A stretch of DNA of 64,000 nucleotides from Watersipora subatra (lineage: Eukaryota; Bryozoa; Gymnolaemata; Cheilostomatida; Watersiporidae): positions 49,525,196 to 49,589,195 of the forward strand of contig NC_088708.1 of NCBI RefSeq assembly GCF_963576615.1, read 5' to 3'. Under the pieces are notes generated by a model that saw only the letters and a program-made list of their open reading frames with translations, ran no database searches and was not told the DNA's origin. Shown piece by piece: positions 1 through 64,000 of this stretch; the stretch's first letter is position 1, and every line of letters begins with the position of its first letter. A program made the position numbers and the translations under genes.

Positions 1-257
1 GATGTGTTACTTACTGTAGTTATATTAGATGTGTTACTTACTGTAGTTATATTAGATGTGTTACTTACTGTAGTTATATTATATGTGTGACTTACTGTAG
101 TTATATTATATGTGTGACTTACTGTAGTTATATTAGATGTGTTACTTACTGTAGTTATATTAGATGCGCAACTTACTGTAGTTATATTAGATGTGTTACT
201 TACTGTAGTTATATTAGATGTGTTACTTACTGTAGTTATATTAGATGCGCAACTTAC
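1..257. repeat. 27-bp minisatellite abutting a splice donor
   Basis: About nine head-to-tail copies of a 27-bp unit run off the left edge of the window. On the minus strand each unit carries CTACAGTAAGTAACAC, a good splice-donor match (CA|GTAAGT). The array starts exactly at the donor of the exon ending at 258, whose own donor is CA|GTAAGTTGC, so the first unit of the array is the real donor. Units differ by a few substitutions, such as GCGCA against GTGTT. Confidence 0.9.
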
Positions 258-435
258 TGAACAATCTCCCGGAAGGCTGTCAGCTCGCTATCATGCCTTC
301 CAACTTTTTCTTCAACTCGATCAAACCGTTCATCATTTCGCTGTTCCGCCCGCTCTAATAGCAGTTTCTCAGCTTTGGACCTGTTTATATTATCTACAAC
401 TTTAGAGAGCACCTGCTGCCTGTTAGGAGTGTCAC
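258..435 (-). CDS. DUF4795-like gene, exon L (last in window)
   Basis: 58 codons plus partials. The acceptor is CCTGTTGCAG and the donor CA|GTAAGTT. It encodes a strongly helical, charged stretch (SKAEKLLLERAEQRNDERFD) typical of a coiled coil. Its donor is the first unit of the 27-bp array at the window edge. Confidence 0.7.
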
Positions 436-3400
436 CTGCAACAGGTGTCAATCAAATGTATTCCATCTACCAAAACTCATTTCTTCATCTATAACTGTGA
501 TTTAGAAGTGTTATCACTGTTTAAAGGACAGATAATAGAAGAAGAGCCAAGCCAACATAGTTGTATACAAGCAAGGGTTAGTTGAATGTATGTGTTGCTA
601 TTGATTATACAAGGAGAGTGCATGTGAAAGTTTGGGAGTAAATTTTAATTGGTAGTTGTGGCTCATGTAATAATAATTGCTTGACCTAGCATTAGTTCTT
701 GTTATTCACTTGTGTAGTGAGTACTGTTAGTATTAAGTAAACCTAACTTTCATCTTCAGTTAAAAAGAAACAGTTGTATAAATAAAAAGATAAATAATGA
801 CTGAACACAAACCATAATCATATTTTTAACAAACATAATTGTATAAAATAAATTAAGGTAAATGAAGTCTACTCAATGATTCCAAAGTTTTCTGTAAGTG
901 GTAAGATGGACCATCTTTCCTCCCTTCATATTCAGCATCTGAAGACGGAACACCTTGAATTGAGCTTTGCTGCCTGTATCTTCTTGATGTATCCTCAGTT
1001 GTTCCTATCTATAAATAAGGCAAAGATAGGAAACCAGACAAACATTTAAGGTGCATTTTCTAATGAGAAAAGTTAACATTGACTTCATGTGATTCAACAG
1101 CCACCATTTAACCATTTAACTGTCTAACCGTTTCTTCATCTAACCATCTAACCGTCTCACAGTCCAACTCTCTGACCGTCGGACCATTTGACTGTCTCAC
1201 TGTCTAACCACCTAACTGTCTAACTCTCTCATTGTCCAACCATCTCACTGTCTCACCATCCAAGCATACTGTCCAGCCCTTGAAACCTATTCTCCCTGCC
1301 CACCGTCCATCTTCTGCTGAGCACCGTTGACCATCTATCAGTTACTGCCTAACACCTGTTGCCTTCCATTTAAGACATAAAGACTGACACATAAGTTCTA
1401 ACGCTTACAGATAATATGGTAAAAGTTCTTGCAAAATCTTACAAAACATGTGGCATCATATCTGATGACCAGCCAACTGCAAACATAAGGAAACACTATA
1501 ACAAGTACAAGAGAAATAGGTTACTCTTGAGTAGCTGGTAACTTTTCTACAAGTCCATGTTTTGTTATTCTTACCTGAGGTTGTTGAACCCATTGTGTTT
1601 TTCCCATCTTATCATTGCCTTGTTCAAAGGTCTCTGTTATCTCCATTTGTTGAGAATTATTTTTTCTTGAAGACTTACGCGTTCCATCCCTACTGCCGCC
1701 AGACCATGTAGCAGAAAAGTTCAACTCAGACCCACCTTGCCAATCATGTAGCTGTTCAGTATCCTCAGTATGGACGGCAGAAGTTATGTCCTCCACAAAG
1801 ATCCCTTCCTTTTCTATATACTTTTTTTTTGCTTCCCCTCTATCTAGTTCTTTCTCTTGCAGTTGTATATCAGTTGTACTTTCTCTTTCGTTATACTCAA
1901 GTCTTGTCCCTTTGTAAGTTGTTTTTCCTTTAGATGCTTCATCATATCCATTTATTAACTTTTTACTAGAATTTTCAGATGTTTCTTCATCATATCTAAA
2001 TTGCTCTTGCTGATCTGAGTCAGAATCCGCAGAATGAGCTGTGGTCGGGTCCAAAGCGTGAGTTCGGTTTATTGATATTCTCTCACTAGCAAAGGGGCAC
2101 AGACTTAAAACATGACAGTACAACATACCATACATCTTCTCGGTTTCAATTGTTTTTAGACACGGCAATAAGGATCAATTCAAAGACAATAAAACAAATA
2201 AAAGATTTGAGTAATTTGAAGGCAAAACTGACATTATGTCAACAATAGTCTTTACAGAGAGCCAATTATATTACATGCCCATTACATTAAGTTTTGTCAG
2301 TTGTAAACTTGAAACTCCTGGCAGTCAGAACACCTCCAACCTCAAAAACACTCGCAAGCAGTAAAGCAATATCAACACTTTCTGATAGAATCGACTAAAG
2401 TTTTGTGTAAGTACATCTTTAAATGACTTACTTTTGATACGAACTGCACTTATAACATCACATGTAAGTAAAAATCAATCATGTTTTAAACTAAAGTGTT
2501 AGTTTCAGCAGTCCTAAACTCACACAAATATGGTTAGGTAGCTTGACATCTATGTGTACTAGTTATTGACAAGTTATAGTAGTTACTGACAAGTTATAGT
2601 AGTTACTGACAAGTTATATTAATTACTGACAAGTTATAGTAACTACTGATAAGTTATAGTAATTACTGACAAGTTATAATAGTTACCGACAAGTTATAGT
2701 AGTTACCGATAAGTTATAGTAGTTACTGACAAGTTATAGTAGTTACTGACAAGTTATAGTAGTTACTGACAAGTTATAGTAGTTACTGACAAGTTATAGT
2801 AGTTACTGACAAGTTATAGTAGTTACTGACAAGTTATAGTAACTACTGACAAGTTATAATAGTTACCGACAAGTTATAGTAGTTACCGATAAGTTATAGT
2901 AGTTAGTGGCAAGTTATAGTAGTTAGTGGCAAGTTATAGTAGTTAGTGGCAAGTTATAGTAGTTAGTGGCAAGTTATAGTAATTACTGAAAAGTTATAGT
3001 AACTACTGACAAGTTATAGTAGTTACTGACAAGTTATAGTAGTTACTGACAAGTTATAATAGTTACCGACAGGTTATAGTAGTTAGTGACAAGTTATAGT
3101 AATTACTGAGAAGTTATAGTAACTACTGACAAGTTATAGTAACTACTGGCAGGTTATAGCAGTCAGCAGGTGAGAACAAGTGAAACATTAACTTGTTGTG
3201 TTAACAGATACTTAATATACAGTACTTACTTGGCTCTGCTTGCTGGAGCAGCACCCGCTGATTCTGTCAACGGGATGTGAGAGCTGCTAGATATCAGCAA
3301 ACCAGACTGTTGGGTAGTCAAATGCCTAAAGGATTTAGACATACACTACATAATAATCTATATAGGTATATATTTCTCAAAGTTGGTCATGTGTATGTGT

Positions 3401-6400
3401 GCGTGTCCAGATATCGCTATTAACATCTTGGAATTAAAATTCCATGTTTTGATGGATATGAACTCACGGAGATTGCTACAGCAAGTTTAAAATCCAGGCA
3501 CTCTACCACACCACTTAGCCATACAAGATGTAGTAATCTATGACATTATTGTATACCGTATAGCATATGCACACGCTAATTATTTTAGCATTGTGCCCAC
3601 GCGTTACAATGGTCTTGTTACAAAGTATTTTGGGACCGTAGTATATGCAACACGATGCTTCTTCATCTTTTTTTCGTTAGGGCAAATTTGTTCCGCCCCA
3701 TGATATCAACAATAATTTATCTCGAACTTAGAATTTGGTGATTTGTGTACTGATTATATATGTTATTAAAATATATACGTTGATCACCATGATGAGTTCA
3801 GCCTTATCAGTTGTGGTAAAAACTGCTCGCAAACAGATAAATGATAAAATTTTAGTTAAACGTTTGAATTTTACTAAAATACATACTAAAACTTTCTTAA
3901 AGTACGTGTTTAGTAAACTAAATTCATTTAAGTTAGATTCAGTGTTTATGTTACACATTTGTCTTGAAGGTAAGAACTCTCCTCGTAGTACATTTTAATG
4001 TTATATTATCTTGCAGATCATAATCACAAAATGCACTAAAGTCATTGTAGGTACCCATAATTATTAAGGTTAGCATATTGTTTTGTTACTATTTTTTAAT
4101 GATGATGATTTTGATGATTTTTACGAGGAGGTGATTGCATTAGATAATTACTATGAGTTTCTATAACACTCCATGTACATCTATTAATAGCCTACGATAT
4201 TTTTGTAATTGGCATGCAAAAATTGGCATGCAAATTTTTGCATGCCAACACTGAAACAAATTAAAATCATATACTTGTAAACCAAATAATTTTTCATTGT
4301 AATCGTAGCAAAACAGACTATATTTAGCCATTACTTGCTAATGATTTCACATTTACATTTAAACACCTTTACATTTTTAGTTTTCATCCTGACTTATTTC
4401 AACGAAACACTCCTTTCAAGTTATGAAGTTTGAAAGTTACAGTTGTTTGACAAAGTTTGAAAACCTTTACAGTTGTTTTTATTTTCTCTTTTAATTCATT
4501 CCAACTACACAAAACACTTTTCTCATGATATGTAGTTTGAAAGTTAAAATGGCAAATGTTGTTATATAGTAAATGCAAATAAATTTTTTGTCCAAAGACT
4601 TTTTTATTACTCGGGCAATGCCGGGTAGTACAGCTAGTCTGTTTTATATTCAATGAGCCTCTCAGAGTCTAAACTGCTAAGGATTTGTTAAAAAACAGTT
4701 AATAAATTGTTAACTAAAATAGTTTTTTCTAAAGACCAAAATATATATAATAATATAAGCTAAAAAGATATTATAAAAAATGTGATTGAGTATTTTCTAA
4801 TACAATGGCAGTGTGTACTTGTTTAAATTATACTCAGATAGATATAAAAATGTTTTGAGTTATGCGATGATAAGATATCTATAAATATAATATATTTACT
4901 CACTATTTTTTGTTTTTGGCAGAATTGTTGCCTTGCTAGCTGACGAAGCTACTTAAACATAACTTACCGTTCTAAGTCATCCCAAGTCACAAATGAGTCT
5001 AACTTGTTGTTCAACTGCTTCAAGTGATCGCTGATGAGTCTGTTTATCTCAGATGTTCTCCGCTTCTCTGCTGCCATCTTCTCACGGATCGCTGATAAGT
5101 TCAAACACAAAGAGATTGTGTAATATGACTAGAATTTTCAGAAATGGTGAATAATAACATTAAATGATAAAATATTATATGTTCAATATACTTTTGGCAG
5201 CAAAATAAACTGCCGCATCAAAATCTGCCTTACATACTCGAGTTAATTAGTTCAACTTTTGTAAAGAAAAAGATTTTCTTGATAGTATTGTTGCCCAGAA
5301 CTGTGTATAAAAATCTAAAAAGTTCATGTTGACCATCATCTGTCATTAGTTACTGTAAATGATTAATAGTTTAGCCAAACTTTAAATATATAGTATAATA
5401 ACAAGTTTATTAATAATAGATTATCTTTAAAGATGCTGATATAGCATACAAACACTATAGTAGGTATAACATTTTAGAACTGAGTAAAATTGAATATCAT
5501 CATGTTTGGTTTTGGATTTATTTAAAGATTGAAAGATATTTGTGAAGCTACTGCAGAAAATTGAGTCAGCCATAAAGAAAACTTTAATATTTTCTGATGA
5601 GTTTTTATTAGTATCATTACACTACCCAGAATCCACCTCACTAAATTGTGTGCCACTCCAACTAGACTGAGTATGTTTAGTTTTATTACGGGTAAAATAT
5701 TAAAATATTACTGTCAACTATCTCATCATTTTATCCTGCATTCAACGACTACTTATATATCGCAAAGATAGTATGTAATTTATTTGATGTGATCTTTAAG
5801 AGAATTGCAAGCTTTGCTTATCTTGGGAAGATGTGAGTATCTCTGTTTCTGCTGTAATCCGAATCACTTAAAATGCGTTGTATAAGTTTACCTCTTCAGT
5901 TGAAGCTGTGTGACGTTATGTACTATGTTATGTAGTGTGTACATATACTGACGTTATGTACTATGTGAAGCTACAGTAAGGCACGCTTGCTGCTGGCTGA
6001 CTTAAAATAAACTTGTGACAAAGATGACTTACTCGATTAAGATTACAAGTTAATTGTAGATATGGTAAGTACTACAGTTTATGTGTTGAGCATTAGATTT
6101 AATAATAGTACAGCATGGTTTAACGGAAACATTGCAGGAATCAGTAGGGATGGTTATTGGTAACAGCCTCACTAGTGTATGCATATATGTTTTTAGATAC
6201 CTAGTGTTTTAGTCAAACAACATTTATAATTCTCATGACATCGTTGCTTTCTTATGAAAATTTTATCATAGTCTGGAAACATTAGTCAGGCATTCAAAGA
6301 ATCAAAAAACTAGCAAATTGCTAAGGATAATTAAACACAAAATTGCTGAGGTAGAGCGCTTAAAACAATGATCAGAAGGAGATCAGTACTAGCATTTTGC

Positions 6401-9400
6401 AACGAAAAAACTTGAAACTTGCTGCATTTGCTGTATGGAGTCCTGTAAAGTTATGGCTTATAACCACATGATAATGGTGTCTAATAAGATTTATGAATGT
6501 GCTCAATATATCTCAGTGCAGTACTTTTATATGGTTACTTGGAAAATGATTATATAATATAACAATACAACAATATGATAATATAACAACACAAATATAC
6601 AGCAATATAACAATTTAACAATACATGATTGCTGTAGTTTTTAGTAATTTATTTCAAGCAATCTTAATCTATCAAAAGTTATGTATTTTATGCTTACTTT
6701 TATTTTAGTTATTATTTGTGACGTGTCAGCCAAGGAGGTATCTTTGAGAGAGAAAAAAATTTCATGTACATACTAATAGTCATGTACTTACTAATAGTCA
6801 TGTACTTACTAATTATAGCCATGTACTTACATGATACTTTTTCATCACAAATAGCAAACTTCTGAGCTAAGTGGTTGAGTTTTTTCTCATTGAGCAATTT
6901 TTGTTTCTCTGCTTCTAAACTTTCTGTCATAATATAATATAATATGAATATATCATTTGATGTAATAAAAAGATTTTCATAGTGTAAAAAGTTACTTATT
7001 ACAGAGAGAAGAAGCGGAACAAAACTATAGAATGTCATTGACTATCTACTTTTTGCTAGTAAGATCAACCAGTGTGTTACATCTTATAACTATAACCAAT
7101 AATAATTTGTATTCAACAGGTATGATTTAAAATGGTTATTTTAGTTTTATTTCATGTTCTTTAAAAGCGTTCTTTGCTAGTAGCTATCATTTTCAATCAA
7201 ACAAGTGCGGAGTGTTCTTAACAGCAAACAGGTTTTGTATTTATTTATCTATTTAAAATCTGGTAGAAAAAGATAAAGTGGCATCTTATGTAAAGTAGTT
7301 GAATAGTGTACACTGAAGCTACTTATTTTGTAATATACATGTAAATTTTATACCTTTTGATGATTTGGTAGCCTCCTTGACTGGTTTATCTGAAACAGGT
7401 ATCACTGGTTTATCTGAAGCAGGTACCACCGGTTTATCTGAAGCAGGTACCACCGGTTTATCCGAATCAGGTGTCACCGGTTTATCCGAATCAGGTGTCA
7501 CCGGTTTATCTGTATTTAGAAAGGGTTTATCTGTAGGTGAGGGGTGTTCTTGAATCATCCCTTCATCATTAGATGCTCTGCCTTCATTTATTTCTTTCTC
7601 TGCTCTCAAGGTTTCTTCTAACTTTTTTATTTGTTTTCTGCAATTCAGGAAGTTGTTTCCATAACCAGAGCTACTACTGAATTACGAGTATAGTTATACC
7701 GCAAGGTCGTTCATACCATGTTTAGTGCGTGGGATCTTTTTTAACTTTACAAGGTACAATAGCTACTATTCAGATTTCACTATACTACATTTATGGTATG
7801 CACTTCATGTATCAAACAAATAACTCAAACTGTACCTGGTGTTCCACCTGTACATCTACAAATGTTAATGTTTGTTGTTTGGTCTGTTTGTTGGTCTGTC
7901 GCTCATGTGTCCGTGTATTATTATTAAGCTGGCTTCAGATAAGGCTCTTATTATAGGAAAGATTTAGACTAGCTTAAGTTATTAGCACACCAGGCTGATA
8001 ATAATAAAGTTGATATCTAGTTATATATTGCAAGCACTACAGTGACTAGACATACAATAGACATTACGCATACTAGATATGTACATATGAAGCACACAGT
8101 ACATACCAGACACTTTTATAATATCTAAAACACTGCACATGCCAAATATTTTGTGCATATTAAACCCATGGTACATACCAGGCATGTTATTTACCCCAGG
8201 CGCACTGTACATACCAGACAAGTTATGCTCTCCAGATGGACTGCATGAGCCTTATGCGTATACATTTTACTTACCTTGCACACGTCATCTTACCTACTGT
8301 ACACACTATACCCAGTGTTTATACCAAAACTCATCTATACAGTACGTACATGATGCTTGCCCCAAGCTTTTATTTTCATACATGTACATGTACATACTTA
8401 TCATTATAAAGTGAATCTATCTGTTGGTGAGTAATGCTCAGATCATCCTGGATTGCACCAACAGCTTTTATCATTTCTGCCATATTTGTCTCCATCATCA
8501 ACAGACGAGTCTCTATATCCTGCGCAGCCTCACCTTCCCCCGACTGTTTCTGAAAGCAGACCGGAAGATTTGTGTCAATAACAGCTTTTCAATATGTTGC
8601 TGTGTACTTTACATTCTAACAAAAACTAGTTATATTAAATTTTAATTGTGTATGCAGATAATAATTTTTGATAATGATATATTATTTCTAAAGCTTAGCA
8701 TAACATACATCGTATTCAATCAGGAACTACTTGAATTTTTATACATGCACTTTGTTCTTAATGAAGCTTAGGTCGTAATAACGAACCACATTTTTCTGGA
8801 CTAATAATAATATTATTTCTAATACAGAAAAATATTGTTGCATAAAAATATACTTCAACCACTGTGATTGAAGGTAGTTACCAGATTTACAGATTCAGTT
8901 TCCAGATGTGTTGGCTAGTTCTGAAATTCATTAGCAAGTTTTATGAATCACCTCATATCACATGTAACTGGTCACCAACTATACTAAAGCTCACATGTAA
9001 CTGGTCACCAACTATAGTAGAGCTCACATGTAACTGGTCACCAACTATAGTAGAGCTCACATGTAACTGGTCACCAACTATAGTAGAGCTCACATGTAAC
9101 TGGTCACCAACTATAGTAGAGCTCACATGCAACTGGTCACCAACTATAGTAGAGCCCACATGTAACTGGTCACCAACTATAAAAGAGTTCACATGTAACT
9201 GGTCACCGAATATAGTAGAGCTCATATGTAACTGGTCACCGAATATAGTAGAGCTCATATGTAACTGGTCACCAACTATAGTAGAGCTCATATGTAACTG
9301 GTCACAACTATGGTAAAGCTCACATGTAACTGGTAACCAACTATAAAAGAGCTCACATGTAACTGGTCACTGACTATAGTAGAGCTCACATGTAACTGGT

Positions 9401-12400
9401 CACCAACTATGGTAGAGCTCACATGTAACTGGTCACAACTATGGTAGAGCTCACATGTAACTGGTCACAACTATGGTAGAGCTCACAGGTAACTGGTCAC
9501 CAACTATAGGATGAACATGCGCACGTGTAGCTAGTGAACGTCTGATACAATTCTGCTTCGCTGACTATGGGTATGAAAATAGCAGCACCTGATATATTAT
9601 TGGAATATAGTTTGGTTGGCATGCTCAAAAATATACATTGTGTACTTTATAGTGTTTGAAAAGAAATTGGAGCATGTCCAAAAAAGTGTTATATTTTGTA
9701 GGTCAGTCATACTAGAATTCTATACCGTAGCACTGATCAGAGTATTATCTATGCTATTCTGTTTTATGTCTGGTTACCTACTTAACCGTAGCAACCGTCA
9801 GTATCAGAAGATTGTCTACTACATTGTCTCACAAGAAAGTATCCAGCTCGGAGCACAGCATTTTAGTCAATCAGAAAATGCTCGCGCCTCCAAAATGTGA
9901 TTATTAAATACCGCAAGGTTGTTTAACTGGCAACTATAAAACATTGTGTGTCTCTCCATGAGAGCACAATTCTCATTTTTGTTCACCAATTGCATCTCAC
10001 ATATACTAAATGAGAATTTTAAGCTGATTTACTACAATAAATACAGTAAAGTAAATACAAGGCTGAGTACCTTTAGGAGGGTCACGGTAGAATTACTCAA
10101 TGTTGCCACCACCTGCTCAAGCTCTTCAACTCTTTTAGTTAATTTCTCACCTGGTTGTGAAATATGTAACTCAGGAACTGAAGCTTTTTCCTATAAATAT
10201 TGCACACAGTCTATAAAGATTGCTGCTTGTTGAAATTAGAAAGAACCTAATACGAACAGGAAGTAGTAACCATCAACATCTTTTACGATGAAATACTTCG
10301 ATATGTACGTATGACTTTTTATAGACATTAGTTATCATCAACAAAATAATGCTTTTCATTTGATGCCAAAAATGGAAATAAAATGAAAAAACAGAAATTA
10401 TTGAGTGAGTTGAACAAACATGTTTTAAAAGTTGGTAATGTAATAGTATAGCAGAGGAGTCGAGATAGCGAATTGAAGGTTGTAGTAACAGTAAGTTTAT
10501 AAACTGAAACATACAATAGTGGATGTAGTATGTTGGTGTCAGGAAATAGAAAACATTGTTTGTCGTACGTGTGGAAGGATAAATACAAATATTCTGGGCA
10601 TCGTTTATGCAAATGCCACGACTAGCTATGCTATTGCGTATAATGGGCTTCATTACTCTTCCAGCTTCTTTCTTTTGCTTAACTAATTTTTGTCGATTAA
10701 AATAAATCACAAATCAAATCACAAATAAAACCTGCAACACAAATGCAAAATGAGCAAGTTTAGGATAATAAGGCAAACGTTGATAGATTTTGTGATATGA
10801 TTGGTAGAAGTGTGGTAAGCTGTAATGTGATTGGTGGAAGTGTGGTAAGCTGTAATGTGATTGGTGGAAGTGTGGTAAGCTGTAAAACTAGCGCTAGTAT
10901 ATCAGCTTTAGTAAAATATTATAAACTGGTTTTATTGCATAATGTTTTCATTTAAATTACTGTTTTTATTTTTAAACTAGTTTTCTAAAATTATTTGATG
11001 TTTGTTGAACTGCTCACTCTATTGGTTAGAAAAACAATTTGATTCAGATATTTCAGAACAAGATTTCTTAATTTTGCGCAGGTTTCAAGGTCTGCTAACT
11101 TTGTACATACTAAACGCAGTTATGAGGCTGAATGGATACATCTTCTAGTCTTATAAACAACTTTCTAAGTCAACCTCATGTGTGAGGCAATGACAAGATT
11201 AGTAAACAAGCCACCACTATCATTCCTTTTAGGAGATTGAATCCCTGAACAGAAGCTATACAGTGAAGATAAATTTGAAATAGAAACACCAAGTTCTGCG
11301 ATAGCTGAGAATAATTTATGATGAAAACAAAAGCATTATCTTTATCTATATATACATAAACTCAATGTTTGTCATTTGTCTTTCGTCTGTCCAGATATAA
11401 CGATAAACTTTTCGACACAAAAAATCTCCGCTGCAGCTTGTACAAACTCAAAACCTTCAGATCCAGCAGGTAGATATATCCAGTCCATTAAACCACATAG
11501 CCTACTAGCTTTACAATGGAATAATTGTGCACATAGTTATCACATCTGCTAATTTTTAATGGCAATCGGTTAAAATATCTACACTTCACACTTGAACTAA
11601 TTTAGTAAAAGAACAATTTTACTTGAAGAAAAATATCTGCCCATATTTCCCAAAATGCTATAAATATATGTATATATAGTATGTACTTTATTAAACTTAT
11701 ACCAAATTTATACCAGAAATAAGCAAACATGTTGATTTAATATTTAGATGGTGAATAAATGGTGATTTTTCTGTACAATAACTTTTTTTATTACCCATAC
11801 GACCTCGGGCATTCACCTAGTCTAGATAGATGTCACAGGGTGACCTTAAGATTAGTGATAGACCTCCGTATACAAAGCAGATAAAAACACTTGGTACAAA
11901 TATCTCATAGTAGGTATGTATGCAATAGCACCTGGGCTGGAACCGGCATCATATGCTGTTGAGATTTTATAGGAGGTATAGGTTGGTCTGTAACCACTGC
12001 TGGTGATCCATCTTCAATCGCCGCTTCTTCTACAACGTCATCACTTTGCTTCTCAACAGGCTTCAATTTTAACTCATTTTTTAGCTGTGCCATCTCTTTC
12101 TCTTTCTGTGTCTTGACAGCATGCGCTGAGTGCTTTTTCCCAGTTGTCAAACTATCTCCTTCAGATATATGGGGCAAGTTTGGTGCAGACTCTGGCGCTC
12201 TGCTGAGTTCAGCATCTACCTGTGAGCATTAACTGAGAGCTTATCTGCTGTCTGCTTCAACCTTAACTACCTGCAAACAACTGCCAGTTCTCTGCTTGAA
12301 CACCTGCAACCAACTGCCAGTTCTCTGCTTAAACACTTGCATACAACTGTCAGTTTTCTGCTTAAACACCAGCAAGCAACTATCTAATATATGCTCTAGG

Positions 12401-15400
12401 TTACTGTAGTTTTATGTGAGCGTACTTGCAGTGAACGTTATGCTAAAACATCTGCATGCTCCTACAGTCACCTGCAGGTATCTGCAGTGACCTGCAGACA
12501 CTTGTACAGACCTGCAGACACCTGCAGACATATGCAGACACCTGCAGACACTGGAGCTTTTGTAATTACTTTTTGGTTTAATTTTGTAAGCAAATGAATA
12601 ATCATAATCCTAAAGCATCTCCATTGAAAACACAATTTTGACCGGCAGCAGCTTGCTTTTGATCAGCAATTTTAGCAAACATAATATTAAAAATTATTAC
12701 ATTTTGTGACAAATATAACCAAAATTCGGTTGTATGTGACTACTAACTATTACTAATCTAATTGTCACAAGCAATTATCAGATAATAATAAAGAAACAAG
12801 GTGTGAATTTCTATACATTTTGAGTCGCTTCTCCATAAAATATAACTGAGAAAATAAAATGTTAGTAAGAAATTCACAGCTTACTAGTTTTATATGCTGT
12901 TATGATAAATATTGAGACAACTGATTGTTATTAAAACTTAATGCAATATTCAATAGTTATGCTAATAACAAAAGTTAAAGTTAAATATTCACTTGTTTGT
13001 CATTTCAAACAGTTATACAAAGTCTTTCACACAAGTACATGTAGTCTTACTAAGCAAACTGTAGGAAACACTGATGTGAAAAAGATATAATGTTAGATAT
13101 AATATATAATATAAAATATATATAATATAAAGAGCTACCTTATTTATAAAAGAACAGTTTTGTGAATGAGAAACTAACTTCACACTCGTAAGAAAAAATG
13201 TACCTACTTATTGCATAAGAAAAATGTCGTAAAGATTCAACTAATTATTCATTCAAAAGAAAAAATAATTTCATAATTCATAAGACATTAACCACTGAAT
13301 CACAAATGACGCATGATGGTTGTTTATGATTCATAATGATAAGTGGTCATGATGAAGAACTCATGTTTGTAACTTCTATAATAACTAACATGATCATAGA
13401 AAGCTGAGTATAAGCTTTACTACAGCTTTACTGAAGCTGATGTAGATTTCACACTGACATAATGATATTAGAGAAGAGTTGGTCTAGTAATCTGCATAAC
13501 TATTAGGATTCTTTTCAGATTGTGGTACCAGCAAAAGACCAAAATGACTCCCTTATTCATTACCTATAAGGTTTTGACATGATAAAACTTATCAATCTAT
13601 TTCACTAATATTAGCCTACTACAGTCATGTGAAAATAATTTCAGAAGTACATACAGACTTGAGCCGTCGAGTATTCACATTAAGTTCACTTAATGCTAGG
13701 CTGTTGGCAGCAGAGATGAACTCTGGAGGAGATTCGCTGTCATACGACAGAGCTGTCTTTGAAAGAACGCCTGTAAAAAGTTATCAATTGTTTCGACTTG
13801 ATGCAATTGCTATTTTCATATGTTATATATGATATATGATACATACCGGAATGTGATATATGATACATACCAGTATATTATGTATGATACTTACTGGCAT
13901 ATGATGTATGATACATACTGGCATATGATAAATGATACATACCAGTATATGATGTATGGTATTGTAAAAGACTCAACCCTCTCCCTTACTCTCCACAAGA
14001 CAAGCAAAGCAAATAAACACACCGAATGTTTAATCATCCGAATATATATATTTCACCACAAGTATGTATAGACACATGAAGTCATATTAAAAAAACAAGT
14101 GAACGTTTATGCAGAGAGTGCGCGCATAATGAGTCTGCCTAAATGATGTTAATTCATTCCTTTTACATTGATCTCCTTGTCATAGGCTCCACCCCTTTAC
14201 TATCTTCTCTCCCGATCTCTGCCTTTGCTCTCTCGGCTTACCTAGTCGGATCACGGGCGAATGAGTTTTCTGATGTAATAGAGAGACTCAGCTCGGCTAT
14301 GCTGGTGCTTGTAGGGTTGGCTGTGCCAGCCCTGATCCTGACGCTCTGTCATAACACTTTCCTCCTCGGTTGAGGCCCTAGGGGCTGTCCACTCAACGCT
14401 GAGAGGCAAGAGTAGCTGTGACCAGAGCTGGTGCTGTCTGACATCAAACTCGAGTCGCTTTACCTTGGTCTTGGTGAACGTGTGGTCCTCTCCTTGCAGG
14501 CACCAGGCCCGTATCAGCCGGCTCGTCCTTAGAGCCATCGCTTGCCAGTAGCGGTAATCTTCCATTATTAGTATCAGCGGCTATCTTCCTCTCCTCCTGT
14601 CGGCTTTACAAAGATTCATCAGCGGTCGGTGCACCGAGGAGGTGAGTCAGCCTCTCTCATTCTGGGATTTCACCTGAGTCGGAGGGTCTACAGCTCGACT
14701 CCTATGTGGCTCTGGTGGGGAAACTCTTGACGAGCTGAGCAGGTCTTTTCCTCGGTGACAGGCTGTTAGCTCTAAGCTCAGGGAATCAGGCAGGCTTGGT
14801 CGTGTCACAGCAGCTCAGGTCCTCCAAGTCGGGTTGGGCCCTGGCGCCTCCTTAACTGGCTGCTCCTTCCTCCGGGTCGTCATACTCATGACAGCTAGCT
14901 GAGCCACCAGTTCTTTAAAGAGGTGGTTGTCCACAGTCACTGTCAAAGTGCACGATCGCATTTCAAGGTCAGCTGACTACCCTCTGAACCGCAAAACTTG
15001 TCTCCAGCAAGAACGGTCAACCAAGTATATTACATCGCCACATCCGGCGCCCTCACACGTTTTCCTGTATGCCATGAGCTGATCCCACGAGATGTGCTGA
15101 TACCAGCAAGAGCAGACGTAAACAATGTTAATGCTGCATTAAGTGCTGCTGGTTCCTACGGGCACGCATAGTCACACCACACAGGCCGCATGGGCTAGAT
15201 TTCTCCAACGCCTCACCCAACTGCTGTTCTTCTCCTTTTATTCAGGAGCCAGCCCCAATCTCCTGGTGCATACAGCAGAGGCTCCTCTTGGTCTCCCTGC
15301 AAGATGGCTATTTGCTCCTCTTGGAGGGCCGTGTGTACCTCTTCCAGCCTCTTTAACATCTTCACCACTATTAGTGCAAAAGTTGGGCCTTGATATGTAG

Positions 15401-18400
15401 TGGGCTAAACTCCAGCTAATCAGGTAGCCACAATTCCTGTTCGAGTGTCAGCAGCTTGGCCATTGTTCCAGTGGCCAAGTATAGTGTGCCTCAATACGCT
15501 CTAATCAGTTGAGGGAGCTACCTGTCCTACTTCTGACCTTGGGTCAACAGTAGTGCTCGCAGAGAGTCGCCCAGCTGTATGTTGTTGTGTTCAACAACAC
15601 CGTTGGCTGGGGGGTGGTAGGGCATGATGTGAGTCTTCTCCACCCGCCAGAAGCGGCACAGCCTGGTCATCAGCTGACTCACAAACTGTGCTCTCTGGTC
15701 AGCGTGGAACTGCTTTGGTAAGCCCATGTAGCAAAACACCTGTTCATCCGATACTCACTACTATTGAAGCTCTGGCCTCTGGGAGAGCTAGAGCACACTA
15801 CCATCTCGTAAAGTGATTTGTGGGTACCAGGATCCACTTGTTCTCTCGCGTAGTCTCTGAAATGAGTCCTACCAGGTCCACGGCTACCTTCTGCTAGGGG
15901 TGCCTGGCATAGAGTCTATACCTGCTGATGGCCGTCTTGGTACCACTGTGCTTTGCCTCCTGTCAGATTTCACAGCTCTTGATCAGTCTTCTTACTGTGG
16001 CTGTTATCTCTGGCCAGTACCAAGTCAGTCTCAGTAAGCTGATGGTCTTACCCACCCTAGACTGAACCAGGGTATGAGCCTTCCAGATGGTTGTTTCTCT
16101 GATTGCCGGTGGACAGGCAAAGCATTATCATGGCTAGCCATGAGGGGAACTCTTCAGTACCCGGACGGATGGTACTGAGGAACTATCGAACTTTATGCAG
16201 TTCCCGGAGGGCTTGCTTCTCTAGCTTCAACTGCTTTCGGATCAGCTCCTCGACTCGTTCTTTGGCGTGTTACACGGTGACAACCAGCCCCTGCCATCGG
16301 CTTGCATCTGAGCCAGCTTTTTCTTGGCGTCTCTCTAAGTTGTTACCCGTACGGTGCAACAGAGTTACAGGGTAGCCTCGGTCTGTCCTGGGCTGACTCC
16401 CCCGGCTGCTATAACAGCGAATGAGCCCATTTGGCCAATCATCTCGCACGCTGTCTTGGTGACTCTTGGCACAGTGGACGGCCTTTTCTCAAGTTCCTCT
16501 GATGAGTACTGGTCTTCCATGGCAAGCTCTCTTTGGGTCAGTCTTTCGTTTTTCAGCTCGATGAGCTCACCGTGCTGACAGTCTTTGCAGGTCTGCCAGC
16601 TGAGCCCATCGGCGTTCTCATAATGGAAACCGACTCTGTGCTGCAGCATATACTGAAACTCGGCTAAGATGTTCAACCTTCTGGTCACCTGGTTGGATGG
16701 CTCCTTCCATCGACACAACCACTGCGGAGAGGCGTGGTCCGTACGCAGGAGAAACTGTCTGCTGTACAGGTAGGACCAAAAGTGCTTCATGGCCTTTAAC
16801 ACGATGAGCAGCTTCTTCAGGTCCCGCAGTAATTTCTCTTGGCCGGCATCAGTGTTTTGCTGAAAAAAGCTATTACCTTTTCAGTCCCCTCTTGCACTTG
16901 GAGAACACCGCATCTGCAGCCACTGGCATCCGCATCCAGGACATACGGCCGGCTCGAGTCTGGCTAGCCTAGTAAAGGGGTTGAGGAGAGATGTCCCTTT
17001 AGCTCATCGAAGGCTGTCTGCTCTGCCTTGCCTCACGTCCACTCTTCTTTCTTGCTCATCAGTAGGTGTAAAGGTTGTGCTATGGTGGCAAAGCTGGGAA
17101 CATACTGTCGTTAGTATCCTACGTTCCCAGGAAGACTTGCAGCTCCCAGGGTACCCTGGGGTTCACCCATTGACGGACTGTTTGGGTTTTTTCTAGGTCA
17201 GTAGCCACTCTTTCCAATCTCACCAGATAGATACCTAGACACTGAACTTGTGACTGGACCAGCTCACACTTAGAAGGCTTTGGTTTCAGGCCGGCTCCTC
17301 TCAGCCGCTGGAGCACCTCCTTCAGTTGTTACAAGTGGGTGTCGAAGTAGGGTGCAATGGCTATGGTGTCATTTAAGTAAAACAGTGGTCGTAAACTAGT
17401 TATTCCTAAATGCTATGGTTTATTATTTATCATAAAACCTGCAAAGAATATTTTAAATAAATTATTTTTTATACAAAAAAGTGTGCAACTAAAAATTCTT
17501 AACTTAGCGATGTTAGGATACAGTTTAAATGCCAAAATTACAGCTTGATATTTTTGTTAAATTTAACCACTAATGCTCATGCCACACACAAAGCCACTCG
17601 CAATGCCACAGGCAATATACAACATACTGCAACGCGTATGCGCCCGCGCACACACACACAAAAGTTAATAAATACATATTTTTATAGAACAACCAGAATT
17701 ATGGTGTTTGCAGGAAATTATCTGTAGTTATTTTACAGTAACTAATATAATCTACCACTATATGGCATAACTCTGATATAAAAATGATTCAAAGATGTGT
17801 TGACATCATCAATATCTCAGTTTTTTGAATGGCTTCAATCGCTGCCATATTACTTCCTTGATTAAAGTTTATTCTAGAATTTTTGTTTGGTTTGAACTAT
17901 CATTGCAAATGTATGACATTACCGATACTCTATAAATATTATGCAATAAATAAAGAAATATTTTACAGACACAAAAAATATGAAATATTTTATCTGAAAT
18001 TCTGTCATAAGAAAAACTTTTACTAGCCTAAATGATTTTGTAGTCATCATTTATAAACTTCCAGTTTTGATTTCCTGAAATAGTTTGTCACGCATATAAA
18101 ATAATATAATATATAAATATAAAATAATCTGGTATGATTGACTAGCTAGTCAGTCTTAAGTCTTTATAATAGAGAGCTCAGGTTAGCTAAGAGTCTAAAA
18201 TCTATAGGCTACCATGTTGAATACAGAAGGAGTGAACAGAATTTAGATATTCGTTCAAAGATGTGTTTCGTAGATAGCTCATTTACTAAAGTGAGATAGG
18301 TATCTTATACCACCCTACCTTAATCGAACCTTGCTAAATCAAATGCAATTGATTTTAATCCTTCTCTATCAATTTTAGAGCCATGACAAACCACCAACCA

Positions 18401-19300
18401 ATAAGTAAACGCAGCTCCACTGTTGAAGTGAGATACAAGGTAAACCTGGAGCTTGGTAGCGTCTAGATAAAGTCATGCTATGCACAAAGCTAGTATGTGT
18501 CTGATGCTATTTTGCTTCGCTGACTACGACATGACAATAGCAGCACCTCATATATTATGGGAATATAGTTTGCTTGGCATGCTCAAAAATATACTTTGTG
18601 TACTTTTTAGCGTTTGAAAAGAAAATCGGATCATGCCCAAAAAGTGCTATATTTTCTAAGTGAGTCATACTAGATTTTTATACTGTAGCACTGATCAGAG
18701 TCTTATCTATGCTATTCGTTGGGCCACCTACCTAAGCATAACAACAGTATGTATCAGAACATTTTCCCCCACATTATGTTCTACTAGTTGCTATTATAAT
18801 AGTAATGATGGAATGCGATACAACATTAATATGAAGTAAAAAGTTGAAGCTAAAGATTTATATGAGACATTATGATATTTTCACAAACAATAATATAAAC
18901 ATGCAATAAGGTAAGATGCTAAAGATCATTCAATATACCAGGTTAGCCTCAGAATCATTTATTCTGTTATTAGGAAGAATGAGACAAAACTGTCGCGCTA
19001 TACCACAAGTTTATGTAATGTAATGAAATAGGGTAGAATATGAGATAGATTGAGCACCAAAAGTTCACTAAAGAATCCTTAAAAAGATATCATACCCATT
19101 CTGTTAACGATGGCCAATAGCAGCTCCCGTAACAATCCAAAACTGATTGATCCATAATTGCGGGAGTCTTCCGTTTGACCTAATGAGAGGTCAATGAGTT
19201 CACCAAAGTTGAGCTTGATGACATCAATAGCAGGTATAACTGTTGCATCGCTCTTTCTTACACTTTTAATAGCAGATTTGCCAGAAAGTCGTTTAGACAT
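258..19300 (-). CDS. DUF4795 (QRICH2/C16orf96-like) protein, 5' part of the gene, 12 coding exons
   Basis: Multi-exon minus-strand gene. Coding exons in order: 19300-19096, 13770-13655, 12219-11932, 10190-10071, 8549-8398, 7637-7354, 6923-6831, 5091-4968, 3325-3230, 2085-1575, 1008-873 and 435-258. Splice phases agree at every junction, giving about 768 residues in the window with no stop. The 3' end lies beyond the left edge. Residues 27-68, with FGELIDLSLG and then a Gly-x-Ile-x-Phe stretch and a leucine-rich helix, resemble the N-terminus of QRICH2/C16orf96 proteins, which are ciliary or sperm-flagellar in vertebrates. The rest is charged, coiled-coil (SEINRLISDHLKQLNNKLD, then VTWDDLE) or low-complexity. 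The start is the ATG at 19300 in an AAAAATG context; an in-frame leader exists upstream. The family call rests on remembered motifs. The reading frame itself is well supported. Confidence 0.68.
873..1008 (-). CDS. DUF4795-like gene, exon K (donor uncertain)
   Basis: The acceptor is TTATTTATAG and the exon is in frame with exon J in phase 0. Two donors give the phase 1 that the next exon needs: TTGA|GTAGAC at 873, used here, or CAAG|GTGTTC at 954. If neither is used, the frame ends in a stop after LSRLHLP. It encodes a Ser/Arg/Gln-rich segment. Confidence 0.5.
1083..1330. repeat. Degenerate CTGTCTAACC-type simple repeat
   Basis: An irregular run of roughly 10-base words (ACCATCTAACCGTCT and similar) lies in the intron between exons J and K. 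It is too degenerate for an exact copy number. Confidence 0.7.
1575..2085 (-). CDS. DUF4795-like gene, exon J (large acidic exon)
   Basis: 511 bases, 170 codons after a split codon, ending in phase 0. The acceptor is CCTTTGCTAG and the donor CAG|GTAAGAATAAC is strong. The product is acidic, Gln/Glu/Ser-rich and probably disordered (ADSDSDQQEQFRYDEETSEN), with a Trp-Ser-Gly patch near the end. Confidence 0.7.
2557..3166. repeat. 20-bp minisatellite, about 30 copies
   Basis: A head-to-tail unit AGTTACTGACAAGTTATAGT occurs with point variants (GTGGC, ACCGA). A block of variants (accgac, accgat) recurs at about 2684-2715 and 2864-2895, implying a higher-order duplication. It sits in the intron just downstream of exon I. 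On the minus strand the unit holds TCAGTAACT or TCAGTAGTT, only a weak donor-like word. Confidence 0.9.
3230..3325 (-). CDS. DUF4795-like gene, exon I
   Basis: 31 codons plus partials. The acceptor is CCTTTAG and the donor AA|GTAAGTAC. It encodes a Ser/Ala-rich linker (HLTTQQSGLLISSSSHIPLT). Phases match exons H and J. A 20-bp minisatellite starts 63 bases past its donor. Confidence 0.65.
3395..3535 (-). mobile_element. tRNA-like SINE fragment
   Basis: On the minus strand the sequence reads like a tRNA-derived head: an A-box-like GGCTAAGTGGTGTGG and a B-box-like GAGTTCATATC about 45 bases later, then a tail matching the fragment at 11.4 kb (both contain a 'ccagatat' segment). It is not a plausible functional tRNA. 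Confidence 0.45.
4575..4645 (-). mobile_element. Terminal fragment of the 'CCCGGCATTGCCCGAG' dispersed element
   Basis: On the minus strand the sequence reads AGACTAGCTGTACTACCCGG followed by CATTGCCCGAG and an A-rich run. The same head occurs at 33.7 kb and 61.0 kb, each time ahead of a tRNA-like block, so this is a shortened copy of the same SINE-like family. A weaker relative lies near 11.8 kb. Confidence 0.5.
4968..5091 (-). CDS. DUF4795-like gene, exon H
   Basis: 40 codons with phase 1 in and phase 2 out. The acceptor is CTTATCAG and the donor CG|GTAAGTT is strong. It encodes REKMAAEKRRTSEINRLISD followed by a helix ending FVTWDDLE. The VTW-x-x-LE tail recalls segments of DUF4795 proteins. 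Confidence 0.7.
6752..6830. repeat. Short tandem array of splice donors after exon G
   Basis: On the minus strand GTAAGTACATG occurs three times and GTATGTACATG once, at spacings of 21, 18 and 18 bases, starting at the exon G donor. The exon G frame stays open through all copies (CKYMAIISKYMTISKYMT) and into about 20 further codons. Confidence 0.85.
6831..6923 (-). CDS. DUF4795-like gene, exon G
   Basis: 30 codons plus partial codons at each end. The acceptor is ATGACAG and the donor T|GTAAGTACATG. It encodes a coiled coil (LEAEKQKLLNEKKLNHLAQK). Its donor sequence is repeated three more times just downstream, in the same reading frame. Confidence 0.7.
7354..7637 (-). CDS. DUF4795-like gene, exon F with DKPV octapeptide repeats
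   Basis: The acceptor is AATTGCAG and the donor AAAG|GTATAA. It starts with a lysine-rich helix (KQIKKLEETLRAEKE) and then has about five copies of an 8-residue repeat of the form DKPV-x-P-x-S, encoded by a 24-bp tandem repeat at roughly 7375-7515. It ends KEATKSSK, phase 1. Confidence 0.72.
8015..8390. repeat. Loose repeats around ACATACCAGRCA
   Basis: The word CTGGTATGTAC (minus strand), which looks like a donor, recurs at irregular spacing downstream of exon E. The array is too diverged to define a unit. Confidence 0.4.
8398..8549 (-). CDS. DUF4795-like gene, exon E
   Basis: 50 codons plus two bases. The acceptor is CTTTCAG and the donor AA|GTATGT. It encodes a helical segment (DIETRLLMMETNMAEMIKAV). 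Phase 2 at its end is completed by the single leading base of the next exon. Confidence 0.7.
8956..9512. repeat. 33-bp minisatellite, about 17 copies
   Basis: The unit is CACATGTAACTGGTCACCAA plus CTATAGTAGAGCT, repeated with few differences in the intron between exons D and E. Open frames on both strands here come only from the repeat unit being a multiple of three. Confidence 0.93.
9535..9840. mobile_element. Dispersed repeat R1, copy 1
   Basis: A stretch of about 300 bases is strongly similar to 18495-18780, including shared words such as TTGGCATGCTCAAAAATATA and GTAGCACTGATCAGAGT. Two copies in one gene show an interspersed family. No coding potential or clear terminal repeats are visible. 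Confidence 0.75.
10071..10190 (-). CDS. DUF4795-like gene, exon D
   Basis: 40 codons, phase 0 to 0. The acceptor is ATTTATAG and the donor AAG|GTACTC. It encodes a short coiled coil (LTKRVEELEQVVATLSNS). Confidence 0.68.
10797..10884. repeat. 30-bp tandem repeat, about 3 copies
   Basis: The unit GATTGGTGGAAGTGTGGTAA plus GCTGTAATGT occurs three times in the intron between exons C and D. Confidence 0.85.
11340..11830. mobile_element. SINE-like remnant
   Basis: The minus strand of 11380-11515 has a tRNA-like block (GCTATGTGGTTTAATGGACT, then a GAGTTTGTACA B-box-like word) related to the block at 3.4 kb. At 11790-11822 a degraded version of the CGGGCAT head appears. Boundaries are approximate. 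Confidence 0.4.
11932..12219 (-). CDS. DUF4795-like gene, exon C
   Basis: 96 codons, phase 0 to 0. The acceptor is CTCACAG and the donor CAG|GTGCTA is weak. It encodes a charged segment (KTQKEKEMAQLKNELKLK) likely to be helical, then an acidic and Pro-rich tail ending PVPAQ. Confidence 0.65.
12255..12552. repeat. Two short tandem repeats (about 40 bp and 10-11 bp)
   Basis: At 12255-12385 a unit of about 40 bases (CAACTGCCAGTTCTCTGCTT and flanks) occurs about three times, just 5' of exon C. At 12475-12552 CCTGCAGACA is repeated about seven times. Confidence 0.75.
13050..13440. mobile_element. Dispersed repeat R2, copy 1
   Basis: This stretch is similar in order and words to 19590-19915 (for example ACTCGTAAGAAAAA, GATTCAACTAAT, GTGTTTGTAACTT against ATGTTTGTAACTT). 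It is an interspersed or segmental duplicate of unknown type. Confidence 0.6.
13655..13770 (-). CDS. DUF4795-like gene, exon B
   Basis: The acceptor is TTTTTACAG and the donor TCT|GTATGT. Only one of three frames is open (SKTALSYDSESPPEFISAAN), and it is the frame that the preceding exon requires. It ends in phase 0. The region is polar and serine-rich. Confidence 0.7.
13832..13965. repeat. Approx. 33-bp tandem repeat carrying donor-like words
   Basis: Five units of the type ATATGATGTATGATACATAC lie about 60 bases 5' of exon B. On the minus strand each carries CTGGTATGTATC or CCAGTAAGTATC, which match splice-donor consensus, although no exon was recognised next to them. Confidence 0.8.
15527..15739 (-). 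pseudogene. Ty3/gypsy integrase core fragment
   Basis: The longest clean piece of the integrase. GLPKQFHADQ contains the second catalytic Asp, and PYHPPANGVVEHNN contains the catalytic Glu. It is followed by the family tail LGDSLRALLL, and the frame then breaks. Confidence 0.85.
16365..16980 (-). pseudogene. Ty3/gypsy RNase H fragment
   Basis: It includes FLLRTDHASPQWL and NADGLSWQTCKDC, typical of the RNase H and connection regions of metazoan Ty3/gypsy pol, with frame breaks upstream. Confidence 0.8.
18495..18780. mobile_element. Dispersed repeat R1, copy 2
   Basis: Second copy of the repeat at 9535-9840, in the same orientation and about 80-85% similar by eye. It lies in the first intron of the DUF4795-like gene. 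Confidence 0.75.
19096..19300 (-). CDS. DUF4795-like gene, exon A (start exon)
   Basis: Residues 1-68 plus one base. The exon begins MSKRLSGKSAIKS and holds the family-like segment FGELIDLSLGQTED followed by SISFGLLRELLLAIVNRM. The donor is G|GTATGA in phase 1, which fits the next exon. The open frame extends 75 bases upstream to a TTG, so a longer N-terminus cannot be excluded. Confidence 0.7.
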
Positions 19301-19589
19301 TTTTCTCGATATTTGTTGCGGAAGCCATTCTACACGAATGGATGATGTCACACATAATTGTATAGAGTATAGCAAGGTTTGCTTTGGTAGACTATATTCT
19401 ATATCAGACGTCTACCATTCTGTTAAATAGAAACAGCTATGGGTGGACAAATTATAGTAAAAACTATACTGCGTAAAAATATTCTTCATGTTGAAATTGG
19501 CATATATACATATACATAATAGTATTTCATTTGGCCATTGTTGATTCTTTCAAAAAAAAGTATTCTCTGATGTCTTATTAACCATACTG

Positions 19590-19915
19590 CAGGAAATGCT
19601 GATGTAAAAAGACATATACATTTATATAAACAATGTTACTACTCTAATGACTTAAGACTTGTACTCTAAAGTCATTAGATTTGTCTAATGTCTAAATACA
19701 TTAGTTTTTACTACTCCATTTTTAAACAGTTCTGTGAAAGAGAGAATAACTTCAAACTCGTAAGAAAAAGATAAACCTACCCACTGCATGATTCAACTAA
19801 TCTTTCCTTCATAGAGTTAGTTTTCCTAGATGAGGCATGAGCCATTGAATAACAAACAGCACAACAAATGGTCATAACAAAGAACTCGTGTTTGTAACTT
19901 ATATCAGACGCTGTA
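19590..19915. mobile_element. Dispersed repeat R2, copy 2
   Basis: Counterpart of 13050-13440, same orientation, diverged. Confidence 0.6.
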
Positions 19916-20738
19916 AAGCTTATATTTAGCTTTTCATCACCCTGTTACCAAGTTTTTAGAGTTTTGATATGCATAATGACGTCACAGAGCAGTGAAAATG
20001 CTTCCATTTCTACCTTCGTTTGCAAGTGACAGAGTAACATCGAGCGCTTGCATATAATTATAAAAGCTGTCATATACGGTAAGTTAGGTAAACATAGACT
20101 ATATCTAGACTGAAACATGCCAAGAATATTCTCCTTAGCTGTCACAGAAAAAGAGAAGAGCTGCATGTAGTAGTTGCTTTAGGGGCTAGTGTTATAGTCT
20201 TAAGTTTATCTGCTTGGCAAGACTTCAATACATTGTCATCTATAAAGCCATTTCAGTAAAATTATAAAATCCCCCTCTGTTACCGACAATATGATTCTGC
20301 ACAGGCAACAACAGATTCCAATTGAATCATCCATTTGTAATCTCAATATATTGTAGTGACAAAATGTATCAACCAACAAAATAATACCAAAGAGAATGAC
20401 TAACAACAGGTTAACATGCGATAGCACAATTCAATTGCATGGAGGTGGACATACACGTACGTACAAGTACATTATGTATGCAAATTGCAGCATGCAGTTG
20501 CGTTACGAGTAGATATAAACAGTGAAGTTAATATGAAAGTGGGTAATTACATAAAATAAATATCAAGTGAATATGGATAATAGGCAAGCTTTAAACGTTG
20601 TGGATATCATGATACAAAGATGGTAAATAACAGAATGGATAAGAATACATGATCTCCTTAGGTACGCCGACAGTAAAGACATCGGCACCGCTGCAGGGCA
20701 TCATTCAGAACCCACAAAAGAAAATACAATATATGAAA

Positions 20739-20744
20739 TTTATT
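20739..20744 (-). terminator. Possible PTPN9 polyadenylation signal (AATAAA)
   Basis: AATAAA on the minus strand, about 320 bases past the PTPN9 stop, followed within 35 bases by a T/GT-rich stretch. AATAAA is common in AT-rich DNA, so this is tentative. Confidence 0.35.
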
Positions 20745-21062
20745 AAAAAAAACTGATAACATTCAATGATAAAAGCTAAAAGACTGAAACGATGAACATT
20801 ATATCAAAAATAAAGCGAGATAACTCCGATGAAATAACTCCGAGGAGACAGCTTCTAAGAGATAACTCTGAGGAGATAGCTTTCAGTAACACCAATGTTT
20901 TTCTTCGCATACCATATACATTTAAACGGAATAACATATGTCTAATGCCCCATGTGGAGATGACACACAGGAGAGATATTTTGTATACTAACTGCATGTT
21001 ATTGTGATATACTACTTCGACACATGGCAGTGATTACTAAAGATTTTACAAAATCTGCAACC

Positions 21063-21283
21063 TCAGAAATCATCCTGAAGAAGTTCGGGGATGTCGATAT
21101 CAGCGGGAAGACAACCCCTCTGCTGAGCGTACTGAAGGATCGCGATGTGACAGAATACATACTGATCAGGCATCTGAATTGCAAAGGCCCTCTGTGTGCG
21201 GATCAGTCTGACAACGGCCTTGATGTTCATCATCCCGGTATTGTCAAGGATGTACATACAAATGTCAGAGCAGATGAATGTAC
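21063..21283 (-). CDS. PTPN9: PTPN9 exon 14 (Q-loop and C-terminus)
   Basis: Residues 589-661 and the stop. It includes RTQRAFAIQMPDQYVF with Q-loop Gln625 and Gln629; the usual Thr after the first Gln is Met here. It ends IPELLQDDF. The acceptor is GGTTGCAG. Confidence 0.96.
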
Positions 21284-24200
21284 CTGCAACCCATACAAGA
21301 GCCAACCTCAGACTATGGCACACCAGAGGCAAAGGATATGACTTCAGGAAATGAACCTATAAGTCTATACAACTTTTCATCTAATTATATAATTCTTTAA
21401 AACTAATAATACTACAATGCTTGCTTGAAAGGCTAGGATCTAACGGAAGTCTTTGAAGGATGATTCTTTTTCAATTCAAATTATCAAAATTGTCAATTCT
21501 TGACAGAAAAGAGCCAGTGATAATCGGAAAAGTTACATAACCATTGTTGAAAACCAACTGGCTTTTTTGATGTCGCTGGACCATCAATTAATCTTTTTTA
21601 AATCCTGAAACTCACAGAGCGCTGCCAATGTGTTGATTTAAGTTTCTCAGACAAACATAATACAGTCACACAACATACAAGCTTAATAATACAGTCATAC
21701 CTCAACATACAAGCTTAATAATACAGTCACACCTCAACATACGAGCTTAATAATACAGTCATACCTCAACATACGAGCTTAATAATACAGTCATACCTTA
21801 ACATGCGAGCTTAATAATACAGTCATACCTTAACATACGAGCTTAATAATACAGTCATATCTCAACATACAAGCTTAATAATACAGTCACACCTCAACAT
21901 ACAAGCTTAATAATACAGTCATACCTCAACATACAAGCTTAATAATATAGTCACACCTCAACATACAAGCTAAATAATATAGTCACACCTCAACATATGA
22001 GCTTAATAATACAGTCATACCTCAACATACAAGCTTAATAATACAGTCTCACTTCAACATACGAGCTTAATAATACAGTCACACCTCAACATACAAGCTT
22101 AATAATACAGTCTCACTTAAACATAAGAGCTTAATAATACAGTCATACCTCAACATACAAGCTTAATAATACAGTCACACCTCAACATACAAGCTAAATA
22201 ATACAGTCACACCTCAACATACAAGCTTAATAATACAGTCATACCTCAACATACGAGCTTAATGTATTCTGGGACTGAGCTCACATGTCAATTTACCCGT
22301 GTCTCAAAACACTATTTTCTAAATAAAACAACTAAGTAAAAAGTAATGTTACCATATTATGAAAAGCCACCTAAAGCGTTTTTAATTGTTATAATTCGGT
22401 ACCTACACTAACAAAGTAACAAATACTCATTCAGTTGTTGTAATATAAAATGCAACATCACTATGTACACTACTGTATGGAGTTTTTACTTTCGAGACAG
22501 ACGTAGTGGATGGCGGTGGCCTGAGAGAGACTTGATAGCAACGAGTTCGGTACACTAAACTTTTGTGACGCTACGTAATAGAAACTTTGAAATTACTCCA
22601 ATGAAATTTAGCTTACTAAACACACACTTGAAGCTGAGTTTTAATCTTTTATTAAACTTGAATTTCGTCATATTTTGTTAATATCTGTTTCTGGTTATGC
22701 GCTTTTACCTCGGATTCACTATAACTTAACCAACCTGTTGAAAACTTTGTCAAACTGATACAGAGCGAAAAATTGAGCGATACTGTTCTCGAAAGCGGCC
22801 TCTCGCATACTTGGCCATATAGTGTAGCGGCCATCGAGAACCGACTTGTACGCTCGTATCTCAAAGATTACTCGTACCTCTAAGAAAAAACTTGCTAGAA
22901 AGTCAGCTTATATCTCGAGTTTCTCGTATGTTGAGTTTCTCGCATATAGAGGTCTGACTGTACTTCTTAAAAACCTTGTATACAACTTCCGGAAATGACA
23001 TAATCTCACTCTCTATAAACATTTATGTCAACTACACTATGAACATAACATTTTGTAGCTACATACCCGTCCGGCCTATTCCAGCGCTGCAGTGAACAAC
23101 AATAGGGGGGCCTCTGGGATGTCCCTGTTAACAATCAACAAGACTTCATTTACCAACAGGCTGAAGTAGAGATTGAAGACATTCATTGCAAAGGTAGAAG
23201 GAACAACTTTAGACCAAATAACTATGTCAGCATAGTTCAGATTTTTGATGACAATAGTGAGATGGGATGGTTCAAAGAGATGGTAAGGTAGCCCTAAACT
23301 AGTTGAAGTTCTTAGTCTATGACATTCCTAGTTCACTTAGTCTATGACATTCCTAGTTCACAATTTCCATACACTCTCTGATGAGACTCATTCAGAGTTG
23401 AAGGTATAAAACTATAGATCTGAAGACTGTTGACCGACTTGAAGTTCCCTTCAGGTTGTTAGAACAAGAGAGGCACCTTTAGAAAGGCAACCATAATATG
23501 TAATAAGAGCGCTGCTCACCGGATACCATTTGAATCTATACACATGGCAATAAAAACCACACAAATTATGAATTTTGTTAATCAACACGAGTGCTGAAGT
23601 TACAAATAACAGAAAAAAACTACATTAAAGTTCATGTTGCACCCACCTTCCATTCAGGCATCTCTTTGACAGATCTAGCCTGAGTCTCTCGGACACTTTT
23701 AACAAAATGGAGAAAAGCGTGCGAACTTGGCGGAATGCCATAGTCAGGCCACTTCAAGAAGAGCATATGTTTCACAAACCTCGTCTCCCCAGTCTAGAAT
23801 GACATAGAGTGGATGCAAAGCAAATCAAAGAGGAGCAAGGTCAAGAGTGATAAAAGCCTTGGATAGACTGGTAATATTCAAGCTGCCTTGTAACCGAAAT
23901 AACTGCCGTAAGTGAAACTACTTTTTAGCATTTACCAATGTATTACACAAAGAAGACCCACCAGTCATATTAACAATGTTTGCGCAGACAGTCATTTACA
24001 TAAATATACATTATACATCATAGGTATAGAGTTCGGCTCCCTTCTGCCATAGGCAAGGATGGTTCTCATCATTTAATGCATATGACTGATTATTTGTAAG
24101 TAGAAGTTGTCACCTCATGTTGTCTTAGGGGTGAAATGAGCATAAGCTTTAAACCATAACTGTCACGAACAACTTTTATCGTATGTTCTAGGTAAATCAG

Positions 24201-27200
24201 ACACGCTGATTCCGATTTTGTACTCAAAATAAAGATTAGTCCACTAACCTTCAAAGTCATTTAGGCTTTTTTAAAGCGTTTCAATATCTGTTTCAAAAAC
24301 AACACAATCGGCATTACAAGCTCCGCCCATAAATATGTGACGAAACCTAGCTTTTTCAGAAACGGAAGTTGGGAATGTTTAGTCCGATTTAGAATAATAG
24401 AGATGGGTGTCTTAAAACCCATTATAATCTAAATCCAGCCTGTAAAATAGTTTCAGTTTTTTATGAAAGGGATATAAACTATTTAAAATTGCTCGCAGCT
24501 TGTTACATGACGTTTAAATGGGCTGGACGCCGAGAAAAATGAGCTCAAAAAGCGCAGTTTTATCACGAGCTAGCGTTGTTATTGCGCTTTTTAAATATGC
24601 AATGCTAAATAGCTTATCTACCTTTCAGAGAAGACTGATATTATTTTTAAGGCTGAATTTAGATATTAATGGATTTTAAAACACCCATCTCTATTATTCT
24701 AAATCGGTCTAAACATCCCTACATAACTTCTGTTCCTAAAAAGCTAGGTTACGTCAAGTATTTATGGGCGGAGCTTGTTATGCCGATCGTGTTGTTTTTG
24801 AGACCGATATTAAAACGCTATAAAAAGTTCTTCATTACTCTGAAAGTTAGTGGCCTAATCTTTATTTTGATTATAAAATCGGAATCAGCATATCTGATTT
24901 ACCTAGTAAATATGATAAAAGTTGTTCGTGGCAGTTATGGTTTAATGCATTGCTAGAGGGCGCTATGTTATGTTCATTGATGTTCGAGTAAATAAGAAAT
25001 AGCGCATGCTTCATCCAGTAATTCTAACAGTGGTACTAATTTGCTCAACCGAAATAAAACAAACAATTTAAATGCATGTGCCAAAAAACAATTGAACTGA
25101 TGTTTTTTGTTTTTGTCTTAAACATAAATCATCTGTTCCAGGAGCGTTTACATTATTGGGGTGTTACTTTATACAAACTGAAAGATGCATGTAAATTGCC
25201 CAATCCATTCCAAGATCTTTTTAAACTCACCCCTTTGACCATACAATGAGGAAAAACTAGACCTAACATTGTATTATGTTGGCTGTAATGTAACTGCACT
25301 ATCGACAACTTTTCTCCTTTTTCTGATCAATTTTACTGGTTTTATAGACTATGATTGCGGTGATTTTACAATAAATCAATGGGAAATGTACTTCCTCAAC
25401 ATCCATTTACAACGATTTGTTTATTTTTCTAGACAGCGAAGTCTATTCTAACAAAGCAAAAACAAATTTTTACTGTAAAAAAAGCGGTGTCTACCTGCTT
25501 GTCATCTATTTGTATCCAGGAGTCAAGGTTACGATAAAAAATAACTTTCGACGATACTCCAACTCGTGACATTCAGATTGGTAGACCAACGCTCTAATGC
25601 CTGCGTCAATTGATCGCCTTTAAGGAATTTGAACAATTGCGCAGCTACCTATTCTCTGTTTTGTCGACACATCTGATGGTCTATCATAATGGACTAGAAT
25701 GTCATGATAGTTGTATGTATAATAGATACAACGCTATATGTACATCGCTTTTTCTTTCACAAGTGCGACGAGACATGTTACAATTCTTGATACTTGACGT
25801 TATATAGCATCTTTTGCGCAGTACGAAGCAAAAAATGCATAAATTTGTTACGTTATTTGGAATTTTTGTTATATGTTAGAAGGTATACGTTATAAGAGCA
25901 TCTACTGTATACTACAGGACGTAGACTATCCACACCTTCAAAGAGCTGCATGATTGTTCACGGTGTTACAATCGGTTAACGCCATGTTATGTAGTAGTCT
26001 TTTACTTGTAATTACCAAATTTTAAAATACTTGAAGCTCAAGTCTTCTTGTAACTTGGTAAACTGTAGAGGCACGTTTGATGACCGACTTGAAAAATGTC
26101 TAGCCTTGATCAGTTATTTGATGACAAAAAAGTGACCTTGTTAATAAATGTTTCAACCAATCACAATCTACTTTTCATTTGATGGCAAAAGAGTGACCTT
26201 GTTAATAAATGCTTCAACCAATCACAATCGACTTTTCATTTGATGGCAAAAGAGTGACCTTGTTAATAAATGCTTCAACCAATCACAATCGACTTTTCAT
26301 TTGATGACAAAAGAGTGACCTTGTTAATAAATGCTTCAACCAATCGCAATCTACCTATAGAATAATCGCTTCTAACGACGAAGAAGGGATGAACTAATAA
26401 GAGCAACAGCGTGGAATCACGTAGTGGAACACGCGTGAGAGATTACACTTTAATGATGAACTATGTCAATATATCGCAAGCACATTTTATTTTTTGAAAG
26501 ACTACAAACTCATTAAAAGAGTGAAATTATTTAACATACTCCAAAGGAAGTGTCAGTACGAAGGGCGGTCCCTTATCTGCCTCTTTATTAAATGATTTTG
26601 CTTCATGAAATCGGCTAACTGATTATTCAACTATCGGTAAAATATGATGCATCTATCTGTAAGGTATGCATGTTACCGATTCATTGGTAACATGCCAACC
26701 AATAGCCTGCTATAACCAATAATATTCGCCAAACAATTGTTTAAGAGTGTAGGTTTTTTCAGACTGCTGGCCAAATATGTTTTCACTTCTTTTTAAGTTA
26801 AATGAAGATTTCGCTTCAAATAGGCTGAAATTTTATGATACTTGTAAAAGTCTTCATTGTGCAATAAAAGATTGTTTCACCTGACCATGGTCCAAAAGGT
26901 CTTCAAATAAACAGGGTAATAAGAAGTTACGTTCATTACTTTTAGGCTATAGACAAGATATATGGCTAATAAAAACATTGCTACTGTCTTTAGTGAAAGA
27001 AGAGGAAGAATTTATTCTAAAAAAAACACTTACAGACTTGTTCGACACACAAAAAGTTGAGATTTGAAAGTCACCAGACTCCTCCACAGTCCTATCCATG
27101 TTCATAACGTTTATGTTTCCATAGGTTTCCAGTTCATTTACTTCTTGAGGCCAGTATGTTCCGCATTTCATTTTTCCTTTTTCAACTAACCTGGAAGAAT

Positions 27201-30200
27201 ATCAAATGGAATCATTACCCAGCGATTATCTAAAAGACACTAGTATGCATGCGAGCTGACATCTCTCCATTCAACATCAGCAACAAGACTGGTTCAGTGA
27301 CAGCGTTACAAGGACTTGCAGCGATGTGACAGGTAGCGGCATTACGAGCCTCCACATTGTTGCTTCAGTTTTTTTTATAAAATTCAGTATAACCAGAAAT
27401 AATATGTTTAACAATAACAATTGTTAGGTGCATAATACTATAAATATAGATTATACTAGTGTAAATAAGAACCTGGCACTTTATGAGTAACCCAACACAG
27501 CATCCATCTAACAAACATATAATAACAAACATAGAATAACCGAATTCAATAGCTAATCCATCTTGAAAAGATAACGCTTCATAAATTAAATCTTTATAGT
27601 CAACTCATTATCACTGGGTAAATGATAAACAAGATCTTGCCAAAAAGGTTCAAAATATGAAATGTCTAAACATCTCACTTAGTTGTCATGACGATCGTTC
27701 GAACTTTCTCCTGCCATATCATTCTCCAGAAATCTGCGAATGTTTTAGGCAAAGGTCCTTGGCAAGATATGTAGCCTCTTTTCTGATTGAAGCTGTTGAC
27801 ATGGTTGGCGTTGATATAATCCCCTTGCGCTCCTTGCATGGGCTCTAACAGAACTCGAGTAAAGTCGTAGCAGAGAACATCCGAGTAGCGATTTTTGCCT
27901 GCATTTACTGCCAGCCTACGGAACAGGACACAAAGCGTGCCTTTTACTTTCTTCAGTGATTTGCATCAGCTGTTAAAAACTGCTCACAAATGCATACATA
28001 GCTACTGGCAAACTTACAGTACATCTCGCTTAAAATTTGTAGAAATTACTATCACAGAAGGACAAAAATCACACAAACAAAGCAATGGTCAAATAAATCT
28101 GAAAATCGACTTATTACAGTTACTGAGCATCCTCGTGTATAAACCGTGATCATGCATAGGCCACATCCTAAACTTTGAAGGTTTTGTTTTTTGAGTTATA
28201 GGTATACAGCTTGTATAAACTGCACCCACTGTTCTATTTAACCTAGCCACGTGTGTCATTCGCCAATTCTACCGCCTCTCTCTGTCGTCACTCACACACA
28301 TTGGCCGACAAGGTGGCAATCGGCCAATGAGTGTTCTCAACTTCAGCAAACCACAGCAAATGAGTACCGAATCATCCAGAACAATTTGTAACCCATGTCA
28401 TCGAGAAAGACAAAATACGATGCGACATTTAAATTGAAACTTGCGAATGCAGCTTTGGAAACAACCAACTAAAATGATGCTAGTTTTTGGCCGCGATGAA
28501 AAGCAACCCGACAAATGGAATCAAGTGCTGGAAATGTCACATGACAGTTACAACGACTAATAACCTCATTACGTCACTACAAGTACTGGATACATCCTAA
28601 CGTCTTATTGTTGAATAAACTATGTTAAGCATTTGCGCATTCTAAAAAGTACCTTAATCTCAAACGTAGTCAGAAGTTTACAGATATAGTTGTTAAACTG
28701 CTTGCATAAGCCACACCCCAAACTTTTAAACATAATTTTAGGTTCACAAGTGTGGCTTATACACAAGGATTTACGATATTTACAATAATTATGATTACAC
28801 CAATAAATATTTACTATAATAAGACCAGTGTGTCTGTTGCCACGTTAAGAGCATTAAGAAAAAGATTGTCCCACACGGAAACTGACGCCAGAGCATCAGA
28901 TGCAAAGGCAAGCACACAATCACTGTACCACTCAGGGGCCTTAATGCTTCACGGAATAATTCTCTATATATACTGATTATTCATGATGATCTCTCACAGT
29001 GCGAAGGACTGGCAAGCGTACTAGTATGAATAAACTTTGTGTGAACATTTATTTGGAGGTTTTAGACAATTGCTGCAGTCAGACCTCTGACTATAAAAAA
29101 ATTAAAGATACATACTTATTTTATAGGACAAAGTGAGCTCACGCATAGCCACAACACAAACCTTGAATTATAGAAAGAGTCACGATGGGGCTCCATCTTT
29201 ATCCCCATGTACTCTGACACTAGACCAGACTTGCCGAGCTTACTCGCCCTTTGCAGCTGCTCGCCTGGAGAAAGCAGGTCTTCGATATTTTTAGAGAAAA
29301 CTGACTCAAACGGGTCTGTATCAGCCCAAGAAGGTGGCAGCGATGGTATGACAACACTTCGTTCCATCGGCACATCTCTAAAGCAAAAGCTAAATATGAT
29401 GCAAGACGAGACAATATAGAAAAAGATACTAGCTATTGGCGCAGGCATTGCTTAAAAAGATGATTCAGTGTTGGTACTAAAGCCTGCAGCTACTATTATA
29501 ACATCAATGGCCTGACATTGGGATGAATGTATTACCAGCCTCATGAACAGAGGAGAAAGTGAAGCGGGCTGGTGGTTAGTGCTGTATTTAGTAGAGTGAG
29601 TGAAGATAGCTAGTGGTTAGTGCTGTATTTAGTAGAGTGAGTGAAGATAGCTAGTGGTTAGTGCTGTATTTAGTAGAGTGAGTGAAGATAGCTAGTGGTT
29701 AGTGCTGTATATAGTAGAGTGAGTGAAGATAGCTAGTGGTTAGTGCTGTATTTAGTAGAGTGAGTGAAGATAGCTAGTGGTTAGTGCTGTATTTAGTAGA
29801 GTGAGTGAAGATAGCTAGTGGTTAGTGCTGTATTTAGTAGAGTGAGTGAAGATAGCTAGTGGTTAGTGCTGTATTTAGTAGAGTGAGTGAAGATAGCTAG
29901 TGGTTAGTGATGTATTTAGTAGAGTGAGTGAAGATAGCTAGTGGTTATTAGTAGTGAAAATAGCTATAGATAGGTTCTTGATAGCTATAAGACACATTCA
30001 CAGTTTTCCTCTCGGCAGCTACAGGATAATTTCAGAGATTGGTCTTTTTGACAGCTACGGGACACCGTCAGAGATTGTCTTCTTGATAATTACACAACAT
30101 TTTTAGACTGCTTAAAGAAAATTGTTAAAGGAAATTGCCTTCTCTCTTTTTTTCACACCTTCTACCAGTCGCACTGGTATTCTAAGGACCCATGACAAAA

Positions 30201-33200
30201 ATAGGAAGTAATGTTTAATACTATATGACCAACATGGAACCGAACTGTGTGAGGAATTCAGAGGTTGGCGCTGTGAGGAAGCTGCTGACATCAGAACTAA
30301 TTTACAGAACTCCAAGCTTTCGATAAATTTAAGACATCATATATTAACAAAATACTTTGTATGTCAAGACAAATATTCGCCAAAATTTAGCAATTTGGAA
30401 AAATTCATATGTTGAAGTGTGAGTGTAGGTTTTTAGTAAAAGGTCCATTAGCAAACTGTCTTTTTTAAGCTTAAATCATGTTTATGTAGTGGCACAATTC
30501 GAAAGAAGTTGGAGTAGTGCATAGCAATAGTAATACTAACAACACATTCGGATAAACCACTCAGACACTTGAGAATATAAAAAAGTTAACAAACGATCGG
30601 TGCAGAGACCGATCACAATGACATTGGCTATTAGCAAGCAGGGTGACAGCATGGAGAGATAACTCACTGCCTTGGAGGAGCGGGTGGAGGACCAGTTGGG
30701 GCACTACCATTTGATAACGACCGAGTAGACTGAGGGTGAGCAGTTGGTGTTCTTCGACTTTCCACGGGTCTTGCAGCAGGAAGTGGTCTGGAGGCTAACA
30801 AGGAATACCAAGTTGATAAAGCTATGAAGTAACTTTAAACCAAGAAATTAGAAAAGGATGTAGAATCAAACTTCCTACAAACGGTTGACATACCTTCATA
30901 CATGAAAACAAAACAACATCAGTGAATTGAAGAGTTGTACAGAAAACTGTAAAATATTTGGTAGAAATCTGTTAGTTTCTATCATAACAAAACGAAATTG
31001 TAGTTTCAGCAAATCGAACTCACATGCATCAAAGTGTTGTTCTGGGATTTGTGATAGGAGGTAGGACATGCAAAGTTTACAAACGTCACACACTAACGAC
31101 TTATGCTCATTTCAATTCATGCAAAAACCAATTTCAGATTTATCTTCCGTAGTCTGCCCTTTACAAATGGTGTGCTGAAATGCGGACGACTGCACTTGGA
31201 CAGTTGCATAAGCAAGTGTACATAGCAACACATTGAAAAAATGAGGCTTTCTCATATTTTTAAGGCAAAGATTTTGTGGGTGTAGTTTTTGTAGTATTTA
31301 AAATAGTTTCAAGTAAAGCAACCAAAAAAGCCTTTAGAAGCAAAACAAAAATTCCCATAATAAACTTTGCTGATTTCAAGCTATCATAATAGTGATATAA
31401 CATTGCTTGTATAGATGTCAGCAAGCAATAAATCTAAAATGCTCATCGATGTATACTAAAAAAACTAGGCACAATAACAGTGCACTCATAATCTCTTTGG
31501 GAGTGTGATTTATTTCTGTGATGAATATTTAGCTAGCATAAACAACAATCTACGAAAGCCTCAAACAAGAAAAATGTCAAGGTCATTAACCATTGCCCAA
31601 AGCATTGAAGTTTTGGTAAGATAAGTATATAGTCGACTACATAATGATTATAATGACTATAATTCGACTTTGTTGTTAACCTGCACGACTTTTTTGCAGA
31701 AATCGTTTGACACTCGTGTCGACCGATTATAAATTGTTACACGTACAAACTACATATGATTAAAGTAAAAAGGCCTGTCCGTTAGTTGTTTATACAAAAC
31801 CTATAACTCACACGATCAACAGGTTAAACACTCAGACAAACAAGTCCTGAAGATCAATTCTATCTAGCCACATATTTACCATCTGTAATATCCAAAAGTT
31901 GTTTGGGAGGCCCATAGTCGGGGTCCTTTACTCCTTCAAAGAACGCATGAACCGCTGGCTCAGGGAGCCTATGAATCTTGAGGCATGTGCGCAGCCAGGA
32001 GACATGGTTCACCGTATAGCTGCCTCCGAGGTGGGCTGGCAGAGCTTTGTGTGGAATATGACTGAGGATTTCCGTGTCGCTCACTGTATACACCTTTGAA
32101 ATAGTGAATATCATGTGAAATCTACTACCTGGTATTCAACTCTCACCTATGTACATCAACAAGTGCTGTTTAGATAGATAGTATAGTTTAACAAATTGCA
32201 ATCATGTAAAAACACACGCTTCAGAACGACTCAACATACGACTATTCTTGCTCTATTAAAAATTGCTGGCTTTTAATTGGTTTCTTATAGAATTGTGCCA
32301 GCGTGTACATTATATAGTAACAATATCATGGGATAACAACTCTCGAAGTTATATTCTGTCATTAATGAACAAGGTAATTGCTAAAATTTTCTTTGACTTC
32401 TACTACTTGATTATGTTATTGATTGTTAACAACTCATTAATCTAAAAACTGTGCTTACAAAGATCGTATGTTAGATTAATGATGAAAACAAGTTGCATGT
32501 TATTGATAAATCCATATCAACTGTATACGCAAGTAAAGTGCACATCACAATAAGCGCAGCTTGCTTTCCATAAGTCATATGAATAATATTTAAATTCTTT
32601 TAATTGTATTGTTTGTATTTAGACTGTGTAGAAACAGCAATACGCGTAAACAGGATTCAAGTATGAAAATGTCCCATTCATAAGCATGTAGATAGATTTA
32701 AAATGGAGCCAAGCCACTAAAACAGTACGCAATACTATGTCTTGGAACTGCCTTGACGAATCTCAGCAGGTTGTTTTCAAACCCAAGTATAAAATAAAAA
32801 TAAAACGATGTTTCAACCAGTAATCAGAAGATATTGAGAGAATAAAGCAAACCATATATGCACCCAACGTGATATTTGAACTTTTCGAAAAAATTTCAGC
32901 TAGCTGAAAAACAACAGCCTTGTAGGACACCTTCCCTAAGAACCAAGTGTTGATAAAGCAGCAAAACCAAGAAAAAGTGAGTTCGCCAAAATTTAACTTA
33001 TCAAACAGAAGAGGTCGACTTCTGCTTGAAATTGTTTGTGGTTTGACAACGACATTGTTTAACTACAAACAATTGCACGATAAATCATTCATTCATTAAA
33101 CAGACACAAACAACTTGTACTACATGTACTATTTATTATTAATGATGTCCACTATCAAAATCGCACGAGTCATTAACTCTCTATACATCAGATAACATCA

Positions 33201-36200
33201 TCTATCAAAACCTCAACAACAATGCTTCGGCGTGAAATCATCATCAGCTAATGGCATCATTATCATTGTTTGCCGTCTCTCACATCATCATTATCATAAT
33301 TTGTCATCATGAATGACTCACTCCATCCATCGCAATAGTCTACTGTTGCTACGTAATCCTATACGGAACTCAACTCATCCAGATTTCTATGGCAACTTAC
33401 CCTGTCTCTTAGTTTCTCCTTGACAAATAGACGAAGAATCTTAAAAGGGGCTTTGAACCAGAGAGGGGCCAACACTATGAGCACTTTCTTTAGTCGAGCT
33501 GGAAAGGAACCCTGGCAATATATGAAAATAAAGAATATCTAAGACCGGTCGCCGATAACAGCTGATCCCATAATGCAACTCATATTTGCCATGGTATAGC
33601 CCTAGGGTTCTCTAAATCTTGTATATAAAAAACTCTACAACAATAGGGTTCATTCTTTCTTATATGAAATTTTAATCATGAAATGATGGTAATATATTAT
33701 ATATTACTAGCTGTGCTACCCGGCGTTGCCCGAGAGTTACAAATCAGCTTATAAACAATGAGAAGTAATGAGAGTTGCCTGCCACTTGCTATTAGCCTGG
33801 CAGATTGCCAATGGAAAATTTTAGTAAGCTAACTAATGACAATCATTTACTTATGCAATCACCCTACGTGGTATGCAAAGCCGTTGGGTATGTGCTTCCA
33901 TATAACGGTTTATATCGTCAAGCTATCAACTGGGTAGCCCGTCAGACTCGCGAACGGTAGGGTCTGAGATCAAATCTTTTTCAGTACGGATTCTTTACGG
34001 ACTTTATTCTCTTTATTCTTTTTCATACGGACATACTTTGGGAAATATATATATGTAGATAGAGTCTATATTACATAGGAATGTCCCACATAGTAGAAAA
34101 CTTAGTCCAGTGCCTGTTATAAATACAAGTTCTCTAACCAAATGTAAGACGCAATATGTTTCGGAAAAAGATGATTTCCGGAACGCCAACGGTTTTACTT
34201 TAAATTTCGCGGTCTTACATTATACTGCTACTATAAAATATCGTATACATAACCAAAGGTTGTGCCCATTTTTTTATATTTTTGAGTATCTTGGTAGTAA
34301 TTTGATCTTCATTGAAATAGGCCACTCCTAACAGGAATTATTTCTGCCTACACCGTTGTTGTAAAAATACTAATGATAATATTATTATTGTTAACCATAA
34401 TGTTATTATGTTTATAGTAGTGCTTACTTGTTGTCAAACTTATCAGGAGAAACGAGATGACTAGACATTTCTTCAAGAGCACAACAGATATAAAAACATC
34501 TGTCCGTTAATGCAATATATAGATTAAAATCTAGAAATCCTACTATTGTACATCTTGCCTATTTAATGACCCTTTGAATTTCATGTATTGCTTGATGCTT
34601 TGAATGTGAGCTGTGTGCTGAATAATAATACACTACTGCCTAAAGGTCATGTAAAGAGAAGGCAACTTTAAAAGCATATTGCCGATTATGCATACACTAC
34701 AACCAATGATAACACTCTAGGAATACTGTATTCCCTATATATAAGAAATACCTACACTAAAAGTGACCAAACAAGTTCTCATAGCCATCAGCAGCACGCC
34801 ATTTCTGCCATTGTGCAGCTATATTTTCCAAAGTTTTGTTTGCAAAAATCTGTGCTTAATGAATATTCCTGGACTTACATGCCGGTATTTTTAGAAATAG
34901 ATTATTGTATGTATATACCTAAATGTACATAAAAGAGTGGCCGAAAAAGGTGACTGAAAAAAAATCCTCTGTGTTGGCTGATATAATTTCATAAGTAAAT
35001 CACTTGAGCTAAAGCGAAAAGCCTTGACCTCAATTGTAAAACGAGAACGTAAAAGAGTTAGGATTACAGAAATTCCCTAAGACGACGATGCATTTCATTG
35101 AGTTTGGCAAAATGATTTATTATAATAATGAGTGCAATGCAATGTTCACCCTAGTTTTTAACTACAATTTATTGATGTTGAGTGATCCTGATGTTGAGCA
35201 ATAGGCCACGCAACAAACTACAGTGATTTCCGTGCAAATCTGAACCAATCAGAAACATAATTTTTTTTCCATTCTGTAATCAGCCTAACCAGAATACCCA
35301 AGTTAAAATCACAAGCGAATTAACATATTGTAATATTGAAATAATTCATATATAAGAGTTAATAATCATTTTGAACACTAGTAATACAATTGAAAGGTGT
35401 ACAAACCAGTGTTTATGCCCTTTTAGTAAAACTGAGTCTACAACATGAAAAGAAGGTATGATTTTGTGGGAGCTGTGACAGGCTTAGCTACAACAGCATC
35501 AACATGCTGTATACACCCTTATGAATTCCGTTAAACATCAACATTTAAGTTGAAAATATTTTATATAAGTCACTCTGAAACAATTGAAATCATTGTTGGT
35601 CACATAAGTTTTACCCTCATTGGAATCCTGCAAATCACAGCAGTGTAATCAGGTCATTTACTAGCGAGTAATCTTTATATCGCAAAACATGAGCTGCCAC
35701 AAATTTGACCAACTAGTCGGATAAACAAGTAACAACCTGTGTGGATTGGTCAAACTTCATTTCCTGTAGGTGTTTTTTGAAAAGGCTGCACACCCAAAAT
35801 GGCCTCTTGCGTCGCTTTTAAAACATTATCCGCTCATGATAAAACATTAACACACATGTGGTATCGGTCTAATGGACCAGTCTAATCCAACCAACCTTGA
35901 GGAGGTTGAGTATCTTCACACTCAAATCATAGTCAAAGTTGCTGAACTTGGAGCCTGTCATGTCATAGACAAACACAAGACCATTCCTTTGGGTCTGTAT
36001 GCTACAAAAGAAAGTACAATTAACAACTTAAATTTATCAACAAATACAACAAGTCTCAAGCACTAGACTTGAACAACACTAGATTTTCGAAGAATATTTT
36101 GGCAAATTAACAGATGCAGAATTATTTGATGAAAAGGAAAGTTTTTATGTAGATGATTTTCCATGTTCAATTGATGCCGAAGATGATTATGAAGAAATAA

Positions 36201-39200
36201 TTGTACAGTTAGAAGCCGTTAGAGTTCAGACTACGCTAGTAAATTTTATTCACGAAAGTGAATTTCACACCGGTGACTAAAGATTCAACCTTCCTAACCA
36301 CTCTCTTTTTTGTAAATGTTCCTGTAAATTGTGTTCAGAAGGCTTCAAGTGTATAACTCAATTTGAGAACAATGAAATCGGTCTCTGCAGATATGCTTGC
36401 TCTGAATTATCCAGTAAGCACACAGATTCTAGAAAAAGAGCTAGTAATCCACTTAGAGAGAAAGCTAGAACTGAGTATAAACACCATAGTATGCAGACTT
36501 GTTTGCATATATGCACATTATATGCGTCAACATGCTGGACGATATTTTGAATCACTACAAGTCAGTCCAGTTAATTATTCTAAGGAAGCTTAATTGTGGA
36601 GGCAAAACAAATATCACATATGAACAGAGTCCGTATGATTTCAAGCATTCATGAAACATTTCTGCAACAGCACAGTTTAGTGCCACCTAGTAGATTGAAT
36701 GGAATATTCAGAGAAGCTACGGAAGTGTTGCCTTCACACATGACTAAAAAATATGTCCACGGCCAATATTGTGAGGCAAGTTTTAATGCTGAATCTTTGA
36801 AAATCAGTATCTCTAGTTTTAAACAACTGTGGAAGTTGCTGTTCCCTGGAATACGCTGCTGTAAACCCATGTCAGATCTGTGCTGGACAGAAGACTGAAG
36901 AAAAAGTAACAGTGAAGTAGCCATAACCAGCAACATATTTTATCCTCTAATTTTAACTCAGTATGGATAATTATTAATATGGAAAATTACTAATGGCAAA
37001 ATTTTAATTTAACTACAGTCAAACATGGATAACTCGAACTTCATGGGACCGAGCGAAAGTGTTCGAATTATCAGAGCGTTCAATTTATCAGAGCACTGTC
37101 ACAAGTCCATGTATTTACTTATTTATTAGTAGATACATGTACATATACAAACTATAATATAAATCAAAAGCACAAATGGCTTGTTTCAAATTAAATGCTT
37201 CTAATGTAAAGTTTAAAACATTTTTATCAAAAAGTATAGAGATTTTTCTATCACTTGAAATTGGTTTGTTGTTTAAGGTGATGTTATTGCCAGGACGTTT
37301 TTTAGATTGACATTGGCAAAACTTGATCGTTATTGAAATGCTCAAAAGAAAGACATCTTTTTCTTTTGAGCGTTTTACCCACGATCAATTTTGCTGTTTT
37401 TTCTTGAAGTTCATGCAAAGATTACCTCACTTTACCTGGGATTCGTTTAGAGCAACACTCCGAGGCAGTTCAATTAGAAGTTTTACGAGGTTTTACGGTA
37501 CATTGTATATCACTCACGCTTTTTGAATGGATACTTATTGAATGTACACATGTATTCTGTGTTTAGGTCAAACAATGAATAGTTTTTTTTAGCTAAGACA
37601 ACGTATACGTTTAATTACAACAATTTTTAAGACGTTTTAAACATTCAACATTCCGACGTCGATTCAACATGGAATCAACGTCGGAAAACTATTCATCGTT
37701 TGACCTAAACACAGAATACATGTACGTTCAATAAGTATCCATTCAAAAAGCGTGAGTGATAAAGTGATATACAATGTACCGTAAAACCTCGTAAAACTTC
37801 TAATTGAACTGCCTCGGAGTGTTGCTCTTAACGAGTACCACTTTCCTTGCTTCCGAAGGGCGATCGCTAAGCGGATGTTTGGTATAAATCAAATTTCACC
37901 AAACCTTTAGAAAAGTCATTGACAAAAATATTTTGCCGATGGTGGTAATAACGATGCTTATGAATTACGAAAAGTTGAGGTTTACCTCTATGGCTTGGAA
38001 TAAAGTGATTTTCTAAAGCGATAACAACCGTTTCGGTAGTCGTTGGGCAAAAAACAGTTCGAGTTAACAGTGTTGAGTTCGAGTTATCTACAGCAATTTA
38101 TCATTACGTGGGAACGGACCAAAGAAACCGTTCGAGTTATCCGTGGGCGAGTTATCCATGTTTGACTGTATTTGGATTTAGAATTACGTATTATTGTATT
38201 GCCTACAAAGTGAAATGTATTTTTATGTTACATGTTACCATATTCTTGTGCAATAACAAATCAAATTTTTACATTCAACAATATTTGGTTCAACTTGTAG
38301 CTAATATTATCTATAGACATGAAATAACTAAAACTTTCTAATTTAAATATTCAGATTCAGCATTAAACTTTGTTCTAGAATCTATGTATTTGTAGAATTA
38401 CAGCTAAATTTAATAGTGGTTGCTAAGATGATTCTAATTGTAAACAAATAGTTACGCCACTTGAAACTTTAAATGCGATTATGTCGGATTCACGTTTCAA
38501 CTGTTTTAGACAGTTGTATGTAACACGTATGTAGACTTTTGACTATAATATCAGTTCTAAACAATGTAGAAATAAAGTATATTTTGCAGAGGAATTTGTA
38601 AATCTTCCTTCGTTAAGCTGAGCATCTATTTAAATTTTGACAATTTCCAACTTAACTCCAATCTATGAGATCATGACTCTAAATAAGTAAGTCGAATATT
38701 TGAAAAGAATATGTTCGAATATATGGTGAAACCAACTGCAGCCCTGAAAAGTCATGTATAGTCAATGTTTTCTAGTCATTAGTATTAGTTTGTAGAAAAA
38801 AAATTACTGGTCACATTTGGTTAGTTGATTCAAGAACAAAACAAATGGTTTTATGAGTTGACCGAAATAGAGAATGCAAAACAATGTCAATTTCTTTGAA
38901 ATCAATTAACCCACTGATTCTGGCAAAGGGTTAATAAAGCCGTTCTTGCATCTGGTTGACGGTTTGTGGACTCGCCTGTTTTTACTTAGTAACGTGGAGC
39001 ATACAATTTTTTGAGCTCTTAATATTTGCTTCGTTGGAACTGAGTCGAGCTATGCAAAAGTACCTGTCGGTACAGCTCTGATTACACTTCATAAATCCAT
39101 CTACCAGACAAGATTTTAGCACAGGTGGCAACGGGGTTATGATGTACTCAATATGTTCTGCAAATCATGTTTTGCATTATCTTCAACAATATTATTTTAT

Positions 39201-42200
39201 TATATAATTTTTACAAGCCAAAAGATTTTCATCTCAGCAAAAAGTTCTCCTTAAAAACATCCATCCAAGTCGTGGCCACTCACATAGTTTCAGTTCATAT
39301 AATAAGACAAATTACTCAATTGCGGTAAACTCAAATAAAACATATCATGGTTTGTGCAGCACACATTCATGTCTCTCTTTCACATGTATGGCAGTTTCCA
39401 CACTGACACTACTCCGCTGGTGGTGCCATATAAACATCCTGTAATCAATAAACAAATGTAATAAATATATGTCATTCAGAGATATTTCGTTCTAATGTGT
39501 ATCTACTGAAAGCTTTCAATTTGGGAGTTGGATAGATAGAGAGTCAAAAATTACAAAATGAACAAATGTTTAACAAAAGCATAAGTACAAGCCAACAATT
39601 CACTTTGTTTGATTAATCCATTTTCCTCCCTTTCTACAAGTGAGAAGTGAACGTAAATTCTAATCATAAATCTAATTTACTAGCTAGAACTGCCAAAGAA
39701 AATTTGAAGCAAATATTACAGCTAGATGAAACAATAAAAAAGTTATGAAACGATGATTCATGAGAGAAAAAAACTATAATTTTATTAATTAGTAAATGTA
39801 TTCATGAGAACTAAAATTATTACCTTCAGTTCAGTGTATATATTAAACATAAATTTACCTCCATTCTCCTATTTTTCACCGAAGCATAACGCTGCTGACG
39901 CCTGTCATCTCTAACCATGAGCTGTCGGCCCTAATCTTCAACTACCTGATGCTCAGAAAACGTAGTCACCTTCGCTGGAACTGTATGCATTGTTACAATT
40001 CTGTTGTTCGTCAATTAAATGTGTCAATGCAGTGATTCAGTAAATTAACGATGTCAAATAATTCAGTAAATTAAATAATAATGTCGATACGCGAATTAGT
40101 AATTGAGTAAAAACTCTAACGACGAGAATCTTCAAGATCCCAAACAACTCGTATTACAAGCGATAATATTTATTATGACCTATATAAAAATTTTGTGCTG
40201 ATGATTGGCTAAAAAGATCTTATATTTATCGCTCGTGGACTCTTTTCATATACGTTTACTATATACGTCACAAATAAAGCACCTGCTCGAATCTGAGCGT
40301 TTAAAAAATGATCTCATTCACACGCTTATATCACTGGACAGGGTTAGTCTAGAAAGACAAAAATGACATCAAATAGTAGCTGATGTTTCAGCCTTTTATT
40401 GGTCTTAATTTTATTTGGTAGACTTTATTGACGCAATCACACCTTTAAACAATGTATTAAAAACTAGAAGAAGTGGACCAGCAGCAGATCGTGGTTTCTA
40501 CTTCAAGAGTATATTCCCCTTTTTATGACAGATTCTTTGTTCAGTTCATAAAATATATTTATTTCAGTTGAATATTTGTCCACTCTCATGTGCACTACTC
40601 CAGCAACACAAACTAACATTGTCAGAATTTGGAAAAAAAACACTAGCAGTGTTACAGGTTTAATCACAAGAAAAGTTTGAACAAAATAACTGACCCTACT
40701 TTGGTAACTTTGTAAATAACTTTCCAGGACTGAGGGGGCAAATCCAGTCAATATTTCATTACTGAGTCAATAGATTAACTGAACACAAATGTACATCTAT
40801 ATGGGTACCTTGTCAAGTCGAGGTTTATTATTGGAGTACACTTATAGAACAACCAATAGTAATATAGAATTACTTACAAAACAACAAATGGTAATGTAAA
40901 ATTACTTACAGAACAACCGATGGTAATATGGAATCACTTACAGAACAGCCAATGGTAATACAGAATTTTCTTACAGAACAGCCAATGGTAATACAGAATT
41001 TTCTTACAGAACAGCCAATGGTAATACAGAATTTTCTTACAGAACAGCAAATGGTAATATAGAATAACTTATAGAACAAATAATGGTATCTTACAGGAGC
41101 AATAAGATATACTTCCTGTAATCTACTTATTATTTATACTTATAGTTACTTATAGAACAAATACCTTTTTATATAGGCTGGTCACACTATCGTTTTGCCC
41201 ACTAATAGAGCTGTGGACAGTATCAGTTAGCAACTTCTTAAAGTAAAATCTATCACTAATGACAAAACCAGGTATCAAAAAACTTTCGAAATCAGGACAG
41301 AAACAGTTTCCATTTGCCAAGATTGCGCAAACCATGTGCATGCTTTCCTCATCATTAATATCATAACCGGCATCTGCGCCATTAGTTTTATTGTTGCACC
41401 TTTTTACAGTTTACTACCTTTGCTATTATTGCAAGAACATTCAAACTAATAACATCCATCACACTCAACTGATAACAATCAAGTTTGAAAGAAGGTTTTT
41501 ACTAAAGGATTCTCTTCAACATGAGTGAGCTTAAACGAAGTCGTATGAAATTAAAGTTTTACCATATACTAAATGTTGCTTGTGCTTCAATGTATGCATC
41601 TTTATTAATAAATCACACTTTGTCATTGTCTGTCTGTCCGCGTGAACCCTGCGCATTTCCACATATTTTGGAAAAACAAGCTTCAAACTTAGCCCGAGAT
41701 GTTTAAATTGAGAGTTAGAGTTGAGAAAAGACAAATGATATAACCAGGTGATTAACAGTGTCAGCAGTCTTTTCAAGGAAGCTGAAGGTAAACAGTTACA
41801 ATGAAGACGCAGACACATGGTCCTTCAATAGTGAATCACCAATTTGCTCTCTATAATGGCATGAATTGAAGCTAGACATGCTATGTTGTAAAGCTGATCT
41901 TTGAATACTTTTCAATGCATTTTAAACCACTACAAAATGCTTGCTAATGACACATTGGGACAGCACAACTTGACAACTCTGAACATGCGTTAGAGCTCTC
42001 TGCGTCATCTATAGCAAATAGCAGAGGAGAGTCTAAAGAATGGATCACAACAGAAATCTAACCTGTCAATGACTGCATCCAATTGGTGCACGAGTGATTG
42101 AAGTGTGACGTTTCTAGAGGTGCTGAGCGGATTATGGAATCTAGCGGTAAATAGAGCAATGGCTGCACCGTTCTCGTCTCGTGCATCCTGGTCAATGATC

Positions 42201-45200
42201 AGACAATTCAAGAATAGTGTTTAGCTTAATTTGGCAGCAGGCAATAGAGAGAGAAAGCGGGTGAGCCTCGCGCAACAATCAGGCAATGTAGCAAATGGTT
42301 TGTAGTAGTTACCAAGTATTACTGGTACAGGCATACTAAGCATCTATAAGATTAAAATAAACATTTGACTTAAAAATACACCCTAACCTAAAAAAAGGCT
42401 TGCTTACACCGTAAATCCCAGTGTAGAAGTCAACATGGCATACAAGACAAGGTCTATAGGTTTGGTTTAAAAATCCTTGTTTTGTTATATACCTGTCATG
42501 TAAACCGACCCCCTTCTCTGGCTCAAATCGCCTGATTGGACTATTAGAGTCAGCATATGAGGCAGGCGATGAGTAGCTGTGGAAATGGCATTCAATAATC
42601 AACTGCGTCATCAGTAAAAGTGGCGATTTTTTTGGTGTAATCACAAATATAACAATTAAAAAAACGCGAGAAGACAGTTCTGGTGAAGACAACAGGGCAC
42701 GAAAAACAACAGTACACCCGCGTATCGACCCGCCTCGACAATAAAAAGAAACTGCAACCTTTGATAATATGCATTTAAAAGAAAAGCAGTGCCGCAGGAC
42801 AGCTTTTCGCCAGGAATTGTGATTCATGTACAAAAACGAATGGATGATAGTGGACATGTCAAATAGATTATCGAAATATACGCTCGTGGGCTGATACTAC
42901 GAAAAGAGCATTAAATTTTAAAAACCCTTTTTCAGAAGAGGATCCTTACGATGACCATTTGAATGATGAAGAATGGGACTTTGTGTTTGATCCAGGATTA
43001 CTAGTACTTTACTATTTTATAAAAATCCCTCTATGTCATCATGTAATTTTGATTTGCGATAATTTTCTCCAATTTGAATTTAATAGAATTTGTGTCATGT
43101 AAAACTTCACCGCTGTATGAGTCGAGGATGGATTTTTAAGCTTGAATGTGGTGTTAAATTTTCTTTTTATACGCTGAAACCTATGGTGCATTAAAAACAG
43201 ACATCTGAGAACTAAAATAGCTATAGAACCACCAACTAAATATACTAGTAGTGAGCTGATTATAGAAATATGTTCAAGTCATAAGGATGAAGTATAAGGA
43301 GTACCAAAATTGTGAGCTTGCCACTGATTAGTTCTTTTCTGATCTCTGCACTGCACGGGTTGATGTTTAGTAGCCGTTCTTTTAGATATACTTCCTGTAA
43401 CACAATAAGATATATTTCCTGTAACATAATAATATATACTTCCTGTAACACAATAATATATACATCCTGTAATGCAATAAGATATACTTCCTGTGACACA
43501 ATAATATATACATCCTGTAACATAATAAGGAATACTTTCTGTAACACAATAAGATATACATCCTGTAATGCAATAAGATATACTTCCTGTAACACAATAA
43601 TATATACATGCTGTAACATAATAAGGAATACTTTCTGTAAAACAATAAGATATACTTCCTGTAACACAATAAGATATACTTCCTGTAACACAATAAGATA
43701 TACTTCCTGTAACACAATAAGATATACTTCCTGTAACACAATAATATATACATCCTGTAACATAATAAGGTATACTTTCTGTAACACAATAATATATGCA
43801 TCCTGTAACACAATAAGATATACTTCTTGTAACACAATAAGATATACTTCCTGTAACGAGTAATATATACATCCTGTAACACAGTAATATATACTTCCTG
43901 TAACACAATAAGATATACTTCCTGTAACACAATAATATATACTTCCTGTAACATAATAAGGTATACTTTCTGTAACACAATAATATATGCATCCTGTAAC
44001 ACAATAAGATATACTTCCTGTAACACAATAATATATACATCCTGTAACATAATATGGTATACTTTCTGTAATACAATAATATATACATCCTGTAACACAA
44101 TAAGATATACTTCCTGTAACACAATAATATATACTTCCTGTAACACAATAATATATACTTCCTGTAACGCAAGAAGATATACTTCCTGTAATGCAAAAAG
44201 ATATACTTCCTGTAACGCAATAAGATATACTTCCTGTACCATAATAAGATATACATCCTGTAACACAATAAGACACTTCCTGTAACACAATAAGATATAC
44301 ATCCTGTAACACAATAATATATACATCCTGTAACATAATAAGGTATACTTTCTGTAACACAATAATATATACTTCCTGTAACACAATAATATATACTTCC
44401 TGTAACGCAAGAAGATATACTTCCTGTAATGCAAAAAGATATACTTCCTGTAACGCAATAAGATATACTTCCTGTACCATAATAAGATATACATCCTGTA
44501 ACACAATAAGACACTTCCTGTAACACAATAAGATATACATCCTGTAACACAATAATATATACATCCTGTAACATAATAAGGTATACTTTCTGTAACACAA
44601 TAATATATACATCCTGTAACACAATAAGACATACTTCCTGTAACACAATAATATATACTTCCTGTAACACAATAATATATACTTCCTGTAACGCAAGAAG
44701 ATATACTTCCTGTAATGCAAAAAGATATACTTCCTGTAACGCAATAAGATATACTTCCTATACCATAATAAGATATACATCCTGTAACACAATTAGATAT
44801 ACTTCCTGTAACATAATAAGATATACTTCCTGTAACACAATAAAATATACTTCCTGTAACACAATAAGACATACTTCCTGTAACACAATAACATACAGCA
44901 ATCCAGTTACCTAAATATTTGGCTATAAAATTCTTACGACTTATGCATGACAGATGCTAAAATTAGCATTTCAGAATGTAATGCTAGTTTGATTCTGATT
45001 TACTTGCGATATATCAGATTTCTAATAGTAGCTTTTTCGTAGCGCAATAGCACAAGTTGCATAGACAAGTTTTAATACTAAAATCAAGTATTTTACGCAC
45101 AATGATCATCAAGGTTATATGCTAAAAGGTCGTTGTAAAATATAAATCCACTTTTTTATATCTGAACAATTAAAATACATCAAGCTAAGAATTACGGAAA

Positions 45201-48005
45201 TATGACAGACTATTTTTGAAAAAATGTTTATAAACTACAAAATGTTTTTCCATGCACATGTATTTGCTATACTGGTCAAAAATTCACTCAAGTAGTAAAA
45301 ATGGTTCTCTACAGTGGTGAACACTTCTTCACCAGTTGGCTCAGGAATCTAAGTGATCCCATACATCTACGCAAGCTCTTTGCACTTCAGAATGAAATGC
45401 TAATTTTAACATGCCAAGATTTAAATGCTAATCCAAATCTTTATCTTTTATGTTTTTACTAAATATTAATGTGACAAATGATGGTTTACAACACCACAAA
45501 AGTGAAACAAACCCCAAGAGCCTGTAATACTATAATGTAACCTCTCCTAAAGCTGACAGAGATATCTGAGGCATTGAAGAAGTGCACTGCACATAGAAGT
45601 GCAGAAAACGTATTCAATTGCTTGCTTTGAAACCTTTCTCTTTCTACAGGACCATTGAGCAAGACAAAACTGTTAAAAAGAAGAATCAGACCAATTATGT
45701 ATAAACCATAGTAACCTAAATCATGTGGAAAATGCTACAGGATGTGGAATGAGTGCTTAGATAGACATCAGTGCTTCCAATTGTTTTCAAATGAATATGC
45801 CCTTAAACCAGCCTTGACCTTGGCGTATAAAATCAATATTTTATTATATTCAATACTACTAAACTAGCTATCACTAGTAAATTTATCCAATCCAATCTGT
45901 TCACACTGACAAGGAATTAAATTCATATTCAATTCCATCAACCGTTTAAAACTAAACCCCGCCCTTGCATGGTAAGAATAGATTTGACCATTCTAATAAG
46001 GATCAGATGCAAACAAGTTTAACACATTCTCACTGAATGATGTCGCTGCAACTCCAGTGCACGATCTTTATCAAACTTCATTGCCATGCAAAACTTTACT
46101 GCCTCCTTCCATGTTACTGGTCCAAGATTCGACTGCCGTCTGCGGAGATTCACATCCTCTAAGAATTGCTTGACAATCTATATTCAACACAAAAAAATGT
46201 TAATTACCCCATTGAGGTTTTTCAATTATAACTTTATTGTATGTATTTGACATTTGAAGAAAATATAAGCAATATAGGCCTGCTGTCCTTTGAATAGAGA
46301 TATGACATTGAGTCATCACAACCAGGAAGAAAGCATAGAATTGCTACAAGTCATACATCCTCATAATAAATCAATTATGTTTAGCTAAGCAGCTTGACTC
46401 CATAGTACTATTCTCGTCTAATGTTACATGGAAAGGAGAGCGTATTGATTAAAATGTATCAACTTGTTCAACTCAGGTGTTGAGTACTCTCCTGTATCTT
46501 AGCTCTAGCACTAAGAGGAAGGTTGAGTCAAGTAATTATCCGATATAGGCAGCCAGTGGTAGACTATCATTATCACCTACATGTTGTAGACCGAACTAGA
46601 TATTTAAATAAAAATTAACTTGATTACACGCTTTTGCAATAAAACTCTGTACAAATAGATACAACTAAAACAATATTTAACTTTATATTTTGCTCCAAGA
46701 TGGTAGAAATAAAATTCCTTACTTTCTACTATTGCAATTCAACAACTTGTGGTGACTAATGCAGCAGATATTTAGCTATTCAACAACCCGTTGTTGGTAC
46801 TGCAGCAAGGATTTATAAGGATATGTGTCAAGGCAATACACACACCTAAAGTACTAGCCCTTACAACATCGTTTGGTGCAAAAATACTAACCAGCTCATA
46901 AACTATCAGCCAGCAATGATGGTTTAAAGTAATAAAGCTTAAAATAAAACTGAATTGATATTTTAAAATATTCTTCCATTGACAAACCCTTTAAATTGAT
47001 CTAAGTTACTTTTAAGGTTTTTTCGATGATCACTTGCAAGCCACTACATATTCCAGCTATGTGTAAATGGCCTTCACCTTAGCATTTGACATTGATTTGA
47101 CTTTCATGATACTATATCTACATTATATATATAATACATATTCCCTTATAACCATAGCAAATATTAAGTTAATTGCGCACAACTAACTAAAATCAGTCAA
47201 CAATTTTGACGAATGCCTAAAATGATAGGTGTTACATTCAATAAGACACAAGCTATCGGCATTTCTTGCAGTGCTGCATTTATCTGTTTATACAAAATTC
47301 CTGAGCCTGGAAATCTAGAGAAATACTTGAGAAGTTACGATAAACATTGACATTATACAGAGCTACTGAAAAATTTTAAAGTGACACAGTAGCTACCATG
47401 TGGTAAGCTACTATTTTTGAATTATACATTCAAAAATTATAAAACACTGCGACACAAGCTTTTTTGTTAAATACTCACTCTCAATTTACCTTAAACGCAA
47501 TGCAATTTTTAGATCTCTTGGATAAATAATAAACTATGAATAGGCCCACTAAAATCTGAGAAAACACAATTTCAAAAAAAGCTATATTACTGATTTCAAA
47601 TAAATTTATTAGGTAAAATCGGCAACTGTTATAGCATGTGTCATTTGTTCCACATAATTCCAAAAAACAACGCAAAGTTGTCTAATAAAACTACTTCATG
47701 AAGGTTTCTTTGTCAGACATCGAAGTGGTAAACTAAAATAAGAGATGGGCATTCAAGTTAAACTTGCAATAAAACTTTAAAAAACAAACTATTACTTTTT
47801 GCTAGTGATCTTTATCAATACCCAACATATGATCATTCTATTGGTAGAAAAAACTATTCGATTTTGTCATTCATACTATTCTGGTATGAATAATGGCAAA
47901 ATAACACAAATCAGAAATTTCCGTTCAAACGACGATACTGCGCTGTGGTGTGCAAGCATATAAAAGCTTTACCTGCTCCTCGCCAGGAGTCAACTCAGAC
48001 GCCAT
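21063..48005 (-). CDS. PTPN9: PTPN9 (MEG2) orthologue: CRAL-TRIO plus tyrosine phosphatase, 14 coding exons
   Basis: Complete coding gene of 661 residues in 14 exons, from ATG at 48005 to TGA at 21063. All splice phases agree. Residues 1-about 245 form the CRAL-TRIO N-lobe and Sec14-like lipid-binding domain (KQFLEDVN, ALFTARFHNP, QRNGLVFVYDMTGS, PARLKKVLIV, LPAHLGG), which in vertebrate MEG2 binds phosphoinositides on secretory vesicles. A Pro/Ser-rich linker follows (about 275-340), then a classical phosphatase domain: KNRY (396-399), DYINA (421-425), WPD with Asp537, P-loop HCSAGIGRTG with Cys581 and Arg587, and Q-loop Gln625 and Gln629. All key residues are present, so an active enzyme is expected; MEG2 dephosphorylates substrates such as NSF in vesicle fusion. 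Human PTPN9 has 593 residues, and the extra length here is mostly linker. The orthology call is firm; the substrate role is inferred from vertebrates. Confidence 0.95.
21650..22268. repeat. 32-bp minisatellite built from a transposon end, about 19 copies
   Basis: The unit TAATACAGTCATACCTCAAC plus ATACGAGCTTAA is head-to-tail in PTPN9 intron 13. The last unit continues directly into the element at 22234-22962, whose left terminus has the same sequence, so the array appears to be an expansion of that terminus. Confidence 0.85.
22234..22962. mobile_element. Non-autonomous inverted-repeat element (MITE)
   Basis: The left end TACAGTCATACCTCAACATA and the right end (CGCATATAGAGGTCTGACTGTA, read in reverse) are imperfect inverted repeats. 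The interior repeats 'cgagtttctcgtatgttgag' type words near the right end. No transposase is seen. Confidence 0.65.
23067..23124 (-). CDS. PTPN9: PTPN9 exon 13 (58-base catalytic P-loop exon)
   Basis: Residues 570-588 plus one base: PPIVVHCSAGIGRT, with the nucleophile Cys581 and phosphate-binding Arg587. The final Gly of the signature is split by the intron. The acceptor is GTTAACAG and the donor G|GTATGT. Confidence 0.97.
23647..23793 (-). CDS. PTPN9: PTPN9 exon 12 (WPD loop)
   Basis: Residues 521-569 with FLKWPDYGIP, holding the general-acid Asp537. The acceptor is ATTCTAG and the donor AAG|GTGGGT. Confidence 0.96.
24149..24943. mobile_element. Long palindromic (fold-back) element
   Basis: The left arm (about 24149-24440) and right arm (about 24665-24943) are inverted copies about 280 bases long, from TAAACCATAACTGTCAC to GTGGCAGTTATGGTTTA. 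The unique centre near 24545 is short. It lies in PTPN9 intron 11. Confidence 0.8.
25540..25615 (-). mobile_element. Possible tRNA-like SINE fragment
   Basis: The minus strand reads GCATTAGAGCGTTGGTCTAC, then a GAGTTGGAGTATC B-box-like word. This is weak evidence only. Confidence 0.3.
26105..26352. repeat. 61-bp tandem repeat, 4 copies
   Basis: The unit GTGACCTTGTTAATAAATGC plus about 41 bases (TTCAACCAATCACAATC and so on) is repeated with 1-3 differences per copy, in PTPN9 intron 11. Confidence 0.9.
27034..27190 (-). CDS. PTPN9: PTPN9 exon 11
   Basis: Residues 468-520 with KCGTYWPQE. The acceptor is CTTCCAG and the donor TCT|GTAAGTG; phase 0 out. Confidence 0.94.
27679..27915 (-). CDS. PTPN9: PTPN9 exon 10
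   Basis: Residues 389-467 with KNRYSDV, QGDYINANHV, GYISCQGP and DFWRMIWQ, the phosphotyrosine loop and core of the catalytic domain. The acceptor is GTTCCGTAG and the donor AA|GTGAGA. Confidence 0.96.
28116..28790 (+). mobile_element. Fossil pogo-like DNA element
   Basis: The ends are imperfect inverted repeats (CCTCGTGTATAAACCG on the left; CCTTGTGTATAAGCCACAC read from the right). Inside, 28395-28473 encodes MSSRKTKYDATFKLKLANAA and then stops. This resembles the N-terminal helix-turn-helix of pogo/CENP-B-type transposases. The rest of the transposase is gone. Confidence 0.55.
29162..29377 (-). CDS. PTPN9: PTPN9 exon 9
   Basis: Residues 317-388, the linker end and start of the phosphatase domain (GLVSEYMGIKMEPHRDSFYN). 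The acceptor is GCTTTAG and the donor AAG|GTTTGT; phase 2 in and out. Confidence 0.9.
29555..29950. repeat. 41-bp minisatellite, about 9 copies
   Basis: The unit GTGCTGTATTTAGTAGAGTG plus AGTGAAGATAGCTAGTGGTTA is nearly perfect. It lies in PTPN9 intron 8. On the minus strand each unit has TACTAAATACAG, which looks like a branch point plus AG, but the nearest exon start is about 180 bases away. Confidence 0.93.
30668..30794 (-). CDS. PTPN9: PTPN9 exon 8 (Pro-rich linker)
   Basis: Residues 275-316: Arg/Pro/Ser-rich and ending GSAPTGPPPAPPR, a polyproline stretch that could bind SH3 or similar domains. The acceptor is CTTGTTAG and the donor CA|GTGAGTT. It has no obvious match in vertebrate PTPN9. 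Confidence 0.88.
31880..32093 (-). CDS. PTPN9: PTPN9 exon 7
   Basis: Residues 204-274 plus one base: the end of the CRAL-TRIO domain, with IPHKALPAHLGG and the following NHVSWLRTCL. The acceptor is TTTCAAAG and the donor G|GTAAAT. Confidence 0.93.
33401..33511 (-). CDS. PTPN9: PTPN9 exon 6
   Basis: Residues 167-203 with PARLKKVLIV and APLWFKAPFKILRLF, the lipid-pocket strand and gate helix of the Sec14 fold. The acceptor is TTGCCAG and the donor AGG|GTAAGT. Confidence 0.95.
33700..34060 (+). mobile_element. SINE-like element with tRNA-like block
   Basis: It begins CTAGCTGTGCTACCCGGCGT and continues like the copy at 60.97 kb (TTGCCTGCCACTTGCTATTA). Near its end is a tRNA-like block, ATCAACTGGGTAGCCCG to GAGATCAAATC. 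It lies in PTPN9 intron 5. Confidence 0.65.
35896..36001 (-). CDS. PTPN9: PTPN9 exon 5
   Basis: Residues 131-166 with QRNGLVFVYDMTGS, the core CRAL-TRIO strand. The acceptor is TTTTGTAG and the donor AAG|GTTGGT. Confidence 0.95.
36083..36280 (+). pseudogene. Unassigned acidic open patch
   Basis: A 65-codon stop-free frame between stops, rich in Asp/Glu (AELFDEKESFYVDDF), has codon composition more protein-like than its surroundings. Further open patches with Cys pairs follow at 36329-36900. There is no clear start or splice context, and it sits in PTPN9 intron 4 on the opposite strand. It may be a decayed transposon-encoded protein; I do not recognise it. Confidence 0.2.
37014..38170. mobile_element. 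Non-autonomous inverted-repeat element with an internal hairpin
   Basis: The left end TACAGTCAAACATGGATAAC mirrors the right end (GTTATCCATGTTTGACTGTA). Inside, 37449-37587 and about 37691-37828 are near-perfect inverted copies, giving a hairpin with a stem of about 138 bases. It lies in PTPN9 intron 4. There is no transposase. Confidence 0.88.
40850..41095. repeat. 33-bp tandem repeat, about 7 copies
   Basis: The unit GAACAGCCAATGGTAATACA plus GAATTTTCTTACA lies in PTPN9 intron 4. The outer copies are diverged and the inner three nearly identical. Confidence 0.88.
42063..42187 (-). CDS. PTPN9: PTPN9 exon 4
   Basis: Residues 90-130 plus two bases: DENGAAIALFTARFHNP and the following helix. 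The acceptor is TGACCAG and the donor CAG|GTTAGA. Confidence 0.94.
43305..43394 (-). CDS. PTPN9: PTPN9 exon 3, acceptor inside a minisatellite
   Basis: Residues 60-89 (EVYLKERLLNINPCSAEIRK, then ELISGKLTIL), matching the end of the N-lobe in PTPN9. The acceptor TTACAG|GAAGTATATC and the first ten exon bases are themselves a unit of the adjacent 24-bp array. The donor TTG|GTACTC is weak. An acceptor one unit upstream would add eight in-frame codons. Confidence 0.85.
43382..44895. repeat. 24-bp minisatellite duplicating the PTPN9 exon 3 splice acceptor
   Basis: About 60 units of 24 bp. On the minus strand each reads TTATTGTGTTACAG followed by GAAGTATATC, that is, an AG acceptor plus the first ten bases of exon 3. 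The innermost unit overlaps the exon. All three minus-strand frames are open across the array; the exon 3 frame reads EVYLIVLQ per unit. A block of about five variant units (GCAAGAAGATATAC, ATGCAAAAAG, CCATAATAAG) recurs at about 44167, 44407 and 44692, showing higher-order duplication. Confidence 0.95.
44990..45395 (+). mobile_element. Dispersed repeat R3, uninterrupted copy
   Basis: It shares its left half with 49045-49262 (TCTAATAGTAGCTTTTTCGT, then AGCGCAATAGCACAAGTTGC) and its right half with 52336-52510 (TGGTTCTCTACAGTGGTGAA and so on). The halves are contiguous here, so this is the intact arrangement. A short open frame, MVLYSGEHFFTSWLRNLSD, lies in the right half. Confidence 0.8.
46034..46177 (-). 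CDS. PTPN9: PTPN9 exon 2
   Basis: Residues 12-59, the CRAL-TRIO N-terminal helices (KQFLEDVN, then TWKEAVKFCMAMKFDKDRAL). The acceptor is AATATAG and the donor TCA|GTGAGA; phase 0 to 0. Confidence 0.93.
47973..48005 (-). CDS. PTPN9: PTPN9 exon 1
   Basis: Residues 1-11, MASELTPGEEQ, with donor CAG|GTAAAG. The ELTP-x-EEQ start matches vertebrate PTPN9, which fixes this ATG. Confidence 0.9.
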
Positions 48006-49044
48006 AAGCGATTTACGATTTTACAATTCTAAAGCGTAATAATTAGACTCTTCGGCAGCAGTCGTGGCTAAAATAGCTAGCGGTTGACATATAAAGAAAT
48101 AATGAAGCGACTCCTGGTCATTTGCAGGATACCTGACAAAATACAAGACAATGACACGTCAATTCAAAATTGCTTTCTCTTGTACGCATTCGCAGGTTTA
48201 TCCGTTATAGTTCAGCGACAACTTCCGGGTGACTGCGTGCACTAGGCGAGAGTGTCGTTAACCGGAATAGGTTGCCTGAATAGTCTCATTGAATAATCAC
48301 GGGTGGACCGCTAAGGCACCAGCACATATTCAAAAGAAAACCATGTGGTTAGCTTTTGTTGTGACATGAAAACGATGGTCTGGTAGTCATCACAGCCTTA
48401 GTTCAATGAGTTAGTTTCTACAAGCTCCTACTCTTACGCTGACAAAGTATTTTTTATTTAAGCTTTTGGTACATTAGCAAAGTTGATTTTGCTAATTACA
48501 AACGGCCGGCATGGCGTTCTCTTATGATAGGAGTAAAAAGCTCTGCACCACATGACTTATCGGCTAACTAAGTTACTTATTCAAAGTATTTATGAGCCCT
48601 TACTATGTTCTTTAACGGAATCTAAAGTTGCTCATTTTTAAATTAATTAGATTTTTAAGCAATTTATTTTAATGTTTCATCGGCAATGTTAAAGAGTTGG
48701 TCGACACGCGTGAACACACAAAAAATTGTGGTGGCCTCATTGAATAACCTAGTTCGGATTTAATCTAATATCTAAAGTTTAAAAAAGACCATATTTAGAC
48801 TTCAATATTTGAATACAAGTCAGCAGTAGCACGCAACACAATACCCAATAAGAGACATTCGAGGGTGGTATTCAAAAATGCATTCAACTGTTTCAGAACC
48901 TTTATTATATTTGTAAATGTTGATTTATTCGTGAATATACCATCTAGAATTATAATTGAACCACATTTGGTACCATTCTAATTAACCCTTGGCTTATAAT
49001 TGCTACAGTTGAAAATAAATTCAAGATCTGTCAATTGTGTCCTA
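48006..49044. other. Upstream of PTPN9
   Basis: The presumed promoter and 5' untranslated region of PTPN9 lie here. I see no TATA box at a suitable distance, no gene and no clear repeat. Confidence 0.4.
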
Positions 49045-49262
49045 CTGGATTTACTTACTATTTACCAGATTTCTAATAGTAGCTTTTTCGTAGCGCAATA
49101 GCACAAGTTGCATAGACAAGTTTTAATACTAAAATCAAGTACTTTACACACAATGATCATCAAGGTTATATGTTGAATGGCAGTTGTAAAATATAGCTCC
49201 GCTTTTTTATATCTTGAAAATGAAAAAAATTAATGCATCAAGCCTAAAAATTACGCATACAT
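49045..49262 (+). mobile_element. Dispersed repeat R3, interrupted copy, left part
   Basis: Matches 44990-45190. It ends at ACAT, the 4-base target duplication of the LTR element inserted at 49263. Confidence 0.8.
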
Positions 49263-49450
49263 TGTTGTATTCCCACTGGTCACTTACCAGTAAGAAGAAT
49301 CTTGAATGAAAGTACATTGCCTAGTCTCCCAATATATATAAAGGGATCTCCCTTTTACGCCACATGATGTTCTAATCCTGGTCAGTTCTTGCGAGTCCTT
49401 TGTATCCTCAGAACCTATAATGTGCATAGATGATAGACGCATGTATAACA
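49263..49450 (-). repeat. LTR (left, 3' LTR in element sense)
   Basis: It starts TGTTGTATTCCC and ends ATAACA. It is similar along its length to 52149-52331, with shared AGTAAGAAGAATCTTGAATG and CTTTTACGCCACATGA. Confidence 0.8.
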
Positions 49451-50846
49451 TGCTCCCTTTTTGTTCCTTTGGTCCCTAAACATAGACACAGTAACTATTG
49501 GGGTTCAAATAAAGGTATTACCACCACCAGGAATCATGTTAAGAAGCAACAAGCTTCAGACACAGTGTCTGACACGCATGTATACTATCTGCTAGCACAC
49601 TAGTAAGGCCTGCACTTATCATGAGCTCGCCAAGTGTTAGTCTCACTGGGAGCAGGAGAAGTTAGCAAGTTTACCAAAGGTGTTAAATGGGAGCATGGTA
49701 AACATATATGAGCATGGAGATGGCCTGTAGACCAGATGTTAACCATGTACTAAAATCGATATCAGCCTTGTATGGGTTGGGTTGTCCTCTTTCCATATTT
49801 ACCCTTCGGGTCATAGCAGCTCTTGCTAGCCTAACATTTTGTCTTCAGCTCGAACCAGTGAGTTCTGAAAACATACCTGCTCCTGTGCCTTGACTAGGCA
49901 TCCGGGTCACTCTCTTCTTTTACCAGCGTCATCTGAGCCATACAGAAGGTGGATCCTGAACTCCTCCTCAGAGCCTGGCTTATCTTCTATTACAGCCTCC
50001 ATTGTCTCTATCCCTTTCGTCCAAGAAATTTTTTCTTGGGCTGCCGTGCCACTTGTTTTGGCATGGCTAGCCTCATGGCTAGTACAGGCTGCTGCCGAGA
50101 CAGCATTCTCCCTGATTTTAGGTGCGGGAGCCAAGAGCCTCCCCGCCAATAGACAGCTGGTTGTTTGTAGGTGACTTTACCTTAGCCTGGGTAGCAGGTA
50201 GTTTAGCACCCGTCAGAACTTTGTCTTTCCCATCTGTGGGACCTTTACCTTGTTTTATTAGATTCATTTGTCAAGTTTTGCAACCTGCCATCATCTGAAA
50301 GATGCCAACATAGACTAGTAAGTCTAGGAGGCAACAATGTAACTGGTTTAGAACTTTTCATACATAATGCATTTAAGACAGCCAATAATTTCAGCTGCCT
50401 CAACTCATTCCTAAGTTTTTGCTCAATCCTTTTATAACATGAACCTCAGTGACCATAGACCTGTATCTACTTCTCAACTGAACCTCTGCTTTGCCCACTA
50501 CTCAGAACCATGTATTGCAGTCAAAACAGTTGATGGCGCTCTCAACTGTAAATTTAACCTGTTGTCTGTTTTTCCGGTAATTGCTGAAACTTCAGCCCCT
50601 GTGTCAAGCACAAAATCAACTTCAATACCATTTACCTTTATTAAAGTTTTTACTATCTTATCATCTAGTCGTTTAGGACCAGATTAAGAAAGCCTTACAC
50701 TCCTTCTAAGATGACGGGAACATGTGTAGTCCCTCCCTGTCTCTTCTTTCTGACCCTTTGTCCATACTCCTATCATTTTTGCTACTTCTGTCATAGCGGT
50801 ACCTGGTGAGACCCCGTCTCCGAGAGTCCACAGAACAATTCCTAGC

Positions 50847-50888
50847 ACAGTCAATACTAGTATGACCTTTTATATTGCAAGTAAAGCA
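50847..50888 (-). pseudogene. CCHC zinc knuckle of the LTR element gag
   Basis: CFTCNIKGHTSIDC fits C-x2-C-x4-H-x4-C, the retroelement nucleocapsid knuckle. Confidence 0.85.
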
Positions 50889-52148
50889 CCTTGCAGCAGG
50901 ACAACTGCGAAGCTAGTGCTGCCAACTACCACAACTGACATTTATCACTCCTAGGTGAAAGTTCACCCCTAGATCTAGTACTCCAATTATCGCTATCAGC
51001 ACTAGAATCTCTGGAAGACCGACTAGACTTACTAGAGTTTCGATGTCGGCTTCTACATTCATGTCTAATAGACTCATGACCTGAAGATCTACACCCAACC
51101 TTGGGGCACCTATTCCTATACCTATTATCATAATAGCCTTTAATTTCCTTCCGAGAAATTATATGAACTTCTGCACCTTCACAAAGGTAATAACTAGCGC
51201 TTCTAGTTTTATTTTTAGATTGCCTAAAAACAATGGCCACTACTTCTGAAACCTTCATACTAATAACTTTAGCCTTAACATCTTTTAATACAGCTTCTGA
51301 ATCGTGAGCAAGTTGTCTTGCTCTGAGAGTATCTGATAACCTTGCCTAATCTAAATCTTTTTCCTGCATTGATTACATACGTAGCTTTGACTCTCTGAGT
51401 CCATTAACAGTTATCGCAAGATCAAAATCTTTTCTGTTATCACCACCAAAGTTTAAATTCCTGCTTAGTTTCTCAACTCTTAACATGTAACCATTTTCAT
51501 TTTCATCACATGTTTGAGAGCAAGTAATGAATTTCATGGTCCCAACATATACTGCCTTCTCCCCACCATACATTTTATTTAGGTGCTCCATGACCTGCTC
51601 ATAGGTAGAATCATAAGACTAAACTAAATCCTACAGATTGTAGAGCCTCACGGCTGTTCTTTCCTATAACACTTAGTAGCGCAAGCAGTTTAATGCGACC
51701 GCTAAAATTATTTTGATTTCTTTCAACCATTCCCATTTGCAGAGTGGTAAGTTCTACACATAAATTAAATTCTGGTAGCTAAGACTTGAAAGAAATAGCT
51801 GCATCACTAGAGTTAATAACTAACCTGGGAAAGTCATTTACGTTAAACCTGAATGCGGCCATCGTTAAAAATAATGTAAGCGCCTCTACCACGATCACTA
51901 CACTAAGTTATACAAACACCTACTCTCGCTCTTCCTAAAATGAATAGGTAACTAATTCCTGTGACCCAATCACTGAACACTTATCTTTACACCACTCTTG
52001 AATGTCAACACGACTATTTGAATATGAATACTTAACAATGTATCACTTCTCCTTACACTACTCTCGAATGTCCGCCTGACAATTTGAGCACTAAACACTT
52101 TCAATCACGATCACTTTCCTCTGCAAACCAAGTTTGAAAACGGCGCTA

Positions 52149-52331
52149 CGTTGGATTCCTATTGGTCACTTAGCAGTAAGAAGAATCTTGAATGAAAGCA
52201 TGCCGCCTGGTCTCCCAATATATATATTGGGATCTCTCTTTTACGCCACATGACGTCCTAATCCCGGTTAAGGTTCTATCGAGTCCTTCGTAGCCTTGGA
52301 ACCTATACTATACATAGATGTATATATAACA
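52149..52331 (-). repeat. LTR (right, 5' LTR in element sense)
   Basis: Counterpart of the left LTR, roughly 85% similar by eye. It ends ATATATAACA. The first base of TGTTG appears mutated to C. Confidence 0.78.
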
Positions 52332-52335
52332 ACAT

Positions 52336-52720
52336 GGCAGTCTATTCTTTTAAAAAAATGTTTATAACCTACATGTTTTTCCATGTATTTGCTATATTGG
52401 TCAAAAATTCACTTGAGCTTTAAAAATGGTTCTCTACAGCGGTGAACACTTTTTCACCAGTTGGCTCAGGAATTTAAGTGATCACATACATCTACGCAAA
52501 CTTTTTGCATTAGCAGGCCAAGAAATTTTGCCAGCAAAAGTATCTAAGGACTATTATGATGATAATGATGTAAAGCTCCTAAATAGTTCTCGCTATCCTA
52601 GGTGGCCATTTTCACTATGCCATATTCACAAACACTGTCCTTTTTATTGTTGCAATCAGAGCCATAAACTGTATACTTCACACAAAAATTTTTACAGTTT
52701 GTAGTTTTGCTTTGGATGTT
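52336..52720 (+). mobile_element. Dispersed repeat R3, interrupted copy, right part
   Basis: It continues the copy broken by the LTR element and matches 45205-45395, then extends further. The open frame at 52426-52704 (MVLYSGEHFFTSWLRNLSDH) is longer than in the 45-kb copy, which suggests a transposon-encoded protein of unknown type. Confidence 0.75.
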
Positions 52721-53104
52721 CTTACAGCAGCTCACTTCATGTTCACTACTCTCAATCCCACATACACTCTAATGTTTATCAGTAATCACTTCACAGATAT
52801 ATTAAAGCCTTTGATAGCATATGAAACAAATTTAATATGCTATCCAAGGTATCCCAGACTGTGGTCTTGACTGATGGTGCTGTTACACAAATTTAGGCAA
52901 TATATACGGTATATCAAAAACTTATTTTGTCGTTTTATGAGATTAAATATTAACAGACCTGAAGCCAGGCAAAAGTTGGCAACAGACAAGAGCTGTTTTA
53001 CCTCAATATCTTCTCAAAAATGTGGTGATGAATAATTTTAGGATGCTGTATAAACTGCAAAAAAATTATGTAACAAGAAGGAATGTTTTTGGCAGAAAGA
53101 CATT

Positions 53105-54298
53105 GCACTAAAGCCTTTTTATTAGTCAAACATACTCTCATCTTTTTGTGGTCCGGCTACATGGTCCCCAATATATAGCGGAGGTTTCTCCTTTAGGTTT
53201 CAGTTTACTTGTAACCTTGGTGTAAAAATTCAAAACAATGTTGTTAAAAGTTGACTTGCAACAAAATTCACATTACAGTTATTTAGTATCAAAAGATTCA
53301 CTATGTCTTATTCTGCTGTGTTGTAGGTGCAAATTTTGTGGAAATATGATTACAAGCGCTTAAAAGCTAAAAAAAGGAACAGTTAATCGCCGCCACCAAA
53401 ATACCGCTGTAGATTAAAATCTTCTTCCAAAACAGTTCAAATGGGACGTAGTTGTACAAAATGGCTTCTGTTTACACTTTCACGCAACCTCATTCGTCGA
53501 AATATTTCCACAAATATACTTCATGCTTTCAATAAAACCATGTCTATTGTTCTTACGTGTCTATTTCATCATCATTGTAATTCTGTTACTTTGAGCACTG
53601 ATATCTCAAAACCTGCTGTAAAAATTTGTTTAATATTTCAACCTTTGCTCGAAAGAGTGCATATCATCCTCTGATAAACATGATGAGCCTATTGGTCACC
53701 TGTGATAGTCGAAAAATGCTGCAGAAATTATTCACGCTGTTTGGCAGGAAGTATGGGTAACATGATCAGATTACGACTAGACGATTAGACCAAGCCAAAA
53801 CAAAACTGTAAACTAGCGAGCGTCTATATTTGGTAAGGTCTCTTCGGTGAAACCAGAAGTGTTTGTCATAAACTAGTGCTACGAGAAGTTTTATATTGAG
53901 CCTTTTATTGGCCTTTCAATTTACGTGAGAACATCGCGTGACAAAACAATAACCAAATGTAATGACTACGTCAGAGAAATAAACTGATTTCAATCTACAG
54001 CGGTTTCGTGATGGCGATTAACTGTTCGTTTTTGGGCTTTTAAGAGCTTGTAATCACATTTTCACAAAATTTGCACCTACAACACAACAGAATAAGACAT
54101 AGTGAATCTTTTAATACCAAATAACTTTAATGTGAATTTTGTTGCAAGTCAACTTTTAACAACATTGTTTTGAATTTTTACACCAAGGTTACAAGTAAAC
54201 TGAAACCTAAAGGAGAAACCTACGCTATATATTGGTGACTACTTAGCTGGACCACAAAAACATGAGAGCATGTTTGACTAATAAAAAGGCTTTAGTGC
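53105..54298. mobile_element. Element with about 320-bp inverted terminal repeats
   Basis: It runs from GCACTAAAGCCTTTTTATTA to the mirrored TAATAAAAAGGCTTTAGTGC. The arms are about 53105-53425 and 53986-54298, with a unique middle of about 560 bases. No transposase was recognised. Terminal sequence and length suggest a fold-back or MITE type. Confidence 0.85.
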
Positions 54299-55508
54299 TT
54301 TAGGCTTTACTGGTATTTTCAAAATTGATTAGAAAACCATATTTTTGGGCAGCTACTTTGATGATAGGTAATGCAGCACAGGATTTGCACACTTTTATGT
54401 ACGTTAATTGCCTTTTTAGGCTAGAATTTATGCCAAAGCCAATTCTAGATTTGCCTTCCTTGTCCAACCCTTTGTGCAATGGGCTCTTGAAATATTAGTG
54501 ACTGCTCATTTTAATTCCTGACTAGACAGTACTTCATACAAAAAATTGACTGTTTTTAAATTTCAAGTGCAATTTGAAATGGAATATTTGCATCTGCATT
54601 TGAAATATCCAAATGTACTGTATGAATTGAAATATATACTGTATGTATGCCTCTAAAAAGATCTGAAAAAATCCAACAGTTCTGTTTGATGATTAGTTTT
54701 ATTTGTGTATATATTTTTATAGTATATTTTAATTATTCATATTGCATGGTTTCATTTTATAATGGTATTCTGAGTATTATAAGTTTTATTTTTGAATGAT
54801 ATCTTTGTTTCTATGTATTATATTTATTGTGATATATAATGTAGTATCAGCACATTGCTTGTCTTACAACCACAACCATGAGTGTTTTACCAGATGACCT
54901 GATAACATATCTGTCTTTTTTGTTTTTGTACTGAAGCTCAAATAATAACTTGACACATGCTATGGAGAAAAAGTAGCTGTCAGGTTTGTGAAAAACATCA
55001 TTCATTATGTTTTCAAGCTCCACCATGAGTGGTTGCTACTAGAAATTTATTACAAGCCTTTGCACATTGATGACTAATAGTGAAAGTGATAAAATATATA
55101 TATATTACTTTATGAGCAATAAAATCATTTCAACTAACAATGTTTTTCTAACCGTACTATACAACAATAATAAAACAGAAAAAAAGTCAACAGTTAGCCA
55201 CTAAAATCGAATTAATAGTTTGACAAATAGTGTTTAAAATGCCTTTCTCTGCTATGAGAACAGATTTTAAGTGGAAGATTGTTAAAGCAGTTGGCAATAC
55301 TTTCAAAATACTTTGTACTAATTGTATGCAATTTGTTCATATCACGTAAGTTGAAACAAGTGTAGAATCTGTGATTGTCATATAAAAAATGAAGACACAA
55401 ACCATGAAATTAAAACCTTAAAACCTTTAATTAAAACCATTAAAACCGAAAAGCATTCCTGTTAAAAGAAAAACTTTTTTACTTGGTTATTTGTAGCAGG
55501 CAAGGTCA

Positions 55509-55934
55509 ATGGAGGATTATTATAGCATTTTGGGCTGCTCTATCGACTCATCATTGGACGAAATAAAACAACGATACAGAGCACTTGCTCGACTCTGTCA
55601 CCCTGATTCAATCAGAGCGGATGTAACTAGCAAATGTGAGGAGGATTTCTCGAGAGTAAGTCACGCGTACAAGGTACTGAGTGACAGCCTAACGAGAAGA
55701 GAGTATGACATAAGGTGGCATCAGATGAAACTAGTCCAAGATCACCCTATTCACGATACGATTCATCTCTCCGATATGGACTCTGATGAGATGGGAGAGT
55801 ATTCATATCCATGTAGATGTGGAGACACATTTGAACTTTCTGAGCTCGATGTCTTCATTAGGAATACCTATGCCTTTTGTTCATCCTGTTCTCTTTGTAT
55901 AGAGATTATTTATCCCACATCTAAGAAATCCTAG
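55509..55934 (+). CDS. DNAJC24: DNAJC24 (DPH4): J-domain protein with CSL zinc finger
   Basis: 141 residues in one exon. Residues 3-70 are a J domain with the HPD motif at 31-33. Residues 98-135 are a DPH-type (CSL) zinc finger with Cys102, Cys104, Cys124 and Cys127. This pairing is diagnostic for DNAJC24/DPH4, the cochaperone and iron carrier for the first step of diphthamide synthesis on elongation factor 2, in the cytosol. Human DNAJC24 is 149 residues, so the protein is full-length. An acceptor-like TTATTTGTAGCAG ends just before the ATG, suggesting a 5' untranslated exon upstream. The coding part has no introns, unlike the vertebrate gene, so a retrocopy is possible, but the frame is intact and no poly-A tract flanks it. 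Confidence 0.93.
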   Translation: MEDYYSILGCSIDSSLDEIKQRYRALARLCHPDSIRADVTSKCEEDFSRVSHAYKVLSDSLTRREYDIRWHQMKLVQDHPIHDTIHLSDMDSDEMGEYSYPCRCGDTFELSELDVFIRNTYAFCSSCSLCIEIIYPTSKKS

Positions 55935-56094
55935 TCAAAACCTTTTTGATATTTTGCGTTATTTTTATAATACATTTTAGTTCTGCAAATATAAATGTTA
56001 CTGGTTTTTATTGTAGTTCTTGGTGTAGAATGGTTTTTATTCAAAAATAGTAACCTGACAGGCCAGTGTGCTGTGACAGACTGTCAGAGGTGCC

Positions 56095-56100
56095 AATAAA
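56095..56100 (+). terminator. Possible DNAJC24 polyadenylation signal (AATAAA)
   Basis: AATAAA lies 161 bases past the DNAJC24 stop. No downstream GT-rich element is obvious. Confidence 0.3.
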
Positions 56101-56109
56101 GCAGAGGGA

Positions 56110-56235
56110 ATAAGTACGGTATATGATTCTAAAATATTATAGGCAAATGATTGGTGCAGGTGGTAATGTGCTGGGTGGGGAAGCCAAATATTGCAGGTTC
56201 GAATCCCATACGAAGCAATCTTTTTAAACCTCCAA
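56110..56235 (+). mobile_element. tRNA-derived SINE-like block
   Basis: Contains GGTGCAGGTGGTAATG (A-box-like) and a perfect B-box GGTTCGAATCC. I could not fold a full cloverleaf with a paired acceptor stem, so a SINE head is more likely than a working tRNA. Confidence 0.5.
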
Positions 56236-58290
56236 TTGTTGTGGGAGGACAAACACGGCTCTTATTGAACTAGTATCTAAATTTAATACATTTTTATATA
56301 TTATAAGTCTTTAAGACTTGCTCGCATGGTTAAACAACTTGATGTAATTTTAAATTTTTGAAAAAAATGTAAAATATAGCAAACATTAAGGATAGGAATA
56401 AGAATGATATGCTTGTTTGAGGGTTCCCTAATGTTCAGCATAAAGAAATAGTAGGTAGGCCATTTTATATGATATATAATAACAATAACAAGCTGCTTTG
56501 AAGGACTATGCTAATGTGCATCTGACCAAATCGCATTTCTAGCAAGTGTAAATCATAAAAAGATTTGGCATCAATTATGCTTTTAAACAATTGTCTATGA
56601 ATCAGTTTGTGTACAGACGTGCAAAACTGAACAGATGTCATTCAAAGAATAACAATTCATTTTATTCCACTGGTACAAGCTGGAGAAAATAGTCTATAGC
56701 CAAATATGTGGTTAGATGAATTGGTATTTATGGGTAACTCATACTAACTGATGATTCATCCTTTTGGGAACATGCTAATTGCAACATAGAGCAAATAACT
56801 CTTGACTATGTACACTCTTGCTTTTGCTACAACCTGTCCTTTACATGTATATGTCTATTTAGTTTTTGCCCTAAGGCAGATAGTAATAAGATTGTTACTG
56901 TGAATATAGTTATTACAAACTAAAATCCTTATTTAAAGAAACAGTTAAGTTGCAGCAGAGATAAATTTCATTAAATCTGTTGTAGCTAGCATGGCATCCA
57001 GTTCATTGTTATTATTGGTTGTTTAGAAAACAAGTCTTTTGAAATGAAGCTTTTAATTTGACATTGCAAATTAATTGTCAATGCTACTATGGAACACAAG
57101 CTATGAGGTAATATCAAGCTGTTTAAATAGTGAAGGATGATTGCAGCTAGCTGCTAGCTGGACACATTAAAGTCTGTATGTGAATGTAAAAACATAACAA
57201 CCGACTACAGCTAATTGGTACCTTGTTATCTGAATAAACTTGACAGAAAACTAAAATCTATCACTAAAACTTTACAAAAATGCTAAATGAAGGTTTCAAA
57301 AATATAATAGCAAACATTGAAGTCAACACAGAGAGACAAACTGGAAATAAACAGGTAGAGGTTAACTCCAAATAGCCAGTCAAATAATTTACATAATATG
57401 TTTTATTTAATTGGCTGCAAGTTTCAATGCTAGAAATTAAACTAATAACTTATGATTGATCGGGAAAGTCTTTTGAAAAGGATAGAAGGTAGAAAATAGC
57501 TCAAGTGGCTATTAATGTAATCGAGTACCAATTTTATTAATATTGGTGTGCTAAGTTTTTATTACGATTACCAACATTAGAACTTGAAGAACCTTTGTTT
57601 GATATGTTTGTGAAACAGCACAAATTAATTAAAGTAAATAGCAATATAAGCCTAATTTATTATCTGACAAATATGAAAGGTCGTATAGCCTGTAAAGACT
57701 TGACACAACCGATACAATAAATGATTTTTAGAAGTTGCTCCAGAACCTGAAGAAGTTGTTTGGTGCATCAGATGTTACTTATAGACTGGAAAAATGCACT
57801 ATGTACATGTATAAACTACTTCTGAAAATTTCTAATTTTACATAAACTATTTTAGTATGAGTAAAACGCTAATCAAACATTTTTGTGAAGATTTTTATCA
57901 ATTTGTCGGCATTGAGAGTTAGTTAAATTTTCAATGGTCAAAGTTCAAAAGTTATTAAATTTTTATATGCTACATGATATTATAATGTAGTGCATTTGGA
58001 ATATTATAAATTAACATATACGTACATGTACATATATGAGCTGTCGTGATCTCCAATAGGTTGACTTACAAACCACATTGTAGCTCAGTTGCAGCTGAGA
58101 TTTCGTAGGGAGCAGTCAGCTTTTTGAGCTCTCTACACAATCACATAAAGAGCTTATAACTAGCTGTTATTACAAGTTTCAAGTCTTACTCATGACAGTC
58201 TTTTAGAGATACAGCAACTGATCCGAGTCTTGTCAACATAAGGGGTGGGGTATATTTACATGAGCCAACCCCAAACTGGGTTAAGTCCCT
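56236..58290. other. No gene seen
   Basis: AT-rich sequence with only short, random open frames. No tandem repeat or element boundary is visible by eye. Confidence 0.5.
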
Positions 58291-58305
58291 AACACATGCT
58301 CAAAT

Positions 58306-58905
58306 ATGGGAGGACCTAGTAAGGGCACAAGAAGTAACTCTGAGAGTGAAAGTACTGCGGCTATAATGAAGGATGTTCTTTCTCAGCTCCAAGAGCTAAC
58401 CAATCGTATTACCCGGCTTGAGGAAAAGTTTATCGGCATAGAAGAGGGAATAGCTTACAATTCTAAATGTATTGATGAACTTAAATCTGAATTTAACTTG
58501 ATTAAGGAATCTCTGCCTGCTATCAAAGATAAAGTAGAAAAACAAGATCTTGTTCATTTAAATAAGTTCGTAGACATTCAAGGTATACCACATCACACTA
58601 ACGAATCTCGCAACGATATGGTGATAAAAATGGCGGAGTTGAGAAACAATACAATTACTCCCAACAAAATTGACATAGCATATAGAAACAAATCTAAAAA
58701 GTCTGTAGTAGTGCGCTTTCTTCAAACTCATGTGCGAAATAGCTTTATACAGGCTTTTAGAAACTCTAGCTCTCCATCCATGAAAACAAAAGATATTGGA
58801 TTCACCAGAACTAATAGTAACATATTTGTAAATGACCTTCTTTCTTTTTTTACTGGTAAACTGTTTTTCTTAGTCAAAACTTTTAACAAGAACCATGGGT
58901 TATAA
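58306..58905 (+). pseudogene. LINE ORF1-like protein
   Basis: 199 residues from the ATG at 58306. Residues 20-85 form a coiled coil (LSQLQELTNRITRLEEK), followed by an RRM-like segment with VDIQGIPHHTNES and later VVVRFLQTHVRNSF. This layout is typical of ORF1 proteins of CR1/L2/Jockey-type LINEs. The C-terminal part looks shifted (FFTGKLFFLVK), so the copy is probably inactive. Confidence 0.7.
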
Positions 58906-59219
58906 GTATGTTTGGGCTAAGAACCAAAACGTGTATCTTTGAAAAGATCAGAATTCAAGAGCAATTCTCATTAAATCTGAAAAGGACATTAAAGAACTGA
59001 GTATTGATTAGAATGTAATAAATACTACACTATACTCAAGTTTGTGATAAACTTGATTTTATCTTCAAGGACTTGGAAAAAAATATAGCCTGTCAAAGTT
59101 ATGACCCAAGTAGGCCGGATTCTTTAACCACTAATGGATTTAGTATTATGGGTGTAAATATTTGGACTCTAAAAAGAATTGTGATTGATTTTTAGAGTTG
59201 CTTGTGTCATTCAAATTTT

Positions 59220-60292
59220 CTTTTGACATTATCCGCCTTAAGTGAAACTTTTTTGTATTGTAGCCAGCACACATTCTTTCCGATTTCTAATTAAATGTTT
59301 ATAGGTGACAGCCGTCCATCTCGTTGCGGAGGCACAGAGGTCTATGTGCGCAGTTGCATGGCTGTTTTGGATTCTTCAACTGCGTCACTATACAGAGCAG
59401 AGTCGATCTCACCGAGGCTGACTGGGGCTGATGGAGGGCTGCTCTTGATCACATCTCTATATCGTGCTCCATCTGCTGACACCGATAGGTTCTTAATTGA
59501 TTTAGACCGGTACATGGCATTTCCTAGTGTGAGAGAGTGGACCATGTGATGGTTGGTGATTTTAATATTAATACTGTCTATTAACTCAGCTGATTATCAT
59601 GATTTAATTCACCAGTATAATTTCCAAAATATTATAGATATCCCTACTCTAAAAACTTCCTATTCGGCTACTTGTATAGATCATATACTACTTAATTTTT
59701 ATTATTTAAATATTGATTGTGGCACTGTAGAAAAAGACACATCTGACCACCAACATATATCTGTCTGTTTTGATGAAGTTTTGATGAATGAGTCTGAAAA
59801 AATTCCTAAACGGAGTTATAAAAACTTTAATCCTGACAAGCTGAAAGATCTTTTGAATGGGGTCGACTGGGACCCTTTGGTTTACCAGATAGAAAATGTA
59901 GACTTGGCTTATAACAACCTTCTGAACACAACTAAAGAAATTTTTGACCAAAATGCTCTTATAAAGGAAACAACTTGTTGTAAGCCCAAAAGCTTTAAAA
60001 ACTTGTGGACGACCAAAAAGCTTCTTTTGGCAATACGCAAAAAAGAAAGATTGTTTGGCAAGAACAGAGTTTACCCCTTAGTCCTGATTTAAAAAAGAGC
60101 TACATAAAAGCTAAAAATAAAGTTTCATCCCTTATCAAAAACCCTAAAGCTGATTATTTTTTATCTATCTTTTATCTATACTTTTTATCTATCTATTCTT
60201 TATTTATCCTTCTGTCTCTTCTCATATCTTTCTGCAGCTCTTTCCATAATGAGTTTGTTACAATTATTTTTCTAACAGGCATAATGAGATAA
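59220..60292 (+). pseudogene. LINE ORF2 endonuclease remnant
   Basis: Pieces in different frames: GGTEVYVRSCM (59333 on), then 59553-60092 with CIDHILLNF and SDHQHISV, the C-terminal motifs of the apurinic endonuclease domain, and a following linker. Frameshifts separate the pieces, and no reverse transcriptase follows, so the element is truncated. Confidence 0.7.
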
Positions 60293-60959
60293 CAAGTCTG
60301 AACTCTCATCGAAGTTCTCAATGCTTAGCACTTTTTGAGCAAGTGTACATTGAATGCTCTCTTCTTCCAATATGAACCATCTGTTGAATAATGTTTGGCT
60401 GTCTCAAATTGAACTTTAGTCACTTTGACTAAGGTTTCATTCACAGACTGATCAAGACTGGGAAACAAGCAGTCTTGCTGCATCCTTGGCATGGATTAAG
60501 AAATGCTGCGAGTTGACTCACCTAATCTTAAATAAAAGCATTTATTATTTTTTGAGATTATAAACTAGTGTTCATTGTCTGATATGTAAGGTTTTCCAAG
60601 CAAACTTGTAGTTGCCCCCGCCCATTTCGAAAGTGCTCTCTAGCTCAGAAATGTCAAAACACATAGGTGTAGAAACGTTACAATTGAATTCAGCATGAAT
60701 TTCTGACTATGAAACATCTCTGTTTGAGTAGCCCACCCTCTGAAGGAAAAAGCTGAAAGATAAGTTTATGTGCCTACTGTACTATCCGTGGTCTCATAGA
60801 TAGAGATTTGGATAACCATCCTGCGGATGCATTCTTCGAGAGTTCGAGTTCAGCAGAATGCGAAATTTTAATATCCAAGATTTTAATAGCTATAACCGGA
60901 CAGACCGACAGATATATCCAAACAGATATCCAAATAGATAGACAAACTTTAAAAAAATG

Positions 60960-61345
60960 TATATATAGACTAGCTGGATGCCTGGCGTTGCCCGAGTATT
61001 AAAAATCAGCCTATAGACACTGAAGGGTAATGTAGTTGCCTGCCACTTGCTATTAGCCTGACATATTGCCAATTTGAGTAAGCTTACTAATAAGTGTGAA
61101 CTACTTGCTCTCACAGTTGAGCACGCATAAAATTACGCTACCGCGCTCCATGATGTTGCGCCATCACGGTAGCTTATTTGCACCCATATAAGGACATATT
61201 TTGTCTAGCAAATCCATCAAGCTAGTGTGGCTTAATTGGTAAGGCATTGAACTGGTGAATGGGAGGCTCCGAGATCAAATCTTGCATGATACGGGTTCTT
61301 TATTCCAAGATTTTCACAGCTATAGCTGGACAGAAACACACACAA
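60960..61345 (+). mobile_element. SINE-like element with tRNA-like block
   Basis: Same family as 33.7 kb: GACTAGCTGGATGCCTGGCG, TTGCCTGCCACTTGCTATTA, then a tRNA-like block TGGCTTAATTGGTAAGGC to GAGATCAAATC at about 61228-61284, and a tail containing 'ccaagatttt.acagctata'. A near copy of that tail precedes it at about 60870-60905, so two copies may be joined. Confidence 0.65.
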
Positions 61346-62164
61346 GGTGCGAGAAATATAGATAATATAGTTATAGATGAACATAATATAGGTGACTATC
61401 CATACATATAAAAACTCAATAACTCATGTAGTAAGTACAGTATAGAAAGGTGTTAGCTGTTATAATGGAATACAATCACAAGTGAATTTGACAAAGCTGA
61501 TGTATTCACATTCAACATTCAAACAGTCTAATAAACATTGAAAAGCATCTGTATTTAAAATACTGGGCTATAATAATCATTTTTGAGATTACATCTAATT
61601 GTACTTTTTATTTTGAACGTTCTTTATAAAAATTTTCTATAGTGGTGAATACTCTCTTCACAAAATGTAAGGTATCAGCTGTATTACATTCCAAAGCAGA
61701 GGAGAAGCAAAATGAAAGAAACAAAGGCAAGCCTTTTCATTTTATCACACGTTTGCGGCTGCGCCTGATACCTTGCATATAACCACTCTAAGTACCGTTT
61801 ACGGATTGCCAAAATTGACTCATTAGGTATTGGTTTGTTTTCGATTTTACAGTTAATGAATAGTTTGTACGTAGAATATCTGTTGCTGCAGGCTGCATAC
61901 AGTTTATACCTCAAAATACAATTTTCTACAAAACATCAATCAAACCATTACAAACATTTGTTCAGCAGTTAAAAACGGTTTGAGTTATGACTGTACAATA
62001 TTCATTTACTCTGTAAAGAATCTATGTTTTGGCAGATCTACCACTCAAAAAAAGCCTTTGTGTCCAGGAGGCAAGTCTTTTAAATTGGCCTCCAAAATTT
62101 GAACTTTCTACTCATACTTTTGTTTAGCTTTTTTAAGGATTTTACCCGACTGTAATACAACTTC

Positions 62165-62640
62165 AAAGTACCCTTTTTTAGCAACAATTCGTCCAGATGA
62201 ATGAGTTTTCCAAACCATTTCCAAGAACATTTAAGCACTTTTTCTTTTGGTCATTTTGGATGGTGATAGAATGGACACTCATGCATGAGGCTTCATGTTT
62301 ACCATAAAATGATGTTTCATTCTTTCCTAGCAATCGCTCGACGGCTTTGTGAATGGGCTCCAAAACATCTCCCTCTTTAAACAGAACAGAAGTTGAATAC
62401 TTTGATTAAAATGTTTACAGTCTGTCCGTGTATGTTCCAGATTTTATATACACTCTGATACTGTTTTGGTATGACAATGCAAAAGTAGCCGGGTCTACTT
62501 GAATTATTCTCAACTTGTTTGCTGAAACGTGGTCGTTCGAATCGATGTATAAACCTTTTAGTGTAACATCTTTTTCATCCTCGGAGCTTTCAGACTATTT
62601 GTCATTAAGTCCTTTTATTTCATGATTCTCATCTTTACCT
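62165..62640 (-). pseudogene. Unassigned coding-like segment with stops
   Basis: Minus-strand frames KDENHEIKGLNDK and SESSEDEKDVTLKGLYIDSN are separated by one TAG; a segment ending at 62178 contains VLEPIHKAVERLLGKNETSF. The pieces look like exons of one acidic, possibly nuclear protein, but the stop and unclear splice sites suggest decay. I do not recognise the family. Confidence 0.25.
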
Positions 62641-63270
62641 GTTGGTCTGAAACAATTCAAATTCAATTCAAAACAATTCAATTCAAAACAATTCAATTTA
62701 ATGCATCAGTTTTTTGGTATGAGAATACAAGCATGGCATGCAGATAGTAGTAATTGTTAGCATTTTATGTCGCGTTTTTCGTGGTATTTTGTAGAACTTT
62801 GACAACTTAATAATATCTTATACGACTGTATGCGCACAGAATCGCGCGTATCTTTGCATGGTTCATATAGTATGTAATATCATTTACTTGGTATTATTAC
62901 CAACTTGTGCACATAATATTGTGTGCAAGTTTTTTTCACTGAATTTGATGTGTAATCTTTTTACACTTAGAATCGCAATTAATAATAGGTTTTAATTTTG
63001 TAATTCACTCGCTTAACTGTTTTGATGATTCCCCAATTTTGTTTGTTATAGAGCTTGTTTTCTGGGTCAAGCTCTATGATGAGATAGCTTCTTTGCTAAA
63101 AAATTTACAATTATACATTAAATAATGGTTACTAAACCTATTCTATTCATACATATTTAATTTAAATTTGGTGTGCAAACAGTTTCAGCAACAAATATTC
63201 TTGTTCGGATATTCTTAAATAGAAAACATTTAACGGTAATAATAAACTTGCTTGTCATATTTAGACTTTC

Positions 63271-63312
63271 TTTTCTTTCCCGATGGAGTTTCATCGCTAC
63301 TCTTTTGCCTCC
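63271..63312 (-). CDS. Possible exon with basic, NLS-like peptide
   Basis: After an acceptor-like GTTATTTAG the minus strand encodes RQKSSDETPSGKKRKSKYDK, a basic nuclear-localisation-like segment. Its phase does not join simply to the start-like exon at 63.57 kb, so the model is incomplete. Confidence 0.25.
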
Positions 63313-63535
63313 TAAATAACAAAAAATTGATTAATTATGTTAATGCAATGAGTTAACCTGCATTAACACATTGCGATAGCATCATTGACCTGGACTCTTA
63401 GTAGCGTCTCACCATTGCTGTAAATATCTTTACGCTACATAAAACCTCCAAACACGATTACACACAATTTCCTTGCTCTATATATCTAGATACCCCTCAA
63501 AACCACACTTGAGAACAATTAGAATAAAAATGTAC

Positions 63536-63577
63536 CTTTAATTCCTTTTCAGTGCGGGCATTTGCTCCACTTTCCAT
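63536..63577 (-). CDS. Possible start exon of an unassigned gene
   Basis: ATG followed by ESGANARTEKELK and a donor-like AAG|GTACAT. This is only 14 codons, and the next exon in phase was not found. Confidence 0.25.
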
Positions 63578-64000
63578 AACTTCCTACTCAGAATTATGGC
63601 CTAGACTCGGTGAAGTGAACAAAGCAATGATGTTGCGTCGCAAGAATGGGACACAATGCTGAGCTGTGATGCATTAGATTGCCCAGTCTAGTCTAATTAA
63701 TAGGTCTATGGCTCCCAAGTTTCAACAAAATTCCTCATTGATCTTTTCTGTATTGTTGTCCACAACATACGCTTTCCTACATTCCCTACATTTCCTTTCT
63801 TCATCTATGCATTTGTGATGCCGAGTTGCATTCACAATGGAGCTGTCTTCGATTGAGATTACTGGTGAATGAACGGCGAGCGGCACCTGACTATTACATC
63901 CAGTATATCTCAAGCTAATAATAGACGCGTTGCCTTCTGCACATTTTCAACTGTTTCCGCTATACACAACAGTAACATTTTATCGCATTGGGAGCGTTAG

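Follow-up and report, generated by a model that had tools for sequence, protein, structure and literature searches.

The window, by which we mean the whole 64,000-nucleotide stretch of DNA that was analysed, carries on its minus strand what reads as a gene of the PTPN9/MEG2 layout, in which a CRAL-TRIO domain is followed by a PTP domain. Its exon peptides lie in order from 46.2 kb down to 21.1 kb and, when joined, match the Pfam families CRAL_TRIO (6.8e-27) and Y_phosphatase (2.3e-64), and the catalytic motif HCSAGIGRTG is found at about 23.1 kb. The exons were joined by eye at inferred junctions. When the PTP part was compared with the PDB, the top chains were two-domain receptor PTPs, which are scored over both domains, and PTPN9 came first among the single-PTP-domain chains (195-198.5 bits, among the best 60 matches listed). 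The initial annotation had named the gene PTPN9, and as a PTPN9-like gene this identity was borne out by both domains on the joined peptides. A genome search with the N-terminal region, at E values up to 1, found no paralogue lacking the array described below, since all three matches belonged to this gene; when a shorter N-terminal fragment was compared with the PDB, nothing matched at E 0.001. The features of the locus, in the order of transcription, are as follows.

46034-46177, minus strand: exon 2 (…RALELQRHHS), donor TCA/GTGAGA (the slash marks the junction), phase 0 end
44896-46033, minus strand: 5' portion of intron 2 preceding the array, unique sequence
44878-44910, minus strand: AG-free stretch of 31 nt and the outermost AG, with TAAC at 44906-44909; overlapping the array's outer part unit
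43384-44895, minus strand: 24-bp minisatellite, overlapping exon 3 by about 10 bases
44114-44781, minus strand: higher-order repeats on the intron side of the array (units -58 to -31), from identity lags
43305-43394, minus strand: exon 3 (EVYLKERLLNINPCSAEIRKELISGKLTIL), 90 nt, phase 0/0, TTACAG/GAAG...ATTTTG/GTACTC
42063-42187, minus strand: exon 4 (DARDENGAAIALFTARFHNP…), acceptor GACCAG/GATG
35896-36001, minus strand: exon 5 (…IQTQRNGLVFVYDMTG…)
27675-27905, minus strand: match in the exon holding the start of the PTP domain (Pfam Y_phosphatase)
23068-23124, minus strand: exon with the PTP catalytic motif (GHPRGPPIVVHCSAGIGRTG), read by motif, ends approximate
21135-21287, minus strand: match in the exon holding the end of the PTP domain (Pfam Y_phosphatase positions 183-233)

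The donor of exon 3, G/GTACTC (43299-43310, minus strand), is without the usual G at position +5 and looks weak. Since the exon is 90 nt long, skipping it would keep the reading frame.

The boundary between intron 2 and exon 3 is covered by a minisatellite which TRF reports as a single array (43384-44895, minus strand; period 24, 63.2 copies, 86% matches). Wrap-around alignment divides it into 62 intronic units, numbered -62 to -1 and each 22-24 bp long (24 bp in 59 of them, 23 bp in one and 22 bp in two). The outer end is an 18-bp part unit, and the inner part unit is the start of exon 3 itself (GAAGTATATC, then divergence), so that the first 10 nt of the exon form the innermost copy of the repeat. 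The consensus unit is composed of GAAGTATATC (10 nt, exonic) and TTATTGTGTTACAG (14 nt, the intron end with the acceptor TTACAG). A 24-bp unit present some 63 times is not a matter of chance. The earlier description of a unit in about 60 copies that spans the AG acceptor and the first ten bases of the exon is confirmed by TRF and by the unit alignment, and the latter also agrees with its statement that the exon start serves as the innermost unit. Of the 62 units, 61 retain the acceptor AG and one, unit -19, has AA; if the outer part unit is included an AG stands at 62 of 63 junctions. The indels of the array are one 1-bp deletion and two identical 2-bp deletions, all three of which shift the frame. 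The 62 units fall into 28 unit types which follow one another in an ordered pattern, with peaks of unit identity at lags of 10, 12 and 22 units. In the higher-order region (44114-44781) three blocks, none longer than 12 units, share runs of identical variant units and the same 2-bp deletion is common to two of them, which indicates block duplication on the intron side, whereas the units on the exon side are mostly singletons. This ordered pattern together with the exon-side singletons is the expected trace of block duplication that acts locally while the edge escapes it.

Which of these acceptors is the authentic start of exon 3? Exon 2 ends in phase 0, and exon 3 read from the innermost TTACAG/GAAG also starts in phase 0. 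The protein joined in this way, with zero extra units, aligns gap-free over query residues 20 to 98, a segment spanning both exon 3 junctions, to alpha-tocopherol transfer protein (alpha-TTP; best chain 3w67, E 1.3e-15). Of the four alignments shown, the remaining three (1r5l, 1oip and 6zpd) contain two gaps of 2 residues that compensate each other close to the junction of exons 2 and 3, where alignment confidence is low, and leave the net length unchanged; they speak against a net insert and not for an exact base. As there is no net insertion relative to alpha-TTP, no octapeptide insert is called for. From phase and protein alignment, the innermost acceptor is likely to be the authentic one, in agreement with the initial annotation, and the same two observations support the boundary spanned by the repeat unit as a real one. 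Two other sites within reach were considered. GCAGAG/ATC, inside exon 3 and named as a rival site in the initial annotation, is also in phase 0, and its frame does not tell it from the innermost acceptor; its use as the exon start would drop 17 residues which have partners in alpha-TTP and therefore seems unlikely. The acceptor TCTAAAAG/AACGG was discarded, as in phase 0 it reads AAC GGC TAC TAA. Nor does the length of the AG-free zone set the native acceptor apart, because many other units likewise have 22 nt.

It had been proposed that all three minus-strand frames are open across the array, that every included unit adds an octapeptide without a stop and that the acceptors are equivalent products of tandem duplication. 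At the level of DNA the frames are indeed open over about 1.5 kb (510, 492 and 524 codons), but an mRNA would keep its frame from only 28 of the 61 alternative AGs, those with 1-17, 19 or 37-46 extra units, and these stop-free readings would insert 8-136, 152 or 295-367 residues. The other 33 AGs (20-36 and 47-62 extra units) break the frame into exon 3 because of the three deletions described above, and the outer five (58-62 extra units) also meet a stop within the array. Similarly, the ladder exists and its acceptors share a hexamer, but the context around them differs. The AG-free zone measures 31 nt at the outermost AG, where it includes the TAAC word, 22 nt at the native one and 16-22 nt at the rest. 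We infer that this TAAC is a putative branch site. Since the outermost AG combines the longest AG-free zone with a branch-site-like word, a simple scanning rule would select the wrong end of the array. An RNA fold that might hide the decoys was not found in the innermost 216 nt, which fold no better than shuffled sequences (z = +1.26).

The variation among the units tells us whether the array evolves as coding sequence, and it does not. Distinct substitutions, read in the frame of exon 3, comprise 5 silent and 18 replacing changes, against 16 and 56 possible ones, and changed cells at codon positions 1, 2 and 3 number 54, 26 and 36. With no bias to silent change and with indels that shift the frame, nothing suggests a coding array. 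No hexamer of the unit varies less than the acceptor hexamer TTACAG. It holds 6 of the 116 changed cells, a number far below its share that could be read as constraint, although cells are related to one another by duplication; counted as distinct changes, indels included, it holds 4 of 26, where an even share would be 6.5, and this shortfall is too small to claim selection clearly.

Repeats of this kind have been described in lancelets under the name of mirages, that is, minisatellite-like repeats spanning intron/exon boundaries in the Adh3, globin, troponin C and PGBD5 genes, and they duplicate splice sites, 3' ones included, while the authors report normal splicing. The Adh and TnC mirages are said there not to yield aberrant mRNAs. 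The array in the PTPN9-like gene shares three features with them, being a tandem minisatellite-like repeat whose unit joins intronic to exonic sequence and in which many copies of the AG are kept; in lancelets too, many but not all copies over the boundary retain AG or GT. The mirage globins named there are BflGb6 and BflGb9: in BflGb6, as here, the unit consists of the 3' end of an intron and the start of an exon, in that case exon 2, and copies at the edge of the cluster escape homogenisation. The dimensions are different, however, since the BflGb6 units are 150-160 bp long and number 6 or 3, against 62 units of 24 bp here, the PGBD5 repeats measure 60 and 108 bp and the Adh3 units 10-72 bp. 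The initial annotation knew of no described case on this scale in a conserved phosphatase gene. As to kind this was mistaken, because lancelet mirages duplicate splice sites in several genes; the kind is already known, and the instance is new and large. Its copy number of 62 is larger than the lancelet numbers known to us, so that the scale may be unusual. In the open-licence literature, which leaves out most subscription papers, no mirage by that name was found outside lancelets.

Two human examples are related in part. The minisatellite of IFI6 (6-16) provides multiple splice donors (Turri et al. 1995, as cited in PMC4526556), so there as here the minisatellite units carry splice sites; according to that citing text, the IFI6 units are donors reported to be used in transcripts, whereas the units in PTPN9 are acceptors and their consensus contains no GTRAGT. 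In human segmental-duplication genes, variable tandem repeats at exon-intron boundaries may form novel introns, and alternative transcripts back most of the intron changes (PMC2812944). These repeats resemble the PTPN9 array in that minisatellites at a boundary can alter gene structure, but they average four 30-bp units in recent paralogues, as against 62 units here.

How exceptional is such an array in its own genome? The genome searched (784 Mb, 239 contigs) is rich in minisatellites: a 200-kb sample, made up of 20 regions at hand-chosen positions, contains 33 arrays of at least 3.5 copies amounting to 25.8 kb, 10 kb of which is one satellite region, and the window contains 13 arrays (4.9 kb, 7.7%). 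We then looked at the surroundings of 47 exon hits, to PTP and kinase domains, in 40 loci hand-picked among the matches listed, one of which (L056) had been picked for its long open frame. Arrays of at least 3.5 copies cover 9.15% of the flanks of these hits, yet they hold none of the 94 hit edges; a hit edge is only an approximation of an exon edge and often falls within the exon, which alone would lower this count. Repeats of at least two copies hold one of the 94 edges (locus L053), and another edge (L059) lies within 20 bp of an array. The sampled exon edges are thus rarely found in arrays, and a 62-copy array on one is not a casual occurrence; its tolerance needs explaining. At L053 (G000:C3:21719700-21720700, positions 331-439) the donor of a PTP-domain exon lies inside a repeat of 2.2 copies of about 50 bp (GTAGGTGACCC…), which spans the donor GCCAG/GTAGGTGACC and is a small mirage on the donor side. 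A boundary-spanning repeat therefore occurs elsewhere in this genome, but long ones seem rare, as would be expected if most were harmful.

The array itself has a high-identity match in the genome only at its own locus, and related arrays elsewhere are 61-73% identical. Among seven array-related loci examined, one (L032, G000:C11:24328500-24330200, positions 392-1131) has a 23-bp unit in 32 copies, with TTACAGGAAGT in the consensus unit, inside an apparent intron. It begins about a dozen bases after an apparent exon donor, and no exon boundary was found under the array. It shares an 11-mer with the PTPN9 array, a sharing that is biased because the locus was found by similarity.

Taken together, these observations are probably best explained by an unusually long mirage that arose by duplication at the boundary and has stayed intronic, with the innermost acceptor chosen and the array tolerated. 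A 24-bp segment straddling the intron 2/exon 3 boundary would have been duplicated in tandem to give the unit, and unequal exchange together with block duplications on the intron side would have enlarged the array. Exon 3 would be recognised as an exon together with its own donor, so that the innermost acceptor is chosen and the copies upstream are mostly passed over or rarely used. We infer from this that splicing picks the innermost acceptor and that the gene tolerates the array without making use of it. Against this reading stand the gap pairs in three of the four alpha-TTP alignments, the rarity of sampled exon edges in arrays (0 of 94 at the threshold of at least 3.5 copies), the zone at the outermost AG, the weak donor of exon 3 and the low number of changed cells in TTACAG (6 of 116). 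The first alternative, and one of the two roles proposed originally, is that acceptors of the array are used often enough to give PTPN9 proteins with variable EVYLIVLQ-type inserts before the CRAL-TRIO core. The 28 in-frame, stop-free AGs and an acceptor hexamer that is the least variable of the unit would suit it, but 33 of the 61 AGs break the frame, there is no silent-change bias, the indels shift the frame and the inserts would sit where the protein has no net insertion relative to alpha-TTP. Lancelet Adh and TnC mirages, moreover, are said not to make aberrant mRNAs. With 28 of 61 AGs in frame, 5 silent against 18 replacing changes and 4 of 26 distinct changes in TTACAG, this role is not supported, and we regard it as unlikely.

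Could the outer acceptors instead compete with the native one and act as a splice-site sink, with frame-shifted, destroyed transcripts and a lower PTPN9 output, possibly depending on the length of the array? In favour of this, the outermost AG has its 31-nt AG-free zone and TAAC, its use would lead to a stop after 39 codons, and the exon 3 donor looks weak; exon definition, however, would favour the copy nearest to the exon, and lancelet mirages, open to the same competition, are reported to splice normally. We consider a sink improbable. Quite improbable, too, is a length-dependent splicing rheostat, in which the productive share of PTPN9 mRNA depends on how many acceptors compete upstream of exon 3, downstream of the branch site, with minor in-frame insert isoforms; if it existed, allele length would tune a membrane-trafficking phosphatase. 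That an assembly error inflated the array is very unlikely. Its internal blocks repeat almost exactly, a kind of sequence prone to misassembly, and one lancelet mirage appeared aberrantly assembled in a draft. On the other hand, 1.5 kb would be short for long reads, at least 11 contigs of the assembly are 46-79 Mb long, the window is without N, the 28 unit types stand in an ordered pattern, and the boundary-spanning unit stands even if the count is wrong.

The gene presents a row of some sixty nearly identical 3' splice sites, of which only the last should be right. Such a gene is a clean test of how a spliceosome chooses its acceptor, between the first AG after the branch site and the AG nearest to a defined exon. 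Mirages, moreover, may exist in minisatellite-rich genomes other than those of lancelets, as this case suggests.

Other arrays of the window contain splice-site-like words as well. GTRAGT is present in the unit of four of the 13 arrays (1-259, 6762-6813, 29568-29947 and 40840-41088), and in a recount at another TRF setting it was observed 3 times against 0.41 expected (P = 0.008). The 200-kb sample showed no such enrichment, with 2 observed against 1.01 expected over 30 arrays (P = 0.27). We therefore rejected the idea that minisatellites in general are born at splice sites. TTACAG occurs 2 times against 0.34 expected in arrays of the window, the PTPN9 array included (P = 0.046), and 0 times against 0.85 in those of the 200-kb sample; CAGGT occurs 6 times against 1.5 in the sample arrays (P = 0.0045, one of twelve comparisons). 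At another locus (L015, positions 7303-9970), two arrays have an 18-bp unit with CAGGTAAGG or CAGGTACGG; by eye they seem to be separated by an element whose ends are inverted, which looks like a small transposon inserted into the array. PTP-domain matches, among those listed, cluster on G000 contigs C7 and C9 and at C1:60-65 Mb, which suggests a tandem expansion of PTP genes. In the window no Rfam match was found, and a search for COX1 was likewise without a match. An open frame on its plus strand (55497-55931) has DnaJ and CSL zinc-finger domains and is presumably DPH4/DNAJC24-like, and the segment 14001-18000 is G+C-rich (45-51%), with frames that by eye resemble integrase and reverse transcriptase.
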